Both the position numbers and the translations under genes were made by a program. A DNA stretch of 64,000 bases, taken from Amphibalanus amphitrite (lineage: Eukaryota > Arthropoda > Thecostraca > Balanomorpha > Balanidae). Position 1 is the stretch's first letter, and each line of letters opens with the position of its first letter. Shown piece after piece: positions 1-64,000 of the stretch. The stretch is from positions 972,039 to 1,036,038 of the forward strand of contig NW_024881596.1 in NCBI RefSeq assembly GCF_019059575.1, written 5' to 3'. The notes below the pieces were generated by a model. The model was given only the letters and a program-made list of their open reading frames with translations. It did not search any database and was not told the origin of the DNA.

Positions 1-1087
1 CCGGGCACGTCTCCGCTTACATGCTACCGTACCAAAAGTGGACGGTCCGACATTCCCTGCCGGCCGTGTCCGTAAGTTGCGGAGCGGCGCGTCCTTCGGC
101 TCGGCGGAGTGGCCGCTGTGCCGTCCGCAGCCGTATACCGGTTTGGGCCGGCAAACGATACAACATATTACTGAGGAATTCCGCGCAGACCGCGGACGGG
201 GAACAGGGAAGGAGCGGCCGCGACGTAAACCAAAAGACAACAAGCGTTTATGGTACGGTGAGGTCGAGGAAAACGGCGATGATTTATGATTGTTTAGGGA
301 TGATGGTAATAGGCGACAAAGGGAATATGAAGGAACAGGCATCTGATAGCAGGAAATGCACATTACATTTGCATAACTATACGGTGGATCACAAGTTGCA
401 TCCATCCATTAAAAGCATTCTTATCATAGTCATGTTCCTGTTTGTGACGAGCGAGTGAATGAATCAAAATAACGAGGTTCACTTACTACGATATATCAGG
501 AAATCGTCTTAAATCACTCGAATAACATTGATCAGACCACAGTATTGATTCAACGACGGCAGATCGACATGTTAGACAATATTCATACTCGACATGATAT
601 CAACAGGAAACTGGGTGGCATTCTTCCAGAATCGGGCTTCATCGGAGCCTCCATTGGGTCCGTTTCGGGTAAAAGTTCAGCTGCTAGCCTCTGTAAAATT
701 ACATTTGGGTCAATCTCACAAAAAAATATACCAAAGTCACTGATTCATCCGCCAAATTAAGCTGTATTGTGCGAGACTGTTACAAGTTCTGTGCCTGATA
801 ACTGGTACAGCCGAGCAGGGGAAGGGAGAGGGACTGGAGTGAGGTCGCTCTGCAGTGATTTATGAGACAATAAAACACTCGGCAACATACCGTCACTCGT
901 TACTGTGAACTAGCTCAATCACCAAACTGAGAACTGAGAAGTCTTGCGGGGAACACCAACGAATGTCAAGCTTGAGAAAAATAACAGAAGATATAAGAAG
1001 CATATGCGATAGATAATACTAGCAGACAAGCAATCAACAGCGTCCAATCTTTACTGGTGGAGGATTTTATTTTGTTTTCCTTCGCAG
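1..1087. other. No recognised gene
   Basis: I see no convincing coding region, RNA gene or transposon end here. Short open frames near the left edge have no splice-site support or recognisable motif. The last 25 bases before 1088 form a pyrimidine-rich tract ending in cag, which reads as a splice acceptor for the next entry. Confidence 0.5.
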
Positions 1088-1241
1088 CGACGACAGGACC
1101 AGCATTTGGAGCTTGTTAAAGAATATCTTTGACATCCGTTATTTAAACGTCTCCGTGACTGAGGGCGACTCGTTGAACTACACCGCCGACATGTTCAGCC
1201 CCTGGGTGGGCAACGACGTGGCGGCACATCCATCGTCTTAG
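1088..1241 (+). CDS. Possible terminal coding exon, unknown protein
   Basis: A strong acceptor-like tract (tttgttttccttcgcag) ends at 1087. The following 50 codons from 1089 are open to a TAG at 1239-1241. The predicted peptide begins DDRTSIWSLLKNIF and contains YTADMFSPWVG; its mix of hydrophobic and charged residues looks like real protein rather than low-complexity sequence. I do not recognise the family and see no domain. The same frame is open upstream to 1023, so splicing is not proven. If real, this would be the 3' exon of a gene whose other exons lie to the left of the window. It sits about 700 bases before a large hAT-like insertion. Confidence 0.25.
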
Positions 1242-1939
1242 AACATGTGTTTTTAGTGGAGAAGATTCCGCTGCGAGCACGTTGTCAATTTATCACGCGC
1301 ACTGCCGGCTGGCAGCTCTCACGCTGGCGGAACGGACGATACATCACAGGATCCATGGGGGCTTACGAGTTGCGACAACCCTGTCTCTTCCTGTACCAAC
1401 CAGTCGTCATCGTCATCGTCATCCTAACGCCGGCGGTACTGTCATAATTAACTACCATTGCCAGTACCACCGCCGTCGAGGTAAGTCCTAAAACAGTACC
1501 GCGATTTACAAAACAGTACAGATTCACATGCGAACCATGGGAGACATATCGAGCCCGTAAATGCAGCACTTCTGGACCAGTACTGAACTTTGACATCTGC
1601 GGTTTCTAAAAATCTAAACTGACGGAATCTGCGCAAGTTTGAATCTCCGGACGCTGAACATTGCCGCTGTCTATCAGCTGAGGGAAAAAGAAGTACCAGG
1701 AGACTATAGGATCACTCTGGAGACGGCGCACTGCTGGGGATTTCGTGCGTCAAACTTTGTCACCGACAGACTCAGGATCTTCGGTGTCACGGGAGACAAA
1801 GTTTCAGAACGAGTAATTCAGTTAGCTTCATTGCTGCTGTATTAGTTTGAGCTAGTTTCAACGAGTTCTTATTTATTCACCACGCCATCAATAGCGGTGA
1901 GCTAAGACGGCAGCGTCATCACTATCGTTCATCACCATG
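1242..1939. other. No recognised gene
   Basis: This stretch lies between the possible exon and the hAT-like element. A donor-like gtaagt occurs near 1480 and a 68-codon frame near 1639-1845, but neither is backed by a matching splice partner or motif. Confidence 0.4.
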
Positions 1940-3897
1940 CACTCAAGCAGGGGCGTAACTTTTTGGTTTTCGTTGGGGGGGCAACGCTGTCAGGGGCGCC
2001 TTTTTAAGGGCATGGGGGCGCCTCCCCGTGACTGTCTAGAAATAAGTCTTATTTCAGTTTACGGCAGCATTTTGTTTTTACCATAGCACGTTGTTTTTGT
2101 GCCGTCGTGTTTTGGCACGTTATGTTGCAGTTTTTTTTTTCTGAAATAGCGCGCCAAAAGCGCGGAATTATTTTGTAACCAAATACATTTTGAAAGCACT
2201 TTGGGGACCAGAGACCGGGGGCGGGTAGTGGAACTGGGGACCAGGGTAGTGACGCCTTATTAAACAACGCATATGGTAGTTCTTCTAAAGAAACGAGACG
2301 AACTGATGAATTGACAAAAAGAAAAGAAAAAACAACTGATAAAAAGGCGAGATTAAAGAAACAAATCTGTAGAACTTCACCCCACGCAGAAGCAAGGGAC
2401 GTTTTACGCCTCCCCTTCAGGGCTGGTAAAAAGTGCCGATTCGGTGATAATATCGGAGCCAAGCCAGTAGCTGTTCGTAGGGTTTAAAGAGCCAAAATTA
2501 GGCGTTTCAATGCAAATTTGCATGTGCAAGACAACTGGTAAGTTTGTTGAATATCTTCAGTTCATTTTCACATCAAATTTCAGCATATTAGATGCTGTAA
2601 CACAAATATTGATTTAGTAGCAGCATCTTAATTCACAATGAGATATTCTGCGCAATCTTTGTCTACATTTCCTTAAACAGCTGACAACCTATTCAAAATG
2701 GTTGTAAATGTTTACCGTGAACAGCGTCAGCATTCGTCAGTCGATGAGCCATCAGTCGATTTGAAGCTTTAACACTAGGGAGAATAGGGCTCCGTGGCTT
2801 TCATCAGTCGATGAGGAGCTAGTGTTGAGTGAACGGGGAGCCACTGACTCTTCTACTATTGGCGGCTCACTGTATTAACGACTAGTGTTAGAACACGAAT
2901 ACTGGTCTTTATTATAGTAAGGCCTCGTGCAAGGCTGCATCTCGTGCAGGTCGCGGTTCAGAGTGAAGTCTGCATATTTTTGTACATTTTTGGGTATACT
3001 TTTTGTTGTATGTCTTATTTATTTCTTGTATGTTCGTTGCGAGGTGAAGGTGCTCTTCTTCTCTCCAGTATGTACATACATCAGGGTAGCAATATCATTG
3101 GTCGCATAGATACTGCGTACTGGTATCTCAATCTGATTCTAATATGTTGATGTAGACATAAGCATGACTAGTTTTGATTTTTGATACATCACTGAAGCAG
3201 CTCATGATTTTAAAATGTATTTGCCCACCATCCTAGTATATTTATTGCATTAGTTACTAAATCTTTGCTTAATTATTGAATGTTTCTGTGTTTTTTCTAG
3301 TGTTAGACTCAAATTTGAAAATAAGATAGCCTATTTATGTAAGCCATCATATCTTTTCAGAAATTTTGTGACAGAAGTCAATGTTAGACTTATAATGCCT
3401 TTGGTGCTTGAGTTCCGAGCTCGATACAACATCAGCAGAGATATATCAAATGATGAAAAATATGACTGACCCTTTGCTAGTGAGGAAGATGATAACATTT
3501 CCTCTATTGGTAAGTCAAAATTATAATTTATATACCCTACCTTTCTGACTGTCATCAGCCAACTAAGACAAAATTAGGAAGTCATCTACATCCATTTTGT
3601 GTTTTTGAGGCGAGCTTATGTCCCACAATGAGGCTTTAACAGTGAGCTAAAAAAGCTGATGTTTAAACTGATGCCAAAGAGAACGTCTCCGCTGCTTTTT
3701 CCAACTCATTCTGTGAGGAGCCACTTTTCATCTAAGAAAATTTGGTCAGAGCCACCAAAACCATTTTTACCAGCCCTGCTCCCCTTTTAAGTTAAGAACA
3801 CACTTCATACTGCATCTTTTCCGCACGTGTTCTAGAAGCAAACCAGTGGCAAAAATTTGCCCTCATCGAAAAAATAAAAAAATTGCCCCCCCCCCCG

Positions 3898-5050
3898 CCC
3901 GCGCCGGGCCGGGGGGGGGGAGTGAACACCTCCAATGCGGTTTTTCGCAGATATCTCAAAACTCCGCGCCGCCGTTTTTGGCACACCTGTTCATGCATCT
4001 TTTTTTTACACATGTGCAAATTTCAGACCCAGAGCTCTCAAGGTCAGGTCACCAGGTCACGTCAAAAGACCTCACCTCAGAAAAAATTGCAATCCTCGTC
4101 ATAGCTACACCAACTGAACGATCGCCTTGAAACTTTCAGCGATTGATAAGAGTAACAGTATGTCTAAAATGTTTATCTCGGAATTTTGATATCAGTGACC
4201 TATGGTCAGGTCAATTTTGCGACCTCTCCATTATAAGTCAATGGGAGAAAATTGAAATGAGCCTTTTTTGGACGAATGGTATTTAGAACCCTCTCAAACA
4301 TCGTTTCATAGGTAAACATGATACACTGAATCGGAAAAAATGCACCTGTGACCCCTCTGTGTGCCCTTGAGGTCATCTCAGGTCATAGACGGTCACCACC
4401 AGTTTTTTGGCTGTAACTTTTGATAAAGGCGTGCTAGAGCGATGAAAACACTTCAGATGTATTCAACTCGACGATACGGATCGACTGATATGCAACATGA
4501 CCCTTTTCGGTCAGGTTATGACCTTGACCTGAGGTCAAATTTTAAAAATGACCTTTCAAGGTCAAAAAATAGTTCATTCGACGCGTCTCGACGAGAGGAA
4601 CATGATGCTGCCAAACGTAATGTCGTGGCACTCTTGAGTCAAAAGTTATTGCCTAAAAACAGTTTTCGTGAAAACTGCTATTTTACAGTTTTTGCCCTTT
4701 GGAGGCTAAACCGTTGACCTTAGGTCAAATCTGAGAACAATGGTCAGAAAGGTCTGTAAAAGGGCTATCGAATGCGCTTTTCCGCGGCGCTGTAGCTCTA
4801 TTGATCCCGAGTTAGCCGTTGCAGTTTCCAAAATTGTTGAAATGGCCTACATTTGACTTTTGATGACCTCAGGCGACCTGACCTTTGACCTGACCCAAAA
4901 AGTGACCGAAGTGTTTCCGTCATTATTTTTGACGCTCTTTCGAATGCTGCTTACTGCGTGTCGCTACGTGGCCCAGGAGCCGAGTTAGACCAGACACCCC
5001 CCTCACCGCCCGGCGCGGAAGTCGCGGAGCACCAGCCCGGCGCGGGTTAA
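3898..5050. mobile_element. TTAA (piggyBac-like) MITE, copy A1
   Basis: The right end is CCCGGCGCGGGTTAA at 5036-5050. The left end retains CCCGCGCCGGGCC but has lost the TTAA, being preceded by a C-run. The body is clearly homologous to copy A2 at 5809-6990: shared segments include the TGACCT/AGGTCA-rich blocks and the block with tataagtcaatgggag. The open frame at 4442-4717 recurs in A2 only because the DNA is repeated. There is no transposase, so movement would have depended on an enzyme supplied elsewhere. Confidence 0.65.
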
Positions 5051-5177
5051 TCCCAGGCTGAGAGCGTTCAAGCTTAGGTCACCCATATACCTCTGTATAC
5101 CGAGACATGCAGAAGTATGTGGCTCACCAGGTGATATCAAGTTATCACGAAATGATACAAATTACTCCTGCTTTGAT

Positions 5178-5588
5178 CTAGAGGTGTCAAAACGTGAAAA
5201 TTTTGGGAACCAGACTCGAACCAGACCCGGCTGGACATTTCTGGAACCAGTCGGACCCGGTCTAAGTTGGAATCGGAACCAGTTGGACCCGTTCCCCAAA
5301 AGTCAATTAATACAAACCGTTTGTAGAAATCATTAATTGCATCGTGTAAAACAGCCCTTTTCCCACTGATAATACTTATGAGCTACAGTGTGCAAAGGAA
5401 CATACATGAGCAAATGTTTTCTTTCCATTCACTTCATATTTTGCAATCATATGTAGTGTCCACTATGTATGGTTTATGGTAGGACCCGGTTGGACCCGCC
5501 AGAAAATTTCCAGGAACCGGTCCGGACCCATATGGGTCCAGACCGGTTCTTTTGACCGGGTCCTCGGGTCCACATTTTGCCACCCTTT
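5178..5588. mobile_element. Small hAT-like element rich in GGACCC motifs
   Basis: The left end (GAGGTGTCAAAACGTG) and the reverse complement of the right end (AAGGGTGGCAAAATGTGG) form an imperfect terminal inverted repeat of a type common in hAT elements. Subterminal DNA on both sides is packed with GGACCCG or its complement and with GGAACC. I could not find a convincing 8-bp target duplication, so the borders are approximate. Confidence 0.45.
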
Positions 5589-5619
5589 GAACAAAAAAGA
5601 TGATGTAGGATACCAGTAT

Positions 5620-5800
5620 AGTCAGAGGAGCGCTAACATTGCAATTGGCTCGATGGGTGCTATGAACCGTTGGGACGCTACGCCAAGCAAGAGTGGCGTT
5701 TTAACAGCAGGGATACCATAACACACAAGGCCCTGTGGGACGATTAGGTACATTGACTCAAGGGGCGCCCTTTAGAATCGGTGCGACACCGTGCAGAGGG
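5620..5800. repeat. Segment repeated again near 7220-7450
   Basis: Both stretches contain in the same order: cagaggagcgc, a GGCTCGA-like stretch, tgaaccgttg, gccgttttagcagcaggga (ggcgttttaacagcaggga here), cataacacac and gactcaagg. The right copy has diverged and gained a C-run. The pair flanks TTAA copy A2, so part of the hAT interior was duplicated before or around that insertion. Confidence 0.55.
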
Positions 5801-5808
5801 CGCCATTC

Positions 5809-6990
5809 TTAACCCGCGCCGTGCTGGGGGGGGGCGTTTTTACGCCCCCCCCTCAGGTTTTTCGCGAATATCTCAAAAACGGCGGCGCGCAGCGCCGCCG
5901 TTTTTGGTACACGTGTTCCTACATCATTTCCGCACATGTTGTGAAAATTTCAGACCTAGGCCGTTCAAGGTCAGGTCACCAGGTCACGTCAAGTGACCTT
6001 ACCTCAGAAAAAGTTCAAAGGCTCGCTATAGCTACACCGACTGAACGATCACTTTGAAACTTTCAGCGATTGATATGAGTAACAGTATGTATAAAATGTA
6101 TATCTCGGATTTTTGATATCTGTGACCTAAGGTCAGGTCAATTTTGCGACCTCTCCATTATAAGTCAATGGGAGAAAATTGAAATGCGCCTCTTTTGGAC
6201 GAATATCGTTCAAAACGCTCTCAAACATCGGTTCATAGGTAAACATGACACACTGAATAAGAAAAATGCACCAGTGACCCCTCTGTGTGCCCCTGAGGTC
6301 ATCTCAGGTCATGATTGGTCGCCAGCAGTTTTTTGGCTATAACTTTTGATAGAGACGTGCTAGAGCGGTGAAAACACGTCAGATGTGTTCAGCTCGACGA
6401 TACGGATCGACTGATATGCAACATGACCCTTTTCGGTCAGGTCATGACCTTGACCTGAGGTCAAATTTTCAAAATGACCTTTCAAGGTCAACGAATAGTT
6501 CATTCGACGCGTCTCGACGAGAGGAACACGATGCTGGCAAAAGTAATGTCATGGCGCTTATGAGTCAAAAGTTATTGACGAAAAAACGTTTTTCGTAAAA
6601 ACGGCTATTTTTGGAGTTTTTGCCCTCTGGAGGCTAAACCGTTGACCTGAGGTCAAATCTGAGAACATTACTCAGAAAGGTCTGTAAAAGGGCTATCGAA
6701 TGCGCTTTTCCGCGGCGCTGTAGCTCTATCGGTTCCCGAGATAGCCGTTGGCAGTTTCCAAAATGTTGAAATAGTCAACATTTTACCTTTGGTGACCTCT
6801 GGTGACCTGACCTTTGACCTGACCCAAAAAATGACCGAAGTGTTTTCGTCCTTATTTTTGACGCTCTTTCGATTGCCGCTTACCGCGTGTCGCTACGTGG
6901 CCCAGGAGCCGAGTTAGACGGGGGGGGCGTGAAAACGCCCCCCCCCAGCACTCGGCGGAAAGTTCAGGCCACCAGCACGGCGCGGGTTAA
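5809..6990. mobile_element. TTAA (piggyBac-like) MITE, copy A2
   Basis: It starts TTAACCCGCGCCGTGCTGG and ends with the exact reverse complement, a 19-bp inverted repeat including the TTAA that doubles as target duplication. TTAA followed by CCC is typical of piggyBac-type ends. Just inside each terminus is a G-run/C-run hairpin (5826-5852 and 6920-6946). The 1182-bp body has no transposase and holds many AGGTCA/TGACCT half-sites. It lies nested within the 1948-8385 element. Confidence 0.8.
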
Positions 6991-7129
6991 CCACATCAAT
7001 TTTAATACTCACTGCAGATGGCCTCCAAACTGTCTCGAGGGGTGCCTTCAGGAACCGATGGAACAGCCACCGAAATAGGGGCGCCGCTCTAGCTGCAGTG
7101 ATGAAATAAGGTATTGACCGCATTGACCA

Positions 7130-8300
7130 GAGGAGCGCTTCATGTGGCTAAAGGGGCGCGTTGGTAAACTGGTGGGGCGCCACCCCATGCCCAGCGAGGG
7201 GCGTCGTACTTAGCAAGGAAATTATGTAAGTCAGAGGAGCGCGAACTTCGGCTCGAGGGGCGCTTGTATGAACCGTTGAGGCGCTAACCTAGCTAAGTGT
7301 GCCGTTTTAGCAGCAGGGATGCCATAACACACTATAGCGTGCTATGGTATCTAGGCCCTCTAGCCTCCCCCCCCCCCTCCCCGAGGAGCGATGATTATGA
7401 CTCAAGGAGCGCCCTTAAGAATTGGTAGGCCACATACATTTCATTACTCAGTGCAGAGGGGCGCCAAAACGGGCACGAGGGGCGCCTTCAGGAGCCAATG
7501 GGGCAGTCTACGGACTGGGGGCGCTGTTCTAGCAACAATGATGATAAGGTATTGGCCAGAGGGGCGCTTCATCCACCTGAAGGGTCACATTGATAAACGG
7601 ATGGGGCGCCGTTCTGCATGCGGGGGCATTAGTTATTAGCAAAACAGATGACATAAGACGTGCGTGTTGTCAGAGGGGCACCACTTTGGCTCGAGGGGCG
7701 CTTTTTAACCAATGGGGCACGCTATTTAGCTAAGTTTTTACTTGCCGCAAGCGGTGCACCATCCCTGAGGAACGTTACACAAACGACTGACGACTCTCTC
7801 GACATGGGCATCAGAGGTGCCCCTGTAGACCTCACAGGCGTCTCTAATTCCCATTGAGGCGCCCCTTTGGGCTTCAACTGGAGCTCCTCTTTCTATGGGC
7901 CTCGGAGGCGCCCCCATTTGGCATGCAGTCTCCCCTGTTTCGTATTGGGGCGCCATTATGGCCTTAATGGGCGCCCCTTTTTCATGTGGGCGCCCCCTAT
8001 ACTATAGACCTCAGAGGCACCCCGAAGGGCCTCAGAGACCAATAAGGTGCCCCTCTTTCGCATGCAGGCGCCCCTGTGGCCATCTCAGGCGCCCGTGTTT
8101 TGCATTGAGGCGCCCCTGAGGACTTCATGGGCGCCCCTCTTTCGCATGCAGGCGCCCCCACGGCCTCAGAGGTTCCCCTCTCACGCATCCCATTTCCATA
8201 TTAGGCGATGGCGCCCCCTTGAAAGATGGCGCACGCGCTCCTATGACGCCGCTGGCCCGTGAGAGCGCCTTTCGGGCCTGGGGGCGCCCACCAAGGTTGG
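7130..8300. repeat. Array of GGGGCGC motifs that switches strand
   Basis: The core GGGGCGC recurs every few tens of bases, for example near 7153, 7171, 7256, 7478, 7561, 7603 and 7693. From about 7858 to 8215 it appears instead as GCGCCCC, for example near 7858, 7969, 8067, 8110, 8130, 8151 and 8210. The spacers vary. The array lies just inside the right terminus of the hAT-like element, where transposase-binding repeats are often found. Several short open frames here are by-products of the repetition. Confidence 0.7.
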
Positions 8301-8393
8301 GGGGGCAAACGGAATGTTGGGGTGGCAAAATTTCAAGTTGGGGGGGGCACCTGCCTCCCCAAAAGTATACAAAGTTACGCCCCTGCACTCAAG

Positions 8394-11300
8394 CGATTTG
8401 TATAAAAGCGCATTCACGTGTAATGGGATAAATAAAAGACTATTTAAGAAAATACATGACAAGCGATCAAACGTTGTGTCGTTGGCTAGACGTAGAGTTG
8501 GGGCTAAGGTCAAAGAGGCATTCTTGAGGTCGACCGATCCACTTGGGACTTAAGAGTTTCAACTTTTCGAATCGGGAGGTCACCAGCGGAGTGTATGAAT
8601 CATTGGGTGATGCACTTTACCGGAAGACGCTGACCATGCGCTGTGGGCACCTTATAGACAGCAACTTCTGCTAATATCGGTAGCCGTGGTGCCATGTGTT
8701 GCCCCTCGATCATCTGGTAGCTGAATAGGAATGCAAAAGTCCTAACATTATTGAGGGCAGAATATGCCATCTTTAGAATGAATGGCACGTAGCAGCTGGC
8801 GGCAGGGCAGCCGTTTTGGAATTGAAGCGTTGCGATGTTGGAACCAATATATGTATGGCCTTGAGACAAATGCCATTGGGCGCCAAAGGGTAGCTGGGAA
8901 TGCTGTACGTTGGTTGAGCGTTGGTAAAGATTCGTTAGTTTTGATCGAAAGAAAGCTCTCCCAGAATAGACCGCTACCCTTAGTTGAATTTGTATGATCC
9001 AGGCATGCCATGCAGTACTAAACATACACGAATCATATCCATATGCGGAACGATATCATCCAATTCACGTCATCCATTAACAATCAGTTGCTGCTGAAAT
9101 TCAAACAAAAAATGGCCCGCCACAATGAAAATGCCAGTAGGCATACTGGACAAGACAATCACATCACTTTAAGGACAAATGATCTCTCGCCGGTCCAGAA
9201 TTGATGGCCATTAAAACATGTCACGGCATCATGCAAGTAGTCCATGGTATTTCACAAAAGGACGGCCAACATTCAATTCCAGTCGCAGCCCATGCCATTA
9301 GCGTGGCCCTCGATCTATTTCTCGGGCATGACAATAAAAAATGACAGACTTCGGACGTGAAGAGACAATATTATGGCGTCCATATGCAGAAACATTCGTA
9401 CCATGACAACCGCTGGTAGTCAAGACAACCGCTGGTAGTAAAGCATCACGTCCTAACCATTTTACTTCTGTGCAGCCCCAACACGACCTTCTTTTATTGC
9501 AACAGCTGTTTAACTCCTGTCTTGTATCTGGAAGCATCCAAGTCCTCCGAAGCATCAATCGCATTTTTCCGGCAGCACGTGCGGAAGTCGGAGGACACCC
9601 GAGCCTTCTGTGTCGTGCAGTTAGGTCACGACCTGCACAGGGCACGGCACAGTCGACCCTTTTCGGGTAATGAGCGCACGGTCACCTGACTCTGCCAGCC
9701 GACTCACGTAGCATTGCATGCCGGCCACGGGGCCGAACGCAGCGCCAATGACCCGTAAAACCATGGAACCATCGCCCCGGCCGATGAGATGGCAACATAC
9801 ATGCAAGCATTTCGCTGAATTGGATTGGAAGCGATAAACTAAGAGAAAATGCAACATGCCTCCAGCCGGCTGGAAACGATGTAATCCACCCAACAGTATT
9901 TTCATTAATTTACTCTGATGTCATGAATGGATGGGTTTCTGGGATTAAAACCATATCAGAATAAGCTCGTTTCCACTGTAGTCACCAGCGTATTGAAAAC
10001 CCGAAAATTATCCGTGTTTCATAGCTGCAAACTTCTGTTCCAAAGTTGTAGCTGCCTGTCCAAACGTCAAGGACCGTATTGTTATAATCTCATTGTCGAC
10101 TGAACATGTGATCCCCGTCAGAAACAAGGTCAAAGGAGCCATACGGCTGTTCACCTCAAACTTCCCTTCAACAGAGAGGCTACAGGCTATTATCTCACCA
10201 GCTTTTCCTCGAATCTCGATACATCTTTTTCGCCAGAAGATCCCCACGCCACATCACACACGCCACAGCAGAATAACTTTCCGCTTTTCTGCCCGACGTG
10301 ATTCGCTTTCACATGCATGTGACGCCTTACGACTGCTTTGGTGACCGCCAATCTTTATGCAGCCAGGGGGCCTCTCCTTCCCCGCAGCACCCTTAGGAAG
10401 CCGCCGGGAAGTATAGAGAGCTAATGCTTCCCAGCGCCTGCTGAATGCGAAGCAGGGTCGGCCCGACCACGCTCGGCCCGCCGACGGCCGCCAGCCAGAT
10501 TACCGCGCCGGGAGAACACTTAGCAGCCTTTTAGCGCCGATTGGCACGGCGAATGGTGAGGTCACAAGCTATGACCGATCGGTGTTCGAGGGGAGTGGAG
10601 AGAGTGGGAGGGATGGAGGTCAACACACAAGGATAACAGTGTGGTGTTTATTTCGCGAGGGTTCTCCACATCCACAAAGCATACTCGTAAGCTGAAGCGA
10701 GAACCTCGAGGAGGGCCCAGAGGACGTTTGATTGTCCCCATATTCTGGATCAGACAAAGTTGAAGAGCCCTCACCGCATAGGACGCAGGTCTCATCTTGC
10801 CGGCACACGGGTCTCACAGGTGCTCGTTCATGACACCACTCTACAGCGGTTCATACCGCGGGCCGACAGGGTCACTGTATTATTAATTGGCCACGCCGGG
10901 CCGGCCGGGCCGCTCCTCGGCGGGTTGCCGATCCCCTCCGCAGGGTCAGGAGGGTCAGACGCCGCCGGCTGATCTAATCATCTCTAATGTGATGATGTCA
11001 TGTGATTAGACCGGCCGCGACCGCAGAGAGGCGCAGTGTGCGCTGGAAACTCTGCCGCCCACGTGAAATGTCACAACTGTCCGCGCCTGTCTCTCCGTGA
11101 TCTGGAGCTGAGAATGTCGTGAAAAGAGAACTCTGATGTTTGCAGGCGGGAACCTGCAAGGTGGTGTACCGAGCGAACTAAATATAAACGGGCCATGAGA
11201 GCCTATTGCCCTCCCACTACACCCACTTTATTAATTATTTAATGCGGGCCGCGATATTTCAGGGTGTGGCGGGCGATTCGGAGCCCGTTCTCACCATCGT

Positions 11301-12789
11301 CTGACATCAGGGCTCTTTGTTCTGGCTGCACATCTCCCGACGGTCGGCAGCGGCTAATGGCTGGCCGGCCGGCTCGTCAGCAGGACTGCAGCGGTCGGGC
11401 AGATTAGGGTCATTACTGACGCCGAAACCACTCGTTCCACCATCCGGCCGAGCTACCCTGACCAGGTGCAGACACATACCCACGGGGACGCCGGCGCGAC
11501 TACCGACGCCGCTGTCATCACATGGACGCGGCCGGGGCACAGCCACTGTATTAGACTAAGCGGCGCTGGTAGGGTGAAGAGAGACCGAAATAAACCTCAT
11601 TTCCTTTTCAAATATGAACTTGATAAAATAGGAGGTAATTAATAAATGCAAAAGCAGAATTATGTACAATGCGGTCAGCATTATCGCCTGCTCTATTCAA
11701 ACAATAGTTACTTGCTGCAACAAAGCTCGACCACAGTGATATGTGAATGCCTGTCGTGAGCATGTTGGGTGTTTTCCACAACCTTGAGCCTTGTTCTGAA
11801 TTCCCTCCCTCCCCTGTAACACCGTCAGCACGCGACACGCTGTCACTGGTCCTCGGGCACACGTCACCACATATATCGTCTTTCACAACGTCAATCTCGG
11901 CGATGGCAAGTCCGCCAACCGCGTTACCCCTTCCCTCCCCCCCCCCCTCCTCCCCCTTCATGGCACCGGGTCGCAGCGGGACCCGACCACCCAGACCCAG
12001 CCAATAACCAACGGTGTTACTGGGTTCCACGCCGGCAGGTAGGCGACGCCGGCGTCTCCCGGCGCGTGAGTGTTCCCCGTGAATCTCCCGGTGGTGAGTT
12101 ACTCAGATGAGATCAAGATTGGTGAGCCAAACGACCCCCGGAGACGGCGGCCATTCTGGGCTATCAAATTACGTGCTGGATTCGACTGTGGCAGAGTTAG
12201 CGCTCGATTTGGGCGCGCTCGTAACTTACCGGACTGTGGTCGGCCGTGAGAAGTCAACGTTCTTCCGCGGAAACGACGCCGAAAGTTCTGAGGCTCGTCT
12301 CCTCCGGATAGGAATGTAGTCAAATGTCGTCCTCACGCACAAACACAATCAGTTGCGTATTTTGTTGCCACTCCGTTCAGACACACCGGCCGTTATGCGT
12401 GATCGGTCTCCCAGTCACGTGACCCCTCACACTGTGACCTCTCTGACCGGTCAGTCACTGACCCTGACACGGCCCGAGCTGCTGTGGATCTCGGTATTAC
12501 GCTCCCTCAGTCGCGACACCACCACACCAACTGACAGCCGCGGCGGCAGCAGACGGCAGCGACCGCAGCGCCGCGGGGTGGACAGACTGGGAACTACCGC
12601 GAGCGGGAGCCAGCGCGGTGGCAAGCAATGAGTGCAACATTGCTCCCTGCAATCACACCCTCGTTATTACATTGGTAGACATGACTAAACCAAATAATTG
12701 ATAAGACTTAACCGTTTTGGACTGTGTCTTATCTGCATTAATAGGACGTTATATGTCGTTTTAAACCATCACTCTTTCGCCACCGCACT
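8394..12789. other. No recognised gene; mixed intergenic DNA
   Basis: A TATA-like gtataaaag lies at about 8400 beside the hAT target duplication, with no gene model attached. An unrecognised 141-codon minus-strand frame (8600-9025) and others near 9300-9900 have no motif. An 18-19 bp unit, acaaccgctggtagt plus spacer, is repeated in tandem at about 9403-9440. About 10.8-11.6 kb is GC- and CpG-rich. Confidence 0.45.
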
Positions 12790-12797
12790 ATCCATAT

Positions 12798-14550
12798 TAG
12801 AGTTGCAAAATTTCCCCCAAAGGCTGCTACCGGCACCGCCCCGCCCCACAAAAATTTTCTGGGATACCGGCATGCTACCACGACCCAAGCAAAAACACCA
12901 CCAAATTACCGGCATACTAAAAAAACCCTGCAATGTTGATTCTAGCTTACCCATACAAGAGATGCCACACTTTGGCAATTTCAGTACCCATCCCAGTTCC
13001 CACCCAGCAGCCACCCAATGTCCAACCTAACTACGAACAGGATGATTTTGGCTCAGTTGGCCCCACAAATACCCACAATTTTGAAACTCAGTTCCAGTCT
13101 ATAACTGTTAAAATATCACGTGTAATCAAAGAGGTATTGCCTACAAAAAAGCAGTAAGAAAAAAGCATAAAAAAGCAATGACAAAAAGAACTTAAATTAC
13201 TGAATTGTTTCTGGAGACTGGACAGTTCAAGTTAGCAGTAATCACATCAACATTTCAGAGGTGTTCTACTATTCCACACTCTCCTAAAATGTTGCAGGAA
13301 CCTACCAACCAAAATCAAATTTTGAAATCTAGATGGCCACAACATAAAAAGTACCTAGGTACAGATTCGGCCATGTGCCTGAGGAAGCGAGATCAACACC
13401 TTTTTTTCCTTTTCGCCATGGCTTGCTGGCTCATGAATAAGATACGAATCATTTGAAAAATGTGAAGAACTCACTTGTCCTGAGAACAGTCACCAAATAA
13501 TATGCATAAAAACGATATAATACTCGCTTTCTCGAAGAATCTTCCTCTCCAAACACAAGGTTATCTCAACTATCAAATATTTCGAAACAGATGCGCCATA
13601 ATAACAGAGACTTTTAACCAGCTGATTAAATTGCTGCAAAAAAAGTTTCTGAACTGTAGCAAACTGCCTCATAAATGATTTGTTGATGTAAATGATCCAA
13701 AACGATATTGAATTCTGATGTAATCAACATTGTGAGTTTAGTTCACTACAAGAAAATGCATTCCCTTTCAGGAATCAAACCAAAAAGGCATACGAATAAA
13801 TATTACGTCATCATCTTACATCCTTCCATCAGGGGAGAGAAGATCTAAAAAGTCAATCCTTGGTTCCCCTGTTATTCTGCGCCACTTTGTTTATTTTATA
13901 TGCATATTGTGTTTTCTTGTAAAGATGAGACAAAATGCCAGTTTATTTGATTTTCATTTCATTTTTGGGACCAAAGTCAGGCTCAGGGCTACCTAATACC
14001 TGCCTTTTCAGCTGGATTTTCAGTGTCAAATACTTTGTAGAGTATCTCAGACCACATCTCAGGACTCAAGGCCAGTTTCCAAACAATGTGTTTTGTGGTG
14101 TTTTGATTCTGCCTTTTCCTCTAGGGAACGTTGTCATGAACATTTATTTATTTTGTTGTATTTTACCTATTACATACCATTAGACTTACTGATTGATCGA
14201 GCTTTTGCAGCATGAATAAGCATTCTTCCATTTATTGACCACAGTAGATTCTTGACAATCCTAATTATAACGAAACCTGCGAATCGCTGAGGTCCATGTG
14301 TTATCCCTACCCTTAGCAATGTAACTTCTACCACAAAATGTATTTTGCAGTGGCTAACATTGCTGTTATTATAATTTGATAGCCTCTTAGTGCCCAAAGT
14401 TTAAACCATATGCTGATATTTTCTATTTTTGTGCAAAATCAAAAATACCGGCATGCTACCGGCAAGACATGCCAGATACCACGAAAAAACCTGCGGTAGT
14501 GAAAATTTACCGGCATGCCGGTAGTGCGGTAGGCAAACTTTGCAACTCTA
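12798..14550. mobile_element. Non-autonomous hAT-like element with TACCGGCATG subterminal repeats
   Basis: The left end TAGAGTTGCAAAATTT pairs with the right end AAACTTTGCAACTCTA as an inverted repeat. Flanks are ATCCATAT (12790-12797) and ATCCATAG (14551-14558), an 8-bp target duplication with one mismatch. Copies of ACCGGCATG and its complement, plus CGGTAG-type variants, cluster inside both ends (12825-12925 and 14445-14535). The AT-rich interior has only short frames and no transposase. Confidence 0.75.
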
Positions 14551-14558
14551 ATCCATAG

Positions 14559-17500
14559 GTATGATTGCAAAAGGTTCCCGATAGAGTTTCCAATATCATC
14601 CGTGATCCATCCTTTCCATCCTGATCCTCAGGATCAGCCCAACCTACAGCCAATTTTTTTTGTCCTGACTTCAGAGCAGACGGTCACACCACCCAGACAA
14701 CCGCGAAGGGAAGCTCCAATAGGGACATACCACTCCGGAGAGATCGTTCGAGTGGCTAGGTGACTTTCCCCACTTGGGGCACCCCTGTCTGAAAAAAACA
14801 AGCTCATCTGCTGCGGTACACCAGTCGGTGGTTCGTTCAGCCAAAATGTCTTCCCATAAACCTCTCATCCTTCATTATACTGATCTTATTGGACCGGAAA
14901 CGCATGACCAAACAAGGCAGAAGTGCGCAAAAAAACGATTTTCTCAAAATTCAACTATAGTTTAGCTAAAAGCAGCACACCTGGGTGACAGCCACAAATA
15001 ACTTATTCCTATTTCCGAGCACACTGAACCTAGCCCACTATGCCGCACATTGTTCTCTTGATTTGTATGCCACGTCATCCCTGAGGCTGCTCACCTTGCT
15101 CATATAACACGGAGCAGAATTAGCCACCTGCTACCCAGTTTGATAAATCTACGGGGATTTAACACAGAGCAGCCAGCTTAGCGAGCAGAATACCCCGACT
15201 TGGAACCATCATTTATAACTTTTGCGGGACAACGCCGTAATGTGATTATTGCCCTCCCTTGCATATGACAATAAAAAAATGAACGCATTTTCCAGTAGCG
15301 TTGAACGCATGTTTATAGCCTGTCTTTTTAATATTCTAACAAAATTAGCTTCGGATAGATAAACGCAAATTATGGTGAATGATTTACCAAAATATATTTG
15401 AAAAACTACAATGAAATACAATGGAATTAGAAATAATTATGAAATATCGAATATGTTCACTGATTTTAAATCGTTTTTGAAGTTACCCTTGGTCTGTGCC
15501 TTGGTTCATCTGATTCGATTTCATGAATACCCTCATCGAAGTATTAGCAATTTCTTATAATTTCCCATTCATTTCAATAAAAAAAAAATAGGAAAACAGG
15601 CTGATCGCGTCTACCGTAACGTTAAATCCCATCGGCATTCTTTTGATGCTTTTCGTTTTGGCGATTATGTAAAACGTGCAATAAATGATTAAATTGTTTC
15701 AACCCGATAATTCCTGAGTGTGCAATTAAGCACAAAGTGCAACATATATGTAATGTCAGTCAGAACAAGAGACTAGTTAGGTAAAAATGAAACATGGAGG
15801 ATACCGCATGACAAAAACATTAATTAAGTATACCCATTTAACTGGAAGCGCCAGCTCCAAGACACCTGAGCTTACACATTATACAAGTCTGCCTGGTGCC
15901 TACCTATACGAGCCTTCAGCTCATACAAATCCGCTTTGCAAAAACTCATCGGTCAGGCTGTTTGGTCACTGCGCTATCGAATCCATGAAAACATGGTCCT
16001 GACGTAGCACGCATGATCACTGATCAGGAAGTCGCCCCGTTTGATCTAGCCACCATGAGCAACAAACACCAACAAAGAGACAGTGCAGCACCACTTTTTG
16101 GGTGTCTGAGCCACGGGCAAAATTTATCGTCGGCCGCGTCGATCGGGCAATAAATTCGGCTGCGACTAACTATCCATCACTGCGGCAACGGGCAGCAGAT
16201 GCGGCCCCCTCGCGAGGTGCATTCTTTAAAATCGGCCCGCCGACAGGCCTCAGACGATAAATCACTCGGCCGCCTCTCCTCCCACTCTTCCGTGCAGGCT
16301 GGTACCAGAGTCGGGATAGGAGGGAATGGGAGCGAAACGGAACGGGTTGGAGAGGAGAGGGATGGAAAGGTGGGAACGAGATGGAATGGAAGGAGAGAGG
16401 CGAGAGCAGGCTATAGAATAGGAAAGGCGGAGGGATGAGAATAATATGTCGAGCTATATCTAATAAATTTTTATTTGACTATCCGACGCCGGGGATAGTA
16501 GAGAACACGTTTTATTACAGACTCTCAGAACACTTGACGTGACACAGAAAAGCCACAAATGGCCGTCAACCGGCCACGGTGACTAGCTATTAGAAGGTAA
16601 GCAGCTTCCGAAGCAAGTTTTATCTGCAAAGCAGCGGGACGACTAGCGGATTTCTCATCAACTTCCAGGAACGCGTCAACTTTGTCTAAAACAGTAAACA
16701 GACTCGATGACTGCCCACCACTATTCAACACTCCCGGCACCGATTCCCTGGAACTGTGGCACCAGAAAACACCAGCACCTCCCTGCAGAAGTGCAGCGGC
16801 TGTTCCGCAGATACAAGACAAGCTCCGAGGTAGCATGTTCCGTTCCCGGAGCAGCGTGTTCCGTTCCCGGCGCGGCCCAGCGAGGACCAGGTACGGTATC
16901 GGATACCCGGCGGTGGCGGGTGGCGCAGCTGAGACCCAGTATTTATGGGCCTGTTTTGGCTGCGCTGCGCCCCAGGTGGTGGCATGTAATCGGAGTCATC
17001 TCGGAGGGTTCGCACCAGCGGCGCTGTCCTGACTCGCCCGCAGCTCGCTCCCGGCAGGCTTCTCTCGAAACTCTAAAGCGATGGCGCCTCCACGGCGAAG
17101 CGACGGAGACGGCGGAGGCAAAGGGTGCAGTGGTCGCGCTGTTGCTTCAAACGATCCAGCGCGGCGATGTGTCTCGGAAGTGGGCGGTGCGGAGTTCCAA
17201 CTCACCCGAGCTTTCAGTTGCCGTGATTAATCGCCTCAGAGTAGATTGCTTTCCTTTACACACGTTTTTCGTAGCCGTTCTATCAAAGTCTGTTCACGTC
17301 ATTAGCTGAAAGCGTGTTTCGATGGAGCGGCGACTTTTTGCTGTGACGCTGAATGGTGATATATTATACCACACCCGGAATAGACTTCTTCGCAGAAACG
17401 TCGCGCTCGATTCAGAAAAGTTGCAACAGAGCAACTCTGCTGGTGGCGTGTTTTCAATGAGAGGACTTAGCGCTGTGACAACTTCCACAAAGTGCAGTCC

Positions 17501-20500
17501 TGCGGCGCCGTTCTCGCGCGCGGCGGTCTGAAATCCAGCCGGCATTGTCTCGGCAGCAGTGTGTTTGAAGGCCGTTTGACGGGCCATTCCACATCGGGAT
17601 GGGGTCTGAGCGGCGCTCACCGCCGGCTGACCAGTGTCGTGGAAGTAACGGCCGCTCCAGACGTCGACACATCGTTAGCAACGACGAACAAATCAACGGC
17701 CACCCGCCGAAACGGGCGTGGCGCGGCGCTTCGCGACAAACTTGGAGCCTCAAAGAGCAGTCATGGACACGGCCGCAGCTTTTGAAACAGTCTGGAAGGA
17801 TAAAACGGCCACAACTCGTGCAACGCATCATCAAAATCACGAAGAATCCGAGTCTCCCCATCAAAAAAGCAGTTGGTCCCAACTCTCACAGGACCTAAAC
17901 AAAGCTGGAAAGGGAACAGAACTCGCTTTGCTCAAGGTATTTATATTTGTTCATGATGGTGAATTATTATTATTTCCTGATGCTGCCGCACCGTAGATTA
18001 ACGACATATTTTTTATGATTTAATTTGTCATTTTTCTCATTTGCTTATTTCAAATTAAATGTCCTACAGCAATGCAAAACAAGACAAACTTCCCCGTCGT
18101 GTGAAATATAAAATTTCATGACCTTCTCGCGGCCTCACCAAGAATATTCTTCAACACTGGTTCCACCAGCTCGACCGTATGGCCGCCGTCGGATCGGCCC
18201 AGTGACACCCTCTCCTGTCCGTCGCAGTCGCTCTCCACTCTCCCCTCCTACCCCGTCCTCTCCCCGGCGCGCGGGCCGTCACACGGGGGCTCACAAAGAG
18301 CGCACGGCTCGGGCTCCCTCCGTTCTCCTCTGCCGACAGAATGCAGCCAGCCGGGCGGCCTCAATGGCTCCTTTATCGCGCCGCAGCGGGGGATTATGCA
18401 GATGATGATAAACAGATAACGGACCGCCGGCGGTGCGAACGCGACGCTTTTGTGACGCCGTAATCGCCGAATTCGGGTACACGGTCAAAATTCAGTTAGG
18501 GGATCAACCGGGCTATAGTGAGAGATGGCGAACTGGCGCGCACCAGATGGGTCCTGCCCGGACTGAGCGCCGTGGGGTGGTGAGGGATGTGAGCGGGTAT
18601 ATGGAGTGGGACTGGGAGGATCATCAGAGCAGAGGGCCATCGCGTGGGGACAGTCGGTCTGGAGGGGAGGAGACCATAAGACTGAGTTTATAAAAGTTGT
18701 GGAAGTGTGTTTGTTGTGGAACTGTCACACTTTACAGAGTGGCAGACCCAAGGCAGTTCTTTAGACGATTGGGGTTTTTACAGCCTGGAAGCCATGGTCA
18801 AGTCAGCTATAGAGTCCCAACGATGGCCTCACACTCACCCTAACCCGTTTACCAAGCGTCTGCAGCTAGCGCGAGAGGTCCCTGTCTGTCTAGCTGTGAG
18901 AGTTACAATCACTGCGCAGTGCTCATAGCTCAGTGTTAGCCCACGCCACCGCATGGCCCATGTCGGCGCCGGGCAGTCGCGGGCGTCGATTTGCACTTGT
19001 CGGCGCAGTGGGTCTAAACTACCCCAAAACACCGGGCAGGGAATGCTTATGGCCGCTGGGCGGTCCGCCAGCGACCGCGGTTTCCGGTCTTGGCGGCGCC
19101 AGAGGGATGCGTCGGACTCGTCCATCGTCCACCCACCCATGGGCCGCCTCGCAACTGCATACTGCAATACAGACAGCACGGTATACGGTACGCCACGGCA
19201 CTGCGCAAGCGTGACTTCCAACAAGGCACGGCATGGCAGGACGACAAACGACATGGAACAATGAAACGACAAGGAACGGCATACTTAAGCAGAGAATGGC
19301 ATGACTGAAACGGCATAGTTAAGTGGGGTTGGCAACATAAATGATGCATGTATCAGCTACAACAGGACACAGGGCACAACGCAACCCAAAACGGAACAGA
19401 CTCATGGACTGTGCAGAGTCCAACGACAAATCCTCGCTCCAGTATGAGGTTCTAGACAGTGTTCACTGTTCACTGCACAGTACACCGCACATCGCACTGT
19501 GCACAGTGGACACCCACCCACACTCGGCCGTGCACCCATGGCGCGGGAAGGTTGAGGAACGGCCGTGCGAAAACCGCTGGCATGTTGATAATGGAATGAG
19601 TCCCACGTGGGTGTGCTGGCAACGCTCTGTGCTTGCTGTCCATCGGAGAATTACTCGTGGAAACATTTGGGGGAAGCGTGAGAAAAAGGGAGGTCACAAA
19701 CAGAGTCCTGAATTAATATGTAGTTAGATAACACAGCACAACAGCAACAACACACAGCACATAGCTAAATCTCAACTTCGCTGGTTTCTTTGGCATTTGT
19801 CTCTATTTTAAATTATTTTTTGTCCAACGTGCTTCTCGACCCATTCCTGTATCTTGTCCAAGACACATTCGCATCATTTTCCACTCGGATTACATAAAAG
19901 ACCGTCGTAATTGCTTTTATTCGCAGGTCTCTGAGCGTCGCCTGGCACTGCCCAATATTACTTTATTCCGGCACAATTCCCTCGCTCAGACTAACGACTA
20001 ATGCGCTCTTTATATGCCGGAGAGCGCGGAAATGAACAATTCATCCCGGCTTTGTAGAACGGATTAACGCCTTGCTCACTAGCAGCAAGGACGCTGCAGC
20101 TTCCGCTGATTTCCTTACGCGTAATACGCGAATGATGCAAAAATACGCCAGCACAGCTACAGCTAGTGATTGTTCTATAAGAAGGCATGCTTGCTAATTA
20201 TCTCATGCAGTGGCTATTTACCTGTATAACTAAGAATCATGTTTTTGGAAGTTAAAGCATCAAAAATGCATAACAAAACCAAAATACCCAACAAGCAATG
20301 ACATGAAACTTCCATACAAAATGCATTTTTGCCTTTTTCTCTGCCCTTCACCTCCGTCGCCGGCCAAACTATTCGCCGTGCTGGGTATCGATCGACCGAC
20401 TGCAGAGGGCTCAGGTGGCGGGCGGCAGTCGGGGGCGTCCAAACACCGATCACGGCACTCATAACACGTAGCTCAGGCCGTGTCAGCGGCAGCCGAGTTA

Positions 20501-22536
20501 CCGCGAGTTAGGAGACGAGGAGCGCGGTGTCAGACCATTCTCCACAGGGAACGGTGGTGTGGGTTACAGTTTGGAAAAACGCGGTGCATGATAGCATAAT
20601 GATAAAATAAGACATGGAACATGAAGATGGATCATGCTGCTTGTAGGTAATCATACCTCGTAAAATGCTTTCTGTAGTGTTATCAGGTTTGCCTATAACT
20701 GAGGAAGCCAAGCAGCTGTGGTCTTTCACTGTTCCCTGGTATTGCAAATTTGATTTCGTTCCACTTATCGATAGTCCTCTTTGTGTTTCGGTGAGCTTTC
20801 AATTACAATTGTCCCAGTATAAGAGGACGATTCGTAGTTTCAGGTGGGCACGTGGGACGTGCTCACGTCTGCCTTCGGCGCACCGGCGGAGTAGCTGACC
20901 CGTTTACGTGCCGTATTCTATCGACCACGGCAGCACACAGGACTGGGCCACAGCCCTCCTGGCCGACAGGATTGGACCTTGAACGGGTAAGTGAAGACTG
21001 GGTAAGTGGGGGAGGGGGAGGGCTAGGATGGGATGGTCGGAACGAGGGCATTGAACATGATGCCTGTTGAAAGTACAATATTTTGGTATAATATAGATAC
21101 AAGTCCGTCTGCAAGCAGTTTTCTTCTACTCGTAATTTCTGGGTTGCGCACGTGATCAACGCCTCACTTGTACATTTTTTCGAGACTCTGCAATGCAAAC
21201 ATAGAACACTACTTTAATCATCGTTGAACATACGACAGCAATAGTGTTTCTTGCCAAGCAGCAACATCTTGTGTCGGCTTGACAGCAAATCAATAGCTGA
21301 GAGCACTGGCTCAAAATATTTATTTGCATCTTTTTCCGAACATCTTATGTCGACTGGCATCCATTGCCCACCTATAAATAGTCGCATACATCAGGTCACA
21401 TCAGATGACCCCGTGCAGGACCCCCGCTGACCGGCGGACCGTTCAGACACAAACGGGCACCGATTCCACCCGGAGCGTGTCAATGTTTTAACACCATCAA
21501 GACAAATGGCTCCCGACGGGGCACTGCTGAAAATATACCCGGAGATAAAGCTGCAGCAATAGCTGAGCCGATCGCGATGTTCTCACGCTAGCGGGAGGCT
21601 CCACAGAGAGCAGAGGGAGCTATTGGATACGCGTCCGTTATTGAGGGGCCCCAGAGGAGTGCTAAACAGGATCGTGACAGTGCCTCTCTTTTCTCGGTCC
21701 TTCTTATATAAGGTACAGGGAAAGCATTTCCATTTCCCGTGTCTCTTCTTTTTCCTACTCATGCTCGCTATGGAATAAAATGATGTATTAAACGCAGATG
21801 GCGCGGTGCTGTGCAGAGAACAACAAACGTTTTGAATAAAAGCAGATGTTTTCTTTCTACACAAAAAAAACTACACATCAATTCGTCAAATCGTCAAGCT
21901 CAGACGCCGCGAGAAAGAAATAGTAAAAAATCGCCCTCCCTGGAACCGTCAGTCACCTCATTGACTACGCAGCTCTTTTGGAAATGTCAGCCACTTTCTC
22001 GTGAAAGACCAAGAGGCCTCCACTGACCCCTACGGCCGTTCCCAGAGGATATGCGACTCGTTACCTCTCACACTGAGCGGTCATGGCCCGGGGCGAGCGC
22101 CCCGGGCGGTCCGGGTCATGTCACGGGTCGGCACCGACCGACGAGTGCCTCCGCTCTGTACGAGAACAAAGGACAGCCAAGAAGCGCGGGAAAAGGCAGC
22201 GTCGTCCCTCCCCCCCCCCCCCCGTCCTCGTCATACGGGAGCAGTGTGTGCCGCGCTAAAACGAAATAGCTCGTCCCTCGTTGGCCTGAGGGCTATCGGA
22301 TGATAAAAGAAGCCAGTCTTCAGTGCAATGCTCATAAAACCACGAGCGCAATGAGTGTTTTACGACAGATGCATGGTACTAAAATTGGCCACCAAAAAGA
22401 GATGTAATTTATATAGCTGAAAATAGTTTTGTATAACTTATTAGACATGGTAAAAGGCAGATCCATCCAGCAATGTGATACTATCGTTCTTTGCACGCTC
22501 CATGTAGCAGAGATTCGGCTCATGTTTTCATGAGCT
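14559..22536. other. No recognised gene; about 8 kb of intergenic DNA
   Basis: I found no supported coding exon. A frame beginning at an ATG near 17763 runs into a weak donor (gtattt) near 17938, but its peptide has no recognisable motif. 16300-16440 is purine-rich on the + strand. 19200-19320 has degenerate ACGGCA/GGCATG repetition. A run of about 15 C lies near 22208. Confidence 0.4.
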
Positions 22537-22541
22537 ATCAC

Positions 22542-23652
22542 TGTTGCCGACAAACTAGGCAAATGTCGCGCCGCCGATGCCGAGACGAGCCGCCGCCGCG
22601 CCGCCCGTCACCTCGCCCCGCCGGTCCCGCCGCCGAGCCGGGCCGCCGCCCGCCCAGCGGCCACCTGTCGCCGCGCATGGCTTTTTTCTGAGACAGAAGC
22701 AATGGGCCATATCGACGCCGCGAACGGTGGACTGGCGTCCCCCTGTGACCCTGCGACCCGGCTGACCTGTCACCTGTTCCGAATGGGGCAGGCGGGGCCC
22801 TGGGCCTGGGAACTGGAGGGGTGTGTGAGGGGACGCGGCGTGCCGGCCGCCTTTTTTGTGCTCTGTGTCACGACCCCTGTATCGAGTGACATTTTGGCCG
22901 TGTATTTGAACCGATACCGGGCTCTGCTCGGTCTCACTTCACTGTTAGTCGCCGACGAGCTCACTTCGCTCTCAAACGCGGACGGCGGAGCTCTGCTGCC
23001 GCTCACGTCTAACTTTTCTAACTACTGTGTCTGTGCTGTACTGCTGCCATCTCGCCGTCTTCGGTCAATAGCGAACTCTTCTATTTAGAAGACTGTGTTT
23101 AAGTGGTGGTGGTGTGAGTGAAACCGAAGTGGCGAGTGGAGGAAAGGAGAGCGGCGCGCAGCTCACAGTTCTCACGGTGGCCGGGTCTACTCACTATTCC
23201 TATCAATCCTCTGTCATCCTACATTATATGCATGCCGCGAGGTGTGCTCCTTATGCGCTCTGAGACGGGCGCTGTTGAACGACCCAACATGCATGCCGCG
23301 AGGTGTGCACCTTATGCGCTCTGAGACGTGCGCTGTTGAACGACCCAACATGCATGCCGCGGGGTGTGCTCCTTATGCGCTCTGAGACGGGCGCTGTTGA
23401 ACGACCCAACATGCATGCCGCGAGGTGTGCTCCTTATGCGCTCTGAGACGGGCGCTGTTGAACCTTTGATCCGTAAATTATTCATCCGTGTTTATTTATT
23501 TACCGATTAGATACTTCCCTTCTTCATTATTCGTTCACTGCCTCTATTAATCCTACATCCTCTCACAATTCCCCCCGGCCGCCAACCCGAATGCTGCGAG
23601 ACGTAACAAACACTATACAGTCCACACAAGAAAGCCAGAGACGTCCGCAACA
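22542..23652 (+). repeat. 5' LTR of the BEL/Pao element
   Basis: It is 1111 bp, bounded by TGTTGC and GCAACA, and nearly identical to 28221-29331. It is GC-rich over its first 600 bp and AT-rich near the end (tttatttattta near 23490). It should hold promoter and polyadenylation signals, but I cannot place them. Open frames inside it occur in both LTRs and are not treated as genes. Confidence 0.93.
23231..23463 (+). repeat. Four tandem 61-bp repeats inside the 5' LTR
   Basis: Units start at 23231, 23292, 23353 and 23414 with catgccgcgaggtgtgc and end with gctgttgaacgacccaacatg; the last unit is cut short after gttgaac. Units differ by single bases. The same array occurs at 28910-29142 in the 3' LTR. 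Confidence 0.9.
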
Positions 23653-23657
23653 TTCGC

Positions 23658-23675
23658 TGGTCCTCCGGGCCGGAT
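23658..23675 (+). promoter_or_regulatory. Primer-binding site, tRNA-Tyr-like
   Basis: Five bases after the LTR the sequence reads TGGTCCTCCGGGCCGGAT. By my recollection this matches 16 of 18 bases of the complement of an insect tRNA-Tyr 3' end (TGGTCCTTCGAGCCGGAT). The tRNA identity needs checking against this genome's own tRNAs. Confidence 0.6.
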
Positions 23676-23807
23676 CGTATCAGTTAAGAATGTAAGAAGT
23701 CAAGAAGAGAACGTACAATAAGTCGATACTGTGCGTGAACGACCGTCCGTGACGTCGATAAGTTCTGCTCCCACCGTGTCAGTCGGATTGAGAAGTATTG
23801 TGGACCG

Positions 23808-26800
23808 ATGGAAGACGCGATGGAGACGGAGCACCGGGAGACGACGCCTGAGAATTGCGAGCCTGCAGGGCAAGAGGAGACGGAGACGGAGGACCGGGAG
23901 ACGATGCCAGAGAACTGCGACCCTGTAGGAGGAGAGGATGGAGATATCACCGCTGAACGGAAAGCATTAAAGCTTCATCGCGGTCGCAAGGCGGCCATGT
24001 TCACACGCTCGTGTAACAGGGCGGACGCGCAAATAGCGCGGCGAGCCAGTGAAGAGGAATGGAAGAAACGGCTCGAGACGCTGCACACAACGCTGGACAC
24101 CTTCATGGAGGCAAATGAGGAGTTTGTAGAGAAGTTGCAAGATGTGAGCGAGCTGGAAGAAGCGGAGGAGTATGCCACAAGAATAACAGCACGGCACGCC
24201 GAAACGGTCGCTAGAATTGAAGAGGCGATAACTCGTCCACCAGCGAGCCGCTCAGCGTCACGCACAGGAATGCTCCCCCTACCATCGGTGCAACTTGAGG
24301 AAGGAAGCAAAGTGTGCGGGTCTCACATATCACGAGGCTCAAAGGCTTCAGCCACTTTCAAGGAGGCTGAAATCACCGCGGAATTGAAAGCTCTCGAACT
24401 GAAGCATCTCAAAGCAAGGAAGGAAAGAGAACGAGCGATGGAAGAAGCAAGCCGAGAGATGAGAAAACAAGAAGATTTGCTGGAAGAAAGGGCTCTAGAA
24501 GAGGAAGTGGAACGTGCGACTTTGAAGGCGCGTCTCTGGAGGGCCGCTGGCAACGAGTTGGAGTGGGAACGAAGACACGACTTTGAAGATGAGGTCGCTG
24601 TGGAAGTGGCGCCTAGTCGTCAAAACAACACCGGATCCGGCCGCGAGAAGGGAAACGAGCAAGAGCAAGGACGCGTGATCAGTGGCTTGGGAGAGCTCCG
24701 GCGCGAGCCGCCGCCACCGAAAGCTACTAGTACCTCTCCGATGGCCGACGAGACGCCGAGAACTGCCAACCAGGACCCAGCCAGCTGGGTGACAGCGTTG
24801 GGTTCCGAGCGGCGATGTGACGTCCCGGGTCCATCAGCATTCGTGAAAAGTATACCACGTCTGACACTGCCTACCTTCCGAGGCAGCCCTCAGGAGTGGC
24901 CTCGCTGGATCGGCCTATTTAAGGCTCTCGTCCACGACCAGCCGTCTCTATCGGACTCAGAGCGAATGGCTCACTTGCAGAACGCAGTAGAAGGGCCGGC
25001 AGCCCAAGCTATTGAAGGCATGCTGTTCAATGGCAGCCTCTACCTGGAAGCTCTGAGAACCCTACAAGAAAGATTTGGGAGAGAAGAAGACATCATCCAA
25101 AGTCACTTGAGGAAAATCTTCACTTCCAACCCACCAGCTCTCACGGATCTTCCAGCCATGGAAGAGTTCTACGCCATCGTTCATAACACAGTGACCGTCC
25201 TACAAAATCTTGGCTATTCAAGCGATCTGTCCAGTAGTGAGAACCTCAGGAGAGTGGTGGAGAAGCTGCCGAATGAGCTGGCCCGAGAATGGGGTCGTGA
25301 AGTGTTTCGGCTACGGCCAGAACGACCCACTCTGAAGACCTTCAGCGAATGGCTTCAGGTGCAAGTCAGCATCCTCAGCTTCTCGGCAGTACGGCCTGGG
25401 ACGTCGGAGCGGAAATGTGTAGCCGGCACGCAGCGTGAGGGAGCGGTGCGGAGGACAGCGCTCGCGACTGGAGCGACTCATGAAGCTGGAGAAGTAGAAC
25501 CACGTTCGCCGCCACCCTGTCTGGTGTGCGGCGACAAGCACAGAGTGGCTGACTGCCCGTCATTCAAGAAGAAAACATTGGAAGCGAGAATGGAGATGGT
25601 GTACGAGAACGGTCTTTGCTTCTCATGTCTGAGGAAGGGCCACTGGACCAAGAGATGCAGATCCTCACGGAAGTGCGGGGTGGAGGGCTGCAAGCTCACT
25701 CATCATCCAATGCTACACAAAGGCTCAGGAAACGCGAGACACGAGGAGGGAAGCTCAAGGGAAGAAGACTCTCCGAGCGGATCATCAACGGCTGCGGCAC
25801 CACATCCGCAAGCTAAAGGAACGGGAAACTCGCCGTTTGTAGCAGCCTCCCTGAGCAATGAGACCGACACACTGCTACAGGTCGTTCAGGTGCGCGTCTA
25901 CGGAGCGACCAAATCAAAAGACGTCCTGGCGCTGCTAGATACCGGAGCTCAGACATCACTGTGCAGCGCTGATGTTCTGCAGGAGTTGGGCATCACCGGG
26001 GACCTTCGCCAGCTCTGCATCCAAAATGTGGAGGGAAGCGGAGCTCAGAAACCATCTGAACGCGTTACCCTGACGGTTAGCGCACTCGGCGATGGTGTGA
26101 AGAGAGGGTACATCGAAATCCCTGAAGCCTGGGCTGTACCATCACTGAATGTGACTGCCCCAACGGTATCTCACCGCCAACTCAGGCAATGCAAACATCT
26201 CCGTGGACTAGCATTTCCGCAGTATGATGGCGGTGAAGTGAAACTGCTGCTCGGAGGGAACGTGCTGGAAGCTGTTCTCCAACAGGAAGTACGAAAGGGT
26301 CATTCCAACCAGCCAGCAGCTATAAGAACCGGGTTTGGATGGGCACTAGCTGGTTCCATATCAGCAGTGGAGCCAAGCAGCCTGCGCCAGGTTATGTTCC
26401 TGCAACGCAACGCCCAGAGCAGCGACGACGAGCTAGCAACCACCGTGAAGGACTGGTGCACGGAGGCTTTTGGGACCAAGTACGACAAGCATGTAGAACA
26501 GTCCAGGGAGGATGAGCGTGCGCTGTCAATCCTGAAAGGCAAAACAAAAGAGCCTCCGGACAGGTATGAAACAGGCATGCTGCGGAAGGAAGACCGGGGG
26601 GAGCTCCCCGACAACAGAAGGATCGCAATGAAACGGCTCGAAGCCACGGAACGAAAACTCAAACGCAACTACGACCTGACCAGAAAGGAGCAGTGCCGTC
26701 ACGTGTCAGGAACGCTGAATCCTGTAGACGACTGCTCAAGAGAGCTGCCCGCGTCTGAGCTAGCGCCAGACTGCAATCGGCTCCGCGGGCGCAGTCTTCT

Positions 26801-27986
26801 GTGGCAAGATGAGGAAAACCGGCTATCAAAGCAAGACGCAAGCCCGCTCAGACCAGGACAAGAGGCAGTGAAGGAAGAGAACTTCGCGGGACTCACAACG
26901 CAACGACAGCCTGTGCTACCAGACGCCATGAAGAGCTCGTACTGGCTCCAGTACCGTCGAGCGGCGGCCTGTGTGAGACGTTTTACTCACAGCACAGCCA
27001 TATGCGCCTCAGACGATGAAACGCGTCTCAGCGAACCTCTCAGTGCCCAAGAACTCAGGGATGCCGAAATCTGGATACTCAAACGGGTGCAGAGGACAAG
27101 CAATCCGGAGGAAACCCACAGTCGGGCGCTGGGGAACGAGCTACCTGGGAAGAGTGATCTGCTTCCGCTGTCACCACACCACGACGCAAGGCGAGGGAGA
27201 CCATCAGTTATCCTCTCCGATAACGGCGTCAACCTCGTGGGAAGCTGTCTCGAGCTAAAGGCGGAGCTGCAAGCCATGGAAAGAGAGATCGCAGGAAAGC
27301 TCATTGTCTTCGAACTTGACCGGCTCTTCAACCTCCCGGCTGCTAGCCACATGGGGGGAGTGTGGGTAAGAATTGTGCGATCGGTGAAGAGCACGCTGAA
27401 GAAGGTGGTGGGTCCACAGGCGCTCACAGACGAAGGGCTTGTGACGGTGCCCACTGAAGTTGAGCACATGGTTGACAATCAACCCCTGATCCACGTCAGC
27501 TCGGAGCCGCCAGACCCAGAAGTTCTTACGCAAAATCATTTTCTGCTCGGTGGCGCGTCGAGGCATCTCACGCCAGGACTCGGGAAAGACAGAGACATGC
27601 TGCAGCCGACGCCGATGGAAGCATGTCCAAGCCGTGGCGGAACATGTGTGGAAGAGGTGGACAAGAGAGTACGTACCGACTCTCATCCCGAGGAGCAAGT
27701 GGCGCAAAGAGCAGAGAGTCCTGCAAGTCGTGGACTTAGTGCTGGAGGCAGAACCAAACATGTCTCGGGGCTCATGTCCATTGGCCCACATCTGCCGCGT
27801 GTTGCCGGCAGCGGGTGGCAGAGTCCGGTCGGCCGAGCTTCAAACGGCTATCGCGAAACTGCACACGCGACCAGCCACCAGGATCTGCTTCTGAGAAGAG
27901 GAATGCAAGTGAACCTGTGCAGACGGGGAGAAGGAGGATGTCGAGAAGATGAAGGAAGACGAAGAAGGAAGGGGACGATGAAGTAG
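23808..27986 (+). CDS. BEL/Pao Gag-protease-integrase remnant polyprotein, lacking reverse transcriptase
   Basis: The 1392-codon frame starts at the ATG that opens an acidic MEDAMETEHR. Residues 80-250 are charged and probably coiled coil. Residues 350-520 are Gag-like (DUF1759 type, LPTFRGSPQEWPRW). Zinc knuckles lie at C571/C574/H578/C583 and C604/C607/H612/C617. The protease has D711-T-G-A in a DUF1758-type region (690-850). A pre-RT linker (RYETGMLRKED, LPDNRR) follows. At about residue 960 the sequence jumps straight to a post-RNase-H motif (RHVSGTLNPVDDCSR), so the RT and its catalytic aspartates are missing. A second jump near residue 1126 removes the integrase zinc region and first catalytic Asp. 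D1138-N-G remains, but V1187 stands where Glu is usual (GGVWVR for GGVWER). Both jumps keep the frame. After about residue 1265 the frame appears shifted and the tail is probably not native. Confidence 0.88.
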   Translation: MEDAMETEHRETTPENCEPAGQEETETEDRETMPENCDPVGGEDGDITAERKALKLHRGRKAAMFTRSCNRADAQIARRASEEEWKKRLETLHTTLDTFMEANEEFVEKLQDVSELEEAEEYATRITARHAETVARIEEAITRPPASRSASRTGMLPLPSVQLEEGSKVCGSHISRGSKASATFKEAEITAELKALELKHLKARKERERAMEEASREMRKQEDLLEERALEEEVERATLKARLWRAAGNELEWERRHDFEDEVAVEVAPSRQNNTGSGREKGNEQEQGRVISGLGELRREPPPPKATSTSPMADETPRTANQDPASWVTALGSERRCDVPGPSAFVKSIPRLTLPTFRGSPQEWPRWIGLFKALVHDQPSLSDSERMAHLQNAVEGPAAQAIEGMLFNGSLYLEALRTLQERFGREEDIIQSHLRKIFTSNPPALTDLPAMEEFYAIVHNTVTVLQNLGYSSDLSSSENLRRVVEKLPNELAREWGREVFRLRPERPTLKTFSEWLQVQVSILSFSAVRPGTSERKCVAGTQREGAVRRTALATGATHEAGEVEPRSPPPCLVCGDKHRVADCPSFKKKTLEARMEMVYENGLCFSCLRKGHWTKRCRSSRKCGVEGCKLTHHPMLHKGSGNARHEEGSSREEDSPSGSSTAAAPHPQAKGTGNSPFVAASLSNETDTLLQVVQVRVYGATKSKDVLALLDTGAQTSLCSADVLQELGITGDLRQLCIQNVEGSGAQKPSERVTLTVSALGDGVKRGYIEIPEAWAVPSLNVTAPTVSHRQLRQCKHLRGLAFPQYDGGEVKLLLGGNVLEAVLQQEVRKGHSNQPAAIRTGFGWALAGSISAVEPSSLRQVMFLQRNAQSSDDELATTVKDWCTEAFGTKYDKHVEQSREDERALSILKGKTKEPPDRYETGMLRKEDRGELPDNRRIAMKRLEATERKLKRNYDLTRKEQCRHVSGTLNPVDDCSRELPASELAPDCNRLRGRSLLWQDEENRLSKQDASPLRPGQEAVKEENFAGLTTQRQPVLPDAMKSSYWLQYRRAAACVRRFTHSTAICASDDETRLSEPLSAQELRDAEIWILKRVQRTSNPEETHSRALGNELPGKSDLLPLSPHHDARRGRPSVILSDNGVNLVGSCLELKAELQAMEREIAGKLIVFELDRLFNLPAASHMGGVWVRIVRSVKSTLKKVVGPQALTDEGLVTVPTEVEHMVDNQPLIHVSSEPPDPEVLTQNHFLLGGASRHLTPGLGKDRDMLQPTPMEACPSRGGTCVEEVDKRVRTDSHPEEQVAQRAESPASRGLSAGGRTKHVSGLMSIGPHLPRVAGSGWQSPVGRASNGYRETAHATSHQDLLLRRGMQVNLCRRGEGGCREDEGRRRRKGTMK
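27605..27894 (+). pseudogene. Integrase C-terminal (DUF5641-like) segment in a shifted frame
   Basis: In the +1 frame relative to the long ORF, this stretch encodes RRRWKHVQ, WKRWTREYVPTL, RSKWR and VGDLVL-like (VVDLVLEAE) blocks. These are typical of the domain after the BEL/Pao integrase core, and the frame ends at TGA 27892-27894. The main frame carries the expected preceding motif (NHFLLG) and then loses similarity. A single small indel around 27597-27605 explains this. As written, the domain is not translated with the rest unless ribosomal frameshifting occurs. Confidence 0.75.
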
Positions 27987-28208
27987 AGGACCACAAGTGA
28001 ATTGAAGCTGAGAACGAGACGAATCGAGAGGAGAAAAGTCAACGCATGGCGAGCGAGCGCCGTGTTGGTCGGCCTGGTCTGGCTTGGCTTATTCGCTCGG
28101 CAAATGTCTGATGTCCATGTGTGCCGCTTACTAGTGAGTAGTCATAGGAATAGCGTGTGAGAAGTTTGTCGGTCATTTTGGGTGTGTTCGGAACGTACAT
28201 CCGAACAC

Positions 28209-28217
28209 AGGGGGGAG
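28209..28217 (+). promoter_or_regulatory. Polypurine tract before the 3' LTR
   Basis: AGGGGGGAG followed by tga lies immediately upstream of the LTR start at 28221. It is in the expected place to prime plus-strand DNA synthesis. Confidence 0.65.
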
Positions 28218-28220
28218 TGA

Positions 28221-29331
28221 TGTTGCCGACAAACTAGGCAAATGTCGCGCCGCCGATGCCGAGACGAGCCGCCGCCGCGCCGCCCGTCACCTCGCCCCGC
28301 CGGTCCCGCCGCCGAGCCGGGCCGCCGCCCGCCCAGCGGCCACCTGTCGCCGCGCATGGCTTTTTTCTGAGACAGAAGCAATGGGCCATATCGACGCCGC
28401 GAACGGTGGACTGGCGTCCCCCTGTGACCCTGCGACCCGGCTGACCTGTCACCTGTTCCGAATGGGGCAGGCGGGGCCCTGGGCCTGGGAACTGGAGGGG
28501 TGTGTGAGGGGACGCGGCGTGCCGGCCGCCTTTTTTGTGCTCTGTGTCACGACCCCTGTATCGAGTGACATTTTGGCCGTGTATTTGAACCGATACCGGG
28601 CTCTGCTCGGTCTCACTTCACTGTTAGTCGCCGACGAGCTCACTTCGCTCTCAAACGCGGACGGCGGCGCTCTGCTGCCGCTCACGTCTAACTTTTCTAA
28701 CTACTGTGTCTGTGCTGTACTGCTGCCATCTCGCCGTCTTCGGTCAATAGCGAACTCTTCTATTTAGAAGACTGTGTTTAAGTGGTGGTGGTGTGAGTGA
28801 AACCGAAGTGGCGAGTGGAGGAAAGGAGAGCGGCGCGCAGCTCACAGTTCTCACGGTGGCCGGGTCTACTCACTATTCCTATCAATCCTCTGTCATCCTA
28901 CATTATATGCATGCCGCGAGGTGTGCTCCTTATGCGCTCTGAGACGGGCGCTGTTGAACGACCCAACATGCATGCCGCGAGGTGTGCACCTTATGCGCTC
29001 TGAGACGTGCGCTGTTGAACGACCCAACATGCATGCCGCGGGGTGTGCTCCTTATGCGCTCTGAGACGGGCGCTGTTGAACGACCCAACATGCATGCCGC
29101 GAGGTGTGCTCCTTATGCGCTCTGAGACGGGCGCTGTTGAACCTTTGATCCGTAAATTATTCATCCGTGTTTATTTATTTACCGATTAGATACTTCCCTT
29201 CTTCATTATTCGTTCACTGCCTCTATTAATCCTACATCCTCTCACAATTCCCCCCGGCCGCCAACCCGAATGCTGCGAGACGTAACAAACACTATACAGT
29301 CCACACAAGAAAGCCAGAGACGTCCGCAACA
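28221..29331 (+). repeat. 3' LTR of the BEL/Pao element
   Basis: It matches the 5' LTR over its full 1111 bp except for one base I could see (C at 28668 versus A at 22989). It carries the same four 61-bp repeats (28910-29142). The ATCAC duplication follows directly. Confidence 0.93.
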
Positions 29332-29336
29332 ATCAC

Positions 29337-31124
29337 GAACCGGTGAATTGCTCATATAATGCAAGAACCGGTTGAAATATTGGCTCATTCAGCACACTTA
29401 TTTTTTTGGTAAATTATGGGAGCACAACCGCAGTCGGTTATCATATTATTTTCAGTACTTGCCACAAGATTTAATTTATTGTTCGATTCAACGACTGCTT
29501 AGTTAAATTTGTTAAAAGCCAAGGACCTAATGATCGCAACCAGACAAGAGCTCAGGTTAACTGTCTTCATTCAGCCTGATGGTCGCCCACTGATGATTGA
29601 TCTACGGAAATGCGTTGGTGTCTTGTAAAAAGCAGGATCTAAAAAATACGTACACTAAATAAAGAGCCAAAGCATTCACGAAAGGTGCATGATGCTGCTC
29701 TCTTGACGTCTTATTTTTTTGTCACTAAGGTCTGTTAAACATTCTGCCCGCTGCTTGCAGCTGCGTATTTCAACCACTTCCTGTGGCGGATCTCGCAGCC
29801 AGAGAGGCCCATAAGCGACAGTATAAACAGGAGGCGTACGATATACATATAGTGGCACGCTAGCCACGCTGGGCCGCGCGTCGGCGACGACTATTGACGC
29901 GGCTGCTGCCACCGACACGACGCTGTTGTTCCCATCTCGGGCCGTCGACGGTGACGATGATGACGGCGGTGGAGGCGGTGGAGGCGAAGATGACGCCGGT
30001 GATGATGTTGACCGCGGAGCAGGAAAGGATAAATGGAGGGGGCGGAGCTGCAAGAACCCGAAGGATAGCATAGTAAGGATCCTCGCAATGCGGTGCCCAT
30101 CTTGGCTGACACATCCGCGTTTCATCGATTTTTTTTAATATAATATTTACCATGCATGTCAACGCATCCGTCGCATGCTCAATGCTCATGCTACATAGTT
30201 TAGTATAATTCTTGAGTGACCCAGGTCGTAATCAGCATTTCCATTACAATTGAAAGTTTCCGTCGAGCTTAAAGAATATCAAACTATGTATGCGCAATGC
30301 GCATGATGTGCCAAGTACAATGAGATTTGAACATAAGCGCGGACTGACAGAGCCCCAAGACCGCGTCAAGTTCAATTGGTTTAGGAGGGTGGATTTCTCA
30401 CGTCCCGCTCGGCTCGGAGGAAATTGATGGCCGATCAATGGTCAAGGGGATGGTGAGGGGAGAGCCTACATCTGCGTTCGCGATTAATCGCCATCGTAGA
30501 TCGGCTCTAATTCGACAGAATTGTGACAAAATGTCACCTCAATCAAATGAAATTTGATCTCAAATTTAATGTGTTCTTTATGCTAGGAAAGCTATTAAAA
30601 ACTGGGGTTCTGTGGGATGACTTTTGAGCTTCTACACAATAATTAAAATTAGCAATAAGCAAACCAGTACAATTGGTAGTCTAAACAAAAAGAAGCATAC
30701 TTGAATGTCAGTCGGCGTAAATAGCAGACATAAAAAAAAATTATTTAGAAACGTATTCTCTTCAAGACCTCCCCGCACACTGTCTACGTCTGAAGACATC
30801 GCACAGCAGCCATTTAAAGGTAGTGTGCCAGCTTTCCTGGACCGTATGGAGTTAATGGCCCAGATAAGGAGAACCGGATTTTTAGAACTTATCCATACCT
30901 TTAAAACTCATGGAAACGTCTTAAATTCTTCAAATTTTGAGTACCCCAGTGCGAACTTCGCCCCGACGGGTTGTCGGTCGTACCCCAACCACATTTCACA
31001 CCACTATGAACAATAAATGCACACACTGAAATCGCTATTACCGGCTCATCCAATCAAGTTTCGATAAACCCGTTCATCATCATCTCCTGCGGTTTCGAAC
31101 ACGCCTGTTAGGTGGTGCGGTGGA
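29337..31124. other. No recognised gene
   Basis: Mostly AT-rich DNA. A GAC/GGC-rich triplet-like patch lies at about 29945-30010, and the minus-strand frames across it reflect composition. I see no transposon termini. Confidence 0.45.
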
Positions 31125-31346
31125 CCGCGCCTAAAGCCAGGGCCCCGGTACCGTGAGGTCGCCGAGTCGGGGCAGCGTGCGCTGACCCAAGCCGGGGCCG
31201 CGGGTCCTCCCGGTGTCATGTGATAGCCCGGGGCTGCCCGCGGGGATGCGGTAGACCGCGCCCAAAGCTGCGGCCCCGGCTTGGGTCAGCGCACGCTGCC
31301 CCGACTCGGCTACCTCACGTTACCGGGGCCCTGGCTTTGGGCGCGG
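31125..31346. repeat. GC-rich long inverted repeat (foldback hairpin)
   Basis: The left arm (31125-31202, ccgcgcctaaagccagggcc onward) is almost the exact reverse complement of the right arm (31270-31346). This makes a stem of about 77 bp with few mismatches around a loop of about 67 bases. The loop itself contains a second copy of the outer motif (gcggtagaccgcgcccaaag). I could not assign it to a transposon family or find a target duplication. It could be a foldback MITE or a transcribed hairpin. Confidence 0.8.
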
Positions 31347-31582
31347 CTTCTGCTCATACTTTGTGGTGCGGTGGTGGTGCGTCGGGCCGCGCGCTCTGAC
31401 TTCGGCCAAGAAAAATGCGTCAGCTGATCATTGTCATTTCTGCCACTTGCGTGTGGTGAAATGGGGTCATAACTTAAGAGACGGCTTTTTCATATCAATT
31501 ATTTTACATAAAATCATATTTCAAACCATAAATAATGTTCGACAGCCAAATAAAAGAAACAATACCAATACAGGCTTACAGT

Positions 31583-32625
31583 TTAACCCTCGCCGGCCGA
31601 GGGGGGGGGGCGGGTGCCGCCCCCCCCCCATAGGGTTTTTTCGCGATAGCTCCGAACACGCTGGCGATAGAGAGCTGAAACTTGGCATACCTGACCTTTG
31701 ATCCAAGCCGCATCTTTTGACACCATTCGCATTTTTGGGTCAGGTCAGGTCACTGACCTATGACGTCATAAGTGAACCTCTGCACGGTCTTCAGATGTAG
31801 CAACTTCGCAACGCCCTCACTGCCAGAGGAGATGTCACAGGGAAATGAAACTTGCAGGATCTAGTATCCATTATGAGTCCCACAACTTGTATATCTCGGA
31901 TTTTTCCTAAAGGTCATATGAGGTCAGGTCATTTTCGTGACCTCACCATTATAAGTCAATGGGGAAAAATGAAAACTGCTATTCTGGCGCCGGGAACGAT
32001 CTCCAACTAGCTCAAGCACACAGAATCGTGATTTTATGCACTCCTTGCAAGTTTAGATGCGTCACTTTTGCAATGTTGACCTTGCGTGACGTCATTTATG
32101 ACGTCATCAAGGTCATATTAGTTTTTCGTCAATAACTCTTGATCAAATTGAGCTAGCGAGTCGGGAAAGCCACCAATGGACTCAGGAAGACCTGCCGAAT
32201 CGAATGATATGCGACATGACCTCTTTCGACCAACTTCGTGACCTGGGGGTGCTGACCTGACCTTGACCTGAGGTCAACACCCCAAGTTGACCTGACCCGG
32301 ACAAAAAGTATATCATTCGACGCGCCTGAGCGAGACGAACACGATGCTGCCAAAATCGGCGCTCTGCGGCCGTTTTTTGCAAAGTTATTCACCAAAAACT
32401 GAACCGTACCTTGGGGCACTTGACCTGACCTCAGAGGTCACCGGTTGACCTAGGACCTTAAAATCGGGTACCAATCTCTGCGTCTCGTAACGGCGCACAC
32501 GCTCATTTTTTCCGCGACGCGCTAGCTCCACCAGGGGCGAAACGGCGAGGGGGGGGGGGTCGTACCCGCCCCCCCCCCCTCGGCCGGCGCGTATGTAGAA
32601 AACCAATAGGTCCGGCGAGGGTTAA
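31583..32625 (+). mobile_element. TTAA (piggyBac-like) MITE, copy B1
   Basis: It begins TTAACCCTCGCCGG and ends CCGGCGAGGGTTAA, with TTAA at both borders. Subterminal G-run/C-run hairpins lie at 31601-31629 and 32549-32579. The 1043-bp body shares recognisable blocks with the A-type copies (tatctcggatttttc, tataagtcaatgggg) and is rich in AGGTCA/TGACCT. Copy B2 at 41892-42852 is the same element in inverse orientation. An 88-codon frame present in both is a by-product of repeat homology. No transposase is present. Confidence 0.82.
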
Positions 32626-35593
32626 GGCTCGACATTGTGTTGTCTACGATTAGACAGCTGATAACTCATTCCCGTACGTCGTAACTCTATAATGACCTTT
32701 GCTTATTGTCACATGTGCGCCGCATTCGCGATTGTTGCCGAATGCCGACGCCTGTTTGGAGGTCAGCCCACTACAGTTGTTATACATATCGAAAAACCGA
32801 TAAACTTTTAGGCGAAAAAGGCACTATTCCAGGCCCATTTTTGATTTTTTTTTGCGATATTAGGTAAAAACAGAAGCTTCTTATCGTAGGAAAAATAAAA
32901 TGGGAAATCTTTCAAAGGTGGCACACTACCTTTAAATTCCCCGCCTGGTTGCTAAGCCCCTCTATCCCTGGTAAGAATATTTCATCCATCATTTCCCGTT
33001 AAAGCCGACCTTAGCAGCCCACTGAACCAATATCCGCGGCGGAGGCGCTCCCAAAGCGATCACAGAGGGGAAGCGGCTGGGGAGCACGAGCTCGGGATGT
33101 CTACCCCCACCTCTGTCCGCGAGACTGTAATCCTGCCGTCATTTAGCGACGATCCGCACAGAACCCCGCGACGCTCCGTTCTTTTCAGAGTGCTGGCGGA
33201 CGGTGAGCCACGGAGAAGACGATGAGCGTGGAATGACAGACGGGAGGGGGAGGGAGTCGATGATGGGGTTTGACGGAGGCCCCACGCCAGACAAGGCTTG
33301 ACCGGAGGCTGCTCAGTTGAGATGGAACTTGAGATACCCGAGATGGGGTGCGGGGTTCAGGCGTGTTTAAAGTTCTCACTTCTACGATTTGTATTCGTTC
33401 TATCCGTGTACATATATTAATTGTTTAGCAAGAGATTCCGGGCCAAAAAAAGAACGAGGTTCCAATACGCAGGGAACTCGATAGTCAACAGCACTTTTGC
33501 CTTCTACCTCGATGATTAAAAATCCTCCACATATCACATGACTTAAACACAATGTTTGTCTTACAAAACATAATCACCCGAGTCCTATCGGGTGGCTGGT
33601 TTTAAACACGTCACTGGAATGTCGCTGTTGATGAACCGATATTGGATCGCCCTATTGGTCGGTCGGCAAACAGCACTCGCCCGTTCCCCGGTCGCGGCGG
33701 CTTCGCTGCCCCTATCAGACCACCATCGATCTGCGGATACCAATCCAGCGCACAATGCAGACGGGCTCATTTGGCATTTATGAAATCGTTTAAATTGGCC
33801 AGCAAGAGATGCGGCCGACACGGAATGACCGAGCACGACGAACGGGGCACGCTCACGTTGCTCTGTTTTCTATCCGAACAATGCAGAGCGGAATCGATGC
33901 TATATGAGCTCACATAAAAACACGGGTCAAACTTATTTATAGGCGCCCTGAATCCCTGACTTTTTACCCCTGAAAATATATCTAAGGATAGATAAAAATA
34001 TATTTGAGTACAAATCGGACATCCTTAACTTTTTGCAAAAAAAAAATATTGTCAAGTCTGTGCCATTCGATATTAAATAAATAAACTTGACAATCACCCT
34101 GATGTCTGAAAAGATAACTGTTTGACCCAACATCATATTCACTTTATCAATAGACCGCTCAACAATAGCAAGATTCATAAATAACCCAACTTTGACTCGG
34201 TACTCGTTAAGTATGACTTAAACATCGTGTCGAACGTTTTCAAAGTCACTGAACTGCAATTTTCCGAGTAAATGTTTAGTAACGATAACATGCATCTTCC
34301 GAAAACGGCCACATTTCACTAAAAGCCGACGTTGCCTTCCTTACGACTGTACTCAACCTGGTCAGACCCTTCAACCCGACATTACCCCGTGACGTCACTA
34401 AACCGCCATACGGTCGGCCGTACCGTCTTCGGCGGCTGTAAACTCGTCCTTATTGGCAATCGTTCCGGGTGCGCTCGGTCCGACGAGCGGGGCATCATGT
34501 CCGAACTGAGCCAATAAACCGTACATGGCTGTCACCGATATCTTCCGGAGACCGCTCTTGGCTCGTATGTGCCGCGGTCGGTCGCCGAATGGTGATTGCC
34601 GTCCGATGAGACGGCACATGACAGATGCCAAGCATCGAGCACAAAACGTCCGAACGTCGCATCGGCCAGCATTGGCTTCCAACGAGAAAGAAACGATGCT
34701 AAAGGCGGATGAACGGACGGTGGCCGCCGGGTTTGGTTGGGGATTGTTTTAAGTGGCATCATTTTGTCGATGAATGGCCTCGTTAGATTTTATGCACCGT
34801 GTAGTTTAGAGCTAGATAACGTTTCAACGGCAGTAAAGAGGACGTAAGCTGTTTGCATCGAGCACTAAATGCTTTTCGCTGAAGAAGTTTCGGAACATAC
34901 GCAGCTACTTAAAAAATATATGTTCCAGAGGCCTATCAAGAGGAAAGTTGGGCGATCCATATGAGGAGCCATTTCGACCCCGACCACCACCGTCCGTCTC
35001 TCGGCCTGTGAGCGCTCCTCCGTCACCGGCGGCAGAGCCACAGTTCAATCGAGGCCGTCCCGCGGGCCCATTCTCTCACCAGCTCGACCAATCTGACGAG
35101 CAGCTGGCGCCCGATTCAATTTGAGAACCATCAAGTTTCAATTCAGCGCCAATCAATCTAGTCGCCATTTTTCAGCCATCGCCGATCGTATCAAGATTTG
35201 GATGGATGGCCTTTGGCACCGCCCGTCACGGTGGCGGTTCGGCCGGCCCTGCCCGGCACTCTGAGGCGACTCAAAGGGGTGCCCTCTCCCCTCCTAACAC
35301 GATCACCGCGACGGCACCGGCAGATGACAGCCGCTCGAGTGACGCCCAGTTAGAGTCGCACAGTGAACAGCGTGAACTCGAATCGAATCACATCAGCCAG
35401 TCGCCCTGTGAACTGTGAATGGGTAGAAGGGTTGCCTCGAGTGGCAAAGGGCCGGGGAACCGGGGAATAGGGGAACGGGGCTCCAGGAAATGAATGGGAT
35501 GGAGGGCAATAATGACGATGAATGTCTAGTTGAAAGTGTCATGCCAGATGATAAGGGTGTGGGTGATAATTATGTAAAACCTCACGAAAAATA
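32626..35593. other. No recognised gene
   Basis: I see only short frames without motifs. 32800-32900 and 33930-34300 are AT-rich; 33000-33400 and 34380-34740 are GC-richer, and no exon with paired splice sites is evident. Just before 35594 there is unremarkable AT-rich DNA. Confidence 0.4.
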
Positions 35594-36188
35594 TAGGGTG
35601 AAGTCGTATAAGAGTACGCACTTAGTGGATTTCTTGCTCTCATTTGTTTAATATTTGAAAGAAAGAAATCGCAAATAGGGAATATTAAAGTTCATTGAAT
35701 TAGCCATCACCCCATGGGGCAACGATCCTTCAGCGTAAATGGAAGTGGTCTAAAACTGACATTTTCTGAACCGCTGCAGTTGCGTACTCTTACCATATGG
35801 GGTGTGTAAGAGTACGCACGCCAGGCGGGTGGAGTACGCAAGCATATGAACACACACCTATGCAGCTTGTACTGTCCAAATGCTTAACTTCAAACTCAGA
35901 AGGCATTTAAGTTAATTCTAGTATCCAAAAAGAAAAACTTAAAATAAATATTTCAAGTCTATAAATCAAGAAATAATCATGTCGTGTATTTCTTAAAAAA
36001 AAAAAATGCACAATCAAAAGGGAGAATAACTCGTATTTGGAAGAATTTCGGGTACGCATCTGCATCACAGTGCTCCATTGATGATATACCTACAAAACAA
36101 ACGTCATTGAGCGATAGGTATATTAATAATTTTATATTTCTGTATATTCGATTTAATGTACCAGTATAACGCCTTTTGGGGCGACTAA

Positions 36189-36857
36189 CGGAGCGAGCGA
36201 GAGGGTGGGCCTTGCACGTGCGAAATTTCGAAGGGGTACCTCCAGCTGACTTGTGCACGGCACCCTACTAACCGGTCTCTAGCGATGTGCCAAATTTGAG
36301 CACAATCGGCCCAGCCGTTCTCCAGATCTGGAAGCGGCACCCTGCACGTGCGCACGTGCAAAATGGGTCCCAACTGACTTGTTCACGGCACCCTAGTAAC
36401 TGGTCCCTAATCGTGTACCAAATTTGAGCGCCATCGGTCCAGCCGTTCTCGAGATCTGGAAACGACCCCCGCACGTGCGCACGTGCAGCAGCACCCCAAC
36501 TCTGGCACATGGATATGCAGTGCCTAGTGGGTGCCTACCTACATGCCAACTTTCAGCGCAATCGGCCAAGTAGTTACCGAGATATTGCAACAATTACAAA
36601 ACTGACACCTCTTCGTTTTGCACGTGGCACGTGCATAAGGGGTCACCCAAATGCATCGGGAATAGTCCAATACTTGGTAGAAGGAATGAAGCTACCCTAC
36701 AAAAATTACCGCGTGTAAATCGGTCAAGTGGTTGCTGAGATATAAGCCTCGCAAAAGCGTCCGCACGGCCGGCCGGCCGGCCGGCCGGCCGGCCGGCCGC
36801 TCATACTCAGAAATTTCCGTTATTCTACGTAAGACTCCGCTCGCTTCGCTCGCTCCG
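36189..36857. mobile_element. MITE-like element with GCACGTGC-bearing repeats
   Basis: CGGAGCGAGCGA at the left faces TCGCTCGCTCCG at the right, and TAA flanks both sides (36186-36188, 36858-36860). Inside are about four diverged units of 130-145 bp. Each starts with one or two GCACGTGC palindromes (near 36212, 36343, 36472, 36620) and continues with an aatcggcc/agccgttctcgagat-like block. The unit at 36343-36360 is an 18-bp perfect palindrome. A GGCC tract lies near its right end. Confidence 0.55.
36766..36799. repeat. GGCC tetranucleotide microsatellite
   Basis: About eight uninterrupted GGCC units. The tract is self-complementary at every register. Confidence 0.95.
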
Positions 36858-37280
36858 TAATAATTCTGCGTACTCTTACCCTCCTGAACAGTGCGTCCTC
36901 TTACCGTACATGCAATTCGCGCACAAAACAACCCCGAAACGTTGTGCAAAACTTCGGAAACATAATATTGCACTGCACAGTATTTCCCCAGATAACCTCA
37001 CAAGTTTCCCACAACAATCACGAAAATGTACCTTATCTCAACTGCCAAGTATCAAAATTATTGTACCATACCATAATAATATCATAACGCTCGAAAATAA
37101 TATTCATCGCCTTAAACTCAACAGCGTCGCCGCTCAACGCCCACGTTCCGTTGGTGACAAGCACGCACTGGCGGCTTCATGTCACTTCATGAACTCCACA
37201 AGCCCGCGTTGCTAAGCAACCGAAACAGCTGATGCGTACTCTTATCGCCCGCGTACCTACTCTTACCCGCCCTTACCCTA

Positions 37281-38631
37281 CATGCAAAAATGCTGAGCAC
37301 CCATAACAGGTTGGATAATGATGTGAATAATAAAGAATAAGTAAAGCCAACGAAAGCATTGTGTATCTTTTTTTAAATATTCTTGGATTGGAATCCATTT
37401 GCACTAGTTGGTTCATTGTCTACAGCATTATACATTAAAAACAGCACGCCTCTGTTCGTTTTGTTTTTTGGATTACGCCATTTCAGCATGAGGGAACCTT
37501 TCCAGAGCCGGAAAGATGAGATAAATTAGGAAGAGGCCTTGGTCTAGGCGGGTGCCGCCAGGGCTGAACCATCTCTACCTTTTAACGCCCAATTTAGGCG
37601 GCAGTGCACACATTTACGGCATAGTCTGTCTATGGTGAACTGTCGAAATCGGTCGCACTATTACTGAACTGTGTGCACAATGTCTATATTTGGCCGTAAA
37701 AGGTGTCGATGGAAAGGCCAGCCAGCCCGCCAACGTTCACTCCACCGCACGTGAGCCTGCTCCTGAGGAGCTGGCCACGTCACATGAAGGTGACCGTGCA
37801 GCCTGCATTAGGAGGTTTGAGGCGTGAAGGAGGCGGATTTGACTGTCCTGAGGACGGGAAGTGACGGATCGGAGTGACTGTTGAATCTCATCGCTCAACC
37901 AATCACGGCCTAAGCCAGGGTAGGCCGCTAGCTATCGCTCAAGACTGGTGCACCCTGAGGCCTGAACATGTGACCTATGAACTGATAGGTCACACCTGAT
38001 ACAATGAGATACACACCTGTGTACAACGTGGGATATACGATAGGTATAGGTGATGAAAATTTGTGACATTCGAGAAATGTAGGCATCGCAAACGCTACGC
38101 GCGAGGTCAGAAAGGCTGAGACTCAGCAGAGGTCGCTGAAGTAGCAGGGTAAGGTAGGTGTCGCCACTGCACAGGGCATCGGTGAGATTGCTAGTGTTTC
38201 CTTGCAGCTCAGAGTCGGTGTTCATGCCTGTTGGATCAGCCCCTGTCAAGTGTCAATCTATTCAAATCATAAAATTTCGTTGTGATGAGAGTGTAAGAGG
38301 CAGCATTGGCCTCGTTGGTTATTTCACCACCGGCCAATAGGTATGTGCAGCTGCAGCTACGGCCTGAGCCCGCGCTCCGTCCCTATAGCACACAGGCCAC
38401 CCAGCTCCTCAAACGTCGTAACACACGAGCAGCAAAACCTGGAATGTTTCGGTGCACATTCGTGCAGGAGTGATGCGTGCCCCCATTCAGCCTCGGCCAC
38501 TGCTGACTGGCCGATTTGCCAAGCATCGGACCTTGCGTGGTGGACGGCAGAATTGTGAACTAGTGGTTCGACGTTTAGCCACCAGGTGCCGAGAGCTCTA
38601 CCTCGTGGGTGTACCGAATATCTGGGAACTT
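37281..38631. other. No recognised gene
   Basis: AT-rich at the left and mixed from 37700 on. No exon, RNA gene or transposon end could be supported. Confidence 0.4.
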
Positions 38632-38670
38632 CTCATGACCAGGGATGCGGAGCCGTGGAAATTTCAAACG

Positions 38671-38838
38671 GCTCCGGCTCCGGCTCCGGCTCCGGAGAAA
38701 AAAATCGGCTCCGGCTCCGGCTCCGGCTCCGGGTGAAATGTTATGGCGGCTCCGGCTCCGGCTCCGGCTCCGAGTAAAATGGTCCGGCTCCGGCGGCTCC
38801 GGCTCCGGCGGCTCCGGCTCCGGCGGCTCCGGCTCCGA
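38671..38838 (+). repeat. GGCTCC hexamer array, left
   Basis: Blocks of three to five GGCTCC units are separated by short AT-rich spacers (gagaaaaaaatc, gggtgaaatgttatggc). Toward the inner side they change to a GGCTCCGGCGGCTCC pattern. Confidence 0.9.
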
Positions 38839-39278
38839 CTCAGTACATCCCCTATGCAATCAATTAAATACGGGTGGAAGAAAAATTGGATTAGTTATAC
38901 GCGTTACCTACTCTTGCCATGACCGGCTCACCGCGTCCCCGCGCAAACGCACCTCGGAGAGAACTGGCAGAACAAAGGACTAGGAAGCGATGGCATTGGA
39001 AACGCAGTCGCCGCAAATCGGAGTTCACTGAACCATCGTAAGCTGACACCCATCTCGGCTGCATTGGGGGGTGGGGGGGGGGGGTGGGAAGAGACGGTGC
39101 TGGGAGTCGCAGTCCACTGCACTGGCTTCAAAACAATGGCCGTCACCTGATGACCGGTCCTCATGTTCTGGGGATGCAATAGACGTGAGGGGGGGGGGGA
39201 GGAGCAGACAGGAAGTTGATTGCGTACTGTGGGATACTGGGGATATTCGGCTTTTTCATTCACTTGATGGCCCATGAC

Positions 39279-39477
39279 GTACTATTGGTCTCAAGATAAG
39301 GGCCCAGGCGACCTGTAGTTTTGATGCGGTGAATATCCTTACCCTCGCCACAACTCGGGCCGAGTGCACCCCTCCTCCCAGCCAGCGCCACCCCCACTCG
39401 CATTGTGGCGAGGATGAGGGTATTCACCGCATCAAAACTACAGGTCGCCTGGGCACTTATATTGAGACCAATAGTAC
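39279..39477. repeat. Foldback hairpin inside the GGCTCC element
   Basis: The left arm gtactattggtctcaagata... continues through gcctgtagttttgatgcggtg-like sequence to ccctcgccacaa. It is matched in reverse complement by the right arm ttgtggcgag... to ccaatagtac. Arms are about 75 bp with few mismatches, and the loop is about 50 bp. It looks like a foldback MITE nested in the hAT-like element. Confidence 0.8.
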
Positions 39478-39577
39478 GATATGTTTTACTGCCTTGTACC
39501 TACTGTCAAACCGAACTAGGTCAATTATTTTTTCCTCTTCAAAAAATAAAAAGGAGCCGGAGTCGCCCCCTTTTTTG

Positions 39578-39700
39578 GCGGCTCCGGCTCCGGCTCCGGC
39601 TCCGGGCTATATTGTTTCACGGCTCCGGCTCCGGCTCCGGCTCCGGGCAAAATATGCCGGCTCCGGCGGCTCCGGCTCCGACTCCGGCTCCGGCTCCGCA
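39578..39700 (+). repeat. GGCTCC hexamer array, right
   Basis: Same hexamer and same strand as the left array, again in blocks with AT-rich spacers (gggctatattgtttcac, gggcaaaatatgcc). Confidence 0.9.
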
Positions 39701-39894
39701 TCCCTGCTCATGACCCATTGAATAAATGAATAGAATCGATTATTTACCTATACAGTCCTTACACCTTTATGTAAGTGTCTAGCAATAGTCACCTGACCTC
39801 ATTTATGCAAATGTCTACAAGACCGAGCACGGAATTGGAGTGACAATAGGCGCATACAATAATTACATAGGTAATCGTTCTACCCAAACATCAT

Positions 39895-40220
39895 CACCAT
39901 TCCGTGCTTCTATCCTCAGGATACTGAAATCCTTCTCCTCCACGCCGCAACCCCCCTCCGGGCTGGACAGGCAACTTTATCTCATGCGGGCTGCTCCCTT
40001 GGAGCAGCACCGCTGCTCCCGAGGGAGCGCACCCCGTAGCCGGGTGCAGTGAGTGCCTTGGGGCTGGGTGGCCTGTCCTCTGGACGGGCTCAGCCCCGGC
40101 GACTCACTAGGGTGCCTGCCCAGACCAATGTCTCCCCCTATATCCTATCATCCTCCCGGCTCTGAAATGGTCTTAATGGACCGAAAGGGCCTAACCCAAC
40201 AAAACAAACAAACAAACAAA
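39895..40220 (+). mobile_element. 5'-truncated non-LTR retrotransposon (or SINE) with AAAC tail
   Basis: The 326-bp insert ends in an (AAAC)n tail and is flanked by an exact 11-bp duplication, CCAAACATCAT (39884-39894 and 40221-40231). This is the mark of target-primed reverse transcription. Before the tail come hairpin-like stretches (tggtcttaatggacc, gctcccttggagcagc) typical of LINE 3' ends. I see no RT residues and no clear RNA polymerase III A/B boxes, so a short LINE 3' end is more likely than a SINE. Confidence 0.8.
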
Positions 40221-40231
40221 CCAAACATCAT

Positions 40232-41891
40232 ACAGTCTATTCATCACCGGCTCGACACAAACATATGTAAAACACCCTGCCGGAGGTAACACAGTCCCAT
40301 GCAGGCTGAATCTGTTACCATACTAATGTTGTGTTTGTTCGCATCCGTTTTTTTTGCGCAAAAACCTACCGCAAATATACCTAATCGCTCCAACCTCTAA
40401 GGTCCATGGATTAGCCCTCCAATTCATCAAAATAATTGACTAATTAACCCCGCTGGCACCATCAGCGGTAGCGTGTGTGGCATGTCTCCAGCCAGTGGTC
40501 GTCACAGCCGCCCACACTCGTTAGTAGCTCCTTTTTACACAGCATTCCGCCCCAGTAAAAACTGGTTAAATTACCATCTGTCCGAGCGACGGACGTCAGC
40601 TGACAGTTCAGCGGAGACCGGAGTCTGAATTCCGACACTAGAATGCGTTTGGTTTTTGAGCTCTGACTCTTGCAAATGGATGGGTGGATGTTTACATTCT
40701 TACATCACAATGCATGGTGCTTGATGTAAAAAGGCGCCCGGGGCTAAGACTCAAACGACATCTCTGTACTCACTCGAATATAAGAAGCGATATAGGTATA
40801 ATAAAAACGTAGCTCGAGTATTTCATCAAGCTCTGGCAATAACCAGAACATAATATTATAATTCAGATCCGGCTAGACAGACTGAAATCGTTCATTGCTG
40901 ACATGGCCGTTTCTGTGGAACTTAGGCCTTGTACTCCGAATGTGAAACCAACGTAACGATTATCCATTGCCACTAGACTAGTGATTACGTTACACAAGAG
41001 TTCTGGATTACTTTGATGGACTGACGAAGTTTCCGGATAGAATACCCTAGTGCGGCTGTGGCATAAGATTCCGCTTTATTATTCATCGAATGGTGAAGCC
41101 GCATTTACATGCAGGCCGAGTCTCAAGATTGCAAATACTTTCCCTGAAGTAGACTCCTGAAGCCTGACTTGGATGGTTACCGATATTTAAAAGAATAATT
41201 TTCCAAACAACGCTAGGCAAGGTCAAGGAAACTGCCCTGATGCTGTCGTGAGCAAATAAAAAAGTTCGTTTTCGACTCCTAATTTTTCATTCAACATGAT
41301 GAGACACAAAGGAAAAAAGAAGGGATAAAGAAAAAAGAAAAGAGGAGATGAAAGTGTGGCGGGAAAGGTTGAAAGAGACATATAGAAAGGTAGGTATATA
41401 GTGTAAAGAGAGAAAGTAAAAGAAAACAAACATCGGACGCTCAAAGAGCTACCATCACGTAAATGAGTCGGTGAGTCAAGAAAAGTCGGTGAAATGGTGT
41501 TACACGTCCACAGAGTAGAAACAAAGAAAACACCAAGCAGCCAAGCAGCCGAAACGTCCGACAAAACCTTGAACGCCTGAAAACAAAACTTCTGGTGAAG
41601 CTGTATCCCGGTTTACAGCAGGTCAATGATGAGAGTGGATGCTCTGTCGTTTCCTGGAAAGTTTGGGCAAGTTTGCTGTACAACGCGATGGCCAAATACT
41701 GTTTTATGAGGGTCAAGACTTTCCGGGGAGATTAGGAAATGTATACTGAGGTAAGGGTGTGCGGCTGTGTAACAGAATCGGGCGCGTGTTAAGGTCATGG
41801 GAAAGTCGGTCAAGGTTGGAGACTGTGTGATGAAATTTCGAGGACATCATAAGAACGAGGTGGCAAAGGACTAAAACAGGGTCGGTGACTC
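40232..41891. other. No recognised gene
   Basis: A purine-rich stretch (41270-41440) gives long minus-strand hydrophobic frames by composition. I see no splice-supported exon or transposon end. Confidence 0.4.
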
Positions 41892-42852
41892 TTAACCCTC
41901 GCCGGACCTACTGGTTTTCTACATTACGCGCCGGCCGAGGGGGGCGGGGGCGGGTACGAACCCCCCCCCCTCGCCGTTTCGCCCCTGGTGGAGCTAGCGC
42001 GTCGCGGAAAAAACGAGCGTGTGCGCCGTTACGAGACGCAGAGATTGGTACCCGAGTTTAAGGTCCTAGGTCAACCGGTGACCTCTGAGGTCAGGTCAAG
42101 TGCCCCAAGGTACGGTTCAGTTTTTGGTGAATAACTTCGCAAAAAATGGCCGCAGAGCCGCAATTTTGGCAGCATCGTGTTCGCCTCGCTCCGGCGCGTC
42201 GAATGATATACTTTTTGTCCGGGGCAGGTCAACTTGGGGTGTTGACCTCAGGTCAAGGTCAGGTCAGCACCCCCAGGTCACGAAGTTGGTCGAAAGAGGT
42301 CATGTCGCATATCATTCGATTCGGCAGGTCTTCCTGAGTCCATTGGTGGCTTCCCCGACTCGCTAGCTCAATTTGATCAAGAGTTATTGACGAAAAACTA
42401 ATATGATCTTGATGACGTCATAAATGACGTCACGCAAGGTCAACATTGCAAAAGTGACGCATCGAACCCTGCAAGGAGTGCATCAAATCACGATTCTGTG
42501 TGCTTGAGATAGTTGGAGATCGTTCCCGGTGCCAGAATAGCAGTTTTCATTTTTCCCCATTGACTTATAATGGCGAGGTCACGAAAATGACCTGACCTCA
42601 TATGACCTTTAGGAAAAATCCGAGATACAAAAGTTGTGAGAATCATAATGGATACTAGAGGTTCACTTATGACGTAATAGATCAGTGACCTGACCTGACC
42701 CAAAAATGCGGTTGGTGTCAAAAGATCCGGCTTGAACCAAAGGTTAGATATGCCAAGTTTCAGCTCTCTATCGCCAGCGTGTTCGGAGCTATCGCGAAAA
42801 AAAAAACCTATGGGGGGCACCCCGCCCCCCCCCCTCGGCCGGCGAGGGTTAA
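41892..42852 (-). mobile_element. TTAA (piggyBac-like) MITE, copy B2, inverted relative to B1
   Basis: TTAA borders both ends (41892-41895, 42849-42852), with CCCTCGCCGG inside the left and CCGGCGAGGG inside the right. Read on the minus strand it follows B1 at 31583-32625 closely throughout but is about 80 bp shorter. The missing part includes the tcttcagatgtagcaacttc region, which I could not find here. G-run/C-run hairpins are again subterminal (about 41939-41970 and 42811-42834), with shorter G-runs. Confidence 0.82.
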
Positions 42853-45800
42853 TAGTATGTGCCATGACAAGTCAGAAGCTAGAGGCTAAAACTTCTACAG
42901 GTACATTGTCAGCGACCATAGAACGTTCGCGATTCCAAAATATCTACCGGCTCTCTCTGACCGTCTCTGGAGACGTCCGAGTCGCGTGCCGACTGTTCTA
43001 CGCCGCCGGTCCGCAGCGTCCGCCGTCGGTCCCGCTGCCGACGACCTGGCGTGTTCGTGCTCAACAGCCCCTCCTCTCCTGGATGGTAAATTACCTCCGA
43101 CCTGCGGCGAGACGGGCCGAAAACAAACCTGCCTGCCGGCGGCCGCGTGCCTTCTATCTATGCCACCCGACTGCAGCATACAAACGGGCAATGGGCGGTG
43201 GGTGAGGTAGAAAGGAACTGTCTGCTACCACACAAATGCTAAGAAGGATACAATTCAAATAATAAGATAATAATGATCATAATAATTTGTACTCTGCGTA
43301 TCTTCTGCTATCTTCTAAAAATTGCAACCTCTTTTTCCTTATTTTGATATGCGAATGGATCAACTCACTGATGAATAAAACCGACTTAAATATGGTTTGG
43401 CTTTTTATCAACTGTATCTACGACCGTTTTTAACAGAGTCCTGTTATCATTTGTTTTGGATAGCCCTAACAAGTGCCGGCTGCCCTCGCCTGCTGTGGCC
43501 CGTTGTGCGTCCACCACCCTCTCTGGCCACTTGTGACTCCTCGTATATAGCAACCGGATGATGCAGCAGTCAGCACCCTCCTCCTCTGAACGGCTGCTGT
43601 TTTGTCCGTCCCCTCTGTCACACAGCAGCCCACGGAGAGTAAACATCGCCCAATTTCGCCTCAAAGATTTTTCGGGGCGCCGCTTTGAGGAGCCGCAAAC
43701 TGGCTGAATAGCCGACTCAGAACGGGGTTGGCGAAGAAGCTCACACGCGCCGTGCTGGTGAGCGGCGAGGAATCTGGTCACCGGAAACTAGCGGGCGTGC
43801 AGTATAATGGGCGCAGTTATCAGCGCCCAGGGCATTAGCGAAATCCCACCGGTTCAAATGAAACGCCGGCCCGCCGCGCCGGGCGCATTTCGGTGGATTG
43901 CCGAGCTTCGGCCAAATCGCCACCGGATGAAATCTCCTCGCCCGGGTACCTATCCGGGGAAGCGGCGCAGTAGCTGTGATTATAGCAAAGTTAATCTCAC
44001 ATATCAGTATCAACGTCACTGGGACCTGGTCTCGTTAAAAATTGATAAAAATGATCAGATTGAACACAAATGCGGAAGCAGGGAGCATCATTGATAATAC
44101 GGTTTAACCGAAGAGAAAGTTTGTGAATAATTATATTATGAGAATATGATGGAAAAATTTCAAGAATATAATTTCAAATGTCCATAGACATACTTAAGTG
44201 TCGTCTTTCCGGCCACCATATGTTTATAACTTTCATCAACCATTGAGCAGACAACTTTTTTTAATTTCAAAATATTTGTTCACCTATCTGCGCAGACCAG
44301 AGTGCTTCAGATAAAGAATCACCCTCTCGAGTTGCGAGGCGAGACTCTTTTAGCTTATCTGTCGCCGTAAAATGCGTCCAGCGTCCGGCGTCGACTGCCC
44401 GTGGGACGACCCCAGGCGGCGGCCGAGCTCGGTGGGTCGCTGAGACGGGGGGCGATATTTCTCGGCCGTGCCGGCGCCGTCTGCGACTGTGTCCCAGCCG
44501 CGGACCAAATTGGACCCATCTGTCACATCACACATCGGAGACGAGCTGCAGCGCTGATGACGACGATCTGAGCTGGTGATGTGTCAGACGGAGGCAATGG
44601 TTTGAGAGCTGACTGATTCAAACTGCCGGGAGAAAGTTCAGCTGCTGGCCTTCCAATTCAAGTTATTAAATTCTACTTTTATCATGAAGAAAAGTGTGGG
44701 TGTTTTATCGAAAAAATGAGTAACTAAGCAACCAAATTTGAAAAATAAGTATCCAACAAATGTTTAAGAACACGGTAGTACTTCAAACCAACATGAAATG
44801 TATGTACCTACTTGTTAATCTTTTAGTCGTCTCAGCGGCTGCTGATTCAGGGTCACTGCTCCCGAGACTGTGCCGTGATGGAGTTTGGAATCTGTGACCC
44901 ATTTGTTGCAGCGACACGGACGGAATCCAGCCTGGTGCCGACAGCAGTAGATTACGGCTCACTACTTCAGCAGAAGCTTCAGGGGACTTCCGACGACTCG
45001 CTGCGTGATTTGGCATATACAAGACCCCGCAGCAATTAACTTTTTGGGTTTGTGCGACCATGTAGGCATTATTTCAACACATCTAGACTGAAATAGTAAT
45101 GTAAGTTAAAAAGCGAATGAATTAAGAAAGGTAAAAGTATATTGAAACTATAATGGAGACCAGTAAAACACAATAAAGAACTAACAATTTCTTTTACCGT
45201 CATAAGTTATGTGCAGTACACTGTGATCTGGTATGTCCAATGCCACCTGCCCTTTGCAAATAATATATCTATATAGGTAGCTTTCAATTGAACTTTTCTT
45301 AACTTCGCTGACAGCCTATAACATTTGTAGCATGTTGCGCCACTCTGAGGTTCTCAAAATGCTGTAAGCCCGCCGACGAAGCCCGACTTGTTGCACCATG
45401 TCTTCCGGGGAAAATCCATCTCAGTTTGAATCGGGTTATAAACGATTGCCTAGACGATCGTAAAACCGAATGTTGATGAAAAGTGCAAATCAGAAAGCAG
45501 GAAGAAAGCAGTATGTTATAAGAAAAAAGCTTACTCTGTTTGGCAAAGCAGATAGCTAATCCACATGTTAAACGTTCGAAGCGCGAAGCGAGCCATAGGT
45601 ATATTGTAACATGATAATGTTTTAATGTCGATGACATAACGACTGGTACTCAAAACCAATGAGTCTCATGAAATAACACCGACGGCAAATGGTTTATGAA
45701 ATCCACTATGCAATGAAGGTATTATGCAATAAAATAATCATGCAATAAATGCCCAGTCAATACCAACTAGCTTCGCCACTAGATCTGGTGTAATCCTCCC

Positions 45801-46456
45801 AATAGCATAGACCCAATACATGCACAAGCATAAAATTATTGTATGATTCTGCAAGCACAATGCCCAGTAAACCCCGCGAAGTTCACGGAAAGCATAGACC
45901 GGAACAGGTTAGCACGGCATGTGTGTCCTAAACGCCTTTCTAAGCAAACCCCGTATGAAAGTTCATTCTATTTTTTCCTGATGATGGATGTTGGTGCATT
46001 CCAATGACGAAGAGTCTGGCGAGGCATCCCCATGAGACATTTCTTAGGGACCGCCCCCGCCACCGCTCGCCGGTCCTCCACGGCGCGGCGCGGCGGCGCG
46101 GAAGGCGCTGCGGTGCGCGGAGCTCCAGAACAGCAGCGGCTCCTGCTCGGCAGTCAGTCGCGCGCGCGCCGTCCGACGGGGTGGGTGTAGCCAGGCGGTG
46201 CAGGAGCACGGCACCGACCCACCACCGGGCCAGCTGAGCATGGTGTAGACTGGAGCTGGGAAGGACCGTGGGAGTGTGTAGGAGTGCGATGGAACAAACT
46301 GGAGTGTAAAGTGTGCGTTTGTGTTGACGGGTACGCGAGTGTAAATTATCGGTGATCCAAGGAAGCGGTGTGTTGACTAACCGAACTGCACGGACATGTC
46401 AGCCGAGTGAAACGCCGACTATTCTGTCGTCATAACCAGAAGCCGGTTAGACAGCT
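42853..46456. other. No recognised gene; includes upstream region of the 46457 exon
   Basis: 42900-43200 and 43650-43960 are GC-rich with overlapping frames on both strands but no motif. A 131-codon minus-strand frame at 43386-43781 is unrecognised. 46030-46250 is CpG-rich and just upstream of the predicted first coding exon, so it may hold the promoter and 5' untranslated region. I could not place a start site. Confidence 0.4.
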
Positions 46457-46523
46457 ATGTGGCAGAAGCTGGACAGACTGCTCGGACAAAAATGCTGCGT
46501 CTTCTGCGGCCGGAGTCCAACCG
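46457..46523 (+). CDS. Predicted first coding exon of a Pro/Gln-rich protein gene
   Basis: The ATG at 46457 has G at -3 and an in-frame stop (TAG, 46448-46450) just upstream, so translation in this exon cannot start earlier in frame. It encodes 22 residues beginning MWQKLDRLLGQKCC, then runs into a strong donor (CAACCG|gtgagtt) at 46524. The exon ends after the first base of a codon. The exon at 60651 begins at the second base of a codon, so the two join in frame and create an Asp codon at the junction. The paired cysteines near the N-terminus could be lipid-modified, which is speculation. I do not recognise the family. The evidence is splice-site quality, phase and ATG context only. Confidence 0.5.
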
Positions 46524-47089
46524 GTGAGTTTTGTACCGCCACACAGCGTGTGGGCATGGCAGTCAATTAGTCAGTGTCAAAGGCTTAACCACTGTCTTTA
46601 CAATGTCTTGACAATATCAGAAACGATTCTGCGTTAGCCTTCCCCGAAGCTGACTGCTTTTGGCTGTTTGGCTGTTTTTTTAACAAGAGCGTTAAAAAGA
46701 ACGTTCGTTTTACGCTACATTACTTTGCACAGCCAAAGCGGACCAGAACTGACATCTGATCAGTGCCTTTTGCCATGAAATTGATAATCGAGTGGCACGC
46801 TTCGAGGCGATCTATGGCACCTCAGGACAGAGTAGAGCCAACATAAGCACCGATTTGTAAACGTCCTGCCGTCTCTGTCCTTCATTCACCTTGCACGTTT
46901 CTGAATCCGTATTCAATCCCTCCTTTTATACCACGGACACGAAACGTTACCGTACAATTTACCTACTATACAGTGTTTTCAGTCAGAACTTTCTATAGTG
47001 ACACAATAGACACAGGTAAACAGCCGCCTTCCTCATTGGCCTACTCACAGGACCGGTTAGGTTAGTCCGCCCGCCCACAGCGATTGGTC

Positions 47090-47370
47090 CCGGTCCGTTT
47101 CGCTAGCCATCACCAATCGTTTCCCGTTCGTTCCGTTCATCGCCAGATGAGCCCTGTTCCGTTTCGTTTGTTGCGTCCCTTGACAGTTGCTTTCCTGATA
47201 ACTGCTTGCTCGTTGAGCCCTTTTCCGCATCGTCCATTGCTCCCAGTTGAGCTCCGTTCCGTTCCGACTATACCACCAGTCAAACCCCATTCCGTTCCGT
47301 TCTCCGCCAGCTCACCCCGTTCCGTTCCTCCCCAATCGACCCCACTCCGTCCTCCTTTCCCCATCGGACC
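47090..47370. repeat. Degenerate CCGTTCCGTT-rich minisatellite
   Basis: Copies of ccgttccgtt and close variants (cccgttcgttccg, ctgttccgtttcg, gctccgttccgttc) recur every 20-50 bases separated by ccagntgagccc-like spacers. Frames on both strands here are by-products. Confidence 0.6.
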
Positions 47371-49604
47371 GTATTCCCCTGTCGCTCCCGTCGTGCGGCG
47401 CTGGCAGGCTCATTACTCCAATAACGCTCCCACGTATGCATGAGCCGTCTCCGGCCGTCTCCTCCAGACCTGTGGCTGCCCCGGTGGACGTCAGACGCCA
47501 GCGGCCACGACCTTTCTGCCGGGGCCAATCAAGGATCACGGCTGTGCCGACTGCCGTCCGGCCGCCGACGGTCGGTCGTAAAGATAGGGGGTGGTGGCGA
47601 CCCGGTGACCTGGTCCGTGGCGGCCGTCTGTGCCCCTATTGATCGCGGTTCGTCGGCAGCGGCAGCCGACTGTTCGGACGACTGTTGGGACCACTGTCGG
47701 ACGCCGCACCGGGCCGGTGTGGTGTGGTGGTAGTCTGCTGGTCTATGCCGGTCACGCCTGGGAGGCCAGCCGCACCCATAATGCGCCAGATAGAGCCCCA
47801 GCTCATGAAACAAGAGCAGATGGCGGACCCAGACACCGTCGAATGAGTCGAAAGCATGGCGAGAAGTTAAAGAGTTCAAATTCAAACTCCGGCCATGCAT
47901 ACGGACGAGTGCAACTCTCACTCTCACTCACTCATCCACCATGAACCCACTGCGCAGTCCACGAGAACGGAAGTCATGCAGCTCCTCTGGAATCCTGCAG
48001 CACAGAAATCCCAGCTTACACGTCCCTGCACCTGCATTTTTACCTTCCTAATTCCACGACCATTCTGTAGTCCTTTCTAGGAGACCGCCACGCTGACGAA
48101 ACCCAGGATCACCTACACGATCTACACAATTCCCTGTACTACCGACCTGACCTGGCGGCCGATCAGACTGCGAGCATCCCCGCTCGACGGCGAGTGGTGC
48201 GTCGATACATCCCGGCGTCGTGTCGGACAGGATTAGCGGCACTCAGTAGGCGTTTGATCTCCGTATTACCGACGTTGAGCCGGCCGGGCCGACTCGGCGG
48301 ATGCGGAACTCCGCGGAACTCCGCTCCGACACAGCGGAGATGAGCGAGTGGCGTGTGTGTGCACGCGTCATTTGCGTGCAGTGTTTCTGCGTGAGAACGC
48401 AGCGTTGGTGGACTGCGTGGGAGGTCGATCGGCTAAATTACCTACTGATGCGTTAGGGCGAGCGTGTCTTTTGTGGAGGTTTGCGGGCTTGTTTGCAGTT
48501 GTTCTTTGTTTTGTGTTGCTGGGAGTGAGTGACGCTATGGATGGACTGATATTGAGAGACTTTCGACGACCATGGTGCCTTGAGGTCGAGTGTGGGCAGC
48601 CCCAGGCGTAGTTTATTGCCAAACGGAGTAACGCCATTCTCCAATCCCCATTCTCCTCCCCAGCTTCACTTGTTCTTCTCCCTAGCTTTCTGCATCTCTT
48701 CCATCCCTTTCATTCTAACATAAGATATATGCTCGTACAATAGGGATATACAGTTGGAGATCCTGATTACGGGCAGATAAAACCAAACTTTTTTCGTTTA
48801 ATCATGTTTTTCATTACTGCACTTGTACGTTGTCCCATGGAATGATGAGCTATGGCGCCTATTATCATGTCAGTATGTATCGGCCAAATCACAGCCCCAA
48901 CACCAATAAATACATAAGTAGGGGGTGGGTGAGGTCACATTCCATAGCGGAGCATGGTGCTGCGTTTTTGCGCGCCTTTCAGTGAATGACGTGCTCGCTG
49001 TGAGTTCTGGCGGCGTGACCTGGGGGAGCGTCACGTGACACATGATACAGTTTATTTAGTTACCTCGTAACGCCTGAGTGTTGATGGAATGCAACAGGAT
49101 TTGTGGTGTCACTCTCACTGAATTGGAAGAACATGTGAAAATTACCAAAAGATACCAACCCATTCTGCAAAATAAACTAGATAAAGCTGAAAAAGATTTC
49201 GTCATACCTAACCTCGTTTGTTATAGATTATGAAATGAGTTGACGTTTAATTTCGCACATAGTTAGCTTACAGAGTTGGTCATTTAAGTACAGTTTATGA
49301 ACTACTGAAAAGATTATGAAATCTAACGGGGGCCATTTCAAGTTCATAGGAGCTGTCAGGTTAATAAATGTTCACATGAGCGGCCTGTATTTTCAGCTTC
49401 AGTACGTTTCTTCATTAGGTATAAACAGAGATAAATGAAGTAATTAGACGTTGCATTAATTGAACAACATAATAAAGCTGACGTTTACAAAATGCATCTA
49501 GCATGTCAAATTTTGGCAATTGAACAGCAAATCCAACTTCTTAGTAAAACGTTTTCTTTTTCTCGGCTTTGTGCAAGTCTATTATATATTCCCGACCGGG
49601 GCTG

Positions 49605-49707
49605 GGAAAATGCGTTTTATTCACCGAGGTTATTGTGCGGAGGACCGAGTGCCGGTAGGCACGAGGTCCGTAGCAAAAAACCGAGGTGAATAAAACTGCA
49701 TTTTCAC
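49605..49707. repeat. Short foldback hairpin
   Basis: gaaaatgcgttttattcaccgagg-type sequence on the left (49605-49632) pairs with cgaggtgaataaaactgcattttc on the right (49676-49707). An inner pair, ggaccgagtgcc/ggcacgaggtcc, extends the stem. It resembles small MITE hairpins and abuts the palindrome that follows. Confidence 0.7.
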
Positions 49708-50315
49708 ATTTAAGAGAGTTTAGCGTAGTGAGGAAAATCATAATGATGATTATGAGCATATTTTTAATTGACCGAATCCTCAATGTAATCTGAATAAAAT
49801 GACAAATAGCAAAAATTCGGGTATATTCGATCACAGATCTTTGTCAACCGATACCAGCAGGCGCCACAATTGTAGATGTCAAAATACTTTTTGTTCAGTA
49901 CACATGCACAACAGTAGATATGTCCTCAGGGAAAAGATTTATGGTTGGTAATTCTAAAAGTCGCAGCAGTCAAACATAATGTACAGGGAAAAACCTATAC
50001 ACAAGATTAAAGTGCGTGTGTGCCTAAGCATATACGAATTTAAGATGAAACAATACTTGCGGATCAATTAGATGGGCAGCAAGTTACACTCTTACCCTGG
50101 ACAAAGTTAGGGCACATATAACATTTACACTGTGCGAAACAATTAAATGAGCATATTATACATAAATGAACATTATATACGTAAATGAGCATACATGAGC
50201 GTATTATCATACTATGACTACTCATACCCTGGACAAAGTTAGGGCGCATACAGCATCTATGAAAACGATCTACACAATCACTTTTTAACGTGGTGAGCTC
50301 TTGAAAAATGCTAAC

Positions 50316-51036
50316 CTACTTTGGAAGTAGCTGCCAGGAGGTGCTGTTATCGTTAATAGCTGGCATCCTATCGCGGATGGTGATGGATTCAGCAATCCTC
50401 CTGTCAGCTTCATCCTTACATTTGCGTACGATGCGTGCTATCAGAGTCGTGTCCGTTGGGGTCAGGTCTGGGTGCTCGTGCGCGAAATGTTCACCCATTG
50501 GTGTGCCTAGTTTCTTGTTGGTGCCATCTCGTAAGTGTTCGTTATATCGCAGTCAGGGGCGTCGACGCGTAAGGAAAACTGGTCCGACTTTTTCTCGGGG
50601 GGCCCCCACCGGTGGGGGCCCCCAGGTGTCGCGAGGGCCCCGCGAGGCGCAGCAGGGCCCCCGCGAGCCGCAGCGGGGGGCCCCCGTTGCCGCAGCAGGG
50701 GCCCCCGTGGCCGCAGCAGGGCCCCCCGAGAGCCCCAACAGGGCCCCCCGCGGCCGTAGAAGGGGACCCCGCGGGCCGCAGCAGGGCCCCGCGGTGTCTA
50801 GCAGGGCCCCAGAGGCGCAGCAGGGCCCCCGCGGTCTTTAGCAGGGCCCCCCGAGCCGCAGTAGGGCCCCCGCGGTCTGCAGCAGGGGCCCCCGCGAGCC
50901 ACAGCAGGGCACCGCCTAGTCGAAAAAGTGGTCCGACTAGTCGGAAAAGTCGGACCGGTGTCGACGCCCCTGATCGCAGTCGTATTGGCCTACCGCTTTC
51001 TCCTACGTAAGTTTGGTTGCACGGTAGGCCAATACG
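50316..51036 (-). pseudogene. Penelope-like GIY-YIG endonuclease C-terminal fragment, interrupted by a hAT-like element
   Basis: On the minus strand the frame reads CNQTYVGESGRPIRLR, is broken by the 419-bp insert at 50554-50972, and continues YNEHLRDGTNKKLGTPMGEHF to a stop at 50316-50318. The YVGESGRP...R..EH pattern is characteristic of the GIY-YIG domain at the C-terminus of Penelope-like elements, where it nicks target DNA. Only about 100 codons remain and no reverse transcriptase is nearby. Family assignment is from motif memory. Confidence 0.7.
50554..50972. mobile_element. 419-bp hAT-like MITE, copy 1
   Basis: Ends are CAGGGGCGTCGAC and its reverse complement, with an exact 8-bp duplication ATCGCAGT (50546-50553 and 50973-50980). 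Subterminal motifs include gtccgactttttc and its inverse. The centre is a run of diverged units of the GCAGCAGGGCCCCCGCG type. The CAGGGGCGT start is shared with the 6.4-kb element at 1948, suggesting related transposases. Confidence 0.85.
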
Positions 51037-51274
51037 ACTGCGATATAACGAACACTTACGAGATGGCACCAACAAGAAACTAGGCACACCAATGGGTGAA
51101 CATTTCGCGCACGAGCACCCAGACCTGACCCCAACGGACACGACTCTGATAGCACGCATCGTACGCAAATGTAAGGATGAAGCTGACAGGAGGATTGCTG
51201 AATCCATCACCATCCGCGATAGGATGCCAGCTATTAACGATAACAGCACCTCCTGGCAGCTACTTCCAAAGTAG
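51022..51274 (+). pseudogene. Penelope-like GIY-YIG C-terminal fragment, right arm, uninterrupted
   Basis: GRPIRLRYNEHLRDG runs through DLTPTDTTLIARIVRKCKDE to a TAG at 51272-51274, in the opposite orientation to the left-arm copy. The reading frame is intact for about 83 codons but lacks an in-frame start and the N-terminal GIY half. Its 3' flank carries the same paired ctaactttgtccagggta motifs as the left arm. Confidence 0.7.
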
Positions 51275-51805
51275 GTTAGCATTTTTCAAGAGCTCACCAC
51301 GTTAAAAAGTGATTGTGTAGATCGTTTTCATAGATGCTGTATGCGCCCTAACTTTGTCCAGGGTATGAGTAGTCATAGTATGATAATACGCTCATGTATG
51401 CTCATTTACGTATATAATGTTCATTTATGTATAATATGCTCATTTAATTGTTTCGCACAGTGTAAATGTTATATGTGCCCTAACTTTGTCCAGGGTAAGA
51501 GTGTAACTTGCTGCCCATCTAATTGATCCGCAAGTATTGTTTCATCTTAAATTCGTATATGCTTAGGCACACACGCACTTTAATCTTGTGTATAGGTTTT
51601 TCCCTGTACATATTATGTTTGACTGCTGCGACTTTTAGAATTACCAACCATAAATCTTTTCCCTGAGGACATATCTACTGTTGTGCATGTGTACTGAACA
51701 AAAAGTATTTTGACATCTACAATTGTGGCGCCTGCTGGTATCGGTTGACAAAGATCTGTGATCGAATATACCCGAATTTTTGCTATTTGTCATTTTATTC
51801 AGATT

Positions 51806-52308
51806 GCAACATGCAACATGACGTCATCTCTCTGCTGACGGCAGCATAGGCTGACGAGCTGTGCTGCCAGGAGAAAGCAAGTGCAGAGATGCCAAGCCGT
51901 CAGCAGAAGCCATAAGTGACGCATTTAGACACTGGTAGTGGCGCATGTAAACAAATCACGTGCCACATTTTTACTAAGTACTGCAGATAAATGAAAATTC
52001 GACACTGTATTGACGCTTTTCACGTTATTTTGTTTCATAATTATTTATCAATGTAAGAAGACTAAATATTTCCATTGCATATTATATGCAAATATTTTGA
52101 TAATATACCTAACTATTAAAATATTGTATTAATAAAGGACATATATATGAGACGATATATTTGTTTACAAAGCCACATTTGTAGACAGTCAGCCACTGCT
52201 GACATTTCTCATCAGCCGAATGTGTACAACTCCGTCAGCCAGAAACGGTGGGTGGAGCCTATTTCGGCTGACAACAGCACAACAGCTGAATGTGTACAGG
52301 CCTAATAT
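51806..52308. other. Unique spacer between the two palindromes
   Basis: This 503-bp stretch is not shared with the arms. It starts gcaacatgcaacatgacgtc and is AT-rich in the middle. Both ends are rich in gctgac/cagctg-type motifs (ggctgacgagctgtgctgcc at left; ggctgacaacagcacaacag at right). It may be a separate small element, but I could not define its ends. Confidence 0.4.
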
Positions 52309-52643
52309 GTACAGGGAAAAACCTATACACAAGATTAAAGTGCGTGTGTGCCTAAGCATATACGAATTTAAGATGAAACAATACTTGCGGATCAATTAGA
52401 TGGGCAGCAAGTTACACTCTTACCCTGGACAAAGTTAGGGCACATATAACATTTACACTGTGCGAAACAATTAAATGAGCATATTATACATAAATGAACA
52501 TTATATACGTAAATGAGCATACATGAGCGTATTATCATACTATGACTACTCATACCCTGGACAAAGTTAGGGCGCATACAGCATCTATGAAAACGATCTA
52601 CACAATCACTTTTTAACGTGGTGAGCTCTTGAAAAATGCTAAC

Positions 52644-53364
52644 CTACTTTGGAAGTAGCTGCCAGGAGGTGCTGTTATCGTTAATAGCTGGCATCCTATC
52701 GCGGATGGTGATGGATTCAGCAATCCTCCTGTCAGCTTCATCCTTACATTTGCGTACGATGCGTGCTATCAGAGTCGTGTCCGTTGGGGTCAGGTCTGGG
52801 TGCTCGTGCGCGAAATGTTCACCCATTGGTGTGCCTAGTTTCTTGTTGGTGCCATCTCGTAAGTGTTCGTTATATCGCAGTCAGGGGCGTCGACGCGTAA
52901 GGAAAACTGGTCCGACTTTTTCTCGGGGGGCCCCCACCGGTGGGGGCCCCCAGGTGTCGCGAGGGCCCCGCGAGGCGCAGCAGGGCCCCCGCGAGCCGCA
53001 GCGGGGGGCCCCCGTTGCCGCAGCAGGGGCCCCCGTGGCCGCAGCAGGGCCCCCCGAGAGCCCCAACAGGGCCCCCCGCGGCCGTAGAAGGGGACCCCGC
53101 GGGCCGCAGCAGGGCCCCGCGGTGTCTAGCAGGGCCCCAGAGGCGCAGCAGGGCCCCCGCGGTCTTTAGCAGGGCCCCCCGAGCCGCAGTAGGGCCCCCG
53201 CGGTCTGCAGCAGGGGCCCCCGCGAGCCACAGCAGGGCACCGCCTAGTCGAAAAAGTGGTCCGACTAGTCGGAAAAGTCGGACCGGTGTCGACGCCCCTG
53301 ATCGCAGTCGTATTGGCCTACCGCTTTCTCCTACGTAAGTTTGGTTGCACGGTAGGCCAATACG
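52644..53364 (-). pseudogene. Penelope-like GIY-YIG fragment, second copy of the left arm
   Basis: Same sequence and same hAT-like interruption as 50316-51036, displaced by 2328 bp. I saw no coding difference between the copies. Confidence 0.7.
52882..53300. mobile_element. 419-bp hAT-like MITE, copy 2
   Basis: Matches copy 1 at 50554-50972, including the ATCGCAGT duplication on both sides. It arose by duplication of the surrounding palindrome rather than by a new insertion. Confidence 0.85.
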
Positions 53365-53602
53365 ACTGCGATATAACGAACACTTACGAGATGGCACCAA
53401 CAAGAAACTAGGCACACCAATGGGTGAACATTTCGCGCACGAGCACCCAGACCTGACCCCAACGGACACGACTCTGATAGCACGCATCGTACGCAAATGT
53501 AAGGATGAAGCTGACAGGAGGATTGCTGAATCCATCACCATCCGCGATAGGATGCCAGCTATTAACGATAACAGCACCTCCTGGCAGCTACTTCCAAAGT
53601 AG
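53350..53602 (+). pseudogene. Penelope-like GIY-YIG fragment, second copy of the right arm
   Basis: Same as 51022-51274 with the same stop, displaced by 2328 bp. This copy's 3' flank continues farther (to 54172), matching the outermost left arm. Confidence 0.7.
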
Positions 53603-54708
53603 GTTAGCATTTTTCAAGAGCTCACCACGTTAAAAAGTGATTGTGTAGATCGTTTTCATAGATGCTGTATGCGCCCTAACTTTGTCCAGGGTATGAGTAG
53701 TCATAGTATGATAATACGCTCATGTATGCTCATTTACGTATATAATGTTCATTTATGTATAATATGCTCATTTAATTGTTTCGCACAGTGTAAATGTTAT
53801 ATGTGCCCTAACTTTGTCCAGGGTAAGAGTGTAACTTGCTGCCCATCTAATTGATCCGCAAGTATTGTTTCATCTTAAATTCGTATATGCTTAGGCACAC
53901 ACGCACTTTAATCTTGTGTATAGGTTTTTCCCTGTACATATTATGTTTGACTGCTGCGACTTTTAGAATTACCAACCATAAATCTTTTCCCTGAGGACAT
54001 ATCTACTGTTGTGCATGTGTACTGAACAAAAAGTATTTTGACATCTACAATTGTGGCGCCTGCTGGTATCGGTTGACAAAGATCTGTGATCGAATATACC
54101 CGAATTTTTGCTATTTGTCATTTTATTCAGATTACATTGAGGATTCGGTCAATTAAAAATATGCTCATAATCATGCATTTTCACAGCCCAAGGTTGGGAA
54201 GAGATTTACCACATGCCGTACCGGCCTTGTGCCGTACCGGCGCAACAGTTAATATTACGAGTATATTCATTTGATATATATTATTATATTCTTAATATTG
54301 TGTTAATATTATATTAATACTATGATCATATTTATAGTCACCGTGATTATTTTTTGTGTTTTTCATTATTGGGCTGCGTTGAGTATGAAAGATGAAATTT
54401 CCTACTTCCCCCTTATTTAGGGTTTGAAAAGGCTGACGGCTGAGGATGAAGATTGTGAAGCGTCAGAAGTTAGAATAAAGATATGGAGTCCACTTCCAGC
54501 AGGGGTGAGGAAACCGTGAGGAAAACCGAAAATTGGGTGAAACGCTGAATCAAACGCGTCTTAGATCCCAGCTGGAACAATATCCAAATGTTTCATTGTG
54601 GCTCGTTAAGATGCTTCGCGCATTTAAAGTGTTCGTTTTTTGCGTGCATTATGTTGTAATAATGAGTACGTTCGTATAATTGCATGCAGATTGATATCAA
54701 TCTCGTAC

Positions 54709-55903
54709 ATGCAGATTCCGGACAATTTCAAATCGGCTCAAAATGGGCATATAGACCAAACAGGATACGCTGATCACGAATCCGAAGTCCGTTCCGCGGC
54801 ACATATGAAACTTTTCCCGGAATTTCCGAATTCCGAATCTGCATGCAGATTCCGGACAATTTCAAATCGGCTCAAAATGGGCATATAGACCAAACAGGAT
54901 ACGCTGATCACGAATCCGAAGTCCGTTCCGCGGCACATATGAAACTTTTCCCGGAATTTCCGAATTCCGAATCTGCATGCAGATTCCGGACAATTTCAAA
55001 TCGGCTCAAAATGGGCATATAGACCAAACAGGATACGCTGATCACGAATCCGAAGTCCGTTCCGCGGCACATATGAAACTTTTCCCGGAATTTCCGAATT
55101 CCGAATCTGCATGCAGATTCCGGACAATTTCAAATCGGCTCAAAATGGGCATATAGACCAAACAGGATACGCTGATCACGAATCCGAAGTCCGTTCCGCG
55201 GCACATATGAAACTTTTCCCGGAATTTCCGAATTCCGAATCTGCATGCAGATTCCGGACAATTTCAAATCGGCTCAAAATGGGCATATAGACCAAACAGG
55301 ATACGCTGATCACGAATCCGAAGTCCGTTCCGCGGCACATATGAAACTTTTCCCGGAATTTCCGAATTCCGAATCTGCATGCAGATTCCGGACAATTTCA
55401 AATGGGCTCAAAATGGGCATATAGACCAAACAGGATACGCTGATCACGAATCCGAAGTCCGTTCCGCGGCACATATGAAACTTTTCCCGGAATTTCCGAA
55501 TTCCGAATCTGCATGCAGATTCCGGACAATTTCAAATCGGCTCAAAATGGGCATATAGACCAAACAGGATACGCTGATCACGAATCCGAAGTCCGTTCCG
55601 CGGCACATATGAAACTTTTCCCGGAATTTCCGAATTCCGAATCTGCATGCAGATTCCGGACAATTTCAAATCGGCTCAAAATGGGCATATAGACCAAACA
55701 GGATACGCTGATCACGAATCCGAAGTCCGTTCCGCGGCACATATGAAACTTTTCCCGGAATTTCCGAATTCCGAATCTGCATGCGGATTCCGGACAATTT
55801 CAAATCAAAATCAATTTCAAAATCAAATACCTGAAATTTCAAATCGGCTCAAAATGGGCATATAGACCAAACAGGATACGCTGATCACGAATCCGAAGTC
55901 AGA
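54709..55903 (+). repeat. 134-bp tandem array, left arm
   Basis: Units start with atgcagattccggacaattt at 54709, 54843, 54977, 55111, 55245, 55379, 55513, 55647 and 55781. Most differ by a base or two. The last unit is altered (gcggattccgg) and carries an internal duplication of the caaatttcaaatc-like stretch at about 55800-55840. Each unit contains gaattc and gatcacgaatccg. Confidence 0.93.
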
Positions 55904-58190
55904 TTCGCAGATTCGGAATTCGGAAATTCCGGGAAAAGTTTCATATGTGCCGCGGAACGGACTTCGGATTCGTGATCAGCGTATCCTGTTTGGTCTATAT
56001 GCCCATTTTGAGCCGATTTGAAATTGTCCGGAATCCGCATGCAGATTCGGGATTCGGAAATTCCGGGAAAAGTTTCATATGTGCCGCGGAACAGACTTCG
56101 GATTCGTGATCAGCGTATCCTGTTTGGTCTATATGCCCATTTTGAGCCGATTTGAAATTGTGCGGAATCTGCATGCAGATTCGGAATTCGGAAATTCCGG
56201 GAAAAGTTTCATATGTGCCGCGGAACGGACTTCGGATTCGTGATCAGCGTATCCTGTTTGGTCTATATGCCCATTTTGAGCCGATTTGAAATTGTCCGGA
56301 ATCTGCAATCTGCATGCAGATTCGGAATTCGGAAATTCCGGGAAAAGTTTCATATGTGCCGCGGAACGGACTTCGGATTCGTGATCAGCGTATCCTGTTT
56401 GGTCTATATGCCCATTTTGAGCCGATTTGAAATTGTCCGGAATCTGCATGCAGATTCGGAATTCGGAAATTCCGGGAAAAGTTTCATATGTGCCGCGAAA
56501 CGGACTTCGGGTTCGTGATCAGCGTATCCTGTTTGGTCTATATGCCCATTTTGAGCCGATTTGAAATTGTCCGGAATCCGCATGCAGATTCGGAATTCGG
56601 AAATTCCGGGAAAAGTTTCATATGTGCCGCGGAACGGACTTCGGATTCGTGATCAGCGTATCCTGTTTGGTCTATATGCCCATTTTGAGCCGATTTGAAA
56701 TTGTCCGGAATCTGCATGCAGATTCGGAATTCGGAAATTCCGGGAAAAGTTTCATATGTGCCGCGGAACGGACTTCGGATTCGTGATCAGCGTATCCTGT
56801 TTGGTCTATATGCCCATTTTGAGCCGATTTGAAATTGTCCGGAATCCGCATGCAGATTCGGGATTCGGAAATTCCGGGAAAAGTTTCATATGTGCCGCGG
56901 AACGGACTTCGGATTCATGATCAGCGTATCCTGTTTGGTCTATATGCCCATTTTGAGCCGATTTGAAATTGTCCGGAATCTGCATGCAGATTCGGAATTC
57001 GGAAATTCCGGGAAAAGTTTCATATGTGCCGCGGAACGGACTTCGGATTCGTGATCAGCGTATCCTGTTTGGTCTATATGCCCATTTTGAGCCGATTTGA
57101 AATTGTCCGGAATCTGCATGCAGATTCGGAATTCGGAAATTCCGGGAAAAGTTTCATATGTGCCGCGGAACGGACTTCGGATTCGTGATCAGCGTATCCT
57201 GTTTGGTCTATATGCCCATTTTGAGCCGATTTGAAATTGTCCGGAATCTGCATGCAGATTCAGAATTCGGAAATTCCGGGAAAAGTTTCATATGTGCCGC
57301 GAAACAGACTTCGGATTCGTGATCAGCGTATCCTGTTTGGTCTATATGCCCATTTTGAGCCGATTTGAAATTGTCCGGAATCCGCATGCAGATTCGGAAT
57401 TCGGAAATTCCGGGAAAAGTTTCATATGTGCCGCGGAACGGACTTCGGATTCGTGATCAGCGTATCCTGTTTGGTCTATATGCCCATTTTGAGCCGATTT
57501 GAAATTGTCCGGAATCTGCATGCAGATTCGGAATTCGGAAATTCCGGGAAAAGTTTCATATGTGCCGCGGAACGGACTTCGGATTCGTGATCAGCGTATC
57601 CTGTTTGGTCTATATGCCCATTTTGAGCCGATTTGAAATTGTCCGGAATCCGCATGCAGATTCGGGATTCGGAAATTCCGGGAAAAGTTTCATATGTGCC
57701 GCGGAACGGACTTCGGATTCGTGATCAGCGTATCCGGTCTATATGCCCATTTTGAGCCGATTTGAAATTGTCCGGAATCCGCATGCAGATTCGGAATTCG
57801 GAAATTCCGGGAAAAGTTTCATATGTGCCGCGGAACGGACTTCGGATTCGTGATCAGCGTATCCTGTTTGGTCTATATGCCCATTTTGAGCCGATTTGAA
57901 ATTGTCCGGGATCTGCATGCAGATTCGGAATTCGGAAATTCCGGGAAAAGTTTCATATGTGCCGCGGAACGGACTTCGGATTCGTGATCAGCGTATCCTG
58001 TTTGGTCTATATGCCCATTTTGAGCCGATTTGAAATTGTCCGGAATCTGCATGCAGATTCGGAATTCGGAAATTCCGGGAAAAGTTTCATATGTGCCGCG
58101 GAACGGACTTCGGATTCGTGATCAGCGTATCCTGTTTGGTCTATATGCCCATTTTGAGCCGATTTGAAATTGTCCGGAATCTGCATGTAC
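55904..58190 (-). repeat. 134-bp tandem array, right arm (inverted)
   Basis: About seventeen units in reverse orientation, each from cagattcggaattcgg to aattgtccggaatctgcatg. One unit near 57735 lacks five bases (tgttt) and another near 56318 has a six-base gcaatct duplication. Units alternate between ccgcatgc and ctgcatgc at their junctions. Confidence 0.93.
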
Positions 58191-58900
58191 GAGATTGATA
58201 TCAATCTGCATGCAATTATACGAACGTTAATGAGTAGGTACTCTGACCATGTTCTGCAGCAATAAATACATTGGCATTGGAACGATACCTACCCTTGTTA
58301 AGTTGAATTACGTTGACAGCGAAAGTAAGTGAAAACGCCGTCACTTAATTTTGCTCACTTCTGCTGTTGCTGTTAGTGAACACACAATCCGAAAATATCT
58401 TCTATGGATTTGGTTCTTCCGCTCAGAATATTCAGTAAAACTTTGTCTGGGAAAATCAAAAAGCCCTAGGGCCGAATCGTTTCCCAAATACCTTCAACAT
58501 TAGCCGAGGCGGGCCGAAGCCCTTTCCCAAATGCACGTGCTAATGTTAAAGGGATATCTCGGCATGTGGTAAAAGTTATACTTTTAACTGCAATATGAGG
58601 GCTCCCCGAACACTAACTATGCATAACCTAAGTCCCACGGGCACTATGGATGTTCTGCAGTACTGGATCTTGATGCAGGCACGCCTTGAGTTTCAGTCTA
58701 GCATCACTTCCGAGAATCGCACTACATCGAACTTACAAATTTTCGAACCGAATCTGACTGAGTCGTGCCGGTATAGCTGACGGAGGATTTCAAACACCTC
58801 AGTTGCATGCATACTTTGATCCGCTCTGAGGAGATATATGAAACGGTATGCGTTTTATTTAACCTGCCTTTTAACGGTGTCTTTTTAATGTAAAATGGTT

Positions 58901-59076
58901 TTACTGTATGCCTGGCCTATTCAAATACATTAGCCAGAGGGGTGTGGTAATAACTGGTGTAAGCAAATTGACCACGGTCAAAAATGCATTACTGTATGCC
59001 TGGCCTATTCAAATACATTAGCCAGAGGGGTGTGGTAATAACTGGTGTAAGCAAATTGACCACGGTCAAAAATGTA
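58901..59076. repeat. Tandem duplication of an 88-bp unit
   Basis: ttactgtatgcctggcctat starts at 58901 and again at 58989. The two copies are almost identical through accacggtcaaaaatg. Confidence 0.9.
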
Positions 59077-59566
59077 TTACCAGAATGCACTTAAGCCAAC
59101 ATTTTGGGATGGTCTCGTTCCTAAGTCGGCTAAGAGCTTCAGTCCAGAAAATAAATTTTTCGTTGGCATACAGTAAAATACATACCAAACTCGGCCGGTG
59201 ATAAATTTTCAAGACCTCAGTCCTTACTGATTTTTGAACTCGGCCTTCGGCCTCGTTCAAAAATCCAGTAAGGACCTCGGTCTTGAAAATTTATTTACAC
59301 CGGCCTCGTTCAGTATTATATATTACCAGAATGCACTAAAGCCAACATTTTGGGATGGTCTCGTTCCTAAGTCGGCTAAGAGCTTCGGTCCAGAAAATAA
59401 ATTTATCGTTGGCATACAGTAAAATACATACCAAACTCGGCCGGTGATAAATTTTCAAGACCTCAGTCCTTACTGATTTTTGAACTCGGCCTTCGGCCTC
59501 GTTCAAAAATCCAGTAAGGACCTCGGTCTTGAAAATTTATTTACACCGGCCTCGTTCAGTATTATA
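59075..59566. repeat. Tandem duplication of a 246-bp unit with internal hairpin
   Basis: Units start tattaccagaatgcact at 59075 and 59321. Each contains a long hairpin of about 43 bp per arm, from aaattttcaagacc through ctcggcc to ggcctcg and back to ggtcttgaaaattt. Copies differ at only a few bases. The CTCGGCC core resembles the cgagg-type hairpin at 49605, so they may be related MITEs. Confidence 0.88.
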
Positions 59567-60650
59567 TATCACTGATCAGCCTCGCGCCCCGTTGCCATTA
59601 GCGATCGGTCCCACTTCAGTATGCATTGTGCACATCGCTAATGTAATTCTAATGATCCCAGGCACTAAAAACGTTCCTGATTGTTTGGCTTTCATTAAGT
59701 GATTAGGCACCAATGCCACTTATGAGTTATGCTAATGATCTGTCAGCGACCAGCCGCTATAGTGCAGCGATTGGAACTTCCGTGACCGTGTGTCTATGCT
59801 AAAAACGCCAGAGATGGAAAGACTTCCAGATGACATGAATTGTGAACTCTCTCATGCTCGTATAACCTCATTGTTAGCGGAAACGAACTTACGAACTTAC
59901 CACTGCACTCGAGTGAGAACATCAATCTCTAGATTGGCTCCAATTTGTTGCAGCGTTCGCGCAGTGCGGCGGCAAATTTGCATTTTTAAGTATTCAGCCT
60001 TCCACGATCCATCATTTCCACTGACTGGCTGCCGGTGGCCTGACTTCTATCAAACTGCTCCCAGGAGGTTCGACTTCTCCTTCCCTACCCTGCCTTCCCT
60101 CCCTTCCCCAAGTCATCTCGTCCCCGGCAGTGTCTCACGCCCGGGGACTTCCCTTCCGTGTCAGGGGGGCCAAAGTTTTCGTCTAAACGGGGTCCGCTTA
60201 TGCACGCAAGGGCAACTTTGTGATCGACCGGCATGTTTTCTGAGCCAAGCGTCTGTGACGAAATTGGGTGTCCAACTCGACTAGATTGGCTGTCAAGTTT
60301 GCAGCGCATCCGGCTATTCAGGAATCAACAATGTGTATCGTATTTGATTGCAAGCTTCAGAAAATAGAGGGCTGAATTCAAGGTAGAGTGGAGCCAGCAG
60401 ACAATGGGTCGAACTATGGCACATAGCTGGAGTCAACATTTTTTTTTTTTTTTTACTAGAAGAGAGCGGTTATTGAAGACGGTAACAACCACAAAAAGGG
60501 TGGTTTTTGTTGATCAAGATGTCATATTAAGCTGGGGTTTCTGTGAGATTCTAATGCATTACCCTATCAACAAACACATAAAGCAATACACATTGCGCGC
60601 CTCTCTAAACACCATTCCGCGTTTCTTACTGTCTTTGCTGTTTGTTTCAG

Positions 60651-61420
60651 ACCCGGGCCCGGCCGTGCAGGTGGAGCTGGTGCCTCCAGACGCACAGAAA
60701 GCGGTCGCCAACGGTGTGGTACCCCCAGCCAACGGTCACGTCCCCAACGGACTGGTAGCCTCAGGTCGACCTCCGCCGCAGCCGGGCCCTCACGGCGCCG
60801 GTCCGAGGGTCTACCAGGACACTCGGGTCCAGCTGACAGGGACCTTCCAGCCGGCTACATCCCCCAGCGCTGGCTTCTTCAACCGGCCTGCAGCTCAGAA
60901 CGGCGGCGCCCAGCCGGCAGCTGGAGGGGAGGTGTCCAGAGCGACTGCCGGTCCTCCGCCGCATGTTCAGCAGCAGGGCGCCTACCAGCAGCGAGAGGCG
61001 CCAAGGCAGACGGTCAGCTGGGGGCCTCCTGACCCTGCTGGAGGCTGGCCTGCCTCTGACGCGACGCGGCCGACCTCAGGTCACGCTGGAGGTCCACCAG
61101 CGGCGTCTCTGCGGCACCCTTACCAGCCTAGCCCGAGCAAACAACCCGTCCCTCCAAGCTCAGCGGCGGCGACGAACGGGGCTCAGCAGGGCGCGGCAGT
61201 CACCTCCCGACCAGACGGGAGTGGTCCTGGCACTGGAACTAATCGTGCGACCCTGCAGTGGGGAGCTCAGGTGCCCCCGCCGGCCTACTCACTGCCCCGT
61301 CAGCAGCAGCAGCAGCGGCCGGCCGAGCAGGCGCCGCCTTCCACTGCGGCCACTCTGCCCGCGGGGACGGGTCACGACCGGTCACGACCTGGCGAGCCGC
61401 CGACAGCAGCGGGGGTCACG
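60651..61420 (+). CDS. Predicted internal exon, Pro/Gln/Ala-rich disordered protein
   Basis: A textbook acceptor (tttgctgtttgtttcag) ends at 60650 and a donor (GTCACG|gtgagt) follows 61420. The 770-bp exon is open throughout, starting at the second base of a codon and ending at a codon boundary. It encodes about 257 residues that are rich in Pro, Gln, Ala and Gly and almost certainly disordered. Features include repeated NG dipeptides (VANGVVPPANGHVPNG), a PPAY motif at codons 61277-61288 that could bind WW domains, and a run of five Gln. GC content is much higher than in the flanks. Its phase matches the exon at 46457-46523. No folded domain is visible and I cannot name the gene; a transcriptional or scaffold protein would fit. 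Later exons are presumably beyond the window. Confidence 0.65.
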
Positions 61421-62829
61421 GTGAGTACCGAATGCACATCGACACATCCTGGTATCGAACAACCCCAGAGTTATGCAGCGCCGCTCGCCGAGCCTCTGAG
61501 CCGCCAAAGCGCCGGCTGTGAACCGCTCGTTATCTGTCGTGACTCTCGGTATTTGCGTGATCAAATGTCCGCCCGACTGCCTGATCGTCGGCATTATTCA
61601 AAATCCGCTGGCAAAAACTGCGTCATATTTCAGCGGGTCCTCCGTCAGGGCGGTTAGCGGTGGACTGTTTTTACCGAGTTAGGATTCCGCCTCCAAGAGG
61701 AGGCTCTTCGACTCGAAGTGGCGGCGCGGAGGTAGGGCTTCGTTCGCGTTGTGCTCGAGTAAGACGATCCTCCCCAGGGAGAGAGATTAGAGAGGGCAGC
61801 AAGAGGCTCAGGTAACTCCGGAAATGCCTGTTGGAGCTCCGGGCGGGGAGTGGGAGGGGCAGGGAGAAGGAGAGAGGGGCAGGGGGAGGAGGGATGGAGC
61901 AGAGAGGAGGAATAGACAGCCGTGACGGGCGCCCGGGGCAGCCGAGAGAAATCTCAAGACATATCGACCACTCATCCCAGTCGGACCCGGGCTGCATCGC
62001 GTGGTGAAGCGCGTGCTCCGTGGCATGGCAATATCCCATCACGACTGCCGGCCCCACCGAGTATTACACACCGCCCACCGTTCCGTCCATCCCGGCCACA
62101 AATCGGAGCCGGCGTCTCGCTGAGTGATTCTAACCCACGCTGTGCGGCCACCGTGAAAAATCACCGACCGCCGCCACTCCAGCCGTTCCACCACCGTGAC
62201 CGCCCAGTGGAGGCTCTCATACCTACAAACCAGCCACGGCTGTGCTTTGAACGCTACGTGCCGGCCAGATGACTAGACGGAAGGCGTGTGCCGTGCCTGA
62301 AGGGCCTCCCGCCGTCCCGCACGTGCCGCCCGCGCCACGAGCCAACACGTGCGCGCTGCCACGGGCACGTGCTTCGTGGGCGTGCCGAGGCGCCGACGTG
62401 ACTCGCCCAGTCAAGACGTTTTTGTGCGCCACTGAACCGAGGCTGGTGGGGCCGGTCAGACTCGGTTGAGGTCAGTCGTGTGCGCCCGGACGGCTTTCTC
62501 GTGCCGCGAGACGTGGTGGCCTCTGGTCGAGAGACAGAAGCCTAGCCAGAAGCGTCGGTAACTCGTTAGCGCAAGCGAGCTGACTTCTGTCAGAATTCCT
62601 GGCGACAAGCCGGCTCGACCTTAATCACCAATGAAAGCATCTTGAGTGAGCTCGGTCAGACTGCCAGGGAAAATGGGTTCGGTCAAACCAACAGGTCGCA
62701 TGTGTACGGGAGTAAGTAAGTAAGTACGTTAGACCTCCAGGGAGCACGTGTTCTAATTCTGATCACCTAAGAGCACGTGGTTTGGTAGCAGGTTGGTTCG
62801 ATCGGGTCTCCAGAGAAATACGGACCCGG

Positions 62830-62945
62830 AAGGAGCACTCGGGTCCTCTCTGGACCTCTCCCAGTCCTCTCCTGGTCCTCTTCCAAACCTCTCCCAGTCA
62901 TCTCCGAGTCCTCTCCGGATCTCTCCGGAGTTTCGCCCGACCCGG
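62830..62945. repeat. Degenerate CCTCTCC-type minisatellite
   Basis: cctctcccagtcctctcctgg and variants repeat about every 16-20 bases (agtcctctccgg, ggatctctccgg). Frames on both strands across it are by-products. Confidence 0.75.
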
Positions 62946-63299
62946 AGTGGAGGGGCGGCGCTCGGCGGCGCGGAACTGAGCTGCACCCCGTATTGACTGG
63001 ACGCCCGGTCGGCTGGCCCGCCGCCACCCTCCCACCCAATTGGCCGTCCCAGCGTCGTTTGCGACACGCTCGACTGCGCCTTCTCCGCTCGAGAGACGCG
63101 CGAGAGACCCTCGGCGGCTCCACGCACACGCGTCCGACGGCCCGCGAGGTATTTACGCGGATATGTGCGCTGATGCGTGCGATGCACGCCACGGGGTCGC
63201 ACCGCCGCGCTGGGAGGTGTTTTGGCATGCCGGAATGGCGGATGCTATGGATACTCCTTGAGCTATTTTATTCTGATGCCTCTACAACGCATAGGCAAT

Positions 63300-63326
63300 T
63301 GTATGTATGTATGTATGTATGTATTT
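63300..63326 (+). repeat. GTAT tetranucleotide microsatellite
   Basis: About six consecutive GTAT units. Confidence 0.95.
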
Positions 63327-64000
63327 ACGATCATGGGCGATCCACACATGGCGTGGCGATTACTGCCCAATTCTCGTATGCATCACCCGTCATGAAATTC
63401 ACTTATCTAGATCACCTTCGTTAGCGGTGCGTTGATATCTCCGTTGATATCTCAGTTTGGAATCTGCGTCCCAAATCTGTGCCCCCGATCACCAGCCTGT
63501 CCTCACAGGCCGTGGCGCCGATCGGGGGATGGACTCGGCTCGGCCGGTCGGGTTTTTGTCAGCAGGGGCGGACGTCGGGTGGTACGATTAATGACCCCGG
63601 AGGACGGCTGATGATAGTGGTGATGGTAGCGGCAGGATGGCGATGAAGGGGTGGTGTGTGGGGAGAACAGGGGACTCAGGGGTGGGGTAGGAGTTCTGGC
63701 CACGCACAATGGTGTCAGCGGTTTTCACATATGTAAGTTGAGCTCACAAAAGTTTGCCTGGCTACAGTATGCAGATGCCGAGATTGGGCAGACCCGTAGT
63801 TTCAGGTTGGCGTGATGCGTTCGTAGTAATTATATGTGCTCTCCCTGACTGGCAGAGTAGTTAGAAGATGACAGCAGAATAACCCGCACGGTTATGTAGT
63901 CTGGCTGGCCCAGATACCTCGTGCAGACCTGCTCCTGGCATAGAGACGAACCCACCTCCAATATAGAGGATGAATAGATGCCCCATTTCGGTCCGGCCCC

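Follow-up and report, generated by a model that had tools for sequence, protein, structure and literature searches.

This work concerns a window of 64,000 nucleotides, that is, the whole stretch of DNA that was analysed, in which an array of tandemly repeated 134-bp units changes its orientation once. The question raised by this locus is whether the array represents a piece of satellite DNA or a unit that has moved as a whole, with ends of its own. The preliminary description had chosen the second possibility, depicting a giant Foldback-like element at 54669-58227 with inverted ends and a 9-bp target duplication. According to the inverted-repeat comparison by which we set the ends, the element spans positions 54668-58227 (3560 bp); the right end is that originally given, and the left one lies one base earlier. 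The inverted ends are perfect for 317 bp in register, from A54668 to T58227, with zero mismatches, so that the two borders are indeed reverse complements of each other. Furthermore, a repeat search retrieved 54668-55159 and 57736-58227 as an inverted pair of 492 nt (100% complementary, as a rounded value). The terminal letters of the element are ACGTTCG...CGAACGT, and ends of the form ACGTTCG are not known to match any superfamily terminus.

The element is composed of two inverted arms, of about 1.2 kb on the left and about 2.3 kb on the right, and a middle domain is absent. The left border (54668-54707, forward strand) is 40 bp long and contains a 16-bp palindrome, AGATTGATATCAATCT, and a 12-mer, TGCATGCAGATT, the latter common to the unit junctions. 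It is followed by eight intact units of 134 bp (54708-55779, forward strand), seven of which are identical and one of which has a single substitution. The innermost left unit, which is rearranged, and the orientation switch occupy positions 55780-55906 (forward strand, delimited by eye); this ninth unit is 127 bp long, has about 39 extra bases resembling AATTTCAAATC and stops at about unit position 82, as judged by eye. The right arm (55907-58187, reverse strand) harbors 17 units in the opposite orientation, all of 134 bp except for one of 129, one of 141, and one of 135 bp, and it ends with the 40-bp right border (58188-58227, reverse strand), identical to the reverse complement of the left one. 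The tandem period is 134, with matches of 99% and 97%; in the separate alignment of the units, the 25-base border pieces were omitted. The element therefore holds 26 units (nine in the left arm, one of them rearranged, and 17 in the right one), a copy number that rests on the assembly, since near-identical inverted arrays can be misassembled in this respect. The arms stand head to head, and the switch, placed by eye at about 55900-55907, is the single one that had been located at about 55904. The earlier count of 9 + 17 head-to-head 134-bp units holds for the right arm, and on the left it should be corrected for the rearranged 127-bp unit.

The sequences abutting the two ends permit a closer look at the target duplication. 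At the left junction TAATGAGT is followed by ACGTTCG..., and at the right one ...CGAACGT is followed by TAATGAGTA. Only two occurrences of this 9-mer exist in the 64-kb window (54660 and 58228), with none on the other strand. When ACGTTCG...CGAACGT was set as the two ends and direct repeats of 2-14 bp were searched for by shifting both ends together, the 8-mer TAATGAGT was the sole direct repeat abutting both ends at zero offset. Its two copies, putatively a target site duplication, lie at 54660-54667 and 58228-58235 (both on the forward strand). Two 8-mers matched by chance in 115 of 5,044,350 trials (about 2e-5), carried out in positions 1-54000 of the window at 100 distances in the range of 3400-3700 bases. 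A length of 8 bp is preferred over one of 9 because counting the A as part of the element is the only way to keep the inverted repeat symmetric; the supposed ninth base of the duplication is then more suitably assigned to the inverted repeat, as its first letter. Under the 8-bp reading the A that follows the right-hand copy is a one-in-four coincidence, whereas under the 9-bp reading the right end is left with a surplus T. A 9-bp cut that leaves this surplus base is the less favored reading. In other words, a direct repeat flanks the element on both sides, as had been claimed, and its length is better given as 8 bp.

The flanks of 467 and 473 bases never match each other beyond 14 bases and, if read as inverted arms, the outer flanks share 21% identity over 300 bp, which is the level expected by chance. 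Moreover, probing the rest of the 64-kb window with the unit and with the border did not retrieve any match at E up to 1. Since the flanks are unrelated and neither unit nor border has a match elsewhere in the window, the borders delimit an inserted unit, and within the window the element belongs neither to a larger array nor to an inverted duplication. Its structure is that of the Foldback-type (FB-like) TIR DNA transposons: long inverted terminal repeats form most of the element, tandem repeats lie within them, and the direct repeat TAATGAGT, the putative target site duplication, abuts the ends. The combination of inverted ends, abutting direct repeat and unrelated flanks bears out, on one copy, the Foldback-like anatomy proposed beforehand, and supports transposition as one unit. 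The adjective "giant" is unfit for its length, given that the terminal inverted repeats of Tetris reach 1,735 bp in the account given in PMC4079207, to be set against about 1.2 and 2.3 kb for the two arms here.

According to these data, the best explanation is a non-autonomous DNA transposon of the Foldback type that was inserted once by cut and paste and whose arm lengths were altered by tandem duplication; we assign it a probability of roughly 0.85. Against it weigh the single copy seen in the window, the terminal letters mentioned above, and the error-prone assembly of near-identical inverted arrays. Two other origins have to be weighed. Repair or rearrangement, without any transposase, might have inverted a fragment of a satellite (satDNA) array and relocated it here; satellite arrays also display closely similar units such as those of 134 bp, head-to-head switches and periodicities such as the six-unit one described below, but it would be unexpected for a chance fragment to have at both ends of the array the same 40-bp non-repeat border, mirrored and with an abutting 8-bp direct repeat, and we regard this origin as improbable. 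Still less credit is due to an artefact of assembly or sequencing, in which a fold-back read or a palindromic misjoin created the inverted arms: inverted near-identical arrays are hard to assemble and another long palindromic region is close by (49742-54179), but a fold-back would copy the flanks too, which are not inverted copies of each other, the arms are unlike in length and in variants, and the 8-bp direct repeat lies outside the palindrome.

A Pfam search in the six frames of 49001-64000 (whole frames with stops read as X, covering 15 of the 64 kb) did not find a transposase, and the element has no gene that could be recognised. It returned three matches at E up to 0.05 (DUF5556, YSIRK_signal, and KRIT1_FRMD8_FERM_C), which we took as chance because all of them are below the curated cut-offs, with no stretch passing these. 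In positions 1-49000, the Pfam scan covered 10 of the 24 listed window frames of at least 150 amino acids. ARAGORN found no tRNAs, and no Rfam match reached the gathering score. Exact patterns of the unit and the border had no matches in viral contigs, nor had exact unit patterns in bacterial and archaeal ones, both searches being uninformative on a eukaryotic host; words of unit and border letters had no match in the literature searched by sequence.

The nature of the mobilising transposase is a refinement of the Foldback-type reading and not an alternative to it. Target duplications of the Mutator superfamily measure 8-11 bp and usually 9, and one of 8 bp suits other superfamilies too. A Mutator-like (MULE) origin has been reported for Tm1 (in the part of PMC3169594 relied on here) and proposed for Tetris (likewise for PMC4079207); on the other hand, Galileo looks alike but has a P-type transposase, according to the text cited from PMC3573991, and the frames of 49001-64000 gave no transposase of any kind. 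We consider a MULE about as probable as a P-, hAT-, Merlin-like or other enzyme taken together.

Candidate sites for such an enzyme can be recognised in the element. The consensus unit junction is an 18-bp palindrome, GAATCTGCATGCAGATTC, with 15 occurrences in the window, all of them within the element. The 12-mer mentioned above is common to border and unit, and a word as long was shared with the unit by 11 of 20,000 random 40-mers drawn from positions 1-54000. In Galileo the THAP domain of the transposase binds sites in the tandem repeats, as shown by the binding assays described in the consulted part of PMC3688188. By analogy, GAATCTGCATGCAGATTC and the border palindrome are candidate protein sites, and the former is probably bound by the transposase. 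In the mechanism that we envisage, a transposase from elsewhere would have recognised the 40-bp borders, with extra binding probable at the 18-bp palindrome recreated by the unit junctions. Insertion through an 8-bp staggered cut would have duplicated TAATGAGT, in agreement with the anatomy of the junctions. The 134-bp units may have originated within the inverted repeats, beside borders that have a 12-mer in common with them, and their number would have changed by unequal exchange or block duplication, in each arm independently, a process suggested by the pattern of their variants.

As for this pattern, the eight intact left units have one variant and the 17 right units have 20, when an indel counts as a single event and the additional C at the end of unit R17 is excluded. 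Under an even spread, the binomial probability of so few left variants is 0.003, a value to be read bearing in mind that shared variants, or events, are non-independent. In the right arm, units at a lag of six share six variants, versus a shuffle mean of 1.6; such sharing was reached in 3 of 20,000 shuffles at that lag and in 0.9% at any of 11 lags (the test was restricted to the 17 right-arm units, without the nine left-arm ones and the extra terminal C of R17, and the variants were copied by hand). Mean differences between units are minimal at the same lag (1.45; the remaining ten lags in the range 1-11 gave 1.94-2.34); nonetheless, in four of the 11 pairs at lag six, three or four events still separate the two units. 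Unit R3 has a T to C change at position 10, private to that unit. The lag-six signal is post hoc and draws on few variants. The simplest reading is that six-unit blocks (804 bp) were duplicated in the right arm and that one unit type spread recently in the left one. The idea that the unequal arms are due to later expansion or contraction is supported by the differing variation of the arms and by the six-unit periodicity, both being modest signals.

Other repeats are present in the window. The long palindromic region at 49742-54179 ends 488 bp before the element; its arms (49742-50554 and 53364-54179) are 99.6% alike over 816 bp, and within it the segment 49979-51808 is directly duplicated at 52307-54136 (99.9%). 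By eye, the arms resemble the closing part of a GIY-YIG frame of the Penelope type, a match that Pfam did not return there (six frames, 49001-64000). Each copy of the duplicated region embeds a GC-rich insert of 419 bp (50554-50972 and 52882-53300), with ends CAGGGGCGTCGACGC and GTGTCGACGCCCCTG and with ATCGCAGT on both sides in both copies. Judging from its termini, it looks like a miniature element of the hAT type, with 8 bp duplicated at the target. Downstream of the element, after 673 bp, the stretch 58901-59572 consists of two adjoining tandem duplications, with units of 88 and 246 bp present twice each (98%), and the 246-bp stretch is itself partly palindromic. Further away, an LTR element at about 22542-29334, which we assume to be of the BEL/Pao type, has direct repeats of 1114 bp (99.8% alike) that contain a 61-bp tandem repeat. 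Its frame at 23739-27983, the sole one scanned between the repeats, matches Pfam DUF1759, with an aspartyl protease below cut-off and no reverse transcriptase recognised. With such an element, the window looks eukaryotic. Lastly, an inverted pair (31860-32626 and 41891-42659) is 96.5% alike over 769 bp, and short stretches of it (about 84-98 bp, 74-83% alike) are related to 3898-5050 and 5813-6990, two direct copies 86% alike to each other.

Foldback elements with a comparable organization are known from other animals. Both the Drosophila FB and the sea urchin TU elements have inverted repeats made of short tandem units, and their target duplications are of 9 and 8 bp, respectively; their units are shorter than 134 bp, and middle domains are found in part of the copies. 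The Galileo element of Drosophila has a target duplication of 7 bp. This element, a member of the P superfamily, has long, internally repeated inverted repeats, some copies consist of two TIRs only, and the number of units differs between the two TIRs of a copy, as it does between the arms described here (PMC3573991 and PMC3688188, in the passages drawn upon). The tandem repeat of the F subfamily of D. mojavensis is of about 210 bp, in at most three copies, and the transposase of Galileo is known (same passages of PMC3573991 and PMC3688188). In the root-knot nematode element Tm1, as portrayed in the relevant sections of PMC3169594, composite inverted repeats contain tandem units, both non-autonomous and transposase-coding members exist, and the duplications are of 8-10 bp, mostly 9 (45 of 53 complete elements). 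Its units of 13-15 bp and its asymmetric terminal motifs differ from the symmetric ends and the roughly ten times longer unit of the present element.

Another close comparison is with Tetris of Drosophila virilis and D. americana, which we set beside our element by description. In the sections of PMC4079207 used here, Tetris is a non-autonomous element whose long inverted repeats have a variable number of tandem units of about 220 bp, versus 134 bp here, and whose target duplications are of 8-10 bp. A 37-bp stretch is common to its flanking domain and its unit, just as the 12-mer is common to border and unit in our case. However, the flanking domain of Tetris measures up to 866 bp and is accompanied by inner and middle domains, whereas here a 40-bp border and 134-bp units are all that is present; furthermore, the 26 units are many compared to the left TIR of Tetris, for which two alleles with three and four units have been described. 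Relative to the known foldback elements, then, this one differs in points of detail: tiny borders, lack of a middle domain, unit of 134 bp and many units. Nevertheless, arms made of tandem units, duplications of 8-10 bp and unequal arms are already known among them, and the element adds a family, not a principle.

The same holds for the proposal that such an insertion offers a route for seeding satellite arrays, which is not a new idea. It has already been published for Tetris, whose units are found beyond the element as satellite arrays as well and for which, in the text available from PMC4079207, satellite seeding by a foldback element in D. virilis is the thesis of the paper; array expansion inside transposons is also listed among the known satellite routes in a 2025 review (PMC12628747, as excerpted). 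For the element under study, the six-unit higher-order repeat of the right arm and the recent uniformity of the left one hint at satellite-like evolution between transposase-recognised ends, by which a ready-made array could be moved as one unit; we put this forward tentatively, as the less likely outcome. The locus is a clean example of a transposon that is nearly all tandem array, its borders being intact and flanked directly by the direct repeat. If the same border were found at many sites, this genome would join Tetris as a good second case in which to ask whether foldback elements start satellites.
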